Assembly: GCA_026770025.1 (NCBI GenBank) | Contig: JAMXDE010000052.1 | Coordinates: 248,001 to 312,000 of the forward strand | DNA from: Craspedostauros australis | Taxonomy: Eukaryota > Bacillariophyta > Bacillariophyceae > Mastogloiales > Achnanthaceae | Direction: 5' to 3' | DNA: 64,000 nt | In this document: one piece after another, positions 1 through 64,000 of the stretch | Position numbering within the stretch: position 1 is the first letter of the stretch | Layout of the letters: every line of letters starts with the position of its first letter | Program-made: the position numbers and the translations under genes | Notes under the pieces: model-generated | Told to the model about the DNA's origin: nothing | The model's input: the letters and a program-made list of their open reading frames with translations, nothing else | Databases searched by the model: none

Positions 1-676
1 TGGCGGCAGAGCGATCACGAAGGAGAAGGTGGAGCCCGACAATGATGGCGATAGCGATGCCGTCTTCTCCGTTGTGGAGTCTGGTTCGTCATTGTCAATG
101 TTAATGTCAATGTTGTTCTCATTGTTGTCATTCTCATTGCTATTGTTCGTCCTATGCCTACGCCTGTGCTTGTGAGCCTTGCTGCTGGATCGCTTCTCCT
201 TGCGTCTCGCATCTGTCTGAACATCCGTCTTGCTGCCTCGCTTGCGCAGCTGCTTGCTGCGTCGCTTCGTGGAGCTGCTTCCGCCAGCGCTGGCAGTCGG
301 CGAGAACGACACGAGATCCTCCACTTTGGACATGTTCTTGTTCTTTGTCAGAGGATCTACTCGAGTTATGCTGGATTGATGCTATTCGAACAACCTATGA
401 ATCGTTGGGATGCTGACAATGAACTTGGAGATGCTCTCTCAGCTCAACTCAACTCAACTCAATTGATGTCAATTCAGCTGATGTTGACGGAAGCTGGTAG
501 TGCGATCTCCTCACGCCAACAAACTCAATCCACACACGCAAGAAGGGCAGAGGTGATGCCAACTCCACCTCGTTATTGCTGTCGCCACTGCCACTGCCAC
601 CACTTCCTTGCTTGTCTTGTGCCCAGTCGCTCCGCTTCTTCTTGTGTTTTCGCTTCTGTTTCCTTGGTCCGTTCAT
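1..676 (-). CDS. Partial gene, N-terminus of a basic low-complexity protein (two predicted exons, runs off the window)
   Basis: I do not recognise the product. On the minus strand an open frame runs from an ATG at 333 to base 1 with no stop. It reads a Ser/Lys/Arg-rich stretch (many KRR, RRKEKR and KHRRRHR clusters) and then an Asn/Asp/Glu-rich stretch. A second open frame starts at an ATG at 676 and is also very basic (KQKRKHKKKR). A good donor (GTGAGG at 514) and an acceptor AAAG before 342 join the two in phase 0, giving exons 676-515 and 342-1 with a 172-bp intron. Taken together, 168 codons are visible. The composition suggests a nuclear, nucleic-acid-binding or disordered N-terminal region, but this is inference only. 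Alternatively the gene starts at 333 and the upstream ORF is unrelated. Confidence 0.35.
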
Positions 677-1835
677 CGCACTTTCTGCGCAACTTCACCC
701 GACGGTCTCACCATTGCGCCCATCTTCACGTGTTCTACCTCACAACAACGGCACTTCTACTCGTGAAGCACATTGCGTCACGAACTGCCGCCACCACGAC
801 ATACAACTCCCAGCACATTTTTTGGTTCCGTCGCTTCGCTGTCTACTCCCAACCAAGACGTGCAGCATAAATCGTCGCGATGCCACGAAGGAATGAGCAT
901 CCAACATGCGCCCACCACTTAACTACTACAGCCTCCCTGTACCTTAAGCTAACGGAAACCCGTTGCAAGATTTATGACACCACATTCCCTGGAATCGTGT
1001 CCTCGAATGACCAGTCCCAAAGATACTACTGTAGTCTCTTATGCTTCAGTCATGTAAACCACTCAAAGTTCCTCCATTATAACGTTCGTCCACCGCATAC
1101 ATAACGTCCAACGAACAGCGCCTGTCGAACATGGGTTTTGCTTCGGGATTGATCGCGGAGGCGCTGCCATCGGCATTCTGACGACTCATCTGCACAGTCT
1201 CTGCAAATCGCAGGCTCTGTTTGTGCTCCTTCCTTGCGATGATGCCAACGAAGCAGGAACGCTATTTACGTAGAAGTATAATACATGGCATGGCATGGCA
1301 GCTGTGTGATGTTAGCCTGGCAGAGCGTTCTTGGATGGATTTTCCTGTACACATCTCAAATGAACAGCGCTGTGTTGCGTTGCAGTTCGCTTTGAAAGGC
1401 ACTGACATTCCTTTTGGGCGAGCTTTCACGAACATGAGTTCCATTGGCATCCTTTGTGCCCATCTCCAAATGTCCGACGTGACTTACCAACAGCATGCAC
1501 GCCGTAAATCGATCGTTGAGTCCAACCACGAGTTATTTTGTCGCAAGAAACTACACGCCAGTCACGACAACAAGAGGTCACAAACCAAAATGTCGGTCAC
1601 GGTGTCTCTTTTGAATCACCGATGCCGACCGTCTTACGTTCCAACTACACTTACCCAACGCGTTTGTGACATCGCGTCACAAATTCGCGCTTGGCCAGTG
1701 GCATGACCGATGTGAACATCGGAACGAGATCGGAGGAGTGTTTGCATCCTCCCTCTGTCATAAAAAAACTCAAGCAGCAACAACAACATTCGCAACGATA
1801 CCACATCCGCAAAAGCAACAGCCAACCGATACAAG
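677..1835. other. Intergenic, no gene supported
   Basis: No ORF here looks coding. One open frame (1239-1706, plus) has an ordinary composition but no recognisable motif and no paralogue elsewhere in the window. The 3' half probably holds the promoter and 5' leader of the gene at 1836, which is CAA/CAG-rich from about 1770. Confidence 0.5.
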
Positions 1836-2432
1836 ATGACGACGACGATGATGATGAACACCCAGCAGCAGCCTGCCAAGAAATCAGTCACCTTCTTCGG
1901 CTACGCCAAGCAGCATGCGACACTCCACATCAAAGACTACACCAACGATGAGATCGATGCCTGCTGGCTCTCAAAGCAGGACAAGATCCACACCAGACAG
2001 GACATTATCGGCACTCTCAGACAACACGGCAACAGCAACAGCAGCGATCTTGACATCCGCGGCTTGGAAAGCCATACGGTGCAGGGATCTCAACAGAGAC
2101 GAGCGAACCGTGATGAATCCATCTCCGCCGTTCTCGATGAACAGGATCTGCAGGAACATGAAGGGTCTTTCTGTCCCGATATGATCGCCGCAGTCTACGC
2201 CGACACCACACGCAACGCGCAGATGAGAGCCAATGTGCAAGCGATGCTGGATTATCAGGTGGTGTATTACACAGAGCACACCGATGACAAGCAGACAGCG
2301 ATGGACATGGACACAGCTACAAACACAAGCACTGCGATGTGCGCATCGCGTCAAGTGCAGAGTGTTGTGCTGCAGACGAACCAGCAGCATCAATCCATGG
2401 TGTTCTGCAGCGTCGCTGGAAGCGCCGCTTAG
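1836..2432 (+). CDS. DYT-motif family protein, copy 1 (hypothetical, diatom-type)
   Basis: A 198-codon protein of unknown function. After a short Thr/Met/Gln-rich start it has a beta-strand-like segment (KKSVTFFGYAKQHATLHI, about residues 15-32) followed by the motif DYTNDEIDACWLSKQDKIHT. Later come a GLES element, a basic QQRRANRDES segment, and a predicted helix with EQDLQEHEG and YADTTRNAQMRANVQAM. I associate this order (strand, DYTxxE, W-S/T, R-rich GLE region, EQ-Q helix) with a large family of hypothetical proteins in diatoms; no function is established to my knowledge. It is clearly paralogous to the gene at 20612-21301, with the same middle and the same C-terminus SVAGSAA. The ATG at 1836 is the first in the frame after a stop. 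The gene ends 491 bp from the end of NTPase copy A and is convergent with it, the same arrangement as the second copy beside NTPase copy B. Confidence 0.8.
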   Translation: MTTTMMMNTQQQPAKKSVTFFGYAKQHATLHIKDYTNDEIDACWLSKQDKIHTRQDIIGTLRQHGNSNSSDLDIRGLESHTVQGSQQRRANRDESISAVLDEQDLQEHEGSFCPDMIAAVYADTTRNAQMRANVQAMLDYQVVYYTEHTDDKQTAMDMDTATNTSTAMCASRQVQSVVLQTNQQHQSMVFCSVAGSAA

Positions 2433-2923
2433 ACAGCAACAGCCGTAATCAATCCATCGCTGGTGCACATAGTAAACGAACATGAATACTAACGAAAGCG
2501 AGCATACGCGTACCAGTACCAAACAACACACAGCACGACATCCCCACAACTCGACGTGGACACCATATCAACGCGTACAGATACAATGGCCAATTATACC
2601 GTAGATTCCCATAAATCCCCACCAACTGTGAATAGAGCAAGCTAACCACGTATAGTTGATGAAGTGGAAATTATAGTACGCCAATCGGCTTATGCTACGT
2701 CCATGTACCAATGCATCGTCAAGGGCCCTGACTTTTCGCCTTTCGTGCCAGCCGGTACCTATGTGCACCACGTTCGTCCATCCCTCGATTCCCACCTGCG
2801 GTTACTTCATCTTTCGGGTCTCAGGATGACAATAGGCGGCCATGCATGGATCAATTCCTGATGGACGATTTTTCATCAGTCGTCCTATTCCAGTTCTGTT
2901 GCAATCTATCGTACTCCGCGCAA
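2433..2923. other. Intergenic between convergent genes
   Basis: No gene is visible. From about 2646 the sequence is nearly the same as 50408-50689, so it is the 3' flank of the duplicated A/E NTPase unit. It should contain the 3' ends of both convergent genes. Confidence 0.6.
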
Positions 2924-5900
2924 CTACAAGGCATCAAAGTTCACCTCTGCCATGATCTTGTGGGCTGTGGCAACGCACATCCGCGTGTCCGCCGTGTGCT
3001 TGGCGGGTCGTCGTTTCCGTCGCTGACCATTGGTTTCTCCGTCGCCACTGTCGGTACCGCCTTCCAGCATGCTTCGATCGAGAAAGTTCGGATACTTCGC
3101 CAGCATCTGCTCTACCTTTGCCCTTGCTCCCCATTCGTTGTACAACGAGATGGCATTTCCCAGATACTGCCGTGGCCAGTAGAAGTCTTCATCATCATCC
3201 AGGACACCCGCGCTCTCAAAATCGGAGCTTCGTGAGGGATCGCTCAAAGTTGTGCGACGCAAAGACCCAGACAGTGCCAGTGTGCCTGTGTGCTTGTTCA
3301 GAAAGTACTCGGCGGCAAGCTCATTTGCCAGCGCTGCATCATTGACGTGTCCCGATCTTGCGCAATAGGAAATGGCCTTGTCGTACGCTGCCTTCACCTT
3401 CTGTTCGGATTGCTTCCCTCTTACTGCCATCTTGTCTGCCTCCATGATGAGATACCGATGGAGGTTGTTGCCACCATTCCTCTCGACCAGACGACGAAGT
3501 TCTGCCGTGTAGTTTGCCGCCTTGCGGTGGTACTTCCTCCGCTTTCTCTTGCTGTCTGTCTTTTGCGCCATCCTGGACATGGTAAGCCCACCTTGAAACA
3601 CCCTCACGGTCTGCCTAACAAAGGTATTGTCGAGCCCAGCGCTAGCTTTTGATGGCCCCATGCAGATCTTTCCCAGCTCCAATTCACCGAAGTACATCGT
3701 TAATTGCTCGTAGCACCAGTACCATATGCCCCAACGAATGTGTTGCTCGCGATCCATGTCTTTGGCTGATGGGACATCAGACCGGTCCTTCCAGTGCCCG
3801 GTTGATTGTTCACCTGATTGCTCCCGAATCACTTCGCCTTGAAGTCGAGCAGACGACATGCCCAGCAAGATCTCGAAGAAACGTTGGACTTGTCCATACG
3901 AGTTGGACATCTCTTTCAGGTTGTAATGCTCGGCTTGCACCAGGAGGATCGTCACAGCGCGGTGCAAGGACACAAGCGGGACCCCGCACATGAAGCCATG
4001 TAGCAAGCACATCCCCCAGCATCGATATGCATGAGACAAATCACCTGCTTCCATCCCAGCCTGATGGCCTTTTTGATAGGCTGCCAAACATACATGTACA
4101 GGCTCGGACCACGCAGCCAGAAATCCTGTATCTGCCACGAAGAACTGGCACATCACGTATTTGGAGTGCGTCGTAGCGAGAATCCTTGCCGGGAGCGTTT
4201 GCAGCCGTTTTGCGAATTTCACATCCTTCATGACATGTAATGCGACCGATCGCGTCAAATAAGCGCCATAGGCACCTTCGCCACTCAGCCCATGCTTCAG
4301 CATCAACGTCACCTGGCGAAATCCCGCGAGTAGCAACGTCGCATCCCTGGCAGCCAGGAAGGCAACAGATCCGAGGTACTGTAAGATCTTCATTGTCATC
4401 AACATCTTGGGATCGGTCATGACGGGAAGGTTCAGCACCTCCTCATCTGTGTGCTTCGCGAAGTACTTCTTGAGCTTTCTGAAGTCTCTCAGTGCCAGGA
4501 ATAGATGGTTTCTCATTGGGAACGTCCCCAGCAACTTGAGCGACCGAAGGTGTAAGTCACAAGCTTCCCCGTGTCTCTCCATCCGCTCGAGAGCCACGGC
4601 GAGCGATGTGTTCGCCTTGACAATGTCTTCAATGGAATTGTTGCAGTTGTCAACGATGGCCTGGCACAGAGTCGATCCCTTCTCATAGTTGCCGAGGGTC
4701 AGCTCAACCTCGGATAATCTGTGGTAGGTCTCCAAACACAGTTCATGCTGCGTCTTCCAAGGGTCAGCTATCTTGACCTCCAGATTCGTCAATGCCCGGT
4801 TCAAGTATTTCATTGCTGGGAGAAAGGCAGCCACGCCAACGGCAAGCTGCCCAACCTTGAGGTTCAGCTTGATCAGATCAAGCTCCGGGATGATAGTGTT
4901 GGTGGTTGTGAGCGAAGATGCATTCTCCAGATGATCCGCGGCCACAAACCACATCCAATCTTCGCCCAGCATGGGATCAGACGCGATCTCCATGAGGTGT
5001 TTACCAACTCGATACTTCAATTGATCGAGTTCGTCACCCGGAGGAGTCAACGAGAAGGCCGCCTGTTGGATTCGATCGTGGACGAAGCGGAACGTCGCAC
5101 AAGAGGTGACTGTGCCTTCAGCTATCTCTGCGGCGGTTGCTGTGTCGACATCGAGTCTCTCCAGTAGTTCCTCCTTCACTGCTAGATTCAATGCGTCACC
5201 TACGCTCATATCGGCCTCTGCCAAGATACGCATGGCGCCTCCACCATCTGCCTTCTGCTGCTGGTGTTCAATCTCCATGTCCATCAGCGTCTCCAACAAC
5301 GATTGACGGAATGTCGATCGCAGAAATGAAGCCATCTGCAAGCACCTCTGAAGATCCTCAGGCAACGAATGCAGCTTCGACGTGATCAGGTCGACTACGT
5401 TGGCGGCCATGTCGATCTCGTCGGCTGCTCGCTGCTCATCCCATTCCCATTGCATTGTGTAGATGTTGCGAGTCAGAGCCTTGCGACGGCGCAGTCCCTC
5501 CAACGCTTGCATCGTGTATAGTACGTTGCCTTTGGTCTTGTCATGGAGCAGCTTGGCCAGAGGGGTTGTTTTGACTGCATCCAACCGAAGTGACGATGCA
5601 AGCAACTCCGCAGTTTGGGTGACTGTGAGATCATTGAGGGGAATGTCGTGGATGGTCTTTCCGTTGTTTTTCCACTGTGAGACGGCAGTGGTGAGTTGGT
5701 GTTGAGGATCGTTGTGCACCTCGTTGGATCGGTATGATCCGATGATGAGAAGGTTGCGGATGGATTGGTCGATCAAGACTTCAGTGATGAGCTTGAGAGA
5801 TCGTTCATCAACCCATTGAAGGTCTGATCGTGTGGGCACAGGTGTGCAAATGTGAGAGATTGGGAACGTGAAAGATACAACGGTGGTTCAGTGTGGTGCG

Positions 5901-7059
5901 TTGTGACAGCGTACTCGTACACACGAGCTGGAAGGAATGGGCGATTCACACACGCACTGGTACTCCATGCAAACATGCAAGCGTCGATGCCGCGTCGAGG
6001 CCGTGGAGGAACATCGCGCATATGAAACAGACGATCCCATTGCTATCACTCACCATCCAGGTAGAGCACGAGAGGACGGCCGTCCGTGCAGATAGCCTTC
6101 AGGATGATCTTGAAGCTGTACACCAACTGAACCCACTCGTTCGTTTTGGATCCAGCGTGGGAGAACGCGCCTGTGTTCATCACACTTCCCGAAGCTATCG
6201 AACCTGCAGAAACCGACGCCTGCTCTTCGCGAAGCAACTCGCCTGAGCGACCGCTTCGGAAACTGTTTGAGGTCGCGATATCCACCACATTGCCAGCATT
6301 GCCTGCAAGACTTGCCCGATGTTCCTTCAACAAAGACGCAAGCCCTGGAATGGCGCGGCACGCAAGCATGCGGCGTGTGGCATCCATCTTCCGATTGAGT
6401 CCCATCCTGATCCGGTCGCATTCTTCAGTGTCGCCAGATACAACAAGGCTCCGAAAGAAATGTGACAGCGCATCCACGATGGCCGAAAGATTGCCACCTG
6501 CATTGAATTGGTCGTACTTTCCCTTTCCATAGTGACATGGATGCGAGTCAGCTCGTCGCTTGTTTGATGGCATGGGTGATTCATCCTGTACAGAGTGAGC
6601 AATTGCGGATGTTGCAGTTTGAGACGGCGGAGATGATGGGGGCGGCGATGGTGACTTGGTTGCGCCATCATTCAATCTATGCAAGAAACGATCCACCAAT
6701 GCTGATTTTCCCGTCCCTGAATAGCCGTGGATGAGGACGACCTGCGCATCCTTGTTGCTATCGGCACTGCTGCTGTCATCACGAGTGTGCTTCGTCAGTG
6801 GTTTGCGACATATGCGACCGTAGATCGAGTTCAATCGTTCCAGCTCATCTTCGCGTCCCACGAAGGTGCTGAACTGGAATTGATCCCACTGTTCGTCATC
6901 GTCATCGTCATTGTTGCCATCGTCGTCGTCACCGAAGCTGTGGTTGTCATCGTCGTCGTAGACACTGTGCTTGGGATCATCGGCAGTGTCTGTCCCTGGA
7001 TGCGATGAAGCCGGAGAGCCATCATTCGGATCCATGTTGGGAGCTGCTTTGTCTGCCAT
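2924..7059 (-). CDS. STAND-type NTPase with TPR-like C-terminus, copy A
   Basis: Predicted 1301-residue protein from exons 7059-6054 and 5823-2924, with a 230-bp GTGAGT...CAG intron. Residues 1-60 are acidic and disordered (runs of Asp). VGREDELERL is at about 67, the P-loop GYSGTGKS at 112-119, Walker B LVLYLDD at 330-336 rejoined across the intron, then LQWVDERS, the sensor GSYR at 364-367, and RFVHDRIQQAAFSL from 581. A long helical TPR-like region follows and ends with a LYNEWGARAKVEQ element (about 1230) and a basic tail. STAND NTPases (AAA_16 class, COG3899-like) are ATP-driven switches in signalling. No cyclase, kinase or other output domain follows, so either the TPR region recruits partners or the output is separate. 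The substrate and partners are unknown. The start ATG at 7059 matches copy E's start. The C-terminal 179 bp resemble copy B more than copy E. Confidence 0.85.
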
Positions 7060-7216
7060 GGTGTTTGATGCCTTTGTCGATCGATGGTTTCGAATGGTGC
7101 GACGTATTGCGGGGTCTGATGGTGCGAGACCCGACGGATTATACCGACACTGTCCTGAAAGAGCGTGTTGGTATTGGTACGTGGTCGTGTTTGTGTATTA
7201 TGAATGAAGTCCAATG

Positions 7217-7248
<32 letters not shown>

Positions 7249-7612
7249 GTCTCTGAAGTGAGGACGCAGGCACGTTCAGCTCCAAGGATCGAGAGCGGAG
7301 GAATGCGATGTGAGTGCTGGTGCTCTCCTTCGTGACAACAGACTGTTGGCAGGGATGCTCGCGGCTGCAGTTGATGTCGTTGCTGGTCACGGCCGTCAAG
7401 GCATCACGATGGCGCCGCACAAGTTTGGACGCTGCTGTTCCAGCGACTCGAAATGGCTCCAGATGGACAGCGAAGGAGGCACGAGAGACACTTGGAAACG
7501 GTAATGAATGTCACAGTGTTCTTCGTTGGTGCTTTGGGTGGAGAATGGGTCATGGATGGACACAAGCGAAGTTCTGAACGGCTATTGCGAAAATTTATGA
7601 TGACTAGGCAAT
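7060..7612. other. 5' flank of NTPase copy A
   Basis: No gene. It shares sequence with the 5' flank of copy E (63258-63934) and contains a CT microsatellite. The promoter of copy A should lie here, but I see no clear core element. It ends where the split-repeat element begins. Confidence 0.5.
7217..7254. repeat. CT microsatellite in the NTPase A promoter region
   Basis: Nearly perfect (CT)n, about 19 units with two GT interruptions. It lies about 160 bp upstream of the copy A start. The equivalent tract upstream of copy E (63603-63626) is 12 perfect units, so the length varies between the duplicates. Confidence 0.95.
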
Positions 7613-7917
7613 GGTACCTGACCCCGCATGCACATGTGGGGATGTGATCTGATATGAGTAGCATGGTTCTACTGTTACGAAGGGGGTCATGTGTCCTGCC
7701 ACCTGAGTTGACTTGTACGAATCGACTCATCCGAATCAGTCAGGATCAGCCGCGATGATTCCGGAGAAATTCCTATGCAGGAATGGGATGCCCGAAGCTA
7801 GTGCTAGTGAGCTAGGCCCACTGCCACATCCCAAAGCGCGCGGGGCGCTCATTCTCTGATACCATACTGGCGTCACATGCTGTTCAGTCACAGGGAGGAG
7901 TGTATCCTCATTTTCCT
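7613..7917 (-). repeat. Split direct repeat B2 (305 bp)
   Basis: Identical by eye to 8179-8483 (offset 566). It begins GGTACCTGACCCCGCATG and ends CCTCATTTTCCT. It is the outermost, 3' terminal repeat of the minus-strand element. Confidence 0.9.
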
Positions 7918-7929
7918 GGGTGGTGGGAG

Positions 7930-8179
7930 GGAAAGGAAAAAGGAGCAGCGTAGATTTTCTCCCGCACCAACTTGCGCTTGTTGTTGCCGCACGAGAAATC
8001 CGTTTGTGAGCGATCCACTGGTTCTGTCTCAATTTTTTCGTGTCCTGTGTTTCAGGTGTGCGCTCCTGTGTTTGGAGTAAGCCGGTATCCGTGCTGGCTA
8101 GTGACTCGTCAGTCGCGTCATTGTCATCTTGTCTGTGTCGTTGCGTGTTCTGTTCCCGGGTTAGTCGTGACAACACGGG
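7930..8179 (-). repeat. Split direct repeat A2 (250 bp)
   Basis: Identical by eye to 10224-10473 (offset 2294). It begins GGAAAGGAAAAAGGAGCAGC and ends GACAACACGGG, abutting repeat B1. Confidence 0.9.
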
Positions 8180-8483
8180 GTACCTGACCCCGCATGCACA
8201 TGTGGGGATGTGATCTGATATGAGTAGCATGGTTCTACTGTTACGAAGGGGGTCATGTGTCCTGCCACCTGAGTTGACTTGTACGAATCGACTCATCCGA
8301 ATCAGTCAGGATCAGCCGCGATGATTCCGGAGAAATTCCTATGCAGGAATGGGATGCCCGAAGCTAGTGCTAGTGAGCTAGGCCCACTGCCACATCCCAA
8401 AGCGCGCGGGGCGCTCATTCTCTGATACCATACTGGCGTCACATGCTGTTCAGTCACAGGGAGGAGTGTATCCTCATTTTCCT
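8179..8483 (-). repeat. Split direct repeat B1 (305 bp)
   Basis: Internal copy of B2. It directly adjoins A2, sharing one G at 8179, and lies 46 bp from the stop of the recombinase-like ORF. Confidence 0.9.
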
Positions 8484-8529
8484 TCCCCCCTCAGTACCCG
8501 CTCCTCCTGTGACACAGAGCGTCACTCGG

Positions 8530-9117
8530 TCAGAGGGCTGCCGAGTAGCGCAGCAGTGCTGGGAGCATCTGCATCACATCAGCATAGTGCTGCTGCATTT
8601 GGAGTCGTGGCTGCCTGCCTCTAGCGGCCTCGAATCGCCTCCAGCGATTATTGAGGTCGATATCACGCTCGTCCACCTTTTGATTGATGGCCTGTGTGTT
8701 GGAGCCTCGGCGGAAAGAGCGACCGACTGCGTACTCTTCCACCACATCAATTCCCCGTGGGATCAAATCTGGTCGGTCCTCTTGGATGTCCAACAGCAGC
8801 TGGTGAAGGAGTGGCTGATAAGCCACTGGCTTTGCCCGTTGTCCCACCGAAGTGCGGAACACCGGACCCTGTGGGACCTTTCTCTTCTCATACCATGTGA
8901 GCATTCGCTCCACCCAAATGGAAGGTTGGAGACCTGACCTCGACTGCCAAGCCAGAGGCATGAGATGGTACTTCTCGCCCGATTCGGTTTTGAACCGACC
9001 AAGCAAGGCTACCACCGTGTGGCGGAGAGCGGGGTCCTTGTGCTTCATGCCCAACCCGTGGTGCTTGCGCATTCCAACAATGTCGGCAAGGACCACTTCT
9101 TGGCTCAAACCGTGCAT
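8530..9117 (-). CDS. Tyrosine-recombinase-like C-terminal region
   Basis: A 195-codon frame from an ATG at 9117. Segments consistent with a tyrosine-recombinase catalytic core are GRFKTESGEKYHLMPL (hairpin Lys region), GPVFRT, then GRSFRRGSNTQAINQKV (in the position of the HxxR box, with Arg for His) followed by NNRWRRFE, and a candidate nucleophile Tyr in QHYADVMQML near the C-terminus. The N-terminal Arg box is not obvious. In DIRS-order elements this enzyme integrates a circular DNA copy. The frame is offset by one base from the upstream ORF (10195-8888); dropping one base near 9118 would fuse them into a single protein of about 555 residues. The identification is by motif only, so moderate confidence. 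Confidence 0.5.
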   Translation of the reverse strand: MHGLSQEVVLADIVGMRKHHGLGMKHKDPALRHTVVALLGRFKTESGEKYHLMPLAWQSRSGLQPSIWVERMLTWYEKRKVPQGPVFRTSVGQRAKPVAYQPLLHQLLLDIQEDRPDLIPRGIDVVEEYAVGRSFRRGSNTQAINQKVDERDIDLNNRWRRFEAARGRQPRLQMQQHYADVMQMLPALLRYSAAL

Positions 9118-10195
9118 GAGACTCCTCTACCCGACTCTTGAGATGGTCGTGGGCCCGAGAGAGCTTGGCACGTTCATCCGCTGCCACACCATGGGAAGAG
9201 GCGAAGCGGTCGTTCAATCCTTGGAGGAGAACGAGGTGCTCCTTTGCCACTGCGGAAACAGCGACAAGGTTGGGCCACACTTGGGCTGCCTCCAGATCAT
9301 TGGCAGAGGGCGGAAGAGTTCCCAGTGAGCTCTGGAGCTGCGACACCCTGTTGTCAGTATCTGCGAATGCTTCACTGGTGGATTGGGTGAGTGTGTGGAT
9401 GGTGTCTTCGATGCTCTGCACTGCTTGTGTGACGGAACGAAGAGCAGTGATGGCTGGGTTGAGGTGATCCGCAACCAGGACGTTGAGTTCGGGTTTCCCT
9501 TTCAGGTCATCGACAAGCCGCTCCTTGGGGACAGCAATGTCGTCTACCACAGATCGAGGTCGCTTGGTGGTCACTGGAGTGGCAGACCCTGCGATGGTAG
9601 GGTCGTCCGGCCGTAGCCGCTTGGCAAACGGAGTCTTCTGGAACGATGTCCCACTGTCGAGCTTGTTGATGTGTGTGGAGTCGGTTTCACCATCGGCGAT
9701 GGACTGGAAGATGGAGGTCCAAAGCCGCACAGGACGAGGATCGACAAGAGTAGACGAGACTTCCTCTGAGAGAGCAAACTTGTTGATGCTTGGTGTGCAG
9801 AAGGCACCGCCGGACCCTCGTTGCTTCGAGGCAGGGCGGCAGATGAAGAGATCACCAGCAGCTGCGACGACTTTGTGTTTGCCATGCGCTGCAACACCAC
9901 AGTGATTCATGCCGATGGCCAACGCATTGGTGCAGAACGCCACACCAGACTTCCCAATGAGACCTCCACAGAACAGCTTCCCTGACGCGCCCGGAGCCTC
10001 GAACAAAGACACAAGAGCCAGTGACTCCGCATCCACAAGACCATAGCCAGACACCTCCATTGGATCAAGCAACACACTTCCCCCCCCGGAACCCAAAGAC
10101 GCACCGACCCGAGAGGACGCAACCGGCGGAGACGAAGACGGCGAACCATACCGCAGCACGCGAGCGGCGGCCGTGACATCCGGAGGCGACACCAT
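8888..10195 (-). CDS. Gag-like ORF of the split-repeat element
   Basis: From the ATG at 10195 this frame codes 435 residues. It has a Ser/Pro/Gly-rich start and a Cys/His-containing block (CGGLIGKSGVAFC, then a CGVAAHGKHK segment near residue 110) that could bind metal. A variable linker and a long helical, probably coiled-coil region (AITALRSVTQAVQSIEDTI; DDRFASS-type heptads) follow. After about 9118 the frame leaves the plausible coding reading and overlaps the recombinase-like ORF, so the real protein probably ends or shifts there. I infer a gag-like or linker role from its position only; no known domain is recognised. Confidence 0.45.
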   Translation of the reverse strand: MVSPPDVTAAARVLRYGSPSSSPPVASSRVGASLGSGGGSVLLDPMEVSGYGLVDAESLALVSLFEAPGASGKLFCGGLIGKSGVAFCTNALAIGMNHCGVAAHGKHKVVAAAGDLFICRPASKQRGSGGAFCTPSINKFALSEEVSSTLVDPRPVRLWTSIFQSIADGETDSTHINKLDSGTSFQKTPFAKRLRPDDPTIAGSATPVTTKRPRSVVDDIAVPKERLVDDLKGKPELNVLVADHLNPAITALRSVTQAVQSIEDTIHTLTQSTSEAFADTDNRVSQLQSSLGTLPPSANDLEAAQVWPNLVAVSAVAKEHLVLLQGLNDRFASSHGVAADERAKLSRAHDHLKSRVEESHARFEPRSGPCRHCWNAQAPRVGHEAQGPRSPPHGGSLAWSVQNRIGREVPSHASGLAVEVRSPTFHLGGANAHMV

Positions 10196-10223
10196 CGCAC
10201 CGAGAGAGAAAGGACGGAAGGAA

Positions 10224-10473
10224 GGAAAGGAAAAAGGAGCAGCGTAGATTTTCTCCCGCACCAACTTGCGCTTGTTGTTGCCGCACGAGAAATCCGTTTG
10301 TGAGCGATCCACTGGTTCTGTCTCAATTTTTTCGTGTCCTGTGTTTCAGGTGTGCGCTCCTGTGTTTGGAGTAAGCCGGTATCCGTGCTGGCTAGTGACT
10401 CGTCAGTCGCGTCATTGTCATCTTGTCTGTGTCGTTGCGTGTTCTGTTCCCGGGTTAGTCGTGACAACACGGG
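10224..10473 (-). repeat. Split direct repeat A1 (250 bp)
   Basis: Outermost 5' repeat of the minus-strand element, identical by eye to 7930-8179. The ORF start lies 29 bp inside it. Confidence 0.9.
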
Positions 10474-11822
10474 TGCCACATAACGTTTGTTCCCAGTGTT
10501 CGCGAATGTCGGCGACCTACGAGAACAAGACAGGTTCCAACCAATGCACAAACTGGCTTGTTGTACTTGAGTAATTCAGCACGTGTCCAGCGACAAAAAC
10601 ATGTTGATGTGGAAAAGTCCGTCGCTGAACTAAACACGGATTGGCCATCGACACAGAATGTTCGACATGGCTTGACTGATGTGATCCAATCCTGCCAAGG
10701 TCAATCCGAGCAACATGGCTCCCAATCAAATCAACCACTGTTCGAAGCCCATGCCCGCACTGCAGGTGTCTTTGCTGTTGTTCTCCTGCTGATGTTGAGC
10801 ACTTGATCTTGCTCATGTTCTGCACAACAAGAGTTCAGAACAAGCACTCCTCCAACATCGCCAGGCAAACGATCCAACAAGAAGAATCATCAGCCACTTC
10901 ACGGAGTAACACGACCCAAGATAGGCAGAAGATACCACTAACGAACCAGTACCACAAGACGATTTGCTATGTTGGTGAAGTAGTGTTGAATAAATTGTAT
11001 TATACCGTAGCTCCACAATCGCTATCATTGAGGTCGCGATTCCTTCCCAAATCACAGAGAAGCATGAAAAAATACACTAAGTCCCATCTTGTTCCGTGCG
11101 AAGAAGAACACAGAACACAATAGAACACAGCACCTCCATTCAACGGCACAAATAACCATTCAGACACGATCTGATACAACGCCACGTATACCACAACACC
11201 CCTTTTCCACACAGAACAACACACTCCTTCAACATACCAAACCAGACTTAATAGAGGGGTTCGAGTGGCCCCAGAACTTGGGTACTGGGACACGCCGGGC
11301 TGTCCGAATTCCAGGGGGAGCCCCGCTATTGAAACTTGTCTGGACGCAATGGAGACAGCCACTTTCGTGGGGATTTAGGTCTTTGCAATGCCCATGTGAC
11401 GTCACGACTCGCTTTCTTCCTTCCCTTTTTCCCGCACTGTTTCGTCAAACTGTTTGTTTCCTCATGGTACCAACATGGTTTTTCGCATTTTTGCCCAATC
11501 TGAACCAAAATGATTGATTCGATTGTCCAGATCTCTCTCTTTTTGCATCTCTTGTACGCGAATCATCGCATGATTCTTGTCTCTTCTTGTTTCTTTCTGT
11601 CAAAACAATGCACACTGTTAAAAATAAGGACGATAATGCCAAAACTTGAGTACTTTGATCTGTGGTCTATTCGCGTTGTTGGCAACGAGGAGGAGCGTTG
11701 GTTTCTTGTGTGGCAATCCATGCTCAACTCTCAACACAACTCATTCAGAAACTCGTTGACAACACTGCCAATTGACACTACCTCCTCCCTCCCTTCCTTC
11801 CAAGTCAACTTCATCTGCAGAG
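10474..11822. other. Intergenic between two mobile elements
   Basis: No gene can be supported. It contains an approximately 100-bp stretch (11161-11250) similar to 49690-49775 and a short fold-back sequence (11250-11330). The rest is AT- and CA-rich without a long coding frame. Confidence 0.5.
11250..11330. repeat. Short imperfect inverted repeat (fold-back, MITE-like)
   Basis: The ends AATAGAGGGGTTCGAG and, inverted, AATAGCGGGGCTCCCC match at 12 of 16 positions. Nineteen bases at the left end (ATAGAGGGGTTCGAGTGGC region) recur inverted at 20111-20130, so this is a dispersed element. Too short to code. Confidence 0.45.
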
Positions 11823-14800
11823 CAAGTTGTTAATAGGACTGAGTGAGTGAATCAATGTTGTTCGCAAATATTTATGAGAGATTGTATTGATTAGCGCTGG
11901 AGTTGCGGAAAGGATTCCTGATCGTAGCTTGCCTGTCTCTAGCAGAAAAGTGGGCGCGAGGTGCATAGCGTTCTGGCGATGGACAGGCGAGTCACGGGCG
12001 GGACTGGAATCAACACACCCTCGCGGAACTCCCAGCATGCTCTGTCCTGTTGCCTTGCCACTGTCTGGAGTGGGCTTGAGGTAGACTTCGCGCATTTTGC
12101 GATGGTGAGCTGCCGGATGATGTTTGGTGAAGTAGTCGGCGAGGTTGTCTGCTCCTGGGGCCCAATATATGATGAATTGGCCCTGTTGGACGCGGTCGCG
12201 TACCCAGTAGAATCGCATGTCCATTGCCCGTGTGCGTCGTTGTTTCATCGTGTTGTTCACAATCCCGGATGCTGTGGAATTGTCTGTTTTGATGGGCGTA
12301 GGTGGTTGGGGATGTCCCAGTTCGTCGAGCGTCGTGCGAAGTGCTGTGGCTGCTGTGCAGTTCAAGTACAGGGCGCCCACTTCGGCTTCGGCGGCGGAGC
12401 TCATCACATTTTGTATTTTGTTGCATACGGTGTGAATGGCGCCATTGTTGGGTGGCGCTGTGTTCGGGGCCTTGTTGGTATCGGTGGACCGCTTGCTGAG
12501 GTACATGTGGCCGCCGGCTCGGCTTCTCGCCTTCGGCAGGCTGAGGTAGGAGGCGTCGCTGTCGACATGCAAGACCATGTCGCTGGCTTGATACACCAGG
12601 ATGGCGTTGGGGTGTGTGGCGCAGTAGTCCATGAGCTGGTTCACGCGCCGCTCGGTGTCTTGTGTCGCGTGGGCCTGCTGTGTGGCGATGTCGCTTACTG
12701 CTGGCAGGATGGTTGGGTCTACCGCACGGGCGTAGTACAGCAGTGTCCCCACCACCTGTCGAATGCGGATGATTTGTTCTGCCGGGAGCTTGGGCGACGT
12801 GTCGTCGTGTTTGGGTTCTTGCGTCTTCGCCCCGTAGGTCAGCGCGTCCCATGGCGCTGGCGCATGTTGTGGTCGAGTGGGGATCGGGTGTTGGAACTTG
12901 TGGAGTGCTTTTTGCACGTATCCTGGCATGGAGAGCTCCACTGTTCGTTTCGCGTAGTCCCATTTGAGACTCACGCCGCAGTAGAGATCGCCGCTCCACT
13001 CGACCGTACACTTGTAGATGGTTTGCAAAGCGCCGATGAGGTGCTTCGCGTGTTCTTCGCCCACATATTTCACACCGAAATCGTCGACGACCAGGGTGAA
13101 AGTGATGGGTCTGCAATCGTGTTTCCACAGTCCAGGCGTGTGCACGACTGGGCGGTATCCGAATTTTGCGAGGTGTTTCTGGAGTTTCACATTCGCGATT
13201 TTGCCGGCCTGTGGGAGGCCGTACATGCCCTTGCGTACCTCCACATACACGTTGCCTTTGTGTTCGAGGTCGTGGAGTTTGTATTGTTCGACGACTTCTG
13301 GTGGCATCATGGCGATGGGCATTCGCATGTATTCGTAGCGCTCCATCTCGGTGTTGAGGTAAAAGTCTTTGATGTCGATGGTCATGAACTTGGCTGCTGG
13401 CGTAGAGATCACACTGTTGAAGAGACACTTGGCTGTTGTCAGTTCGGCGGTTGGTGTGTGTACGTCGAACGGGTAGTCGATGAGGTTGCCGCCTACGGTG
13501 AGGCGCGTGCGGTGGGTTTCGGCCTTCTGTGGTCGCACGGCGCACACGATGCGTCCGTATGTGATGGTTCGATCCTTGGGGACTTCGTTTCTCGGGATGA
13601 AGAAGATGGTGTTTGTGGCCGCTGTCGCGGGTATGCGCGTGCCGATGCCTTGTGCCAGTCTTCCAATTTCGTTGGCAAATGATCGGTACCACTGCTCGGG
13701 TGTGTGGCCATGCACTTTTCCTGCGACGAGATGTCGGTACTCGTACGCGGTTCCGGTGCGTTCGTCGATGACGGCGTTGGCCTTTGGGGCTTTGGCGTCC
13801 CATCGTCGTCGCTGGATGGCGCCTGTGCGTAGTCTCGTGCGGGTTGCGCTGGTCGTTTCGCTTGGTGGTGTGTCGTCGTGGTCGTCGTCATCTTCGTCGC
13901 CGGAGTCTTCGTCGTCCGTCACCGCCGGCGCCGTCTCTGGCACCCTCGGAGGTGCTGGCGTGTGCTGGTGGACAGCGCGTGGTTGGCTGGTTCGAGTGTT
14001 TGTTGTTGCCGTCGTCGCTGGGACTGTTGTGCGTTCCGGCACCCTCGGAAGTGGTGCATCTCGTTTGGCTGGGGCGACTGTTTGGAAGATTCGGCTGAGT
14101 TCCTCCAACGCGCCTAGTTGCTGGTCGCCGACTGCTTGTATTGGTGGGCAGGGCGTTTTGAGTGCCTCGGCCAGGTCGCCTGCGGCTTTGATGGCTAGCT
14201 CTGCGTTGGTTGGCATCGGTGTTGCGCAACGACTTGGCTTGAGTTCGACGGTGTCGGTGATGCGGACTTTCCGCGTGTTGGTGCAGTAGATTTGGTAGCA
14301 TTGGTAGTGTTCCATGGCTGGTGCGATGTACCATCCTTTGGTTTCGTGCGGTGCCCATGTGGCTCGTTTTGCTGGCTTGTCGTGTGCGATGGCTTTCGTG
14401 CCTGGTGGTGCGAGGGGTGTTGCGTTGAAATCGAAGTTTCCATGGAGGACGTGATACGCGGAGACGTGTGGGTTCACTCGTGATGGCCGGAGCAGATTGA
14501 GTGTGATGTCGCACTGAGGTAGCATTCGGCACCATAGATGCAATGGGAAGTCGTCGTCGGCTGTTGCCAGACCTGCGATGAAGTGATCTTTCCATGTCGA
14601 TATTGCTCTTTTGGCGGCGTTGCGCCGATGGATGCCTGGTGGAACTAGTTGGTATTCCATGTTTTTGGCTTGGATGAGCTGCTTGAGCTCTGCAGGCGCC
14701 TCGTTGTCCATTCGGTGGAATCGTGGCTTGAGACCCGCTCGCAGGAGAACATCCAGTAGTTCGCCGCATGCTCGCGTGAGTTCTGATGCGTGGCGACTTC

Positions 14801-15665
14801 GCATGGGGCGTGATAGAATGGCGTTCGAATCATGATCGTAGAGTATCATGATGTACTGGTTGCCTCTGCTTGACGTCACCGGGAAACGTCCAGTTTGATC
14901 GGTGTACGTCTTCCCTGTTGGCCGAAAAACGTCCATGAACACGTCATGGGGTTCGGGGGCATTCTTGGTGGACTGGTTGCCGTGATTGCACCGGTTCTTC
15001 GTGGATTGGGTGTTCTGGTACTGTTGACGCATGTGGCCTGCTGCCGTTGCATCGGAAGGTGGAAGGAATTTTTGAATTAGTTGCTCTGTGAGTCCCGGCC
15101 AGGACGCGAAGAATCCTTTCGTTATGGCGGTTGTGAAAGTTGCCACCGAGGGGCTGAAGCAACACTGGTGGAAAAATTTGGCGAGCTCCGTCTTGGTTGA
15201 CGTGTGGTGGATGTGATTGGCTGACTGCCGGACTACCAATTCATGTGGTGTGATGTTCACGCGATACATGCCGTCAACTTGATGCCGACGACCGGTGTGA
15301 ATCGTGGTTCCGTTTCGGCGAACACGTACTGCTTCTTGGTCAAACTCGACTGTCATACCGTGGTCACACAGTTGTCCCACGGATAGGAGTGCTGCGCTGG
15401 TGAGTTGTGGAAAAACTCGCGCGGTGCATGCGTGTTGGGGCACGTTGGTCATGCTCACCGTTGCTTGGTGCGACGATTCAATCGTCGAACCATCAGGCAG
15501 CATCACTGTGAGTGGATTTTTGTCGTTTGTCTTGTTGAGGCACGGATCGGTCGCTCGCAGGAAATGGCTGGTACAGCCAGAGTCGACAATGGCTAGGGCA
15601 GGCACACAGGGTGATGAATTCGTGATGGAGTTCACTACTTGGTTACTGTGTTCCTGCCGTTTTTG
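11811..15665 (-). CDS. Pol polyprotein of copia element 1
   Basis: A frame of 1285 codons directly after the gag TGA and in the same frame, with no ATG near its start, so it probably needs readthrough. The domain order is aspartic protease (AIVDSGCTSHFL), a gag-pre-integrase region, the integrase core (MDVFRPTG, then HRMDNEAPAEL, then RRNAAKRAISTWKDHF), reverse transcriptase (TLVVDDFGVKYVG as the YxDD box; MTIDIKDFYLNT), and RNase H (LHVDSDASYL; MSSAAEAEVGAL; IKTDNSTASGIV). In the integrase the D,D-35-E Glu position reads AAA (Lys) at 14612-14610 where relatives have ERAI, so strand transfer should be lost. The frame continues through the 3' LTR and 17 bp beyond it, so the last 70 or so residues are LTR translation. 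Confidence 0.9.
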   Translation of the reverse strand, partial: QKRQEHSNQVVNSITNSSPCVPALAIVDSGCTSHFLRATDPCLNKTNDKNPLTVMLPDGSTIESSHQATVSMTNVPQHACTARVFPQLTSAALLSVGQLCDHGMTVEFDQEAVRVRRNGTTIHTGRRHQVDGMYRVNITPHELVVRQSANHIHHTSTKTELAKFFHQCCFSPSVATFTTAITKGFFASWPGLTEQLIQKFLPPSDATAAGHMRQQYQNTQSTKNRCNHGNQSTKNAPEPHDVFMDVFRPTGKTYTDQTGRFPVTSSRGNQYIMILYDHDSNAILSRPMRSRHASELTRACGELLDVLLRAGLKPRFHRMDNEAPAELKQLIQAKNMEYQLVPPGIHRRNAAKRAISTWKDHFIAGLATADDDFPLHLWCRMLPQCDITLNLLRPSRVNPHVSAYHVLHGNFDFNATPLAPPGTKAIAHDKPAKRATWAPHETKGWYIAPAMEHYQCYQIYCTNTRKVRITDTVELKPSRCATPMPTNAELAIKAAGDLAEALKTPCPPIQAVGDQQLGALEELSRIFQTVAPAKRDAPLPRVPERTTVPATTATTNTRTSQPRAVHQHTPAPPRVPETAPAVTDDEDSGDEDDDDHDDTPPSETTSATRTRLRTGAIQRRRWDAKAPKANAVIDERTGTAYEYRHLVAGKVHGHTPEQWYRSFANEIGRLAQGIGTRIPATAATNTIFFIPRNEVPKDRTITYGRIVCAVRPQKAETHRTRLTVGGNLIDYPFDVHTPTAELTTAKCLFNSVISTPAAKFMTIDIKDFYLNTEMERYEYMRMPIAMMPPEVVEQYKLHDLEHKGNVYVEVRKGMYGLPQAGKIANVKLQKHLAKFGYRPVVHTPGLWKHDCRPITFTLVVDDFGVKYVGEEHAKHLIGALQTIYKCTVEWSGDLYCGVSLKWDYAKRTVELSMPGYVQKALHKFQHPIPTRPQHAPAPWDALTYGAKTQEPKHDDTSPKLPAEQIIRIRQVVGTLLYYARAVDPTILPAVSDIATQQAHATQDTERRVNQLMDYCATHPNAILVYQASDMVLHVDSDASYLSLPKARSRAGGHMYLSKRSTDTNKAPNTAPPNNGAIHTVCNKIQNVMSSAAEAEVGALYLNCTAATALRTTLDELGHPQPPTPIKTDNSTASGIVNNTMKQRRTRAMDMRFYWVRDRVQQGQFIIYWAPGADNLADYFTKHHPAAHHRKMREVYLKPTPDSGKATGQSMLGVPRGCVDSSPARDSPVHRQNAMHLAPTFLLETGKLRSGILSATPALINTISHKYLRTTLIHSLSPINNLLCR
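11828..12015 (-). repeat. 3' LTR of copia element 1 (188 bp)
   Basis: Same sequence as 16897-17084. The plus strand begins TGTTAATAGGACTGAG and ends GGAATCAACA. Preceded by TSD CAAGT. Confidence 0.95.
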
Positions 15666-16829
15666 TCATGCGTTCGTCGGCGCTCCTGCGTTGGACCCTC
15701 CCATGGTGTTGCTTCGGGTCGCCTCACGCTTGTGTCCTTCGGCGGGCTTGTTGCAGGTGGCGCTGTTGTGTGTGGCGCTGACCTTGTAGCCGTGCGTCCA
15801 GCAGTACGAGTTGTGCTTGTGTTTGTGCGTCTTCGCGGTTATTCCTCCTGCTCCTGCTCCCGCGGCGTTGATCTGAATCTTGGACACCATGGCGGTGATC
15901 TCGGACAGTTGCTTGACCAAGGTCGCGTTGCTTTCGGTGAGAAGGGTGACTGCGTTGCGGTCGGCTGCAGTGGCTGACGCAAGGTTCGCGAGAGCTTCGG
16001 CTGTCTCTTCGGCTGTTGTAGCTGCGTTGGCTCCTTGGAATCCCGAAGTCGTGGTTGACGACTGGGCTTCGCGGTGGTCTTGGTGGGCGGCTGCGAAGTC
16101 GGCTTTGAACCGTGGCCAGGTCTTGTCGGCGGCACTGAGGGCGCGGAAAGAACGGCATGCTTCGGGGAACTCCTGTGTTTGGAACACAAGGTTGTACGCG
16201 GTGTTGACCAGCTGGTGATCGGTGTACGGTGTCTTGGCTGCCGCGGCAAGATCGCGCGCGGATTCGATCTGTGCGACGAGCACCTCAAATGGCTCCGCTG
16301 GATTGTAGGCAGTCTTCATGGCCTTGTCGTTGGCATCCAGGTCTTGAGGGGTGATCTTGCCGTACGTGCTGTACAGGTGCGTGAGCAGCTGCAGGGTGGA
16401 GACGTTGGCGTATCCCACAATGTTGTGCCGAAGGGTTCGCACGTATTGATCCTCCACGGCGCCAAGAAGTTGTTGTTTGAGCGCGTTGTCGACGGCGCGG
16501 TACTCTCTCCACAGGCGCTCTTGTTCCTTGTGGATGCTGGTGGCTGCGCTGATCTGTGCTGCTGTGGCTCCCGTTGGGATGACTGGATGCGGTCCTGGAT
16601 TGGCTGGTACGACGAATGCCGTTGCCGATTGCTCGTTGTAGATCTCGTTGGATACGGTGAGAACCAGGTATCCCAGCTCTCCATTTCCCAGGGGGCAATG
16701 GACGGAAGCTGCGTTGGCGTTGAGTACAACGTTGAGTTCGGCGATGGTTTCGTAGGTGGGCAATCCGATGATCGGCTTGACGACGGCCTGCGGGAATGTG
16801 GCGAGGATTTTTTCGTGGCTGTTGGCCAT
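15666..16829 (-). CDS. Gag protein of copia element 1
   Basis: 387 residues from the ATG at 16829 (MANSHEKILATFPQAV). The capsid-like body is mostly helical with a UBN2-like central region typical of copia Gag. The C-terminus has a basic stretch KTHKHKHNSYCWTHGYKV followed by HNSATCNKPAEGHK, a Cys/His knuckle that differs from the usual CCHC spacing but fits diatom copia Gags. It ends in a TGA (15668-15666) followed by CAA. Pol continues in the same frame, so Gag-Pol could be made by stop-codon readthrough. Confidence 0.85.
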   Translation of the reverse strand: MANSHEKILATFPQAVVKPIIGLPTYETIAELNVVLNANAASVHCPLGNGELGYLVLTVSNEIYNEQSATAFVVPANPGPHPVIPTGATAAQISAATSIHKEQERLWREYRAVDNALKQQLLGAVEDQYVRTLRHNIVGYANVSTLQLLTHLYSTYGKITPQDLDANDKAMKTAYNPAEPFEVLVAQIESARDLAAAAKTPYTDHQLVNTAYNLVFQTQEFPEACRSFRALSAADKTWPRFKADFAAAHQDHREAQSSTTTSGFQGANAATTAEETAEALANLASATAADRNAVTLLTESNATLVKQLSEITAMVSKIQINAAGAGAGGITAKTHKHKHNSYCWTHGYKVSATHNSATCNKPAEGHKREATRSNTMGGSNAGAPTNA

Positions 16830-16896
16830 GGTGATGATGGTGGTGGTGTTGGTCTTGGTGCCCGATGTTTGGGTGAACTTGCTATTAGCGAACAAC

Positions 16897-17084
16897 TGTT
16901 AATAGGACTGAGTGAGTGAATCAATGTTGTTCGCAAATATTTATGAGAGATTGTATTGATTAGCGCTGGAGTTGCGGAAAGGATTCCTGATCGTAGCTTG
17001 CCTGTCTCTAGCAGAAAAGTGGGCGCGAGGTGCATAGCGTTCTGGCGATGGACAGGCGAGTCACGGGCGGGACTGGAATCAACA
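16897..17084 (-). repeat. 5' LTR of copia element 1 (188 bp)
   Basis: Identical by eye to 11828-12015. Followed by TSD CAAGT at 17085-17089. The gag ATG is 67 bp inside the element. Confidence 0.95.
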
Positions 17085-17089
17085 CAAGT

Positions 17090-20000
17090 ATGTAGCTCAT
17101 GTGGAAGTGGGATCGAGAGTGGAAGAAGAAGCATATCATGCCAAGAACCCAAGCCATGCCAACAAACAATCCCCAACAACAAATAGACTCCAACACAACA
17201 GTCTCCCACCCTCTCATACTCAGCCGTGCCAGACTTGGCATTCAACAAACACCCATCCATCTATCCATCCCTGCCACGCCACGCCATGCCAATGTGCCTC
17301 TAGAGATAGATAGTATCGACACCTGGGGGATGCTCCATCCTGTCTCATATCACACCAAACAAAGACTGTCCCAGCTGTAGTGGACAACCTGATGGGATCC
17401 GTCACACATTTCCTCACTGTAGCAAAGCAACAGAGTTGTCATTCATTGCAGAACCTCCTGTCTGTCGCAGATGTGCGGTGCACCAAGTCATGGGCTTGGC
17501 ATGCTATGCTTATGTCACTGATCGTTTCAGCAATGACACCATCATCCTTTGCAACAATTACAGTGGGCATGCATGGTGTATACATTGTTCTTTTGCTCTG
17601 TCTTCACCATCTCATCAGACCACACATTGCCAATGCAAAAACAGCAGGCAAGGCATCCAGCGAAGCATCTGCCAGACACCAATGTACAATGAATTTGTCA
17701 GCATTATTCAACATGCAGACTGCATTCTGTATTTTGAAACAACTCGCCAATCAGAACACAGCATGCGGCAGGAGCTGAAACATCTGCCAACGATCAACAA
17801 TGAGTGGGCGGCTCCAGACAGCAGCTGGAGAGCTTCTGATCACACCCAACAACTTCACGCACGGCTGAGCATCGATCAGAGTATTCTGCCACCACCAGCT
17901 ATCAATGCATCAGCAGTGATCCTTGCCAGATGTCATTTGGCAAGCAGTAGTGAATTGGCAGTGATGATTTACAAGAGAGAGAGAGAGGGAGGAGCATCCA
18001 GCACACCACTTGACCCAACCAGAGAATCCACAGTTTACCCAACCAAGAGATTCCAGAAAAGCATATCCAGAAGAGAACTGAGCATGCATGTTGGCAAGTT
18101 CCGCTCACGGAAGCCTATGATTGTGGAAGATGGTATTGGTTGACAGTCGTTCATTTGCTATTTCATTACGTTGGCACTCCAATCCTCTTGGTGTCCATTC
18201 GTTCTCTTGCCTGATGCTCTTGGCACTTCAATCTGTTTTGTAGATTCAGTCTCCAACTATGAGTCAGTGTGCGAGATGCTCTCTCGCTGCTCTTCGTATT
18301 CTCTCTGTCTCAGCATTATGTGCTTCGTGCTACGCGATACTACATGTTCGATGCGTACTCCGCATTCAACACTCCGTTCATTCAGTACTGGTTCCTACTC
18401 CATGAGTACTTACCATTTGAAGTTCATCTCCTGTATCCATGATCTTGATGCCCTTCGGTCATCGGATCTTTGCCTCCTGCTCTGACTTGGAGACAGATGT
18501 CGACATGGTGACACGATGACATCCTGTTGACGTCAGTAGGCGTCCTTCTGCTCTCCAGATGTCACGTTCCATTGGTGATGCAGCAGTCTGTCAGAGATAT
18601 TGTCATCTGAGGTTTAGTTGGGAAGTACCTCGAGATTCTCTCGGTACCATTGATGGATGGACAGACGATATTTCCAATTCTCTCAGAAATCGTCGATTGC
18701 AAATTTCCTCCAGAAATTCTGCTCATTTTCGTGTGTTCCATTTCCGCTGTAATTCTGACGAATCACAGCATACTATTGAAACGAATGTAGTTATACCGTC
18801 CATACATGAATAAGAGAATAACAGGTGAACGATGCACATATACACGTACATCTTGACATATACACGCATGTAAATCTCGACAAAGCTGGATGCTTGAGGT
18901 TGAATGGAGTCCAATGGTGTCAAAGCTTCCTGTTGCTTGCGCAAGGCCACCACAACATTGCTCCAACACTCTTTCCAACACCAACAATCATACACTTTTC
19001 AAAGGATCTCTGCCCATTGAATGTAGAGGAAAGATCCCAACCTGGATGCCAACGCCGGAACTTGTACAAGGATGGATGATCTTCATGGATGAATAGATGG
19101 GTGGGTGGGTCCTGTGCTGCGGCCAATATGACATGCCCACCACCAAAGCAGATGCCCCATGAGTGAAGTTGCCAAAGCTGCAATCTTGAATTCAACCCAT
19201 ATTGCAGGCCACAGTGGTGACTGTGACCGACAGCAGCGTGTTTACGCCATTGTAATCAGCATTGTCATTTTTGTTATTGGTTTGCTGTGATGTGCGCATG
19301 TGTTGCATATGGCCGGTGTGCCAAGTATTGTGTACATTTGTAGCGTGAGCTCATCCTGCTAGCGAGCACAGACCTGTGGGTACTTGTACTTGACGACAGC
19401 ACCGATGCCATTGTCGATCTTGATGCCGATGTTGTTGTTGTTGTTTTCTGGTGCCACACAAAGACCCAGAATCTCACTCACAACTGTGTTCACAAAGTCA
19501 CAGCCGACGACATGATACCAAAACGGATGCTACCGACAGAAGTATCTCAACAGCCAACTGCTGTGTCGCCGTTCACATCAAAGGAACACTTCTGTCCTTG
19601 TTTTGTTGGGATTTTGTAGAAAACAATGTTGTCAATTTTTCGTATGTCTTGGTACTGCTGCGGAAGTACTAGTATTAAACAACAACAATACTGAGCATAC
19701 GATAGTCCCATCGCAACGATATCATGAACGTGTCGGTCGGAATCGTCGTTCAGTTACGACAATGCAGTTTGTCGCCTCGAGATACTCAAACGGAGATACT
19801 GCACGTAAATAATTACAGTTTATTTGCTCAATACGTGATTTCTGAGAAAGTGCCAAAGTTCCACAATTCCTCGTGCGAAACCAACCACGCAATCCCACCG
19901 CCTCTGTCAGCGTTCACAACGAGAATCGATCCGACAGGGAACAGATCGTCTGCGTCACATGGTTCCAAATGAGAACCCCAAGCGCAACAAAGCTCGGGAA

Positions 20001-20611
20001 AATTGACCCAAACTCCCCTCAATTCACCCTTCAATGGGATGGCTTGCTCGTAGCAGTGATAAAGTCTAAGCCATTTGATTGGCTGGGGTCGCCGGCCATG
20101 CCAAAAAATAGCCACTCGAACCCCTCTAATCTGTGCGAATGACCACAACACCACCTCACTTATGCTCCGCTCCGGCTTCTTCCTCCGCTCCGTCTTGGTG
20201 GTGAAGTGCCACAATCGTCGTTTGTCAACAACACACAGGCTGCGTACTTCTGCAACTGCGCGTGCAGAAACGCAGTATCGCACACATCCACGGAGAATTG
20301 CGCACAATCGGACAATTGCAATGGAACTCTTCTGTGACCTTCGGATAAAACGGCACATCTTCTTCTCCCATCTGTTCTTCCTCGCGTAACTCACCGATTA
20401 CGGGAACGCAAACACGTGGTAATGGTGTGCGCTGACGGTAACACGATGACGTGACCACACAACCACACGACCACAAATCAACACGGAAGTCAACACGATG
20501 TCCCAACCGCACCTTCCTGAATTCCGCCAACTCCATCTCATAAAACCAAATCACCATCCACCTCACTCCAACTTCCTTCGAATCAACCCAACTTGACACA
20601 AGAATACAACC
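17090..20611. other. Long intergenic stretch
   Basis: No gene is firmly supported. An open frame at 17436-18143 (plus) has a non-ATG start, scattered Cys pairs and no known motif. A minus-strand frame at 20394-19828 (188 codons) is uninterrupted but overlaps a dispersed repeat end (20111-20130) and matches no family I know. A (GTT)n-like tract lies near 19430-19446. The last 200 bases are ACA/AAC-rich and probably hold the leader of the gene at 20612. Confidence 0.45.
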
Positions 20612-21301
20612 ATGCCAGCCTCAATCGTAATGCAACCAACCACCACCACCACCACCAGCAGCAACAACAACAAGAGAAAGAACACAAGGAAGAACCGCGG
20701 CAAGTCCGTCGCCTTCCACCACACTGTCAGAGTCAAGGAGATCGTCCACATAAACGACTACACCAACGATGAGATCGATGCCTGCTGGTGTTCAAAGCAG
20801 GACAAGATCCACACCAGACAGGACATCGCCAACACTCTCAGACAGCACAACAGCAACAGCAACAGTAGTACCAACAACAGCGATCTCGACATTCGCGGCC
20901 TGGAATGCCGCACCAAGCAAGGATCTCAACAGAGACGAGCGGACCGCGATGAATCCATCTCCGCTGTCCTCGATGAACAAGATCTGCAGGAACATGAAGG
21001 ATCCTCCTGTCCCGATATGATCTCAGCAGTGTATGCCGACACCACACGCAACGCACAGATGAGAGCCAACGTACAAGCGATGTTGGATCATCAGGTGGTG
21101 TATTACACAGAACACGCCGACGACAAGCAGACAGCGATGGACATGGACATGAACATGACCATGGACACAGCCACAACAAGCGCAAGCACAAGCCCAAGCA
21201 CCGCGATGTGCGCATCGCGTCAAGTGCAGAGTGTTGTGCTGCAGACGAACCAGCAGCATCAATCCATGGTGTTCCGCAGCGTCGCCGGAAGTGCCGCTTA
21301 G
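20612..21301 (+). CDS. DYT-motif family protein, copy 2 (hypothetical, diatom-type)
   Basis: 229-codon paralogue of the gene at 1836-2432. A Thr/Asn/Lys-rich start with basic KRKNTRKNRGK is followed by a SVAFHHTVRVKEIVHI strand region and DYTNDEIDACWCSKQDKIHT. The rest is collinear with copy 1 through GLE, QQRRADRDES, EQDLQEHEG and the C-terminal SVAGSAA. Differences are a longer basic N-terminus and expansions of Asn/Ser and Met/Asp/Thr repeats (SNSNSSTNNS; MDMDMNMTMDTA). The ATG at 20612 follows a CAAGAATACAACC leader. The gene is convergent with NTPase copy B (1575 bp apart), repeating the arrangement seen beside copy A. Function is unknown; a nuclear location is possible from the basic N-terminus. 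Confidence 0.82.
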   Translation: MPASIVMQPTTTTTTSSNNNKRKNTRKNRGKSVAFHHTVRVKEIVHINDYTNDEIDACWCSKQDKIHTRQDIANTLRQHNSNSNSSTNNSDLDIRGLECRTKQGSQQRRADRDESISAVLDEQDLQEHEGSSCPDMISAVYADTTRNAQMRANVQAMLDHQVVYYTEHADDKQTAMDMDMNMTMDTATTSASTSPSTAMCASRQVQSVVLQTNQQHQSMVFRSVAGSAA

Positions 21302-22876
21302 AGAAGACCATATCCGTGATTGGTCAACGATGTACACTATCGTGTGTTGTAGTAGAGTACATCAATCGCAACTGCAAGCACGAACATGAACAACATTCAC
21401 ACTCTGGACACCATACAAATACATAGATAGACACTCATAGACGCCAATAGACATCCGTAGACATACATAGACCTGTCCATTGAACAAACTCATCATAAAG
21501 ATAACTGCGATTCCAATCACATCAACTGAGAATCTTCAAACAACACAACCACTTGAATCGCTGTCAACATCTTCTGGTGTGCACGCCACATGGACGTTCG
21601 GATTCGATACCAACGAATTGTGGATCACTCCAGGAATGCAACTCCAGAGGTATGTTCAACATGATCAAGTTCGACCAAGGCAGCCCAAAACACTGTATCG
21701 AGTCACTGCCAGAATCCAGCACTGCCACGTGACATTGCAGCCGTCCGTATCAGACGTTGCCTGGCAACATGGAGTTCTCCGCGATGGCGAAACTGCCCTA
21801 CGCATCTTGTCAGCCATTCTTCCAGAGCCAACAAGCGATATAGTTCGTACGAGGATGCTGAGCGCATGATCTGCGAGCAGAATACACAACGAATAGTCTG
21901 GGCCTCCTGTTTTCCTGTGCCTACAGTTGGGATGGATCAAAAAGAGGGACCGCACACCCCACCAGCTATTCGAGGCGAGACAGGGCAGTACTGGAGGCCA
22001 TCCACAATAACGGGAGCAACAGCAGTGGAGATGAGGACTCTGCGTGGACAACAAAGATCACGCAGATGCCATTTGTGCAAAAAAAGGGAGGATGAGGAAG
22101 GAGAGCAAAAAGATGAGTGTCGGAGGGTGACAGAGGGCGATGTATCGTTCAGTCTTGTCGAGAAGGACAGTATCTGTGTGAGTCGCGGCGTTGGGGAAAC
22201 AACCGCTCTAAGCACAGACAAGGGGTTTGCTCAGAGTCGTGGCTCATCAAGGACAGAGTGCGCAATCATGTCACAGCGACGGGACTCGAAGGCCGCGCCG
22301 CTCTGACATTGATGCTTCTGTTGTCTGTCAAGGCTATGATGATGCTCATAATACCATGGAGTCCATGGGCGCAGTTTGTTGTCTGCTTTCCGCACTGCGC
22401 GCAGATGGAGGAACGGAATGGAGAACAAAGCGCAAAAACGCAACCAAGACACAGACAACCGCGTTGTCCTGTTCTGTGTTGTTTGGGGTTGTTTTGTGGC
22501 TGAACGATTTGTTGATTCAGACGTGTAAAAAGTAGGTACACGTTTGATTAACATGTACACGACTGAATACATGATTCCCGGAAAGACTGAAATGAAGGAG
22601 GTCGAACGCGGCATCCTATGAATACTTCTCCACAGAGAGGTATAATAGATGCTAGCACACCGCCATTTCCAGCAACTACCACCCTCACCGTGACAGCTCT
22701 CCTCAGCTCCTCTTGATATCTGACACCATCCAGTGAGTGCCTGCAGCATTGGAGATAGGAGAGAGGGCAAACGTGAGCATTATCGCGATCCCCAATCGCT
22801 GACAGAGACAAGGCGGAGTTCTCCGGTGGATACAGCCCGCTTCGAGACATGTAATATATGTGAAATGCCCGTCCAA
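21302..22876. other. Intergenic between convergent genes
   Basis: Several short frames overlap on both strands, none with a recognisable motif or paralogue in the window. An A-rich run is at 22080. A tandem of short ATAGACxxxxATAGAC units lies at 21421-21472. I see no gene. Confidence 0.5.
21421..21472. repeat. Short tandem repeat with ATAGAC core
   Basis: The core ATAGAC (with CATAGAC variants) recurs five to six times at about 10-bp spacing just after the DYT gene copy 2. A simple repeat of no obvious function. Confidence 0.7.
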
Positions 22877-25800
22877 CTACAGCGCATCTAAGTCTACCTT
22901 CGCCATCACCGTGTGTGCCGTCGTCAAACACATCCGCGTGTCTGCCGTGTGCTTGGCGGGTCGTCGTTTCCGTCGCTGACCATTGGTTTCTCCGTCGCCA
23001 CTGTCGGTACCGCCTTCCAGCATGCTTCGATCGAGAAAGTTCGGATACTTCGCCAGCATCTGCTCTACCTTTGCCCTTGCTCCCCATTCGTTGTACAACG
23101 AGATGGCGTTTCCCAGATACTGCCGGGGCCAATAGGACTCTGTGTCATGGTCGGCGATGCTCCCATTCTCGTACATGGCTTCGCTCGGGTTGCCTGGCGA
23201 GGACCCATGACTATGGGTACGGCTGATGCTGCCGCGTGCGTCAAAAGCCTTTGACGGCGAGGCCTTCATGAGGAAATACTCGGCAACGAGCTCATTTGCG
23301 AGCGCAGTTTCGTGGATGTAGCCAGACCTTGCGGAGAACGAGATGGCCTTGTCGTAGGCTGCCTTCACAGCCTCTTCCGATGCCTTTTGTGATGCCGCCA
23401 TGGCATCTGCTTGCATGATCATATACCGATGAAGAGAGTTCCCGCCCTTTTCTTCAATATACCTCTTCATGGTCTGTATGTGTTGCTTGGATTGGCGATA
23501 GTACTTCTTCTGTTTTCGGCGGTTGTTGGCGATACGTTGGGCCAGCCTTGACATGGTGAGTCCGCAATGGAAGACTTCGACGGACAGAACTACCATCGTG
23601 TTTGCTGATTTGCAGAGGCTCTGAAGCGGAGCGATGCATTTCTTGCCGACATCAAGATCACCGAAGTATGTCGCCAATTGCAGGGAGGCCAAATAAGCGA
23701 ACATGTCCTTGATCCATGCTCCAGGCTCAGCACGTTTGGATGACATGGAGTCCGCGAACTGTCTCCAGTTGTCTTGTGTGAACAGTGTTGTCGGGTCATG
23801 TTTGCCTATCAGGATTACCCAGACTGCATAGGTTGGCGCAATATGGTCTTCTACTGCCTTGAGACCATAATGCTGCGTCTGTACGATCAATGTCTTCCCC
23901 GCTCGATACAGTGGAGCCAGAGGCAGACCTGCAACGAATGCAAGCAGCAAACATGCAGCCCAGCACCGATATGCTGCCTCCAGATCACCTGTCTCCATAC
24001 CATCTTGCTGGCCACGACGCAAATCGGTGAAGCAGACGTGAATTGGCTCGGACCACGCGTCAATCATGGCACCTGCTGTGATGATGTAGTTCCCAAAGAC
24101 GTGCTTGGATTCGATTGTGTCAATGATACTCCCGGACAACGCACGCAACCGTTTTCCGAGATCTATCTCTTTGAGCTTACCCAAAAGAATCACCGCAGTG
24201 GTACTCATGGCATGGGCGCCTTCTGCGATCAGACCATACTTGAGCATGAGCCTGACTTGACGGAATATGACGAAGATAAATGTGGCGAGTTTGTTCGCGC
24301 CATAAGCCGAGTAATTGGCCTGGTGCAGTATCTCCATTGTCAGCTTGATCTTTGGGTCGCTCATGTGAGGGAGATTCAAGACCTCTTCGTCTGTGTGATT
24401 GGCAAAGTACTTCTTCAACTTTCTGTACTCCACAATTGCGAGGAATAGATGATTCCTCACGGGGAAGGTCTTCAACAGCTTGAGCGACTCAAGCTGGAGG
24501 TCCAGCGCCTCGTGGCATCGTTCCAGACGATTCAATGCCTTCACCAACGACAAGTTCACCAGGATCTTATCTTCCATGAACTGATCCGACCTCTCGACGA
24601 TGGTCTGACACAGCATCGATCCCTTGTCGTAGTTACCAAGGGTCAGCTCGGTTTCGGACAAGTGATGGTAGACCTCCCTGCACAGTTCATACTGCGTCTC
24701 CCAAGGATCGGCGATCTTGATCTCCAGATTCGTCAGGGCCTGGTTCAGGTACTTCGCCGCCGGAACGAACGCAGCCACACCAGCAGCAAGCTGACCGGCC
24801 TTGAGGTTGAGCTTGACGTAGTCGATGGTTGGAATGATACTGTCTGACACCGTGAGGGACGACACTTGCTCGAGATGGTCCGCAGCCATGAACCACATCC
24901 AATCTTCACCCAGCATAGGATCAGACGCGATCTCCATGAGATACTTGCCAACCCGATACTTCATTTGGTCGAGCCCGTCGCCTGGGGGCGTCAGCGAGAA
25001 GACCGCCTGTTGGATTCGGTCATGGACGAAGCGGAACGTCGCACCAGCGTTGGCTGTGCGTTCGGCTGGACCTGCGTCTGGATCGGTATGGAGTCTCTCC
25101 AGCAGCTCTTCCTTCACTGCCAGATTTAATGCGTCACCCACGCTCATCTCAACCACTGATAGGGTTTGCGTGGGGCCTCCACCATCTGCCTGGTTCATCT
25201 GGCGCTCCTCCATTTCCCAGTGCATCAGTGTCTCCAGCAACGACTGACGGAATGTCGATCGCAGAAACGATGCCATCTGCAAACACTTTTGCAAATCCTC
25301 AGGCAGCGAATGCAGCTTCGATGTGATCAGATCGACGACATTAGCTGACAGGTCGATCTCATCAGCTGCCCGCTGCTCATTCCATTCCCACTGCAGCGTA
25401 TGGATATTGCGAGTCAGGACGTTGCGACGGCGCAGTTCTTCCAACGCTTGCATGGTGTAGAGTACGTTGCCTTTGGTCTTGTCATGGAGCAAATTGGCGA
25501 GCGGCGTTGTTTTTATTGTGTCCAATCGAAGTGACGATGCGAGGAGTTCTGCAGTTTGGTCGACTGTAAGATCGTTGAGGGGAATGTCGTGGATGGCCTT
25601 GCCGCTGCTCTTCCATTGTGAGACCGCTGTGGTCAGTTGATGTTGAGGATCGTTGTGTACCTCGTTGGATCGATATGACCCGATGATGAGTACATTGCGG
25701 ATGGACGGATCGAGGAGGATCTCCGTAATGAGTTTGAGAGATCGCTCGTCGACCCATTGGAGATCTAACCGTGGAATATCAGTACAGGAGTGCGAAGGTG

Positions 25801-27203
25801 AAAGATTGCGGGCGAGAATGGGACACAAGAGTGGTTGAGTGAGATGATGCCGTGCAGTGTGGTAAGGTGTGGCAGTGTCAATATGAAACGAGAGGTATGG
25901 GCAGTTGAAGCACGTAGCCGAGTCTGCAAGAAGACGCATATGTCATATATGCTGACACTCCTTTCAACTTACCATCCAGATAGAGCACGAGGGGACGACT
26001 ATCTGTGCAGATGGCCTTGAGAATGACCTTGAAGCCATACACGAGCCGCGGCCATTCTTTCTCTCTCGATCCTACGCCTCTTCGTTGGTCGGTGTCATAT
26101 AGCGATTCTGTTGTCATCGACTTTGCACTGACTGACTGCTCATCAATCGACGGTGCGGCATCGTCAGTTGCTTCCAAGTCAACAGTCTGCTTGTTGCGGT
26201 TCATCATCCGAGATGGCTTGGAAACCATCTTCATCTGCTCTTGCCTGCCGACCATGTCTTCGTCGCCTGCATTGATTTGCAGACTATTTTGACATCCTTC
26301 CGCCAAGACGTTGGAAAGGCCGGGGATGATTTTGCACATGCGCCCGCGCTGGACATCGTCCACCTTGCTCCGGATGCTCTCCCTGATGCGGCTGATTTCC
26401 AGGATATCGTCAGGCTCGCCAGCCTCTCCGAGATGCTCGAAGAAACTAGACAAAGCATCCACAATGGCCGATAAATTGCCCGCGTTGTTGAACTGATCGT
26501 ACTTTCCCTTTCCAACATGGCATGGGTGCATATCTGCCTGTCTTTTGCTCTTATTGCCCTTCTCCTGTGCGGCGACATCGCTTCCGCCTGTGCTTGTAGT
26601 TGATGGTGCGATGCTCAAAGGTGCCGCTTCGACACCCAAACCCTCCAGGAAATGATTCACCAACGCAGACTTTCCTGTCCCAGAGTATCCATGTATGAGA
26701 ACAACCTGCGGTTCCTTGTTGCCTTTGCCTTTGCCTGCGCTGCTTGCGTCGGCTGTCTTGGATGGTTTGCGGCAAAGGCGTGCGTAGATCGATTTCAATC
26801 GTTCCAACTCGTCTTCGCGTCCAATGAAATGGTCGAGCCGTATCCGATCCCACCGTCCGCTGCTTGTGTTGTGACCGTGATCAGTGCCATTGCCATTGCC
26901 ATTCTCGTTGCCATTCTCGTTGTAGTCGACCCCGTGGAGCTCATCATCAGAATCTGAGTAGCCGTGCGCATCATCTTCGATACTGTAGATGTCGACCTTG
27001 GATTCACGCGTCGAGCTGGCGGTCTCCTTCGCAGTGTTGGTGGCGTAGTCGTCGTCCACCTCGTCAAACGTTGTACTTTGATTGGCGGCATCCGATACAA
27101 TGCCATCGGCATCGCTGCCGTGACGCAGATGCGACCCCGAAGTAGGCTGATCGCGGTCGAACGATGGGATGTGCACCATCTTTGACGAACGGTGGGAGAC
27201 CAT
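22877..27203 (-). CDS. STAND-type NTPase with TPR-like C-terminus, copy B
   Basis: 1372 residues from exons 27203-25973 and 25764-22877, with a 208-bp intron GTAAGT...TAG. The N-terminal 115 residues are Ser/Asp/Asn-rich with a GNENGNGNG repeat. IGREDELERL is at about 127, P-loop GYSGTGKS at 172-179, and Walker B LVLYLDD completed across the intron at residue 411, followed by LQWVDERS and GSYRSNEV. Later come FRFVHDRIQQAVFSL and the long TPR-like region ending with LYNEWGARAKVEQ. It shares the gene plan of copies A, C, D and E and is closest to C over most of its length. The last 179 bp are almost identical to copy A. No C-terminal output domain. The ATG at 27203 is in the same place as copy C's start (MVSHRSSK against MVTQRSSK). 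Probable cytosolic signalling ATPase; role unknown. Confidence 0.87.
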
Positions 27204-29119
27204 GGGAGAAGCAGTCTGGTCGTGTTGGTTCCCAAAATGCTCGCGGCGACGATCGTCCGTTGTTTGCCAACTGTTGCGGCGGCGTCAACTTGATGATAAT
27301 TGCAACCTGCCCTGACTCTGTCTCGGTTGCTTCCTCGTGTGTGAGACCGTTTGCGATGTTGTGATGTTGTTGGAGGACCTCTCTTTGGGATTCGTCGGTG
27401 CGATGACCAAGCAATGAAGATGACAAGCAGTTGCCCGCCTCCTCCCGTCTCACGTCACCCGAAGCATGCGTATTCAAAGGCCCACATGCGAATGGATGCA
27501 TCTTGCACAGACTGAGGCGATGCTGATGCTGTTGCGTCTTGAACAACGTCGCGGCACCGTGACGAACACATAATCCCCTTGTGTTTTTCTCTTGCGATCC
27601 AGACGCGAAGTGCCCCTCTCTCAATTCGTCGTCACCCGAACAAGAGCGACAGTGACAGGCGGTTGTCCCCGATTGCGCTCTTCGGATACCATAGCCCGCA
27701 CGATGCGCGAAGATGGTGATGTTTCCTCCTTGTGCGAGAATGTCTCACGACAGGAACACCAGGCTCTCACCAGTCCACCCACAACCACAACCACAAACCA
27801 CGCATAACCTCGTGAGTGCAGATCGTACCACACCTGCCAAACTACGAACAACATCGCGTATTGGGCTTTGAGGTCTTGTCTTCTTCGCGAGGACTTGTGC
27901 TCGTTTCGCATGGCAACGCAAGCAATCCCGCGACACAACCGTGACACGAAGCGCCACAAAATGATGATGTCGCATTCTGGTTGGGAAACTCCATCGTGTG
28001 CGTTGTGGTGAGACAGGTAGTAACGACTAGTACGACACAAAACTATCGCGTTTGCGTTGTGCCAACCGCACACGGATGCGAACACTCCCAAACCAAACAG
28101 AAAAGAAACAGATTTCGGCGAGATCGGAACTGATTGCGGTGGGGCTTCTTCAATCCCTGTAATTATCACATCAACATTGGATACGACCATTTGTGCCCAC
28201 AATACGTCTCAACGAACAGGAAACGTACAAGCCGTTCATGCGAAACTGCGCCAACCAGAATCAATCTGTTGGTTATGTGGAGAAATCATCTTTGTCGCAC
28301 CTACCAAAAACGTGACCTACTATCACAGTCTAATAGGTATCCAGCCAAGGCCATCCGGGCTAGAGCACGACGAAAGATCGCTCCGCTGAACGCTCATTTC
28401 AACACTTCCCCATGATTGTGAAAGACTTAGAGTACTGTATTTTCCAATAATCTCACGGAATGCGCAAATGAGAGTGAAAGTGACACTGCAAGGGAAACAA
28501 CAGTGGCGATCTCAACTGGAAGAGCAAACACAACCTCAAATGCAAGCAGAGGGATGCGATGGGGCACGTGCGCAAATATAGTCTGTGTGAAGTGCGCTAC
28601 TTTGCTCCTTCTCAGACTTGCTACCATCATCAACTGTTGGCTCAGGTTGCCATTGTTCGATAAATCAAGACGCAAGCTGGAGTGTTGACATGTTGTCTCG
28701 CCTCCAACATTCTAGTTCAACTCATGTTCTCGTCAAGTAAGCTCTCACAGATCAGCATAGATCTGCACAGATCAGCATGGATCTTCCATGGAGTAATTTG
28801 TACAAGTCAAGCACACAATTGAAGTACTTGTGGAACGTATCGTATTACGTGCAACTAACTCCAACGCAAACTTGAGCGCGTGCTCTCAAAGTTCCAGAAA
28901 TACAGTCATTCGGGACACTCTCACATTGCATAGCTATTCGCGAACAAATACGTTCGACAAAACCACAGAAATGACAGGTTCATGTTCGTTCGAAACACAT
29001 GTACAAATGGCGTCCTACATTTGCGGCATTGAAAGTAGATACTCGAGTACGAACGCGTAGTTGTTCCAGCCAGTACTATCATAAGAGCACTCTACTCGTC
29101 TCTAATACTCTGCACGGAT
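27204..29119. other. Intergenic between NTPase copies B and C
   Basis: No gene supported. Short direct repeats of CAGATCAGCATxGATCT occur at 28747-28787. The segment next to 27204 should hold the promoter of copy B. Open frames here are short or lack motifs. Confidence 0.5.
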
Positions 29120-32100
29120 TCACAACGCATCAAAGTTCACCTCCGCCATGATTTTGTGGGCTGTTGCAACGCACATCCGCGTATCCGCAGTGTGCTTCAT
29201 CATGCTTCGTTTCCGCCGCCGTTTGGTGCCCCCTCCTCCGTCTCCATTGACGCCGTCCTCGACCATGCCTCTATCGAGCAAGGTTGGATATTTCTGCAGC
29301 AAATGTTCCACCTTTGCCTTTGCTCCCCACTCGTTGTACAGCGAGATGGCATTCCCCAGATACTGCCGCGGCCAGTAAGATTCTGTATCGTCATACAACA
29401 TGCTTGTGCTCTTGAAAGCCATGCTGTTGGCAGTTTCTTTCCCAATCTCCATGTTTGGGCTGTGATTGCTGTTGCCACGATCGCTTGACTCACCCTCGGT
29501 GTTCACCAGCGGCTGCTTGTGCAACAAATACTCGGCGGCAAGCTCATTCGCCAGCGCTGTCTCGTGGATATGGCCAGAGCGGGCAGAGAACGAGATGGCC
29601 TTGTCGTATGCTGCCTTCACAGCCTCTTCCGATTCCTTTCCGGATGCCGCCATGGCATCTGCTTGCATGATCATGTATCGATGGAGAGAGGTTCCACCCT
29701 TGGTTTCGATGAACCCCTTCATGGTTTGTATATATTGCTTCGAGCGGCGATAATACTTCCGTCGCTTTCGGTTGTTGTTGGTTATTCGTTGAGCCAGCCT
29801 GGACATGACGAGTCCGGAATGGAACGCCTTGAGAGATAGGACCATCATTGAGTGATTTGTTTTGCAAAGTTGCTCAAGCGGATCGACGCACTTCTTTCCC
29901 ACCTCGAGGTCACCAAAGTATGCTGCCAGTTGTATACAACTCCAACAGGTGAACATCCCTTTGATCCATTCTGAAGGCTTGGTATCTTTCACCGATATCG
30001 AGTCCACGGAACTCCTCCAGGTGTCTTGTATGCATGATGCGGCGGGGTCATTCTTGCTAGCTATGGTCATCCACATGCCGCAGGGAACCGTCAGGAACTC
30101 TTTCAGAGCATTCAGGCCGTAGTGCTCTACTTGCGCAAGGAATGATTTTACCGCCCGACACAGTGGGACGAGAGGCAATCCAGCCACGGATGCGATGAGC
30201 AAACTGCTTGCCCAGCATCGGTATGCCGGCTCCAAGTCGCCTGTTTCCATCGCAGCGTGATGGCCTCGACGAAGGTCGGCCAGGCACACATGAACAGGCT
30301 GGGACCAAGCATCGACGTAGCTCGCCGCCGAGGCAATGTAAGCACCAAAGATGTGCTTGGATTCAGTCGCATCAATGATCCGTCTTGCCAAGGCACAGAG
30401 CCGCTTGCCCAGATCGATCTTCTTGAGGATATTGATGAGAACGACTCCGGCGCAACAGAAGGCGTAGGCTCCTTCTGCACATAGACCATGCTTCAGTGTG
30501 AGTCTGACTTGTCGGAACAGGATGAACATCAAGGTTCCAACCTGTTTCGAGCAGTGGGCTGAGAAAATCGTATGTCTCAGTAGCTCCATTGTCAGCTTCA
30601 TCTTTGGGTCCGTCATGATGGAGAGATTGATTACCTCGTCGTCAGTGTGCTTGGAGAAGTAGGTATTGATCTTCTGGAGATCCCTGAGAGCCAGGAATAG
30701 ATGATTCCTCACAGGGAAGGTCTTCAAAAGGTTGAGCGATTCGAGCTGCAGAACTACCGATTCTTTGTATCGTTCCAGACGATTCAGTGCCTTGACCAAC
30801 GACAAATTCACCAAGATCTTGTCCTCGATGAAGTGATCGGATCTTTCCACAATAGTTTGGCACAGCATCAATCCCTTGTCGTAGTTGCCGAGGGTCAGCT
30901 CGATCTCAGAGAGGCCGCGATAGACATCCCTGCACAATTCATATTGCGTCTCCCAAGGATCAGCGATCTTGATCTCTAGATTCGTCAAGGCTCGGTTCAG
31001 GTACTTTGCTGCCGGAACGAAAGCAGAAACACCAACTGCGAGCTGCCCAGCCTTGAGATTGAGCTTGGTGTAGTCAATGGTTGAAATGATGTGATCAGAT
31101 ACCGTGAGCGACGACACGTTCTCGAGGTGGTCCGCAGCCATGAACCACATCCAGTCTTCGCCCAACATGGGATCAGATGCGATCTCCATGAGATACTTGC
31201 CCACCCGAAATTTCATTCGGTCGAGCTCGTCACCTGGAGGAGACAGCGAGAAGGCCGCCTGCTGGATTCGATCATGAACAAAACGGAACGTCGCAGCTGA
31301 GTTGACCAGGTGGTGGGTCGGACCTGCATCCGTCTCGATTCTCTCCAGCAGCTCTTCCTTGACGGCCATATCCAGTGCCTCACCTACGCTCACCTCGGTC
31401 ACCGACAGGGTTTTCGTGGCACCTATGCCATCTACCAGATTCAACTGACGCTCTTCGATTTCCCAGTGCATCAACGTCTCCAACAACGACTGACGGAACG
31501 TCGATCGCAGGAATGAAGCCATCTGCAAGCACTTTTGCAGGTCCTCTGGCAGCGAATGGAGCTTCGCCGTGATCAGGTCGACCACGTTCGCTGATAGGTC
31601 GATCTCATCGGCTGCTCGCTGCTCATCCCATTCCCACTGCGACGTGTGGATGTTGCGAGTCAAGACCTTGCGACGGCGGAGCCCCTCTAGCGCCTGCATG
31701 GTGTATAGTACGTTGCCTTTGGTCTTGTCATGGAGCAACTTCGCAAGAGGGGTTGTTTTGGTGGTATCCAACCGAAGCGACGATGCGAGAAGCTCCACAG
31801 TTTGGGTGACCGTGAGATCATTGAGGGGAATGTCGTGGATGGTCTTTCCGTTGGTTTTCCACTGTGAGACCGCTGTGGTGAGTTGATGTTGAGGATCGTT
31901 GTGTACCTCGTTGGATCGGTATGATCCGATAATGAGAAGGTTGCGGATGGAAGGATCGATCAAGATCTCAGTGATGAGCTTGAGAGATCGTTCATCAACC
32001 CATTGAAGGTCTATAGATACGAAAGATTGCGAGCGACAATGTGACACAATCGAGGTTTGAGCATGTGAGGTGGCGTTGTGCAGTGCGGCACAACGTGCCA

Positions 32101-33407
32101 ACGTACTCGTACATATAGAAGAAAAGGTATGGGCGGTCCAAGAACATATCCGAGTCTGCAGCAATACGCGTGTACAAACCACGGTGCCGTCGGTTTCACT
32201 CACCGTCCAAATAGAGCACGAGAGGATGATCGTCGGTGCAGATAGCCTTGAGAATGACCTTGAAACCGTGCACAAGTCGAAGCCATTCTTTTTCTCTTGA
32301 AGCTACAACTCCACGTTGGTCCGCGTCGAAGAGTGGTATCGTCGTCATCGATTTTGCACCAACTGACTGTTGGTCTATCAACGGTGTCGCATGCTCCATT
32401 CCTTCCGAGCCGGCGTTGTACTTGTTGCGGTTCATCATCCGAGATGGTTGAGAAACTATCTTAATCCGCTCCTGTCTGCTGACCACGTCTTGTTCAGCAG
32501 CAGCAGCAGCAGCAGCAGCAGTGTGAAGATTGCTCTGGCAGTCGCCCTCCAACACATTGGAAAGACCAGGAATGATTCTGCACATGCGGTCACACTGATC
32601 ATCGTCCACCTTGCTGCGAATGCTGTGGCGTATGCGGTTGCTCTCCGCAACGTAGTCAGGCTCGTCACCCTCCCCGAGATTCTCGAAGAAACTAGACAGA
32701 GCATCAACGATTGCTGACAAGTTTCCCGCGTTGTTGAACTGATCGTACTTTCCCTTGCCAACGTGGCATCGATGCCGATCGGCTTGTCTTTTGCCTTTTT
32801 CGGAAATCGTTTGCGCAGTGACATCATTTGCACCTGCAGTTGATGGCGCGGTGCTCGAAGGAGCCGATTTGACCCCCAAACCCTCTAGGAATTGATCCAC
32901 TAGTGCGGATTTTCCTGTCCCAGAGTATCCGTGGACGAGAACAACCTGCGGTTGCTTGTTGCCTTTGCCTGCGCTGGTTGCGTCGGATGTCTTGGATGGT
33001 TTGCGGCAGATGCGTCCGTAGATCGAGTTCAGTCGCTCCAACTCATCTTCACGCCCGATGAAGTGATCGAACCGTAGGCGATCCCACCGTCCGCTGCTTG
33101 TGCGTTGGCCATGCTGATCATCGGTGCCATCGGGATTCTCGTCGCGATCCATGGCGTTATGTTCATCATCAGAATCTGAGTGGCTGTGCGCATCATCATC
33201 GTCGATGCTGTAGATATTGATCTTGGATTCGATCGTTGGGCTGGCTGTTTCCTCCGCAGTGTTGGAGGTGGAAACGGCGATGCCGCTCTCGTGAGCAGAA
33301 CGGTTGATGAATGCATCCACGCCACTCGCCCGTTGACCTTGCGAGAGCGAAGAAGAGCGCTTGAACGATGAGACGTCAAGGTGCTTTGAAGAGCGCTGGG
33401 TCACCAT
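29120..33407 (-). CDS. STAND-type NTPase with TPR-like C-terminus, copy C
   Basis: 1364 residues from exons 33407-32204 and 32010-29120, with a 193-bp intron GTGAGT...TAG. The frame is open upstream to 33449 without an ATG, so I place the start at 33407 (MVTQRSSK), matching copy B. The order is an acidic/Ser-rich N-terminus, FIGREDELERL, P-loop GYSGTGKS at 160-167, a polyalanine run of eight, Walker B LVLYLDD across the intron, LQWVDERS, GSYRSNEV, FRFVHDRIQQAAFSL, the TPR-like region, and LYNEWGAKAKVEH. It lacks any recognisable output domain. The polyalanine comes from a (CAG)9 tract on the plus strand and is absent from copy B. Same predicted ATP-dependent switch role as the other copies. 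Confidence 0.87.
32495..32521. repeat. (CAG)9 trinucleotide repeat inside NTPase copy C
   Basis: Nine perfect CAG units on the plus strand, read as Ala codons (GCT) by the minus-strand gene. The expansion lies in the variable linker between the P-loop and Walker B and is in frame. Confidence 0.95.
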
Positions 33408-34084
33408 GATGACTTGGTGCTTTCTGGAGTGATTGTGATTCGAATGCAACGACGATCGCGTCCTCTCCTCCCATCATGAATGCCGATTCTATGGCTCCTC
33501 TTGTGATGCAGCCATCGGGAAGTGTGCCCTCTTGTGCACCGCCTATCGCTTTGGGCCCATCTCCGACCTGTGCATCCCCAATGGGTTTTTGTTGAGTCGC
33601 ACAATGGGCGGTCTTCACGAATAGATTTGGTCATGGGTGTGATGGGTGTGTCTTTGGCTCGAGGTCCATGCAGTTTCTGCCACAAAGGGCAGCTAGACAT
33701 TCCCCATGAGACACACTTGTCTACTTTATGCAACTTTTCAATTAATTAACGATCCATATTCTGTTCGTGAGGAGCAGTCTAGAGTACTGGCTTCGCAGAA
33801 CAGAGACACCTTGCGTTAAACAACAAGAGATGTCACAAGTGGCCCCTTCGCGATGACAGATTCGCTGTGTGACCTCGCAGTCCACAATTAGGATTTCTCG
33901 GCACTTCGCATCCGCTGTGCGGCGAGCATAATCGCCCTCACAAAGTCGCCCCAGCAGATGGAGATTCAAGCTTGCAACACTCACTGGTAGAATACATGAT
34001 TCCAAAGACCATCACACACCTCACTGCGTAATGTAATAGTACGCGCATACTGGACACAAGGAGATGTACACCAACGGCTACGCT
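33408..34084. other. Intergenic upstream of NTPase copy C
   Basis: No gene visible. It should contain the promoter of copy C. Confidence 0.5.
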
Positions 34085-34548
34085 GGGAATCGTCCACGTT
34101 GATGAGGGTGTTATCCTGGCTGCGGCTGCCTTCCGAAACGGCATCGGCCTCTCTGGCACCCACGGACGACAACATGCTGCGGCTCCTTGTTGCCCCTTGT
34201 TGCCCCTTCCTGCGCCGCCTGCGACATCGTGGCTGCTGCTGTCCGATACTGTATGGTCCGCGGCAAATGGTCGCGTGGATCGATTTCTATTGATCCAGTT
34301 CATCTTCGTGTCCGATGAAGTCATCGGCCTGTAGCCAATCTCACCGTCCCCTATTTATGTTGTGATTACCATTGACGACATCGGGATTATCGTGATGATC
34401 GACGGTGTCGCGTTCATCAGGATCGCCGTTGGTATCGCAATTGTTATCCTTCATGGTGTCAACACCGGACTTCGGTTTGCGCGTTGATCTGTCCGTCTTC
34501 CTCGAACGAACGATCAGTGACGCTGTTCTTGTTGGCAGAATGGCTCAT
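34085..34548 (-). pseudogene. Decayed N-terminal exon of a STAND-type NTPase
   Basis: Minus-strand translation gives an acidic Asn/Asp-rich stretch, then RGR, a stop, DWLQADDFIGHEDELDQ, a stop, and KSIHATICRG. This is clearly the counterpart of GRWDRLRFDHFIGREDELERLNSIYGRICR in copies B and C. At least two in-frame stops and one frameshift (the ATG at 34548 runs into TGA within 30 codons) show it is dead. The P-loop region is degraded (34085-34160). No Walker B, intron or exon 2 follows. It is the remnant of a sixth array member. Confidence 0.8.
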
Positions 34549-35476
34549 GTTTCGAAGAAGGCCTGATGCATACATCTCCAACAGATCTGGCAGAGCCAGC
34601 GAAAAATGAGAATAACAGAGCCATTATAGGATGTGTGGATCAATGCTCTGTACTCAAGTATAGCGATGATCATAGAGTAGAATGGATGAATACCTTAAGA
34701 GAGGTTGTGATGGGCAGAGTAAGCACGTACCTCTTACTCCTGTGTGATCAGTTGTTGCGTCATCCCGCGTGGTCTTTTTCTGCGGTTCGTTTCGCCTATC
34801 ATGGTGCACACTATAACGCTTTTTACTGGTTGCTCACACAGGATTCATGTGTTTCTCGTCCTTCGTCGACAGTTTGGGGAAACCACTTAATGAAGGTGCA
34901 GCTAATTCTATCTAACGTGCGACATGTGTCATGACGGCCTCAACGCAGGCGCGCCAAACCAAAAGAGACAAAACCCCACGCTCACATTTTCAACCAAAAC
35001 GACAGAACAACAAAGAACAACACCAATGTGACGTAGGTAATCTGCCACCAAATGATGAAGAGAGGAGCGACGCCAAGACGATCGACGAAGCAGAACTGTT
35101 CCGCACGTGGTCCACCACGCGTATCGACGAAGATGGAAGCTGTGGAACAGGGTAGCTCAGCGACCGATACAACGACATCATCACTTTCGTTGCCTACCTA
35201 CACAGTTGCCTTGCGGTGGTCTTGTTGCTGATCGCAGATGTTTGATTGTACAAATGTTATGGGATACTATTACCATACGAGCTACGAGTATGGGACTTGT
35301 GATAGTATTTGACAGCAACTTCTATCTTCCCGGGAGCGCTCACTCTCTCGGACGAACCAGCGATCCTGAGAGCACCGCACCACCACGGATGAAGGCATAC
35401 CATACCAGCATACTATTATACAAAACACTTCGATGGCTACACCATGCATTTAAGTACTCTTCGATATCCGCCCCAT
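34549..35476. other. Intergenic
   Basis: No gene can be supported. Short frames on both strands lack motifs. Confidence 0.45.
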
Positions 35477-35640
35477 CTACCCGAATAGATTCTGTGTCTT
35501 GGTCTTCAGCACTTCCACCTTCTTCAGCGCTCCCCACTCCATATACAGCCTCGATGACTCTCCGTAGCGATACTTCGCGTCGTCGCGACGACCCAGGTGG
35601 ATCAGCGGCAGTAGACGCAGCAGATGTCTGCATGGTCTTC
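35477..35640 (-). pseudogene. Possible C-terminal scrap of an NTPase/TPR-like gene
   Basis: One minus-strand frame reads HLGRRDDAKYRYGESSRL and YMEWGALKKVEVLK and ends at a stop. This resembles the LYNEWGAxAKVEQ element near the C-terminus of the five NTPases and its DNA aligns locally with those genes. No other family segment is intact around it, and the frame upstream lacks the expected helices. It may be a relic of a deleted array member or of a related gene. Confidence 0.35.
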
Positions 35641-36463
35641 GCTGCACAGTCGCTGTGCTGTTTCTGTTTCGATTTTCGCAGGAACCAGCTCAATGTTGGC
35701 TTGACCGCAGCTGAGCATTTTGGAGTGAGCAATAACATCTTCCGTTGTCAATTCACGTCGGTCCAAATTCATGGCTGCCACAAAATCTGATGATCCCACA
35801 CATGAAGGTGATTGGCGTTTCCTAACAAAGCGTGCGCACATGAATGGAATCACCAAACATCCTTTGGTTTGGCGTGCCAGTGCTGGTGTCGGTAACGACA
35901 ATGAGGCGCTTGGTGTAGAACGAAGAAGATGAACTATCCTCAACTATGGAGACATCGTTTGTCACAAGCAACATGTTGGCATGATGACAAGGGTCAGCAC
36001 AACGTCCATGTCTGTTGTCCTTGACAGCATCAGGCACGGCCATTTGTATCCATTCGACTCGTTTGAACAAGAAAGATGACCGCTGGAGTCACGAATGCAG
36101 GCTATCTAGGAATTCTCACAATCATCGTTGATAGCGTCACGTTTGTGAACAATGATGGACATGAGGATTTCTCAGCACTTCGCACTGTCATCCGAAGACG
36201 ATCGAGCATCTCCAGAACAGTCGATGCAGTAACGCAGGCAGGGTAGTAGAGCATCCCTGAGGCACATTTGTGGTCCAGACACTACTCTAGAATAGTAAAG
36301 ATTATGCGATCGCGTTCTCCAGTGACCAGGTGATCCAGAAAATCGAGAGTGTCGATCTGGGTGCGAACGTTTCGTTGAGAACTGTGAGGCAGTTCCTTCT
36401 CGCTTCATACGAACTCGTTGATCCTCTCCGATCGTAGCGGACATGTATTCGCGCTGGCCATAC
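35641..36463. other. Intergenic downstream of NTPase copy D
   Basis: A 113-codon minus-strand frame (35943-35602) is open but has no motif. Nothing else is visible. Confidence 0.45.
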
Positions 36464-39400
36464 TCACAGCGCATCCAAGTTCACCTCCGCCATGATCTTG
36501 TGGGCGGCAGCCACGCACATTCGAGTGTCTGCTGTGTGCTTGGTGAGTCTTCGTCTTGAATGTCGCATCTTTCTATCTCCATGGCTCGTGCTGACGCTGC
36601 TCGTATCTGCGCCGTCCACGCTGCTTCTGTCAACGAGGTTCGGATACTTTTCCAAGAGCTGCTCCACCTTTGCCTTCGCCCCCCATTCGTTGTACAGAGA
36701 GATAGCATTTCTCAGATGCTCTCGTGGCCAAAATAGATCCGTTTCGTCTTCCAGCGTGCTCCCAAACTCGTAGGTGGAGCTGCCGCCGCCGTTGGTTGAA
36801 AACATGCTGCTGGTGCCGAGCAGAGGGTTGCCCGTGGTGCTCGCACTGAGACGCATTGACCCCCCTCTGGTAATTGGCGAAGGTGATTTTGCGAGGAAGT
36901 ACTCGGCAGCAAGCTCATTCGCCAACGCCGTTTCGTGGATGTAGCCAGAGCGGGCAGCGGTTGATATGGCCTTGTCGTATGCTGCCTTCACAGAATCTTC
37001 CGACTCCTTTCCCGATGCTGCCATCAGGTCCGCTTGCATGAGCAGGTATCGGTGGAGGTTGTTGCCACCCCTCAGTTCGATGGTCGCTTTCAAACCGTCG
37101 CAGAACTGCTGCGCCTTGCGGCGGAGCTGATTCCGCTTCCGCTTCTTCTTCGTGCGTTGAGCCAACCTAGAAATGATGAGTCCGCTGCAAAAGAGCCTCA
37201 CGGAGACCACAATGAATGCGTTGTTGGCTTTGGTCAGTTGATGTAGAGGTTCGATGTAACCGCATCCAGCCTCGAGATCGCCGAAGTACACTGCCAGCAT
37301 GATCCGGCTGCAGTAATAATATGTCCAGCTGACGTAGTTCCATAGCTTGATTTCCTTCAATGGCATGGTATCGAACGATGCTTTCCAACCCTTCTCTGGA
37401 TATGTCGCGACGGTCGATGGTATGCCCATCAGAGTTTCCGCCATATCTTGCCACGGCGAGAAGGTGTCGAATGTTGCTTGGAGACCATAGTGCCTCAGCT
37501 GCGCGTTGCAGGTCTTGCCCGTCTTTTGCAGTTGGACGAGAGGCAGGCCGCACAGCTGGGCATGCATCAGACTGCCCACCCAGCATCGATATGCCACTTC
37601 AACATTTCCAGTCTCCATCCCAGCCTGCTGACCTCGTCGATAGTGGTCCAAGCAAACATGTACAGGTTCCTTCCATGCTGTCACGAAGTGCGTCATAGTG
37701 ACAAAGTAGATGCAGATCACCGATTTCGATGGCACAAGACCCATGACGTCATTCGAAAGTGCACATAATCTCCTCGACAGGTCGGGATTCTTGAAGACGC
37801 TCACGGCAATGGAACCCGTTGCACCAAGTGCATACGCACCCTCGGCACATAGGCCATACTTCAGCATCAGCCTGGTCTGTCGGACCATGGCCAGCATCAT
37901 GGTGCCCTTGCAACCTGCGTGATATGCCACATCGATGAAGAAGAACAGGATCTTCATGGTCATTTTGATCTTGGGGTCGGTCATGATGGGGAGGTCCAGA
38001 ACCTCGTCATCTGTATGCTTCGCGAAGTACTTCTTGATCTTGCCAAAGTCCCTCAATGCCAGGAACAGATGATTCCTCATGGGGAATGTCCCGAGCATCT
38101 TCAATGATCGGAGATCCAAGTTCATGGCTTCTCTCGATCTTTCCAAGCGGCACAGCGCCATCACCAACGACGAGTTGACCTGGATGACACTCTCGATGGA
38201 ATCGCCTGAGTTTTCGATGACGTCATGGCTTAACATGGAACCTTGTTCGTAGTTTCCAAGTGTCAGTTCAACTTCCGACAGCCTCCGGTAGACCTCAATG
38301 CATAGATCGTGATGGGTCTTCCATGGATCAGCAATTCGGATCTCGAGATTCGTCAGTGCCCGGTTCAGGTACTTTGCTGCCGGGACGAAGGCAGCAACGG
38401 TGATGGCGAGCTGCCCGACCTTGAGATTCAGATTGACGAGGTCGATTGCCGGGATGACGTTCTCGGACACTGCGAGCGAGGATACGTTCTCCAGATGATC
38501 CGCGGCGACGAACCACATCCAGTCTTCACCCAACGAGGGATCGGATGCGATGTCGATGAGATGCTTTCCAACGCGATATTTCATTTGGTTGAGCTCGTCA
38601 CCCGGAGGAGTCAACGAGAAGGCCGCCTGTTGAATCCGGTCATGTGAGAAGCGAAATGTTGCGTTTGTCTTCTGTGCGTGATCGACGTTATCTCCCGTGT
38701 TGCTTTTCCCTGTTTGCGCATAGGAGACAGCACTGAGTTGTTTGTTGGATCCATCGATATCCGTGCTCAAAGTGTTGGAACTGTATTTGCTGGTGTCGTC
38801 CAGGTCGCTATCAGTGATGCCGTCGAGTCTCTGTAGGAGTTCCTCTTCCACCGCCAGGCCTAGCACGGTATCGATACTCATCTCAAGTGACAGCGACATA
38901 TTTCCTGGATTAGAACCACCTCGCTGCACATGTTGCATTTCGCGTTCGATCAACGTCGCCAGCACTGATTGGCGAAATGTCGATCGCAGAAAGGACGCCA
39001 TCTGCAAGCAAACTTGGAGGTCCTTCGGTAGTGATTGCAACTTGGAAGTGAAGAGGTCAACGACATTCGCTGCCATTTCAATTTCATTCGCTGTTCGCTG
39101 TTCATCCCATTCCCATCTCAGAGTGTGGATATTGCGCCTCAAGATATTGCGGCGATGCAATCTCTCCAAACTTTGAATTGTGTACAACACGTTGCCTTTA
39201 GTCTTTTCGTGGAGCGCCTTGGCGAGAGGGGCCGTCCTGAGGGTATCCAGTGCGAGAGAAGAAGCCAAGAATTCTCCAGTTTGCGTCACTGTGAGATCTT
39301 TGAGCGGTATGTCATGGATGGTCTTTCCGTTGCTTTTCCACTGTGAGATGGAAGTGGTAAGTTGATGCTGAGGATCGTTGTGTACTTCGTTGGAACGGTA

Positions 39401-40905
39401 TGATCCGATGATGAGTAGGTTGCGGATGGATGGGTCGAGGAGGATCTCAGTGATGAGTTTGAGAGAGCGTTCGTCGACCCATTGGAGATCTGTTCGTGTG
39501 ATTGGAGGTGTGCAGATTCGAAAGATTGGGAATGAGAGAGCAGCGCAAGCGTGATTCAGTGAGATGATACTGTGCAGAGTGTCATGGGCAGACAGGTATT
39601 GGGCCGTTGAGCAAACGAAGCACAGCAGATGGATGCTACTTTTTCTCTCCACTCACCATCCAGATAGAGCACAAGCGGACGATCATCCGTGCAAATTGCC
39701 TTGAGGATAATCTTGAAACTGTACACTAGCTGGGCCCATTCTCTGGCTTTGGGCCCGATGTCGTGTTTTTCCTCAGTATCGGCGGTATCTGGCGCATCGG
39801 GCGGTGTGGCGTAGCCCTGCATATCATCGTCAGACGCTTCGGCGCTCTTCATGTCGTCGCCCGAATGCAATTCCCTCCGATGGTCGGCATCGTTGTCGCG
39901 AGGGCTGGGAGCATGTGCCTCTGTGCTCGTACTTGCAGGTTGTTCTTCCGTGCTTCGGATATCTTTCTCCATCAGTGCCAAGAGCCCCGGAATGACCCTG
40001 CATGCAAGCCCGCGGCGTGTCGCGTCCATCCTGCTGCAGATCTTCGATTTGATTCGCTGGCATTCAATGTCGTCACCAGATGTCACGATTTGGTGGAAGA
40101 AGTGCGATAAGGCATCAACGATGGCCGACAGATTTCCGCCCGTGCTGTATTGATCGTACTTTCCCTTTCCGAAATAGCATGGATGTGAATCAGCTCGTCT
40201 CTTTTTTGGCCCTGCGCGAGCCCCACACTGCTTCATCATTGAGGCATCATGGCTTTTTGCAGAGTGTGCGCTGGAAGAACCATCCATTGATTGTGATATT
40301 GGCGCGGATGATGACGTGGATGGCGATGGCATTGACGACGGCGATGTTACATCCTCCTCCGCCACGTTCAGTCTAGCCAAGAAACGATCCACCAGCGCTG
40401 ACTTTCCTGTCCCGGAGTAACCATGGATGAGAACCACCTGCGCATCCTTGTTGGCGTCGTCACTCGTTGCTCTTGTCAGCGGTTTGCGGCACATGCGGCC
40501 GTAGATGGAGTTCAATCGTTCCAGCTCGTCTTCGCGTCCCACGAAGGTGGCGAAGCGAAGATGATCCCATCGTTCGCCGTCATCGCCATTCTCGGCGACA
40601 GTGTGGTGACTGCTGTGGCCCAACACGACTTCAAACGTGCCAGGTCGTCCACCATCATGCTCGTCGTGCTCGTCATCGGTCACGTCGTAGATGCTGTCCT
40701 TCGATTCGTCGGTCAGGTTGGTCTTGTGTTCGGAGAATGAGAGGGTGCGATCGCCAGCGGTGCCATTGGCGCTCGCTGAATCCGTTGCGCTTTGCAACGC
40801 GCGGCCGTACAATGCCTTTGCTTGAAAGGACGCGGCAACGGACCGGCTGTGATCAACGTCGGACGACGGGACAGCGAGAGTGACGGAGGATCGTGTCTTT
40901 CCCAT
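36464..40905 (-). CDS. STAND-type NTPase with TPR-like C-terminus, copy D (most diverged)
   Basis: 1424 residues from exons 40905-39657 and 39489-36464, with a 167-bp intron GTGAGT...CAG. The start at 40905 (MGKTRSSVTL) is the first ATG; the frame is open upstream to 41268 but without ATG. FVGREDELERL is at about 121, P-loop GYSGTGKS at 162-169, and Walker B LVLYLDD across the intron, then LQWVDERS, GSYRSNEV, FRFSHDRIQQAAFSL and the TPR-like region ending LYNEWGAKAKVEQLL. Compared with the other copies it has an insertion of about 50 residues (Ser/Thr/Asn-rich, near 38660-38830) between the winged-helix-like part and the HDRIQQ motif, and a lengthened C-terminal linker. It is the longest and most divergent intact member, so probably an older duplicate. 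Confidence 0.87.
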
Positions 40906-42667
40906 GGTGAGGAACGCAGGCTGAGCAAGTGATTGAATGAGGTCAACAATTGGCGTTGAGACGCTCCACTGATACTCTATGATCACTTCTCCCCTCCCTC
41001 CTTTGATTGCGTTGGCTCTCGGGACAAGACGTGAGCGCAGATTCCAAACCGATTGCGCCACAATGCGATGGTTTTCGTTCGCGTCCGCTCTGAGCGACGG
41101 ATGTGTGATGAACTTGTAAACGCTCGTTCGTGCTTGTTCGTGATTTGTCTGCTGTTGTGGTTCTGTTGTCACGTGATGGTGTTCATTGTGATTCTCGCTG
41201 GAGGAGTTGAGGTAAACGCAGGCGAAGACCTTCTTGTCGCAGAAAAGCCACCTGGTCGAACTGGTCACAGACTAAATTAGTGCTTTGGGGCAGCCCTTCA
41301 TCAGACTTGCACGATTCTCGCCATTTCCTATGTGCGGGTGCCTTCTTCGCGTTCTTGGCTGCCACCTCCACCGTTTCCGTGGCGCTGTGTGTTTGTCTTG
41401 TGCCATTTTTTGTGCTGCTTTCGCTGCTCAGCCTTCTCGATTGGATTCGCGTCCATATTCCTGATCTACGTTCGTTCCTTCACATATTGAATGGCACACG
41501 GTAGTCTGCGCGATCTCCACCCTTCATCTCTCTCTGTCTCGTTAGCTGCTGCGTTTCTGTCCCAGTCTTCACATACTACTTGTTTTCCCTCGCGCTCGAT
41601 TTGCAAATATCTTCCTCCCTCTTGTAGTGGACCAAACATGTTTATTATGGTTGATTCGTGTCAGGTACGGCTCTTCCTTGCGCCGCTCTGTAGCCCTCTT
41701 ATTCGCTTTTCCATCCTTTCTCTGTGGTGGTCCTTTTTCCTTCTTGTGTCCTGTCCGCTCCATGGTTGATCCCTGCATTCTTTACCTCACGCTTTGTTTG
41801 GCGGTGTTCATTCTGCGCCACATCTGCCAAGTGGTCGCAACTTGTCCATTCCACTCTTTGCAGCCCATGGCTATGACTACATCTCGGTCAAGCACTAGGC
41901 GTAGTTCCCCCTGTCCCACAGACCAACATCGTCACCAGCCGCGCTGGTGGCACTGTTGTTGTCGGTTTGGATGTCATCTGTGTGTTCGTCTCTCCATCCT
42001 TCCGTCCATCCAGTCATTCTTTGATGTCTCCCGTCCTCCGTCCCACATCGCCAGCCTGTTCTTCTGTCTCTACAAAGTTCTATCCCTCTGCAGCAAAATA
42101 TCTCTTCACCTACGCACACAAATCTCGCCACATTCATGGTGTTGCGATTTGCACATTCCTCTCCTCTGTCATCCACTTCAGTGACCCGCATGTGTTGTTC
42201 CTGTTGCTATTGTTACCTTTTGCGGCCTTCGTTGCCTCTCGCGTCGCACGCGTCTGTTGGCCTTGTCCATGGACAATTAGATAATTTTATTGCTTTGTTA
42301 TGTAGCCAACAGACTTCGTCGCTTTGTTCCGGTCTGTCACAGACACTTCACAGATACTTTTCTGGTGCTGCCAATGGTCGCTTCCATAAGTGCGATCGTA
42401 GGCGGGCGTTCGGCACAATCGCTGACAGTGGAACGATTGCTGCTATTCCTCCACATTATTACGCCTTTTCCATTCTGAGCGTTGATCACGACTCGCTTTG
42501 TCGCCTCAAATCACGGCTTGCGGCATTTGCGGCGCACAGTCCATCTCCTCACATCGTTTTCGTTTCCCTCAGCAATGATTCCAAGAACAACACATGCCCT
42601 TTGCGAACTGAGAACAGCGACGTAAAATTAGAGAACAACGGAGAAAACAACGGCGGGAGTATTATTG
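40906..42667. other. Intergenic between NTPase copy D and the transposase
   Basis: T- and C-rich on the plus strand with several short hydrophobic frames that look like composition artefacts. No gene supported. The segment next to 40906 should hold the promoter of copy D. I looked for terminal inverted repeats of the neighbouring transposon and found none I trust. Confidence 0.45.
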
Positions 42668-43986
42668 TTACGCTTTGTTTGGTGGGACATTTTGGTGTTT
42701 TGTTTCGAGGAGATCGACCCGTGCTGCATGCGGGACCCATGTCTGGGCTCTGAGCGATTTCGGATTCTTCACCACACTCGCCCAGAATTTCTTCCGGCGT
42801 TTGTGCAACGAGTTTGCGAGCGCACTTTCGACATCAAATGCAGGAAAGCCATGCGAGAGTTCAATCTGGGTCAACAAAGCAACTGCGTTGAATGCGAGGT
42901 GGTGTTTGTTTGGATCATGCGTCCAAATCTCTTTCATGCATCTCCAATGTTTGATGCGGCGATTGATGGTTTCGTGGCGTGCGCGGCAGACACCATCAGT
43001 GACCGAGCTTGGTCCCCAGACGTGTTTGTCTGCCTTGTACCCAGCATCCGCCACCACCATTTCGCCTTCGCGAAGTTGATGTTTGAGGCCAAAACGGAAG
43101 ATCTGAAGGTCGTTGAACATGCCGCAGGGGAACGGGCCATTTGCCCACACGATCTCACCGCTGGAGATGGAAACAGCGATTTCGTAGCGAACACCTGACC
43201 CCTTAAATTTGTGTGAGTACCACCCTTTGTTGAATGGTTTTGGTTCCTTGATACGCATGTCGGTTCCATCCACTGTCACCAGAGCAACAGCTTGTGGGGA
43301 TGCGTTGCGGAATCGGTTTCCCCAGTGCAACTTCGCGTGGTGAAATTGAACGCCTCAACAAGAGCGAGAATAGCGCAACGGAGACAGAACGAGACCACAC
43401 GTGAGAAAACGAAGAAAGGACGAGCCACATGCTGCGTGTTTCACTCTCGTCATGCTGTACACACTATACCTACCACCAGTGGCTTCGCATACTCCATGGT
43501 TTCGAGCACCTTCCACACCCACTCTCTAAATGTCTTAGTGCTGCATTTCGCCAAGCTCGCAAGGATAGATGCCGATGAATACTGTTTGAGAAAAGCGCTT
43601 GTCCACAAGAAATGCTTTGGTTGCATACTTCGTGGAATCATTCCATGCATCCACATGTCATTCCACAGCAGATGCAAGACTTCCCCAGTCGTTCCAAATA
43701 CGGCGTTGAAACGACCTTGGACAGCTTTGCTGACATGAGGGATATCGTGTAACTCATAGCAATACCCAATCATAGAAAAACCTGTGACTGCGAAGTAACC
43801 TCTTGGAAGAGCGCGATTGTATTCGACCGAGCACATGACGCTGTTGGTTGCCATGCAATCATCAGAAGCGAAAAGAAGAAATTGCCGTTGTCTTGTGTGA
43901 GCACTATTGCACGGATTCACGGTGGCACATCCACCATGCGAGTTGCGCAGAGACCGAGATCCACAGCCCCATCTACTGTTCCTCAT
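42668..43986 (-). CDS. PIF/Harbinger-like DDE transposase, two exons or broken
   Basis: The downstream frame (43330-42668, ending TAA) carries the core of a DDE_Tnp_4-type transposase: VTVDGTDMRI with the first Asp, EPKPFNKGWYSHKFKGSG, GEIVWANGPFPCGMFNDL, VVADAGYKAD with the second Asp, and RHETINRRIKHW with the Glu. The upstream frame (43986-43450) holds the N-terminal helical part (HVSKAVQGRFNAVFGTT; KTFREWVWKVLETM). They can be joined by an intron with donor GTAGGT at 43473 and an acceptor shortly before the HWGNRF codons (about 43335-43355), but I could not fix a clean in-frame acceptor, so a frameshifted copy is also possible. All three catalytic residues are present. Such enzymes cut and paste elements flanked by TWA duplications; no terminal inverted repeats were identified here. 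Confidence 0.7.
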
Positions 43987-46508
43987 GCACAGAGAGGTTG
44001 CGTGCTGAGTTCCGCTCTACACAATCGTTGTCGATGCTGTCAGACGTCAGCATCGTGGCACTGACATCTCTCTGGGTTGGCGTTTCATACTTCTTCGTAT
44101 CGTTTGGATCATCTTCAAGGTAGGCTTGAACGTAACGGCCGCTTGGCTTGGCATAACAACAGGTTTCCATGTGCCTATTTCAATACACACTATTCCTTGC
44201 GGAGAGGTCGACGTAGCACACCAGCACAGAGCAAAGTGCAGAGTTGAAGTAGCCTGTTCCATTGGTGGAGTTGAAGGAAGAAGACCTGGTCTATGCCATA
44301 CCAACACGTCATGCTTTTTCAAAAACCGCATAACCCCAGGGAGCCTGCATACGACTTCATCCACCATCCCACTCATCAAGCACAACCCACCAGAAGTTTG
44401 GCATTGCAGGTTGCATGGAACAGTGCATACACTAGAGGGGCATATCTCAAGGACGTCAATGTTGACATCCTTGACTGTTCGAAAGATATTGATGTTGTGG
44501 TATGTTCTGCACAACTACCGCCACGTGGTGTGGCAGCATTCACGAATAACACCGTACCTCCGGCATTCTATTCCGGCACTTCATTGGAGTTGTATGAAGG
44601 AGGGCGCTGGGTGTCTTGGTGGCATGCAGCACCGCACATCAGGCAACGACGTGGTGCTTTGTTTGTTGAGAATTTAGCGAAAGACGAACAGATGGTGCCG
44701 CAATCGCGGGTATACGTAGACCGACACGCCTTTTGGGACAGGTCGTGCTGTCTTGAAGGGAGCAAACGGCGAAATCAACCAACCAACTGCCGAAACGCCA
44801 GAGGGAGGGACACCACGCACTTATTTGTCACACTGACATGGTTTGCATGGCGACGTTGCATGTTCTCCCTCCCTCTCTCTCTCTCTCGCTCTCTGTCTGT
44901 CTGTTGCCACGTCGGTCTCACCGTGACACATATGTTACATGGCGCCTGCGTGTCTCCCACAATGCAGAAGTGGAGACCCTCAATGATGACATCCCACTAC
45001 CCCATCAACGCCCATGCAGACACACTACGGCGCACAGATGGAATGATGACAACAAAGGACAGTTCAGGCGCCTGCGTGCGATCGGTTGTGCGCCGTTGTC
45101 GCAATGTCGCACTCCCCAACGCAGGAAAATGCGCATTTTGTGAATACAATAGTCGTTTTTGTGCAATTTGCGCTCTGACTATGTAGCCGTGTTGCGACAC
45201 CAATCATGGCAGCTTCGATGGGGTTGTGTGCACCTGTACAAGAGAAGAATGTAGGGAACCTAAATTCATGACTTCAACACAGCTACACCGACGAGGAGAG
45301 CTCCATGACAAGCATTGTAAAGAACTAGCCTCCTGTGGCAAGTCTACAATAAGACATCAAACCTGCGTTCCTTGCGCAAAAGTCCCCAAGGGTGCTCTCA
45401 TGCGCATGCAGCTGGCGACGTTTATGCGGTGCGCAGGTGCTGGCCACCTACTGCGAAGGTGTCCCCACATCGACTCCGCGACGCACTTGCGATGTAGAGT
45501 CAGAGTAGTTGGCATGACAGCGGTGAGTCGACGCGTGGAGTCGCTTGATGCAGGCAGATGACGTCTTCACATTGTTGGCGACGAGTGATGTCACCGACGG
45601 AGGTTTTCGCATGAGAACTTGATAGGGAGATAGTGGGCTGTGTGTTGCGTTTGCTGCACTATCGTGGGTGGTATCACCAACATAGAAGGTAACGATACCA
45701 TTGGGAACGTCGACGTCATTGAAACGAAGCAGTGCACTGCCTGTTTCTAGATGCGAACGTGCATGCCGCCCCAAATGGGAGAAGACGCGACTACCATGTT
45801 CCAGAGTTTGATGTCAGTGACTTAGTCCCTGACATTGGGCACGACTATAAGTCATGGAGGTAGACAAACTGACGAATGTAATTCTCTTTTTGCGTTGTTT
45901 TCGCCAAATGCAAAGCACGACTACATTGAAGAAAGCATGGCATTATTGTTACATCCGTTGTGTTGCACTTGTTCTGTGATCCTTTTTCTCTGTACCTATC
46001 ATGCCATACGTACGAACGTACGTATCTGACATCGAGAATTTCGTATGTGCCCCGATTGTCTGCCTTTTGCACCAGGCAGGCCTGATGTGCACCTGCTGAC
46101 GACGTGGCGCTTGAGAAGTAGTTGCTGGTTCGATCTTCCCTCCTCTCTGTCTGCAACGACGACGTGTTGAACCGCTCGGCAGCTTTCTGATCTGATGCTC
46201 TTCCCGCGGATGTGCGGGTTGATGAGCGTGTGGGCGATCACGTTGGAGACAGGTTGAAGCAGACAGAGACCACGAGGTCGATGCCGACGTCGTTGATGAA
46301 CGCGTTGACAACAACGCAAACCATGACATGAAGGATGATCGCATCACTCCAAAGTCACATCACAGCTGCTTGAATGTTGTCGTGGTCATACAACAAGACC
46401 TTCCAACCCTTGCACCACTCCAATTGGAACTACCACCACAACCACAGTTCCAGGCGCAGCTACACCAGCAATCACCATCGTATCAGCACAATCAACCCAC
46501 GCACGACC
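43987..46508. other. Region with weak ORFs between transposase and the three-exon gene
   Basis: A minus-strand frame (44514-44047) with a plausible composition (FLKKHDVLVWHRPGLLPST; GIVCIEIGTWKPVVM) lies 60 bp upstream of the transposase and could be its partner ORF, but no family is recognised. On the plus strand around 45100-45400 there is a Cys-rich segment (CAFCEYNSRFCAIC, a stop, then further Cys pairs) like a decayed zinc-binding domain. A CT-rich simple repeat lies at 44864-44904. Nothing here is a firm gene. Confidence 0.4.
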
Positions 46509-48953
46509 ATGTCGGCAAGGAAAGTGTGGTCGCGCAATGCCCCAGAGGTCCAACAGCTGCGAGGGATGCTGATCTCCGGTGAGATACCATCTTCCCTCCC
46601 CCCAGCTGTGGTGTGGGAACAGAACAGCTTTCTCCACGTGTTCATTGAGGCGCAGTTTGCAAGGAACTACCGCAACCTTCAACGTCAGATCGCAATGGAG
46701 CTTGGTACGTCATGATGCGCAACACTGGTCCTCAATGATGTCTGTGTTGCTCGCCATTTTGAATCAGAACATTGCTTCTGTATTGCCACTCTAATGTCCA
46801 CTCACTTCCTTTCAGGCCGCACCAACCCTTTCGCTGCTCCCGATATCACAACGTATGTTGAAAATCGGCATCATGTGTCCCCTGCCTCGCGAGCGAATCC
46901 ATCGATGTCGCCATCTGTGTTCCTCAACACTGCATCATCGAACAACACAGATTCCGCGAATCATGGTCATGGGGGACCAACAGCAGCAACAACGTCGCCA
47001 CACGATGCCAATTCCGTGAACACGGCGACGCCCTCCCCAACATTCCCTGGTGTTTTGTTGCAGCCTGCACCACCGCGCCAGCTATCGCCATCGGCATATG
47101 CCTGGCCACAGGGAATGTCTCACGGAAATACTCCGCTTGCTAGTTCATCCCAGCCGCCTGCTCTCCCAACCACGGGATGGAGCCCATCGCCACCAAGAAC
47201 GGAGGCAGAGGCGGTAGCAGCAGCAACAGCAGCAGACAGAAACTGTCAATTCATGATTCCAAAACAAGCAAGGGTTCTCCCTTCGGTGAAGGAATGGGTG
47301 GCGCAAAACGCCTCCATTGTGCTGCCGGCCATTCGTCACCAGTACGAGAACAGTGCTGGACATCGAGTGCTCGGGATTGATTTCGAGCTGCCAGCCGGAA
47401 CCTCTGAGGAGGACATCCGAAGCCTGGTGTCGGAGGATGGTACGTGTCTGGAGGTGCACATTACCGCAAACTCCAACCTACGATCAACCATATCCCAAGA
47501 CAATGCCATGATCGACCATCGAAATGGTGCCTCGGACGGAGTGCGCCTATTCGGGTTTGAGTTGCAGACCGAACGACGTGCAGCATACCGTTCGGCGGTG
47601 GCAATGGTCTCAACACACCATTTCACGATTGTGAGAGTGCATCGGGAGACCCTACCATTCCAAGTCAGTGGAAGGCTTGAAGGCACCAACGACAACGTCA
47701 TGCTTGGAAGCACTTTTGTGAACCCCACCATCCCATTGAATAATGGAAAAGGTGAAGTCCCTGCCCCACTGCTCCTCGTGCGCATGGTTGAAGGGCATTC
47801 TATGCGCCCTGTACCAGCCGCACCCATGAGTCGAGCCACTTACTCCTCATGCGCTGGGAACTGGCCAGCTGGGGGCCAAATCCTTCCTCGAGGTTCTGTG
47901 GGGAGCCCACGTCACCCCCACAACAACAGAACGGGTGAGAGCATTGTTGATCTGATGGAGTCAGGCAGCTCCGCAGATGAGGACTCCTTGGATAACTCTA
48001 CAGGGGGCATGCCGCCACCTCGACGTCGCAGTGTGCAACATCAGAAGGTAAGAACACACTGAGCAGAATATTGGTTGCATGCATTGCTCATGTTCTCACA
48101 CCATCCTCCTCTTTGCACATTGATTTGGCTCTATCTGCCACAACACACACATCACACACAACAACATGCAAACCACAAACGCCAATGAACTGCAACAATG
48201 AACAAGAACCATGATGAAAGGGTGGACGCCACAAACTGTGAGGATGTGATAAGCATCCACTCGTCATGCGCCGATGACGAAATGTTCCGCTCATGCAGAA
48301 GAATCCGGAGTGCATCAACGAAGCACTGCAGCAGGAAGGGCTCGCGGGAGAGTGTGTGCAGTGCATACAGCCGCTGCTCCAAACGCAGCCATCGGACCAG
48401 CAGGAGTCGTCGCACCTACAGTGATGATCTGAGTGTGTCCAGTGCAAAGTCCAGTCACAGTCGACACAGCACGAGCAGCATGACTAGGAAGAACAGGAAT
48501 GCAATCAGCCGCGATGCCATACGCAATGCAGCGCACAGAATGCACTCAGACACCGTCAGCGTCCGGTATCATAAGGCCAACGGACGAAAGGAGGCAAGAT
48601 ATGGGACCGCAAGCACTGGCAACATGAGCGTTGCCAGTGCAAGGAGCTGTGCAACATCGCGAAGCAACAGAAGTGGCAGAAGCAATAGGAGTATCCGAAG
48701 CATGAAGAGCACCCAATCTGGAAGCAACAGGAAGCCAGCAGCAAAAGTCCTTCCCAGCACAAGCAGGAAGGATGATGGTGGAAACAGCAACAAGAGCAAG
48801 AATGGTGCAGCCACTTCCAACACACCAACAGCCGCTGCAAAAGTAACTGTGGTAACACGCAGCAGCACGCGCCGGCATCCTACCGCATTGAAGGACAACA
48901 AGAAGCCCTTGCCGCAGGGAAGCAAACAGAATTCGGCAGCAGAAGCAAAGTAA
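46509..48953 (+). CDS. Hypothetical protein with a possible HSP20-like domain and Ser/Arg-rich tail, three exons
   Basis: Predicted 724 residues from exons 46509-46704, 46816-48047 and 48207-48953. Junction 1 (G|GTACGT ... TTTCAG|GC) keeps the frame as ELG-RTNPF. Junction 2 (AAG|GTAAGA ... ACAAG|AAC) keeps it as HQK-NHDE, though its acceptor lacks a strong pyrimidine tract, so exon 3 might instead start a separate ORF at the ATG 48198. Exon 1 is helical (SARKVWSRNAPEVQQLRGML; FIEAQFARNYRNLQRQI). Exon 2 begins with a Pro/Ser/Thr/Asn-rich linker and then has a segment rich in beta strands (VLGIDFELPAGTSEEDI; LEVHITANS; FTIVRVHRETLPFQV; LLLVRMVEG) that recalls an alpha-crystallin-like fold; this is weak inference. 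Exon 3 is Ser/Arg/Lys-rich (RSNRSGRSNRSIRSMKS). I do not recognise the family. Confidence 0.6.
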
Positions 48954-50689
48954 CAAGGCAGCACCATATGGCACAGCATCGGAACGAATGAAGACATAAG
49001 ACAGCAGCTGAAGGCAGCACCAAAGCAACAGCGGTATGAACAAGAGATCAAGAATGAATGATATATCAACACCGACCAAACCACACCAACAACAACAAAA
49101 CCACACAAAAAGCAAAAAACGAAAACAATATAAATAGGGGCAGAGGCATGGTGGTGGGCGCATTCTGCACCCATCATCATAATTGTAGGAGACAAATTGC
49201 TGGCCCCAAAAATTGCTTACTTTCTTTCTTGCTTTGTGGCGGACTGTATGTGCATTTTGTGTTATTTTCTGTCTGTCTGTCGTACGGGCCATTTCTGTGC
49301 ACGCCTTCGTTTACCTCGACTCCCTGGACATGACCATGGAGGCGCAATTTTGCGGCGTTCCGGCTTGTTTGTTGTGATCGCTGTGTCGTCCAAGGGCCGT
49401 GCGACGCAAAAGCCGCCCAACGCGTTTTCTTGAGGTTGCTCGAGGTCATAACATCATCAGCTGCGTTGACACTTTATTGGATAGCAAGCGTTCTTTGTTG
49501 TCCATCGTTCTGACCAACACTTTCGGAAGCCGCGGTCCGTTGATTCTAGTCGACAAATGCAAACGAACACAGGTTCTTGTGGACATGAATAAAAATGCTT
49601 GAAAAGATATTACCGCATCTCCTCAAGCATGTCCCGCGAAGAAAGCTAAAACAAATCAAACAAGTCACAACACCATAACGATTTGATCAGACACGATCTG
49701 ACACAACACCATGTCAACCACAATGCCCCCTTTCCACATAGAACAACACACTCCTTCAACAAACCAAACCAAAATTAATCTGTTCGAATGACCACAACAA
49801 CACACCACTAGTTAGGATTCGGGCTCAGTCGACGCGAATCGGTGGAGGATGCCTCGTGAATCTGCTGGCTTCGAGATAGCCATGTGATGCAGTTCAAGAG
49901 AGGTGTACGGGATTGAAGATGTGTTACTGTAACGATGAGTAGATGAGTGCTTTGTAGCTAATCCTTGTCTGTTTATTATGAGTTAGCTTATAGTGTTGGT
50001 AGGGTAAAGAAACAATGTCACACAGCTTGATGGGACCCTGCGCTGATGTACTTGGTTCAGTGCTTGAGGGTAGGCAATTATTTCAGTTCCTTGCTCTCCT
50101 CACACGTAGACACACTGCAGTGTAGATCATGACACTCAATAGTGACAGTCATGAAGCAATGGCTGTGGCTGGAGTTCACTCTCGGATTCCATTGCTTGAG
50201 TTGAAGCAGATTGGATAGTTCCCAAGGTGAGATGTGAGTCAGGTCGGTCATGTTTGAGTCATGATGAATTCGTGAATGGAGGAGAGAAAGGAGGAGAAAA
50301 GATTTGGTGGTCGATCAAGTCTGAGGATTTCGCGCCAAAACAAGAATTTCTCCCATCGGGGTTGATACCGTGTCTGGTAATAGTCTGTCCCTTATTGAAT
50401 CTCAACTCCACGTATAGTTGATGAAGTGGAGATTATAATACACCAATCGGCTTATGCTACGTCCGTGTACGAATGCATCGTCAAGGCCCTGACTTTTCGC
50501 CTTTCGTGCCAGCCGGTACCTATGTGCATCACACTCGTACATCCCTCGATTCCCATCTGCAATTACTCCATCTTTCGGTTCTCAGGACGACAATAGGCGG
50601 CCATGCGTGGATCAATTCCCGATGGACGATTTTTCATCAGTCGCATTCTACTATTCCAGTTCTGTTGCAATCTATCGTACTCCGTGCAA
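48954..50689. other. Intergenic, with a dispersed repeat
   Basis: No gene visible. 49690-49805 contains a CA-rich stretch (CAGACACGATCTGACACAAC...) that also occurs at 11161-11250, and its right part (CTGTTCGAATGACCACAACA) recurs at 20130-20153. From 50408 the sequence is the 3' flank of the duplicated A/E NTPase unit. Confidence 0.5.
49690..49805. repeat. Dispersed intergenic repeat (partners 11161-11250 and 20130-20153)
   Basis: About 90 bases are roughly 85% identical by eye to 11161-11250. The continuation matches 20130-20153 instead. At both other sites the similarity breaks at the GAGGGGTTCGAGTGGC sequence, which suggests a short insertion in those two copies. Confidence 0.5.
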
Positions 50690-52195
50690 CTACAAGGCAT
50701 CAAAGTTCACCTCTGCCATGATCTTGTGGGCTGTGGCAACGCACATTCGCGTATCTGCTGTATGCCGGGCAGTTCTTCGTTTCCGTCGCCGCTCGCCACC
50801 TTCCCCGTTCTCCCCACCAACACCACCTTCCAGCATGCTTCGATCGAGAAAGTTCGGATGCTTCTCCAGCAGCTGATCCACCTTTGCCCTTGCTCCCCAT
50901 TCGTTGTACAACGAGATGGCATTTCCCAGATACTGCCGTGGCCAGTAGAAGTCTTCGTCATCGTCCAGGACACCAGTGCTCTCAAAATCAGAGCTTCGTA
51001 AGGGACCGCTCAAAGCTGTGCGACGCAAAGACCCAGACAGCGCCGGTGTGCCTGTGTGCTTGTTCAGAAAGTACTCAGCGGCAAGCTCATTTGCCAGCGC
51101 TGCATCATTGACATGTCCCGATCTTGCGCAATAGGAAATGGCCTTGTCGTACGCTGCCTTCACCTTCTGTTCGAATTGCTTCCCTCCAGCTGCCATCGTG
51201 TCTGCCTCCATGATGAGGTACCGATGGAGGTTGTTGCCGCCATTTCTCTCGACCAGACGACGAAGTTCTGCCGTGTAGTTTGCCGCCTTGCGGTGGTACT
51301 TCCTCCGCTTTCTCTTGTTGTCTGTCTTTTGCGCCATCCTGGACATGGTAAGCCCACCTTGAAACACTCTCACGGTCTGCCGAGCAAAGGTATGGTCGAG
51401 CCCAGCGCTAGCTTTTGATGGCCCCATGCAGATCTTTCCCAGCTCCAATTCACCGAAGTACATCGTTAATTGCTCGTAGCACCAGTATCATATACCCCAA
51501 CGAATGTGTTGCTCACGATTCATGTCTTTGGCTGATGGGACATCAGACCGGTCCTTCCAGTGCCCGATTGATTGTTCACCTGATTGCTCCCGAATCACTT
51601 CGCCTTGAAGTCGAGAAGACGACATGCCCAGCAAGATCTCGAAGAAACGTGCGACTTGTCCATACGAGCTGGAAATCTCCTTCAGGTTGTAATGTTCGAC
51701 TTGGACCAGGAACATCTTCGCCGTGCGGTGCAAGGACACAAGCGGGACCCCACACATGAAGCCATGCAGCAAGCACATCCCCCAGCACCGATATGCATGA
51801 GACAAATCACCTGCCTCCATCCCGGCTCGATGGCCTTTTTGATAGGCTGCCAAACATACATGTACAGGCTCAGACCATGTAGTCAGGAATCCTGTATCTG
51901 ACGCGAAAAACTGGCACATCACGTATTTGGAGTCCGTCGCAGCGAGAATCCTTGCCGGGAGTGTTTGCAACCGTTTTGCGAATTTCACATCTTTCATGAT
52001 ATGTAATGCGACCGAGCGCGTCACATGAGCCCCATAGGCACCTTCGCCACTCTGCCCATGCTTCAGCATCAACGTCACCTGGCGAAATCCCGCGAGTAGC
52101 AACGTCGCATCCCTGGCAGCCAGGAAGGCAACAGATCCGAGGTACTGTAAGATCTTCATTGTCATCAACATCTTGGGATCGGTCATGACGGGAAG
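50690..52195 (-). pseudogene. 3' part of STAND-type NTPase copy E, cut off by a copia insertion
   Basis: This is the C-terminal half of exon 2 of copy E, collinear with copy A from the MTDPKMLMTMKIL segment to the NFDAL C-terminus. It is separated from its 5' part (63257-60697) by the 8.5-kb element. It also has its own lesion: TGG in copy A (Trp) is TGA at 51490-51488, so even without the insertion the protein would lose about 266 residues. The C-terminus differs from copy A in the tract where A resembles B (50760-50860). Treated as non-functional. Confidence 0.85.
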
Positions 52196-52903
52196 TGATA
52201 ATCAGCAATTACACACAGGAAAAGGGCACCAAACACTGCACTTACTACGCCGCCAGGGTGATCAATCCGTCAGGTGGAGTTGGAGATGTTTGGTGGTTGT
52301 TGTTGTTCTAATAGGTTGTGTTCAATTGATGATTGAGTTTGGATTATGAGATGATGATCTCATCATTCTAAAGATGGTGCCTATTGCACGGTTGCTATCG
52401 TGCTGCTCGATTACCTCGTGGTTTCTCTCGCAGTCTTTTCTAAAACATTGCCCAAGATGGCATGTTGATCTACACGATATCTCGTGTTATCTCCACCTTT
52501 GGTCTTTCTTCATCTCTGTCTGATCTTGTCTGGTCTTGATCTCTGTTTGATCACATATGGATTGATCCGTCTACGTCGGTGGGGTGCATGCATCACCCCT
52601 GACGATGTTGTTCTGGATCCTAAATGTTGCTGCCACGTGCTCGATGATGCATTCGGCTAGGCTAGACAGGTCAGCATACCATGACTAAGATATAATCTCG
52701 ATTCCGAGGATCATAATGACCGATCCACTGACGTCATACGATGATGTCAGTGCCTACGTCATGTTCGATGACTGTAGTGACTGAATCTCAATCGTGTATC
52801 AAGACTCACTCGACTATACTCTCAAAATCGAGTCGAATCAAAAATAATGAATCACGTTTCAGTCATGGGAGATGGGTACCTAATTTCGATCTAGATGTTG
52901 ATA
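52196..52903 (-). repeat. 3' LTR of copia element 2 (708 bp)
   Basis: Identical by eye to 59989-60696. In element orientation the ends are TATCAACATC and GATTATCA, that is TA...CA instead of the usual TG...CA. Confidence 0.95.
52729..52761. promoter_or_regulatory. Cluster of CRE/bZIP-like sites in the LTR
   Basis: TGACGTCA (52729-52736) is followed by TGATGTCA (52742-52749) and TACGTCA (52755-52761). In element orientation they lie 140-175 bp from the LTR start, in the probable U3 promoter. The same cluster is at 60522-60554 in the 5' LTR. Perfect CRE palindromes bind bZIP factors, and in diatoms CRE-type sites respond to CO2/cAMP; a role here is inference. Confidence 0.5.
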
Positions 52904-52927
52904 CTCCCCTATGGTCGGGGGTCTTGT

Positions 52928-55900
52928 TCATCCACCCAGAGTCTCTCCTTTCCAGAATAGAAGTGGCCTCACTAACGGCCAGTACTTCGCCCATGGAAGG
53001 AACTTGGTCATGACGTCGGCTACGTTTTCCGTTCCGTCTATCTTGCAGAAATGCAGGATCTTCGCAGCTACTGCGGCACGTACGCGGTGGTACGCCAATG
53101 CGTTGTGTCGTTTGGATAACACACTGTTTGGGATGGTGGAGGATGTGATCACGCTCTGGTTATCTCCGAACATCCAGGCAGGTCCGTCCAGCGGAATTCC
53201 CATTGCACGAAGGGTAAGGCGCATGGCAATCACTTGCTCTGTTGCCTGTCTTGCCGCGACGAATTCCGATCCGTAGGTTGCAGTTTCGACGGTGGTCTGG
53301 CGCTTGCTGAACCATTCGATGGGTGTCTGGTTGAGCAGATGGAGAACACCAGTTGCAGATTTGCCTGTCACTTTGCAGTGCATGAGATTGGCATCTACAA
53401 ACGTCGTCATTCGAACTGCCTTGCCTTTGGGTGTTGGATCGTCGTCTGCGGTCTCCTCTTCGGCGTCACCATATACAGAGTACATCCATTCATGGTCAGG
53501 AACCTCGAAGAAGCGCTCGTGATCTGGAATTCCCGTTCTGAACCTGATGGCGGCATCAGAACGCTTTCGGAGGTATCCATACACACGTTTAGCGCGGTCC
53601 ATGTGACCAATCCTGGGTTGAGCTCTGAATCTAGACAAGGTCATCACAGCTGCAGCAATGTCAAACCGTCCCAATGTGATGCACCATTGAAGGGCGCCGA
53701 TGAGTGATTGGAACTGTCTGGTCTCTACAGGGTTTAGTTCACGTGATGTGTCTAGCTCGGGGGCATCGTTGTGTTCCATGGGACTGGTGTAGGTCCGTGG
53801 AAGCTCCCCATGCACCTGTTCGTAATTCGCCAGCATCCGTTTGATGTAAGATTGCGGGCTCATAGTCAGGGTTCCGTCTTTGTCTCGGTCGAAGTCTGCG
53901 CCGAGGTGATACTTGATTGGTCCTACACCTTTCAACCTGTACTTGTACTTGTTGATGAGCGTGTCGAAGAATGACTGTGGGTCTTCCATGACGGCCATCA
54001 GATCATCTACGTACACACAGATGTATTCCCAGCATCTACCAGCATCCCTCATCCACACATCCGGGTCAGCTTTGCACTGAAAGAACTCCATGTCGCGGAG
54101 TGTGTCGGCCAGAGACTCGTGGAATCGAGCACCAGACGTGCGCAGCCCGTAGAGCGCTTTCACAATGATCATCATGTGACCAGCAAGCTCTTGGAACTCA
54201 GGACCAGCTACGAAACAGATCTTCTCTTTTGTGTAGGCTTCTAGATAGGCATTACCAATATCACCCACCATGGGCTTGAGGTTGTTGAGTTCTGCTGCAA
54301 GCAGTGCAATCCTGAATGATCTGAGATTGACTACTCCAGCATATGCCATATCTTTGCATGGATCCGTTAAGTGCCCTCCTGCTACGCATCTTGCCTTGTG
54401 CCGAAGGTCGTGTTTCACGTCGTACACCCAGAGGAGCTTGATCTGCTTGTATCCGTCTGGTTTCCGAGCGTTCTTGCCAAGATCCTGGAACGTTCCATAC
54501 TCGTGGAGCTGATCCATTTCTTTTCTCTCAGCGTCTACCCACTTGGAGTTGCCGTTCTTCGCATCAAGCTGGCGGGCTTCTTTCCCGTTCCGTGGAACCT
54601 GAACACCAAACTTGAAGATAGGACCTTGTGCACGTGTTTTGCGTTTACTAGCATTGATGAGACGGTTGAGTTTCTTCTTTCTCTTTGCTAGTTTACGGAA
54701 TCTTTTCCAGCCAGGCAGACCGAGGAGGTTGTTGTCTGCGGCGTACTTTGCACAGGATACAGGGTCGTCTTTGGCGATCACGTCCAGCGGCTCCATTGTC
54801 ACACTGCCATCCTCCCATTGTACCTTCACATTGTAGGAGGAGCCGTTGTACTTGCTGTGACTGGAGTGGAATGGACCTTCATGACCGGTGATGGCTTTGA
54901 ATACGCACATCTCCCCATCGCCAATCTCCTGCTCGTGTTGCTGTTCGATGATGTCGGCCAGATCCGTGTATGCGATGAGCTCTTCGGTGTCGTCGTCGCC
55001 GTATGCGATGAGCATCTTGATGTTGTCATGGTTGGCTGCGTCTCCGTCCTTGATCTTGCGGATCACTCGAGCTCTCCACTTGAGTCCATCCTGTTGATGG
55101 AGGAAGGTCAATCCGAGCAGCTCATCAGGACTGAACTTGGGGACTTTGACTACACCTGGATCTGATTCTCCATGTGATGTGGCTACCAGGTCAGATAGTG
55201 CATGCACAACGGGTTGTCTAGCTTTAGGTGTGCTGTCACTGTCGAAATCTTCTGCATTTTCGGTTTCGCTAGCTTCGTCACCCACGTTACCATCCTCCCC
55301 AGAATCAGGCAGGGGGTAGTCCGCCCGAAGGTTTCGCGCGTCATCAGACACACGTCGGATGCCCGAGCGTGGCAACAGCCGTTGCGTCGCGTCATCTAGT
55401 ACCCAGAACGTCAGTTCGTCACCCTTGTGCTCGCACGGTCCAGCCCAGCGTCCACGCCGTTCCTGCGTGGTGCCCGGGAAGGCAGCATTCCCAACCTTGT
55501 AGTACACCGGCTCCCACCAGTGGAAGTTGAGGTACTTGCTCACGTCGGGACGTTGGCCAGTGGCGGCTTGGATGGGTGTGATGTGACCGGCCGTGGACTG
55601 TGACAGATGGTTGAGCAGTCCCACGACGTACAAGGTGCAGATGAGCCAGAACCTGGCAGGGGTGCCAGTTCGGTCCATGATGCCGTTGGCGGTGCGCTTG
55701 ATATCCTGGATGCGTCGCTCGACAGGATTCTGATGTTGGTGGTGTGGTTCGGACTGGTGGTCTGCGATGCAGTACTGCCGGAGGATGTCCTTCATCTTGC
55801 CCCCGATCTGCGCCGTGGCGTTGTCGGACATCAACACGTCCATGGCACCATGCTCCCGAATGAAGTCTTGGACAACATGGGGAACATGGGACTCGCTTGC

Positions 55901-58387
55901 CAGAGGGTACGCCGCTGTGAGGCGCGTGTTGGATCCTACAAACACCTGTAGCATGGTACATCCACCGTGTCCAGGGACTCCGTCATGATGAGCAGGCGTG
56001 TCAGAGAACAACGTGTCCATGGAAACAACATCGTGTAGTCGGTCGACATTGGCTGCGGGGAATCTAGATTTATAGTGTTTACGCATGGGATAACGCTCAG
56101 ACATGCGATACCACTGGGTAGTACATGCAAGAGTGTCACGCACGCGGTCTGCTGGAATCCACCCGAAGTACGGCCGTAGCGCATGGAAGTTGGGCGCTTT
56201 ACCCACGATGTTGCGTGGCCCGGCCTTGGTCGCCTTCTCCCCATCCCCGAGCGTTGCAGCGGATTGAACGTACTGAACGCACTTGGAGATGGTGATGTCG
56301 ATGTCGTCGTCTTCGCCGCGTTCGGTTGCGGGAACGTTGTCCAGATCAGCCTCCCCGTCCAGGACAGATGGGTCCCATTCTTGGTCGGAAGTGAAGAACA
56401 CGTGTGGCAGATCGTCTAGCTCTGCCTGAGTTGGCTTGTGCATGTCCATGTATGCGAGGCCTTGACGCACGGTGAGTGGGATGACGAATCCGTCTGGCGT
56501 GACGATGGTTTGCCGACCGCCAGGGAGGTTCTTGGGTCTCTCGTTGACATCCAATCCAAACGCCGCGAGCTGGTTGGCAGAATGGATGGTGCGCCCTTTC
56601 CCGTAGTTGGCGTACTGATGGAACCAACCGATCACCGGCCCTGAGGTGGTCTGGATGACAGCGGTGGCCGTGACCAGCGCCAGATCCTTGATCTCTGCGT
56701 CGCCGATTCCAGAGACATCAGCACGGTTGGACGTGGACTCCATCACCAGCATGTCCTCGCCAACGAGACCGCCGTTCGCACCTCCATCCACCAATGCGCC
56801 TTGCACAGTCACGTTCGCGTTGTTGAACTTGTACGATACGTTCGTGTGAGACAGGGTGTAGGTGCGACCGTCAATGACGAGGGTAGTCGGTGGGCTCCCG
56901 GACGCGCTAGACATGGCATTGGAAAGCATACGGTTGATTGCTGTTCCAGCGGTAGAACTAGATTCGTTATTGTTACTACCGTTGTCGTTGGTCTGGGTGT
57001 CCTGTTGGTCGTTCTGGTTGGATGTGGATCCACCGCGGTTGGTGTTGTTGGCGGAACGTCTAGGCTTGTCCTTCTTACCACGTCCAGACTTGGCTCGCCG
57101 GGCTTGGAGGAAGTCGCTGCGTTGCTTATCCGTCAGCTTCTGAAACTCCTCACGCGGCAGCCGTTCTCGTGTCTCCTTGCTGTAGTCCTTGTTCGGCTTC
57201 CAGAGGTTAGGTCCGTCGTCCTTATCCTTCCCACGTTGCTTGCGCTGATCAGTATTGTTGACTTGCCGTGGCGTCTTCGGCTTGTTGGCGTCGTGACCAT
57301 CGAGTTGGACGGCGTACGATCGAACGAGCTCAACGAGAGTGTCGAACTCCATGGTGGTCGCGGTCTTGCCGGGTGAGTAGGCCAGGATAGCGGTCTGCAG
57401 GTAGTCAGTCTGGAAGATAGACTGGTACAGCGCCTTGTCGGCCTCGATGGCGTTGGTCAACCACTCCTTCTTCGTCGCGTCGTCGATCGGATCATCACGC
57501 AAAGCCTCAAGTTCGTGCACCTTGTGTTGCCACAGGTCCAGGAACTGCTCACGGGTCTTGCGCCACTGCTTATCCAGCTTGAACTTGATGATCTCGTCTC
57601 GGATGCGTCGGATGGTGTTGACGGCGGTGGCACCGGTGGTGTACTCGCGGACCAGCCTGCAGTAGACGGCTTGTCCATCACAGATCGATTCGTACGGAGT
57701 GACACACTTCCTGCTCTTCGTGGTCTGCAGGTTGGATACAAACACGTTGAACAGGAAGGTGGACTGCACTTTGAAGAGCTCGGCTTGTTCATCGGATGGG
57801 GTGTAGTCAACATCGAGAACATTGGAGATGCCATGAGCAGCAGCAGTGGCACGCAGACGACGATGGAATGTAGCGAAGTATTTATCATCAGACAACTTTG
57901 GGTAGTCGCTAATGTTACGTTTGATGCTACGGTTGAAATCTGCGGCGAGGTCGCGTCCGGTCTTCTCCGTTGGTTCGGTCTTCGTTGTCTCGAAGGGGAA
58001 TGCGCTGGTGGCTGTGTCAGGCATGGCGGCCGAGGATGCGGGCGATGGCGTGAACGTCCGGGCGACATACTCCATGTAAGAAGCTTGGTTGAGTTCCTGC
58101 CATGTCTCTACAGTAGGATTAGGTTGAACACTGAACCAGCCAATGGCATTTGTGAATTTCCGGACTGCTAGCTTAGACAGTTGGGCTACGTAGTCGGGTT
58201 CTGGATCAGATCGTTCGATGGTGGCATTGAACTCGAGCATGTCCCCGCGATGGAGCGAAGCAAAATCCATGATGGTTCGGATCTCTTCGGTATGCAAGAT
58301 AAGCCATTCAGTTGACGAGTCGTCATATCCGAGAACGCTGAGGACGTGCGCCAGGATGGTGTCGTTGATTGGGATTGGGTTGGACAT
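52928..58387 (-). CDS. Gag-Pol polyprotein of copia element 2 (1819 aa, intact)
   Basis: One uninterrupted frame from ATG 58387 to TGA 52928. Residues 1-480 are Gag (helical capsid-like region, then a basic GRGKKDKPRRS and an Asn/Gln-rich tail; no CCHC knuckle seen). The aspartic protease motif is ALVDGGANGG (531-540), with DGG in place of DSG/DTG. The integrase core has Asp 791 (SMDTLFSD), Asp 855 (LMSDNA) and Glu 890 (NPVERR), the expected 35-residue spacing; the upstream HHCC finger is not evident. At 1090-1230 is a segment (WRARVIRKI; YNVKVQWEDGSVTMEPLD) like a chromodomain or Tudor-type fold. Reverse transcriptase has VGDIGNAYLEA and YVDD (1459-1462). RNase H has TFVDANLMH, ATYGSEFVAAR and MFGDNQSV. 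All catalytic residues seen are present, so it should be competent. Confidence 0.93.
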   Translation of the reverse strand: MSNPIPINDTILAHVLSVLGYDDSSTEWLILHTEEIRTIMDFASLHRGDMLEFNATIERSDPEPDYVAQLSKLAVRKFTNAIGWFSVQPNPTVETWQELNQASYMEYVARTFTPSPASSAAMPDTATSAFPFETTKTEPTEKTGRDLAADFNRSIKRNISDYPKLSDDKYFATFHRRLRATAAAHGISNVLDVDYTPSDEQAELFKVQSTFLFNVFVSNLQTTKSRKCVTPYESICDGQAVYCRLVREYTTGATAVNTIRRIRDEIIKFKLDKQWRKTREQFLDLWQHKVHELEALRDDPIDDATKKEWLTNAIEADKALYQSIFQTDYLQTAILAYSPGKTATTMEFDTLVELVRSYAVQLDGHDANKPKTPRQVNNTDQRKQRGKDKDDGPNLWKPNKDYSKETRERLPREEFQKLTDKQRSDFLQARRAKSGRGKKDKPRRSANNTNRGGSTSNQNDQQDTQTNDNGSNNNESSSTAGTAINRMLSNAMSSASGSPPTTLVIDGRTYTLSHTNVSYKFNNANVTVQGALVDGGANGGLVGEDMLVMESTSNRADVSGIGDAEIKDLALVTATAVIQTTSGPVIGWFHQYANYGKGRTIHSANQLAAFGLDVNERPKNLPGGRQTIVTPDGFVIPLTVRQGLAYMDMHKPTQAELDDLPHVFFTSDQEWDPSVLDGEADLDNVPATERGEDDDIDITISKCVQYVQSAATLGDGEKATKAGPRNIVGKAPNFHALRPYFGWIPADRVRDTLACTTQWYRMSERYPMRKHYKSRFPAANVDRLHDVVSMDTLFSDTPAHHDGVPGHGGCTMLQVFVGSNTRLTAAYPLASESHVPHVVQDFIREHGAMDVLMSDNATAQIGGKMKDILRQYCIADHQSEPHHQHQNPVERRIQDIKRTANGIMDRTGTPARFWLICTLYVVGLLNHLSQSTAGHITPIQAATGQRPDVSKYLNFHWWEPVYYKVGNAAFPGTTQERRGRWAGPCEHKGDELTFWVLDDATQRLLPRSGIRRVSDDARNLRADYPLPDSGEDGNVGDEASETENAEDFDSDSTPKARQPVVHALSDLVATSHGESDPGVVKVPKFSPDELLGLTFLHQQDGLKWRARVIRKIKDGDAANHDNIKMLIAYGDDDTEELIAYTDLADIIEQQHEQEIGDGEMCVFKAITGHEGPFHSSHSKYNGSSYNVKVQWEDGSVTMEPLDVIAKDDPVSCAKYAADNNLLGLPGWKRFRKLAKRKKKLNRLINASKRKTRAQGPIFKFGVQVPRNGKEARQLDAKNGNSKWVDAERKEMDQLHEYGTFQDLGKNARKPDGYKQIKLLWVYDVKHDLRHKARCVAGGHLTDPCKDMAYAGVVNLRSFRIALLAAELNNLKPMVGDIGNAYLEAYTKEKICFVAGPEFQELAGHMMIIVKALYGLRTSGARFHESLADTLRDMEFFQCKADPDVWMRDAGRCWEYICVYVDDLMAVMEDPQSFFDTLINKYKYRLKGVGPIKYHLGADFDRDKDGTLTMSPQSYIKRMLANYEQVHGELPRTYTSPMEHNDAPELDTSRELNPVETRQFQSLIGALQWCITLGRFDIAAAVMTLSRFRAQPRIGHMDRAKRVYGYLRKRSDAAIRFRTGIPDHERFFEVPDHEWMYSVYGDAEEETADDDPTPKGKAVRMTTFVDANLMHCKVTGKSATGVLHLLNQTPIEWFSKRQTTVETATYGSEFVAARQATEQVIAMRLTLRAMGIPLDGPAWMFGDNQSVITSSTIPNSVLSKRHNALAYHRVRAAVAAKILHFCKIDGTENVADVMTKFLPWAKYWPLVRPLLFWKGETLGG

Positions 58388-59594
58388 CGTGTAGCTGGGT
58401 GTTGCGAGGTGGTAGTAGTAGGTCCAGATTTGTTGTTATTTTTATCGGACGTGTAAATTACCGCAGCTCCCAGGAAAGTGGTCACACTTAGAAATGACTG
58501 TGCCGTCCGCTGTGATGTCGAAGTGTTCGCCGGGATGTGACGGTGGACTTCTGCGCTTGTCGGAATTCGTCGGGATTGGAAGTGGTGCCGGATGGAAAGC
58601 GCCAGTGATGGCGGAGGCGTCAGCGGTAGTGTGATGTCACGAGTGGACTGCGGTTAATCCGTGCGCGATGTCTCGAATTGTGACTGACCGACGGATGGAA
58701 GGCCAGACGGGACCGTGTGAATTTCCCGATCGATGAATGCGAAGATGACCGTGCTTAACCCGAGGCGAAGGATGACCGATGGAAAAACGTCAGTCAGGAC
58801 CGTGTGAATTTCCCGTTTGTGCGATGTGTTGGCGCGCGACCCGAAGTCGGATGAATGACTGGAATGGCGAAGGAGTTGTGAGCCGGTGATGACGCGCCAG
58901 TGATTGTACGAACTGAAGGAATTCGTAGCCAATCAGAAGGTGGACTGAGCGCAAATGGGCGTTGTTGATGGAATTGTTGTCGGTTTGTTAGTCTTGAAAA
59001 ACGATGAAACGTCGCGGATGGATTGCGCGTTGGATGGCCCTGCCCGTTCGGATTTCGTCTCTCCGAACGCTGTATTCTTGCGCTTGCTCAGCTGTGCTCC
59101 ACCAGGATGTGGTGCACCTTTGGTTTCACCCAGTTGGACCTTCGATCCAATCCGTGCCTCCTTTGAGTGCCACGGATCAGCTTGCTATACGTGTTTTAGA
59201 TCTGGCAGCAGCTTGCCCGATGTACCTGATACTAACAGGGTTTTGCACGCTACTGAGCGCGGTGCCCCCCAGGTGCCAGCAGTCGCTTTAATTCACCTGG
59301 TTCCACCACTCGCGTTTTCGTCCAGCGTATACCTGCCTTCCGGTGTCGTTAGACTCACTTGGTGATATTGCTATCAACACAATGCTAGCTTTACGGGTTG
59401 CATCCGCGGTATCTCTACCGATCACGTTTCTTCCCCAGTCAAGGGCAGACGCTAGTCTGGTTAGCAGTTATCTCTGCGTCCCTTTTGGACGTTAACCGAT
59501 CTCAAGTACGGCTTAGACTTAGTGTTAACGACTGACCAGGTCGCGACAACTCACGGGGAGATTGCCGATAGGTTTCAGAGGGCCTTTCCGCTCC

Positions 59595-59712
59595 AAGTTT
59601 TTACGTGTGTCTTGCTTCACGGGCTTTCACCTTTGTCGATGCTGACCAGGCCAAGTGTTTACGTGTGTCTTGCTTCACGGGCTTTTATACCTTTGTCTTT
59701 TAGCTGACCAGC
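59595..59712. repeat. Tandem duplication, about 58 bp, in the copia 2 leader
   Basis: Two imperfect copies sharing TTTACGTGTGTCTTGCTTCA, CGGGCTTT, CCTTTGTC and GCTGACCAG. They differ by a few substitutions and small indels. Confidence 0.85.
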
Positions 59713-59970
59713 TATCGTAAGTAACGCAGTGGTGCGATACTTGGTTGTTTTAGGGAATAATTACTCCACCTGCGATATTCGCAACAGTGGGTGAGCCTTT
59801 CTGCACTTTAGCAGGGCAAAGCGGGTGTGGCGGCACGTAGCAATCTGCACACACGAGCAATTTGGTTCGTCGTCACGAACGCGTTGGGTTTTCCGGATTC
59901 CGAGGGAAGGGGACAGCGTGATGTCACCAAGCAGCACAGCGCTTCAATTTTCGTTCATACACTCGATAGA

Positions 59971-59988
59971 GGCTTGCGACTGTTAATC
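59971..59988 (-). promoter_or_regulatory. Candidate primer-binding site of copia element 2
   Basis: Directly inside the 5' LTR the element strand reads GATTAACAGTCGCAAGCC. Its complement ends GCGACTGTTAATC, which looks like the anticodon arm of tRNA-Asn(GUU) (loop CTGTTAA), preceded by a TAGAG like the D-arm end. Copia uses a tRNA cut within the anticodon arm as primer, so a half-tRNA-Asn primer is plausible. This is inference from pattern only. Confidence 0.4.
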
Positions 59989-60696
59989 TGATAATCAGCA
60001 ATTACACACAGGAAAAGGGCACCAAACACTGCACTTACTACGCCGCCAGGGTGATCAATCCGTCAGGTGGAGTTGGAGATGTTTGGTGGTTGTTGTTGTT
60101 CTAATAGGTTGTGTTCAATTGATGATTGAGTTTGGATTATGAGATGATGATCTCATCATTCTAAAGATGGTGCCTATTGCACGGTTGCTATCGTGCTGCT
60201 CGATTACCTCGTGGTTTCTCTCGCAGTCTTTTCTAAAACATTGCCCAAGATGGCATGTTGATCTACACGATATCTCGTGTTATCTCCACCTTTGGTCTTT
60301 CTTCATCTCTGTCTGATCTTGTCTGGTCTTGATCTCTGTTTGATCACATATGGATTGATCCGTCTACGTCGGTGGGGTGCATGCATCACCCCTGACGATG
60401 TTGTTCTGGATCCTAAATGTTGCTGCCACGTGCTCGATGATGCATTCGGCTAGGCTAGACAGGTCAGCATACCATGACTAAGATATAATCTCGATTCCGA
60501 GGATCATAATGACCGATCCACTGACGTCATACGATGATGTCAGTGCCTACGTCATGTTCGATGACTGTAGTGACTGAATCTCAATCGTGTATCAAGACTC
60601 ACTCGACTATACTCTCAAAATCGAGTCGAATCAAAAATAATGAATCACGTTTCAGTCATGGGAGATGGGTACCTAATTTCGATCTAGATGTTGATA
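59989..60696 (-). repeat. 5' LTR of copia element 2 (708 bp)
   Basis: Same sequence as 52196-52903 (offset 7793), including the CRE-like cluster at 60522-60554. Followed by TSD GGAAG. Confidence 0.95.
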
Positions 60697-63257
60697 GGAA
60701 GGTTCAGCACCTCTTCATCTGTGTGCTTCGCGAAGTACTTCTTGAGCTTTCTGAAGTCTCTCAGTGCCAGGAATAGATGGTTTCTCATTGGGAATGTCCC
60801 CAGCAACTTGAGCGACCGAAGGTGTAAGTCACAAGCTTCCTCGTGTCTCTCCATCCGTTCGAGAGCCACGGCAAGCAATATGTTTGCCCTGACGATGTCT
60901 TCGATGGAATTGTCACAGTTGTCGATGATGGCCTGGCACAGGATCGATCCCTTCTCATAGTTGCCAAGGGTCAGCTCAACCTCGGATAATCTATGGTAGA
61001 TCTCCAAACACAGCTCATGCTGCGTCTTCCAAGGGTCAGCTATCTTGACCTCCAGATTCGTCAATGCCCGGTTCAAGTATTTCATTGCTGGCACAAATGC
61101 AGCCACGCCAACGGCGAGCTGCCCAACCTTGAGGTTCAGCTTGATCAGATCAAGCTCCGGGATGATAGTGTTGGTGGTTGTGAGCGAAGATGCATTCTCC
61201 AGATGATCTGCGGCCACAAACCACATCCAATCTTCACCCAGCATGGGATCAGACGTGATCTCCATGAGGTGTTTACCAACCCGATACTTCATTTGATCGA
61301 GTTCGTCACCTGGAGGAGTCAACGAGAAGGCCGCCTGTTGGATTCGGTCATGAACGAAGCGGAACGTCGCACCTGAGGTGACTGTGCCTTCAGCTATCTC
61401 TGCGGCGGTTGCTGTGTCGACATCGAGTCTCTCCAGTAGTTCCTCCTTCACTGCTAGATTCAATGCGTCACCTACGCTCATATCGGTCCCTGCCAAGGTA
61501 CGCATGGTGTCTCCACCATCTGCCTTCTGTTGCTGCTGTTCAATCTCCATGTCCATCAGCGTCTCCAGCAACGACCGGCGGAACGTCGATCGCAGGAATG
61601 AAGCCATCTGCAAGCACCTCTGAAGATCCTCAGGCAGTGACTGCAACTTCGATGTGATCAGGTCGACGACATTCGCTGATAGATCAATTTCATCGGCTGC
61701 TCGCTGCTCATCCCATTCCCATTGCATTGTGTGGATGTTGCGAGTCAGAACCTTACGACGGCGCAGTCCCTCCAACGCTTGCATGGTGTAGAGAACGTTG
61801 CCTTTGGTCTTGTCATGGAGCAGCTTGGCCAGAGGGGTTGTTTTGACTGCATCCAACCGAAGTGAGGATGCGAGCAGCTCCGAAGTTTGAGTGGCTGTGA
61901 GATCATTGAGGGCGATATCATGGATGGTTTTTCCATTGTTTTTCCACTGGGAGACGGCCGTGGTGAGCTGATGTTGAGGATCGTTGTGCACCTCGTTGGA
62001 TCGGTATGATCCGATGATGAGAAGGTTGCGGATGGATTGGTCGATCAAGATCTCCGTAATGAGCTTGAGAGATCGTTCATCAACCCATTGAAGGTCTGAT
62101 CGTGCGAGTACAGGTGTGCGAATGTGAGAGATCGGGAACGCGAAAGATACAACGGTGGTTCAGTGTGGTGCGTTGTGACAGCGTACTCGTACGATGCCGC
62201 GCCGAGGCCGTGGAGGAACATCGCACACATGAAACAGACAATGCCATTGCTACCACTCACCATCCAGATAGAGCACGAGAGGACGGCCGTCAGTGCAGAT
62301 GGCCTTCAGAACGACCTTGAAGCTGTACACCAGCTGAACCCACTCGTTCGTTTTGGATCCCGCATGGGAGAACGTGCCTGTGTCCATCACACTCCCCGAA
62401 GCTATCGAGCCCGCAGAAACCGACGCCTGGTCTTCGCGAAGCAACTCGCTTGAGCGACCGCTTCGAAAACTGTTTGAGGTCGCGATACCGACCAAATTGC
62501 CAGCATTGCCTGCAAGACTTGCCCGATGTTCCTTCAACAAAGACGCAAGCCCCGGAATGGCTCGACACGCAAGCATGCGGCGTGTGGCATCCATCCTCCG
62601 ATTGAGTCCCATCCTGATCCGGTCGCATTCTTCGGTGTCGCCAGATGCAACAAGGCTCCGAAAGAAATGTGACAGCGCATCCACGATGGCCGAGAGATTG
62701 CCACCTGCATTGAATTGGTCGTACTTTCCCTTTCCATAGTGACATGGATGCGAGTCAGCTCGTCGCTTGTTTGATGGCATGGGTGATTCATTCTGTACAG
62801 AGTGAGCAATTGCGGATGTTTCAGTTTGAGATGGTGGAGACGATGGGGGCGGCGATGGTGACTTGGTTGCGCCATCATTCAATCTATGCAAGAAACGATC
62901 CACCAATGTTGATTTGCCCGTCCCTGAATAGCCGTGGATGAGGACGACCTGTGCATCCCTGTTGCTATCGGCACTGCTGCTGTCATCAAGTGTGGGCTTC
63001 GTCAGTGGTTTGCGACATATGCGGCCGTAGATCGAGTTCAATCGTTCCAGCTCGTCTTCGCGTCCCACGAAGGTGTTGAACTGGAATTGATCCCACTGTT
63101 CGTCATCGTCATCGTTGCCATCGTCGTCGTCACCGAACGTGTGGTTGTCGTCGTCGTAGATACTGTGCTTGGGATCATCGGTAGTGTCTGTCCCTGGATG
63201 TGATGAAGCGTACGTTTGATCATCCGTCTGCTCACAGGGAGTTGTTTTGTCTGCCAT
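60697..63257 (-). pseudogene. 5' part of STAND-type NTPase copy E (exon 1, intron, start of exon 2)
   Basis: Exon 1 63257-62261 (MADKTTPC start, acidic run, FVGREDELERL at about 63, P-loop GYSGTGKS at 109-116), a 165-bp intron GTGAGT...CAG (62260-62096), then exon 2 from 62095 (DLQWVDERS, GSYRSNEV, FRFVHDRIQQAAFSL, first TPR-like repeats) until the copia insertion at 60697. The reading frame is intact here and very close to copy A. The truncated frame runs a few codons into the LTR and stops at 60684, so if transcribed it would give a protein of about 800 residues with the NTPase but only part of the TPR region. The rest of the gene is at 52195-50690. Confidence 0.87.
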
Positions 63258-64000
63258 GGTGCTTGATGCCTTGTCGATCGATGATTTCGAATGTGGTGCG
63301 ACGTATTGCGGGGTCCGATGGTGCGAGACCCGACAGGCTATACCGACACTGTCTTGAAAGAGTGGCTGCTGATCACGATGGCAGCGCTGATGAAGAGAGA
63401 CAGAGAGATGGTATTGTATCTCCTCACTTGTGATGGACGATCAAGTGTTTTGGGTTCGATGGTGGCGCAGTTGCCAAGTTGTTTTATTAGTATCACCAGT
63501 CAGTGCAAAAGTCAACGAGCAGCTGCAAGAAGACCAACACAGCAGATTCGGTGTTGGTATTGGCACGTGGATGTGTTTGTGTATTCTGAATGAAGTCCAA
63601 TGCTCTCTCTCTCTCTCTCTCTCTCTGAAGCGAGGACGTAGGCACGTTCAGCTGCAAGGACGAAGAGCAGGGGAATGCGATGTGAGTGCTGGTGCTCTGC
63701 TTCGTGGCAACAAACGGTTCGCTGGGATGCTCGCGAGCGCTGTGTCGTTTCTGGTCACGGCCTTTGAGAAATCGCGCAAGTTTGGACGCTGTTGTGCCGA
63801 CAGCTCGAAATAGCTCCAGACGTACAGTGAAGGAGATGAGAGAAACACTTGGAAACGGTAATGAATATCGCTGTGTTCTTCGTTGGTGCCCTTGATGGAG
63901 ACTGGACGATGAATGGACACAAGCGAAGTTCTGGAACACCCAACATTTTGTCCGATTTTCACTTTTCTAGATCGTGACCTAATTTAACGGGACTTAATAC
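63258..64000. other. 5' flank of NTPase copy E to the window end
   Basis: No gene. It resembles 7060-7577 apart from about 200 extra bases near 63360-63555. Homology stops near 63934. The promoter of copy E should lie here. Confidence 0.5.
63603..63626. repeat. CT microsatellite upstream of NTPase copy E
   Basis: (CT)12, the shorter counterpart of the tract at 7217-7254. Confidence 0.95.

Follow-up and report, generated by a model that had tools for sequence, protein, structure and literature searches.

The window analyzed here, a 64,000-nucleotide stretch of the Craspedostauros australis assembly, harbors at positions 7613-10473 an element of 2861 bp that is built of two interleaved families of direct repeats, denoted A and B, and an interior with two overlapping open reading frames (Table 1). 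On the plus strand, the order of the repeats is B2, A2, B1, interior and A1. Read on the minus strand, this becomes A1, interior, B1, A2 and B2, that is, the A1-ORFs-B1-A2-B2 arrangement of split-direct-repeat elements of the DIRS order, as the preliminary description of this locus had proposed, with the same ends. This arrangement is the one reported for PAT-like and Ngaro-like elements in the available parts of PMC4157794 and PMC8547959. The two B repeats are identical throughout, as had been claimed for both pairs, but the A repeats differ by a single mismatch in 254 positions (G at 7929 versus A at 10223; 99.606% identity). For comparison, when the letters of the 2861-bp element were shuffled 100 times, the longest exact direct repeat to arise was 14 bp. 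The terminal sequence of A1, CCCGTGTTG, is common to the relatives of the element at C14, C18 and C25 in the same genome.

Table 1. Features of the split-repeat element and of its insertion site (positions in the window)
Feature	Positions	Strand	Basis
Left insertion boundary, AAT then GGTACC	7612..7613		left flank matches the empty paralogue to its last base
B2, 3' terminal repeat	7613..7917	-	pair with B1
A2, internal repeat	7926..8179	-	pair with A1
B1/A2 inner junction, GGGG on the plus strand, read as the recorded circle junction	8177..8180	-	sequence; G count fits the ends and the empty site
B1, internal repeat	8179..8483	-	305/305 bp identical to 7613-7917
YR-like C-terminal remnant, 195 aa	8530..9117	-	RSFRRGS, NNRW and HYADV motifs; no LR(G/A)EE Arg
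Deletion junction: gag homology stops, YR homology starts, frame shifts	9101..9117	-	blastn, tblastx and blastp boundaries
N-terminal part of the gag-like ORF, 364 codons with homology	9104..10195	-	matches the C18 and C25 ORFs
A1, 5' terminal repeat, 254 bp	10220..10473	-	253/254 identical to 7926-8179
Right insertion boundary, CACGGG then TGCC	10473..10474		match of the right flank to the empty paralogue begins with the first flank base

The flanks of the element match an empty paralogous site 40 kb away, on the opposite strand (C50:215471-215787 and 214956-215469, with 93% and 92% identity, respectively, and one base between the two matches). The empty site reads AGGCAAT-G-TGCCACAT, with AAT-G-TGCC at its core, whereas the element ends are AAT-GG-TACC and CAC-GGG-TGCC, and the inner junction is CAC-GGGG-TACC. 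No target-site duplication was seen in the comparison with the empty paralogue. The four G residues of the presumptive circle junction and the single one of the target add up to the two and three found at the ends of the element, and the balance is therefore as a conservative exchange gives. The identity of the target at the crossover, judged from the paralogue, amounts to this one base, as opposed to the 3-bp circle junction at which DIRS1-like elements recombine, also without target duplication, according to the available part of PMC3266345. Elsewhere in the assembly, three sequences match the right flank (10474-11000) and four match the left flank (7290-7612). The other two right-flank matches, L059 and L060, cross the site uninterrupted at about 81% identity, with no element inserted, and three of the left-flank matches end before reaching it, at query positions 285-287 of 323; the empty sites are paralogues rather than alleles.

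Independent insertion of the repeats, named in the preliminary description as an outcome that would refute its reading, and likewise tandem duplication without any connection to an element of the DIRS type, are ruled out by the empty site, which bounds the entire 2861 bp. We found no evidence in support of such an origin, and the interleaved order of the repeats, along with the homology of A and of the interior to gag-bearing relatives, makes its probability negligible.

Across the two repeat pairs, there is one difference in 559 compared positions, whereas the flanks have diverged from the empty paralogue by several percent. Thus, the insertion is much younger than the segmental duplication, unless gene conversion homogenized the repeats. 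The recent move suggested previously fits the same count.

The interior of the element encodes, as had been proposed, a gag-like region and a tyrosine recombinase (YR)-like tail, both recognized by homology to frames of the relative at C25. The gag-like ORF starts with the ATG at 10195 on the minus strand and shows 67% amino acid identity to an ORF at C18 (364 columns) and 43% identity to the first ORF of C25 (330 columns). A Pfam search of this ORF yielded no gag match, and the putative label is taken from the homology to the first ORF of C25 and the place of that ORF there. Beyond the region of homology, the frame extends to a stop codon at 8888-8890, through YR-derived sequence that belongs to another frame. 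The YR-like ORF is 77% identical to the last 196 amino acids of the 537-aa YR-like frame of C25. The start of gag and the YR tail, the latter contributing about 190 residues, are thus joined in different frames. The window copy is about 5.6 kb shorter here than C25, lacking the interval from about 2268 to about 7889-7904 of L011, the C25 locus. Because the two homologies meet within the 17 bp of the junction and leave no room between them, the window copy lacks the reverse transcriptase (RT) and RNase H of autonomous PAT/Ngaro elements. A GAGC microhomology at the junction, present in the window copy as well as on the YR side in C25, was considered and dropped, the gag side of the parent not being at hand.

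The identity of the YR-like protein was assessed in an alignment of nine sequences (A3), in which K43, R136, R137, W159 and Y178 are among the invariant positions. We take the invariant residues to be the R-K-(H/R)xxR-W-Y positions of tyrosine recombinases. The LR(G/A)(E/T)E motif is present in seven of the nine rows (LR(G/A)EE in five and LRGTE in two), with GL-SQE in the window copy and, in the remaining row (L030), a stretch that ends short of this site. Profile searches were less informative: there was no Pfam match for the window YR-like protein, the only Pfam match among the A3 rows was to PF12835 (Integrase_1), in two of the nine and with a best E value of 0.082, and no recombinase match was obtained in searches of NCBIfam, PHROGs and PDB sequence profiles. 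A single-sequence fold model of the 195-aa ORF, the check named in the preliminary description, had a pLDDT of 37, too low for use. We therefore refer to the protein as YR-like, on the strength of its motifs and their context. Comparison of the YR frame of C25 with that of C4 near 1.706 Mb (L012) gave a dN/dS of about 0.2 (calculated with our own script), the value to be expected if both genes had been functional until recently. When the genome was searched with the YR-like protein, 33 rows were returned, one of which is the window itself. Two of the matches, G000:C7 2144364 and 2154367, are located 10 kb apart and have identical scores, which suggests a duplicated block.

The alternative raised in the preliminary description was a compact recombinase element that keeps split repeats without an RT of its own; such an element would carry gag and a short YR and move as a distinct lineage. 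The complete ends, the open gag frame and the near-identical repeats are compatible with such an element, but the YR is a 195-residue remnant of what in C25 is a YR-like frame of 537 amino acids: it is out of frame with gag, lacks the first approximately 340 residues, so that its start falls inside the catalytic domain, and is missing the Arg of the LR(G/A)EE motif that is found in seven of the eight other rows of A3. Furthermore, no second copy of the junction was found in the assembly. We consider this alternative highly improbable, and a recombinase element without RT is not needed to account for this locus. Assignment to the Cryptons was rejected as well: these share a YR without RT, according to the available part of PMC4157794, but have only the YR domain, whereas the window copy has part of gag and split repeats, with the YR reduced to a remnant.

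A longer relative with RT-like and RNase H-like frames between gag and the recombinase, of the kind for which a search had been proposed, is present at C25 and is homologous to the window element on both sides of the deletion. Its stop-to-stop frames are, in order, gag-like (751-3507), RT-like, with a YVDD motif (3511-5652), RNase H-like (5656-7101) and YR-like (6866-8476). The RT-like and RNase H-like labels are derived from motifs read by eye and from 46-48% identity to other loci of the genome, as a Pfam search of these two frames gave no match. Sub-threshold Pfam matches were obtained for polymerase frames of two of these loci, to RVT_1 at C4 near 264.6 kb (L041; E value 8.8e-4) and to RNase H at C2 (L040; E value 0.0019). 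In a genome search with the C25 RT-like frame, 27 rows were returned; seven of the places are 46-48% identical to it across residues 395-714 and lie in open frames of 919-1314 aa. The gag/RT and RT/RNase H boundaries at C25 each consist of a single in-frame UGA codon (3508-3510 and 5653-5655 of L011), which would fit decay as well as readthrough. Given these two stops and a self-comparison of 9.9 kb at C25 that revealed neither an A nor a B pair, this relative, too, is probably damaged.

The genome holds further RT-bearing families of the split-repeat type. B pairs are located behind the YR frame at C2 (392 bp, 100% identity) and at C4 near 264.6 kb (334 bp, 99.7%), in stretches that stop short of A1 and hence cover part of the repeat order; a weak pair (62%) was detected at C72 (L042). 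In the relative at C19 (L043), an identical 207-bp direct pair (1753-1959 and 2209-2415) occupies the interval between the end of the polymerase frame and a point shortly ahead of the YR frame. The alignment of the relatives also includes a conserved stretch after RNase H, without a Pfam match, in the region that is deleted in the window copy. In the available part of PMC4157794, a methyltransferase domain is assigned to PAT and not to Ngaro, and both Ngaro and PAT-like families are reported from the brown alga Ectocarpus in the accessible text of PMC12477816. We place the window element as PAT/Ngaro-like, without choosing between the two. The likeness to PAT and Ngaro elements, as these are portrayed in the sections available, consists in the split-repeat order of the window copy, the repeats behind YR, and the succession of gag-, RT-, RNase H- and YR-like frames at C25; unlike them, the window copy is devoid of RT, RNase H and most of YR.

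A search of the assembly with the whole element returned at least 11 rows, and no copy besides the window itself spans the gag/YR junction; copy counts of the element are lower bounds. The A repeat matched the two copies in the window as well as C14 (97%), C18 (77%) and a short piece at C25 (89%). The B repeat matched only its two copies in the window, though comparisons with the element placed short B-like pieces (53-76 bp, 77-82% identity) behind YR at C25, C4 and C5. The C14 locus is a 728-bp 5' fragment with 92% identity to the element. No intact helper with the ends of the window element was found in searches with the whole element, A or B. In viral contigs, 19 stretches matched a search pattern and none was confirmed.

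The locus is, very probably, a non-autonomous copy of a split-direct-repeat retrotransposon of the DIRS order (PAT/Ngaro-like) that integrated recently and carries an internal deletion. An intact element of this kind would encode gag, RT, RNase H and a tyrosine recombinase. Reverse transcription of the element RNA would yield a circle, with the B1-A2 segment serving as the template on which the ends are joined, and the recombinase would put this circle into the target without target duplication. In the window copy, which has complete ends and the inner junction, a deletion has fused gag, at about codon 364, to the final ~190 codons of YR, and RT and YR would have been supplied by an intact relative or by the parent, provided that the enzymes of the relatives have the predicted activities.

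That the element derives by deletion from a fuller PAT/Ngaro-type element, as originally suggested, is borne out by the match of C25 to both sides of the junction, but its mobilization by a full element is not, only one copy with the junction having been found. With a single such copy, the deletion may predate, accompany or follow the last move. It probably arose at or before the last reverse transcription. The less favored course, in which the middle was lost only after the integration of a full-length copy, would give the same anatomy and is a tenable possibility, but one difference in 559 positions leaves little time for it, which is an argument of plausibility. A deletion older than the last move, with the deleted form copied by a helper, is compatible with the near-identical repeats, hence recent integration, and has a precedent in SIRE of VIPER, the mobility of which is itself left open in the available part of PMC6681497. 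This course appears rather unlikely, given that one copy with the junction is present in the assembly and an intact helper with close ends was not found. The likelihoods that we attach to both of these histories overlap with that of the non-autonomous deleted copy as such. It is doubtful, though conceivable, that the deleted form is the founder or a survivor of a non-autonomous lineage, with four repeats and the start of gag, that is copied and inserted in trans through a one-base target crossover.

Shortened forms of such elements are already known, and the window copy is a further case of a known kind of element. SIRE of Trypanosoma cruzi, which is the truncated, non-autonomous counterpart of VIPER, is likewise a shortened remnant of a split-repeat YR retrotransposon, but consists of the A2-B2 region, as far as it is described in the available part of PMC6681497, whereas the window copy retains all four repeats and parts of gag and YR. 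Another deletion variant, of a Ngaro element, is type 2b in Cafeteria burkhardae; in the portion of PMC8547959 at hand, it is said to lose about 2 kb covering ORF1, in contrast to the loss of RT, RNase H and most of YR, with the start of gag retained, in the window copy. The window locus preserves a clear natural record of how a DIRS-type element integrates, in which the inner junction, both ends and an empty paralogue are all readable. The target base can be deduced by counting from the other three, and the set is useful for testing circle-integration models of split-repeat elements.

Several other features of the assembly and the window were observed. The silicon transporter family PF03842 has 88 matches in the assembly, 32 of which reach 760 bits or more; 28 of these 32 are free of internal stops. 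The matches point to a silicifying alga, probably a diatom, as the host. Diatoms typically have 3-5 silicon transporter genes, according to the available part of PMC10700740, and the excess is either a striking expansion or a result of redundant assembly. At 11811-17086 of the window, there is a Copia-like frame (RVT_2, E value 6.7e-6, below the Pfam cut-off) with identical 190-bp repeats at 11828-12017 and 16897-17086. The window also contains two large tandem-like segmental duplications, one of 22879-27043 with 29122-33268 (74% identity) and the other of 2646-7163 with 50408-52195 and 60697-63362 (92-94%). An ORF in the latter (6046-7059) presumably resembles an AAA-ATPase-type gene, to judge from its motifs. 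The duplicated segment is interrupted by about 8.5 kb (52196-60696) bounded by identical 708-bp direct repeats (52196-52903 and 59989-60696). The two duplication matches around this insert overlap by 5 bp (4425-4429), and the insert looks like a recent LTR element.
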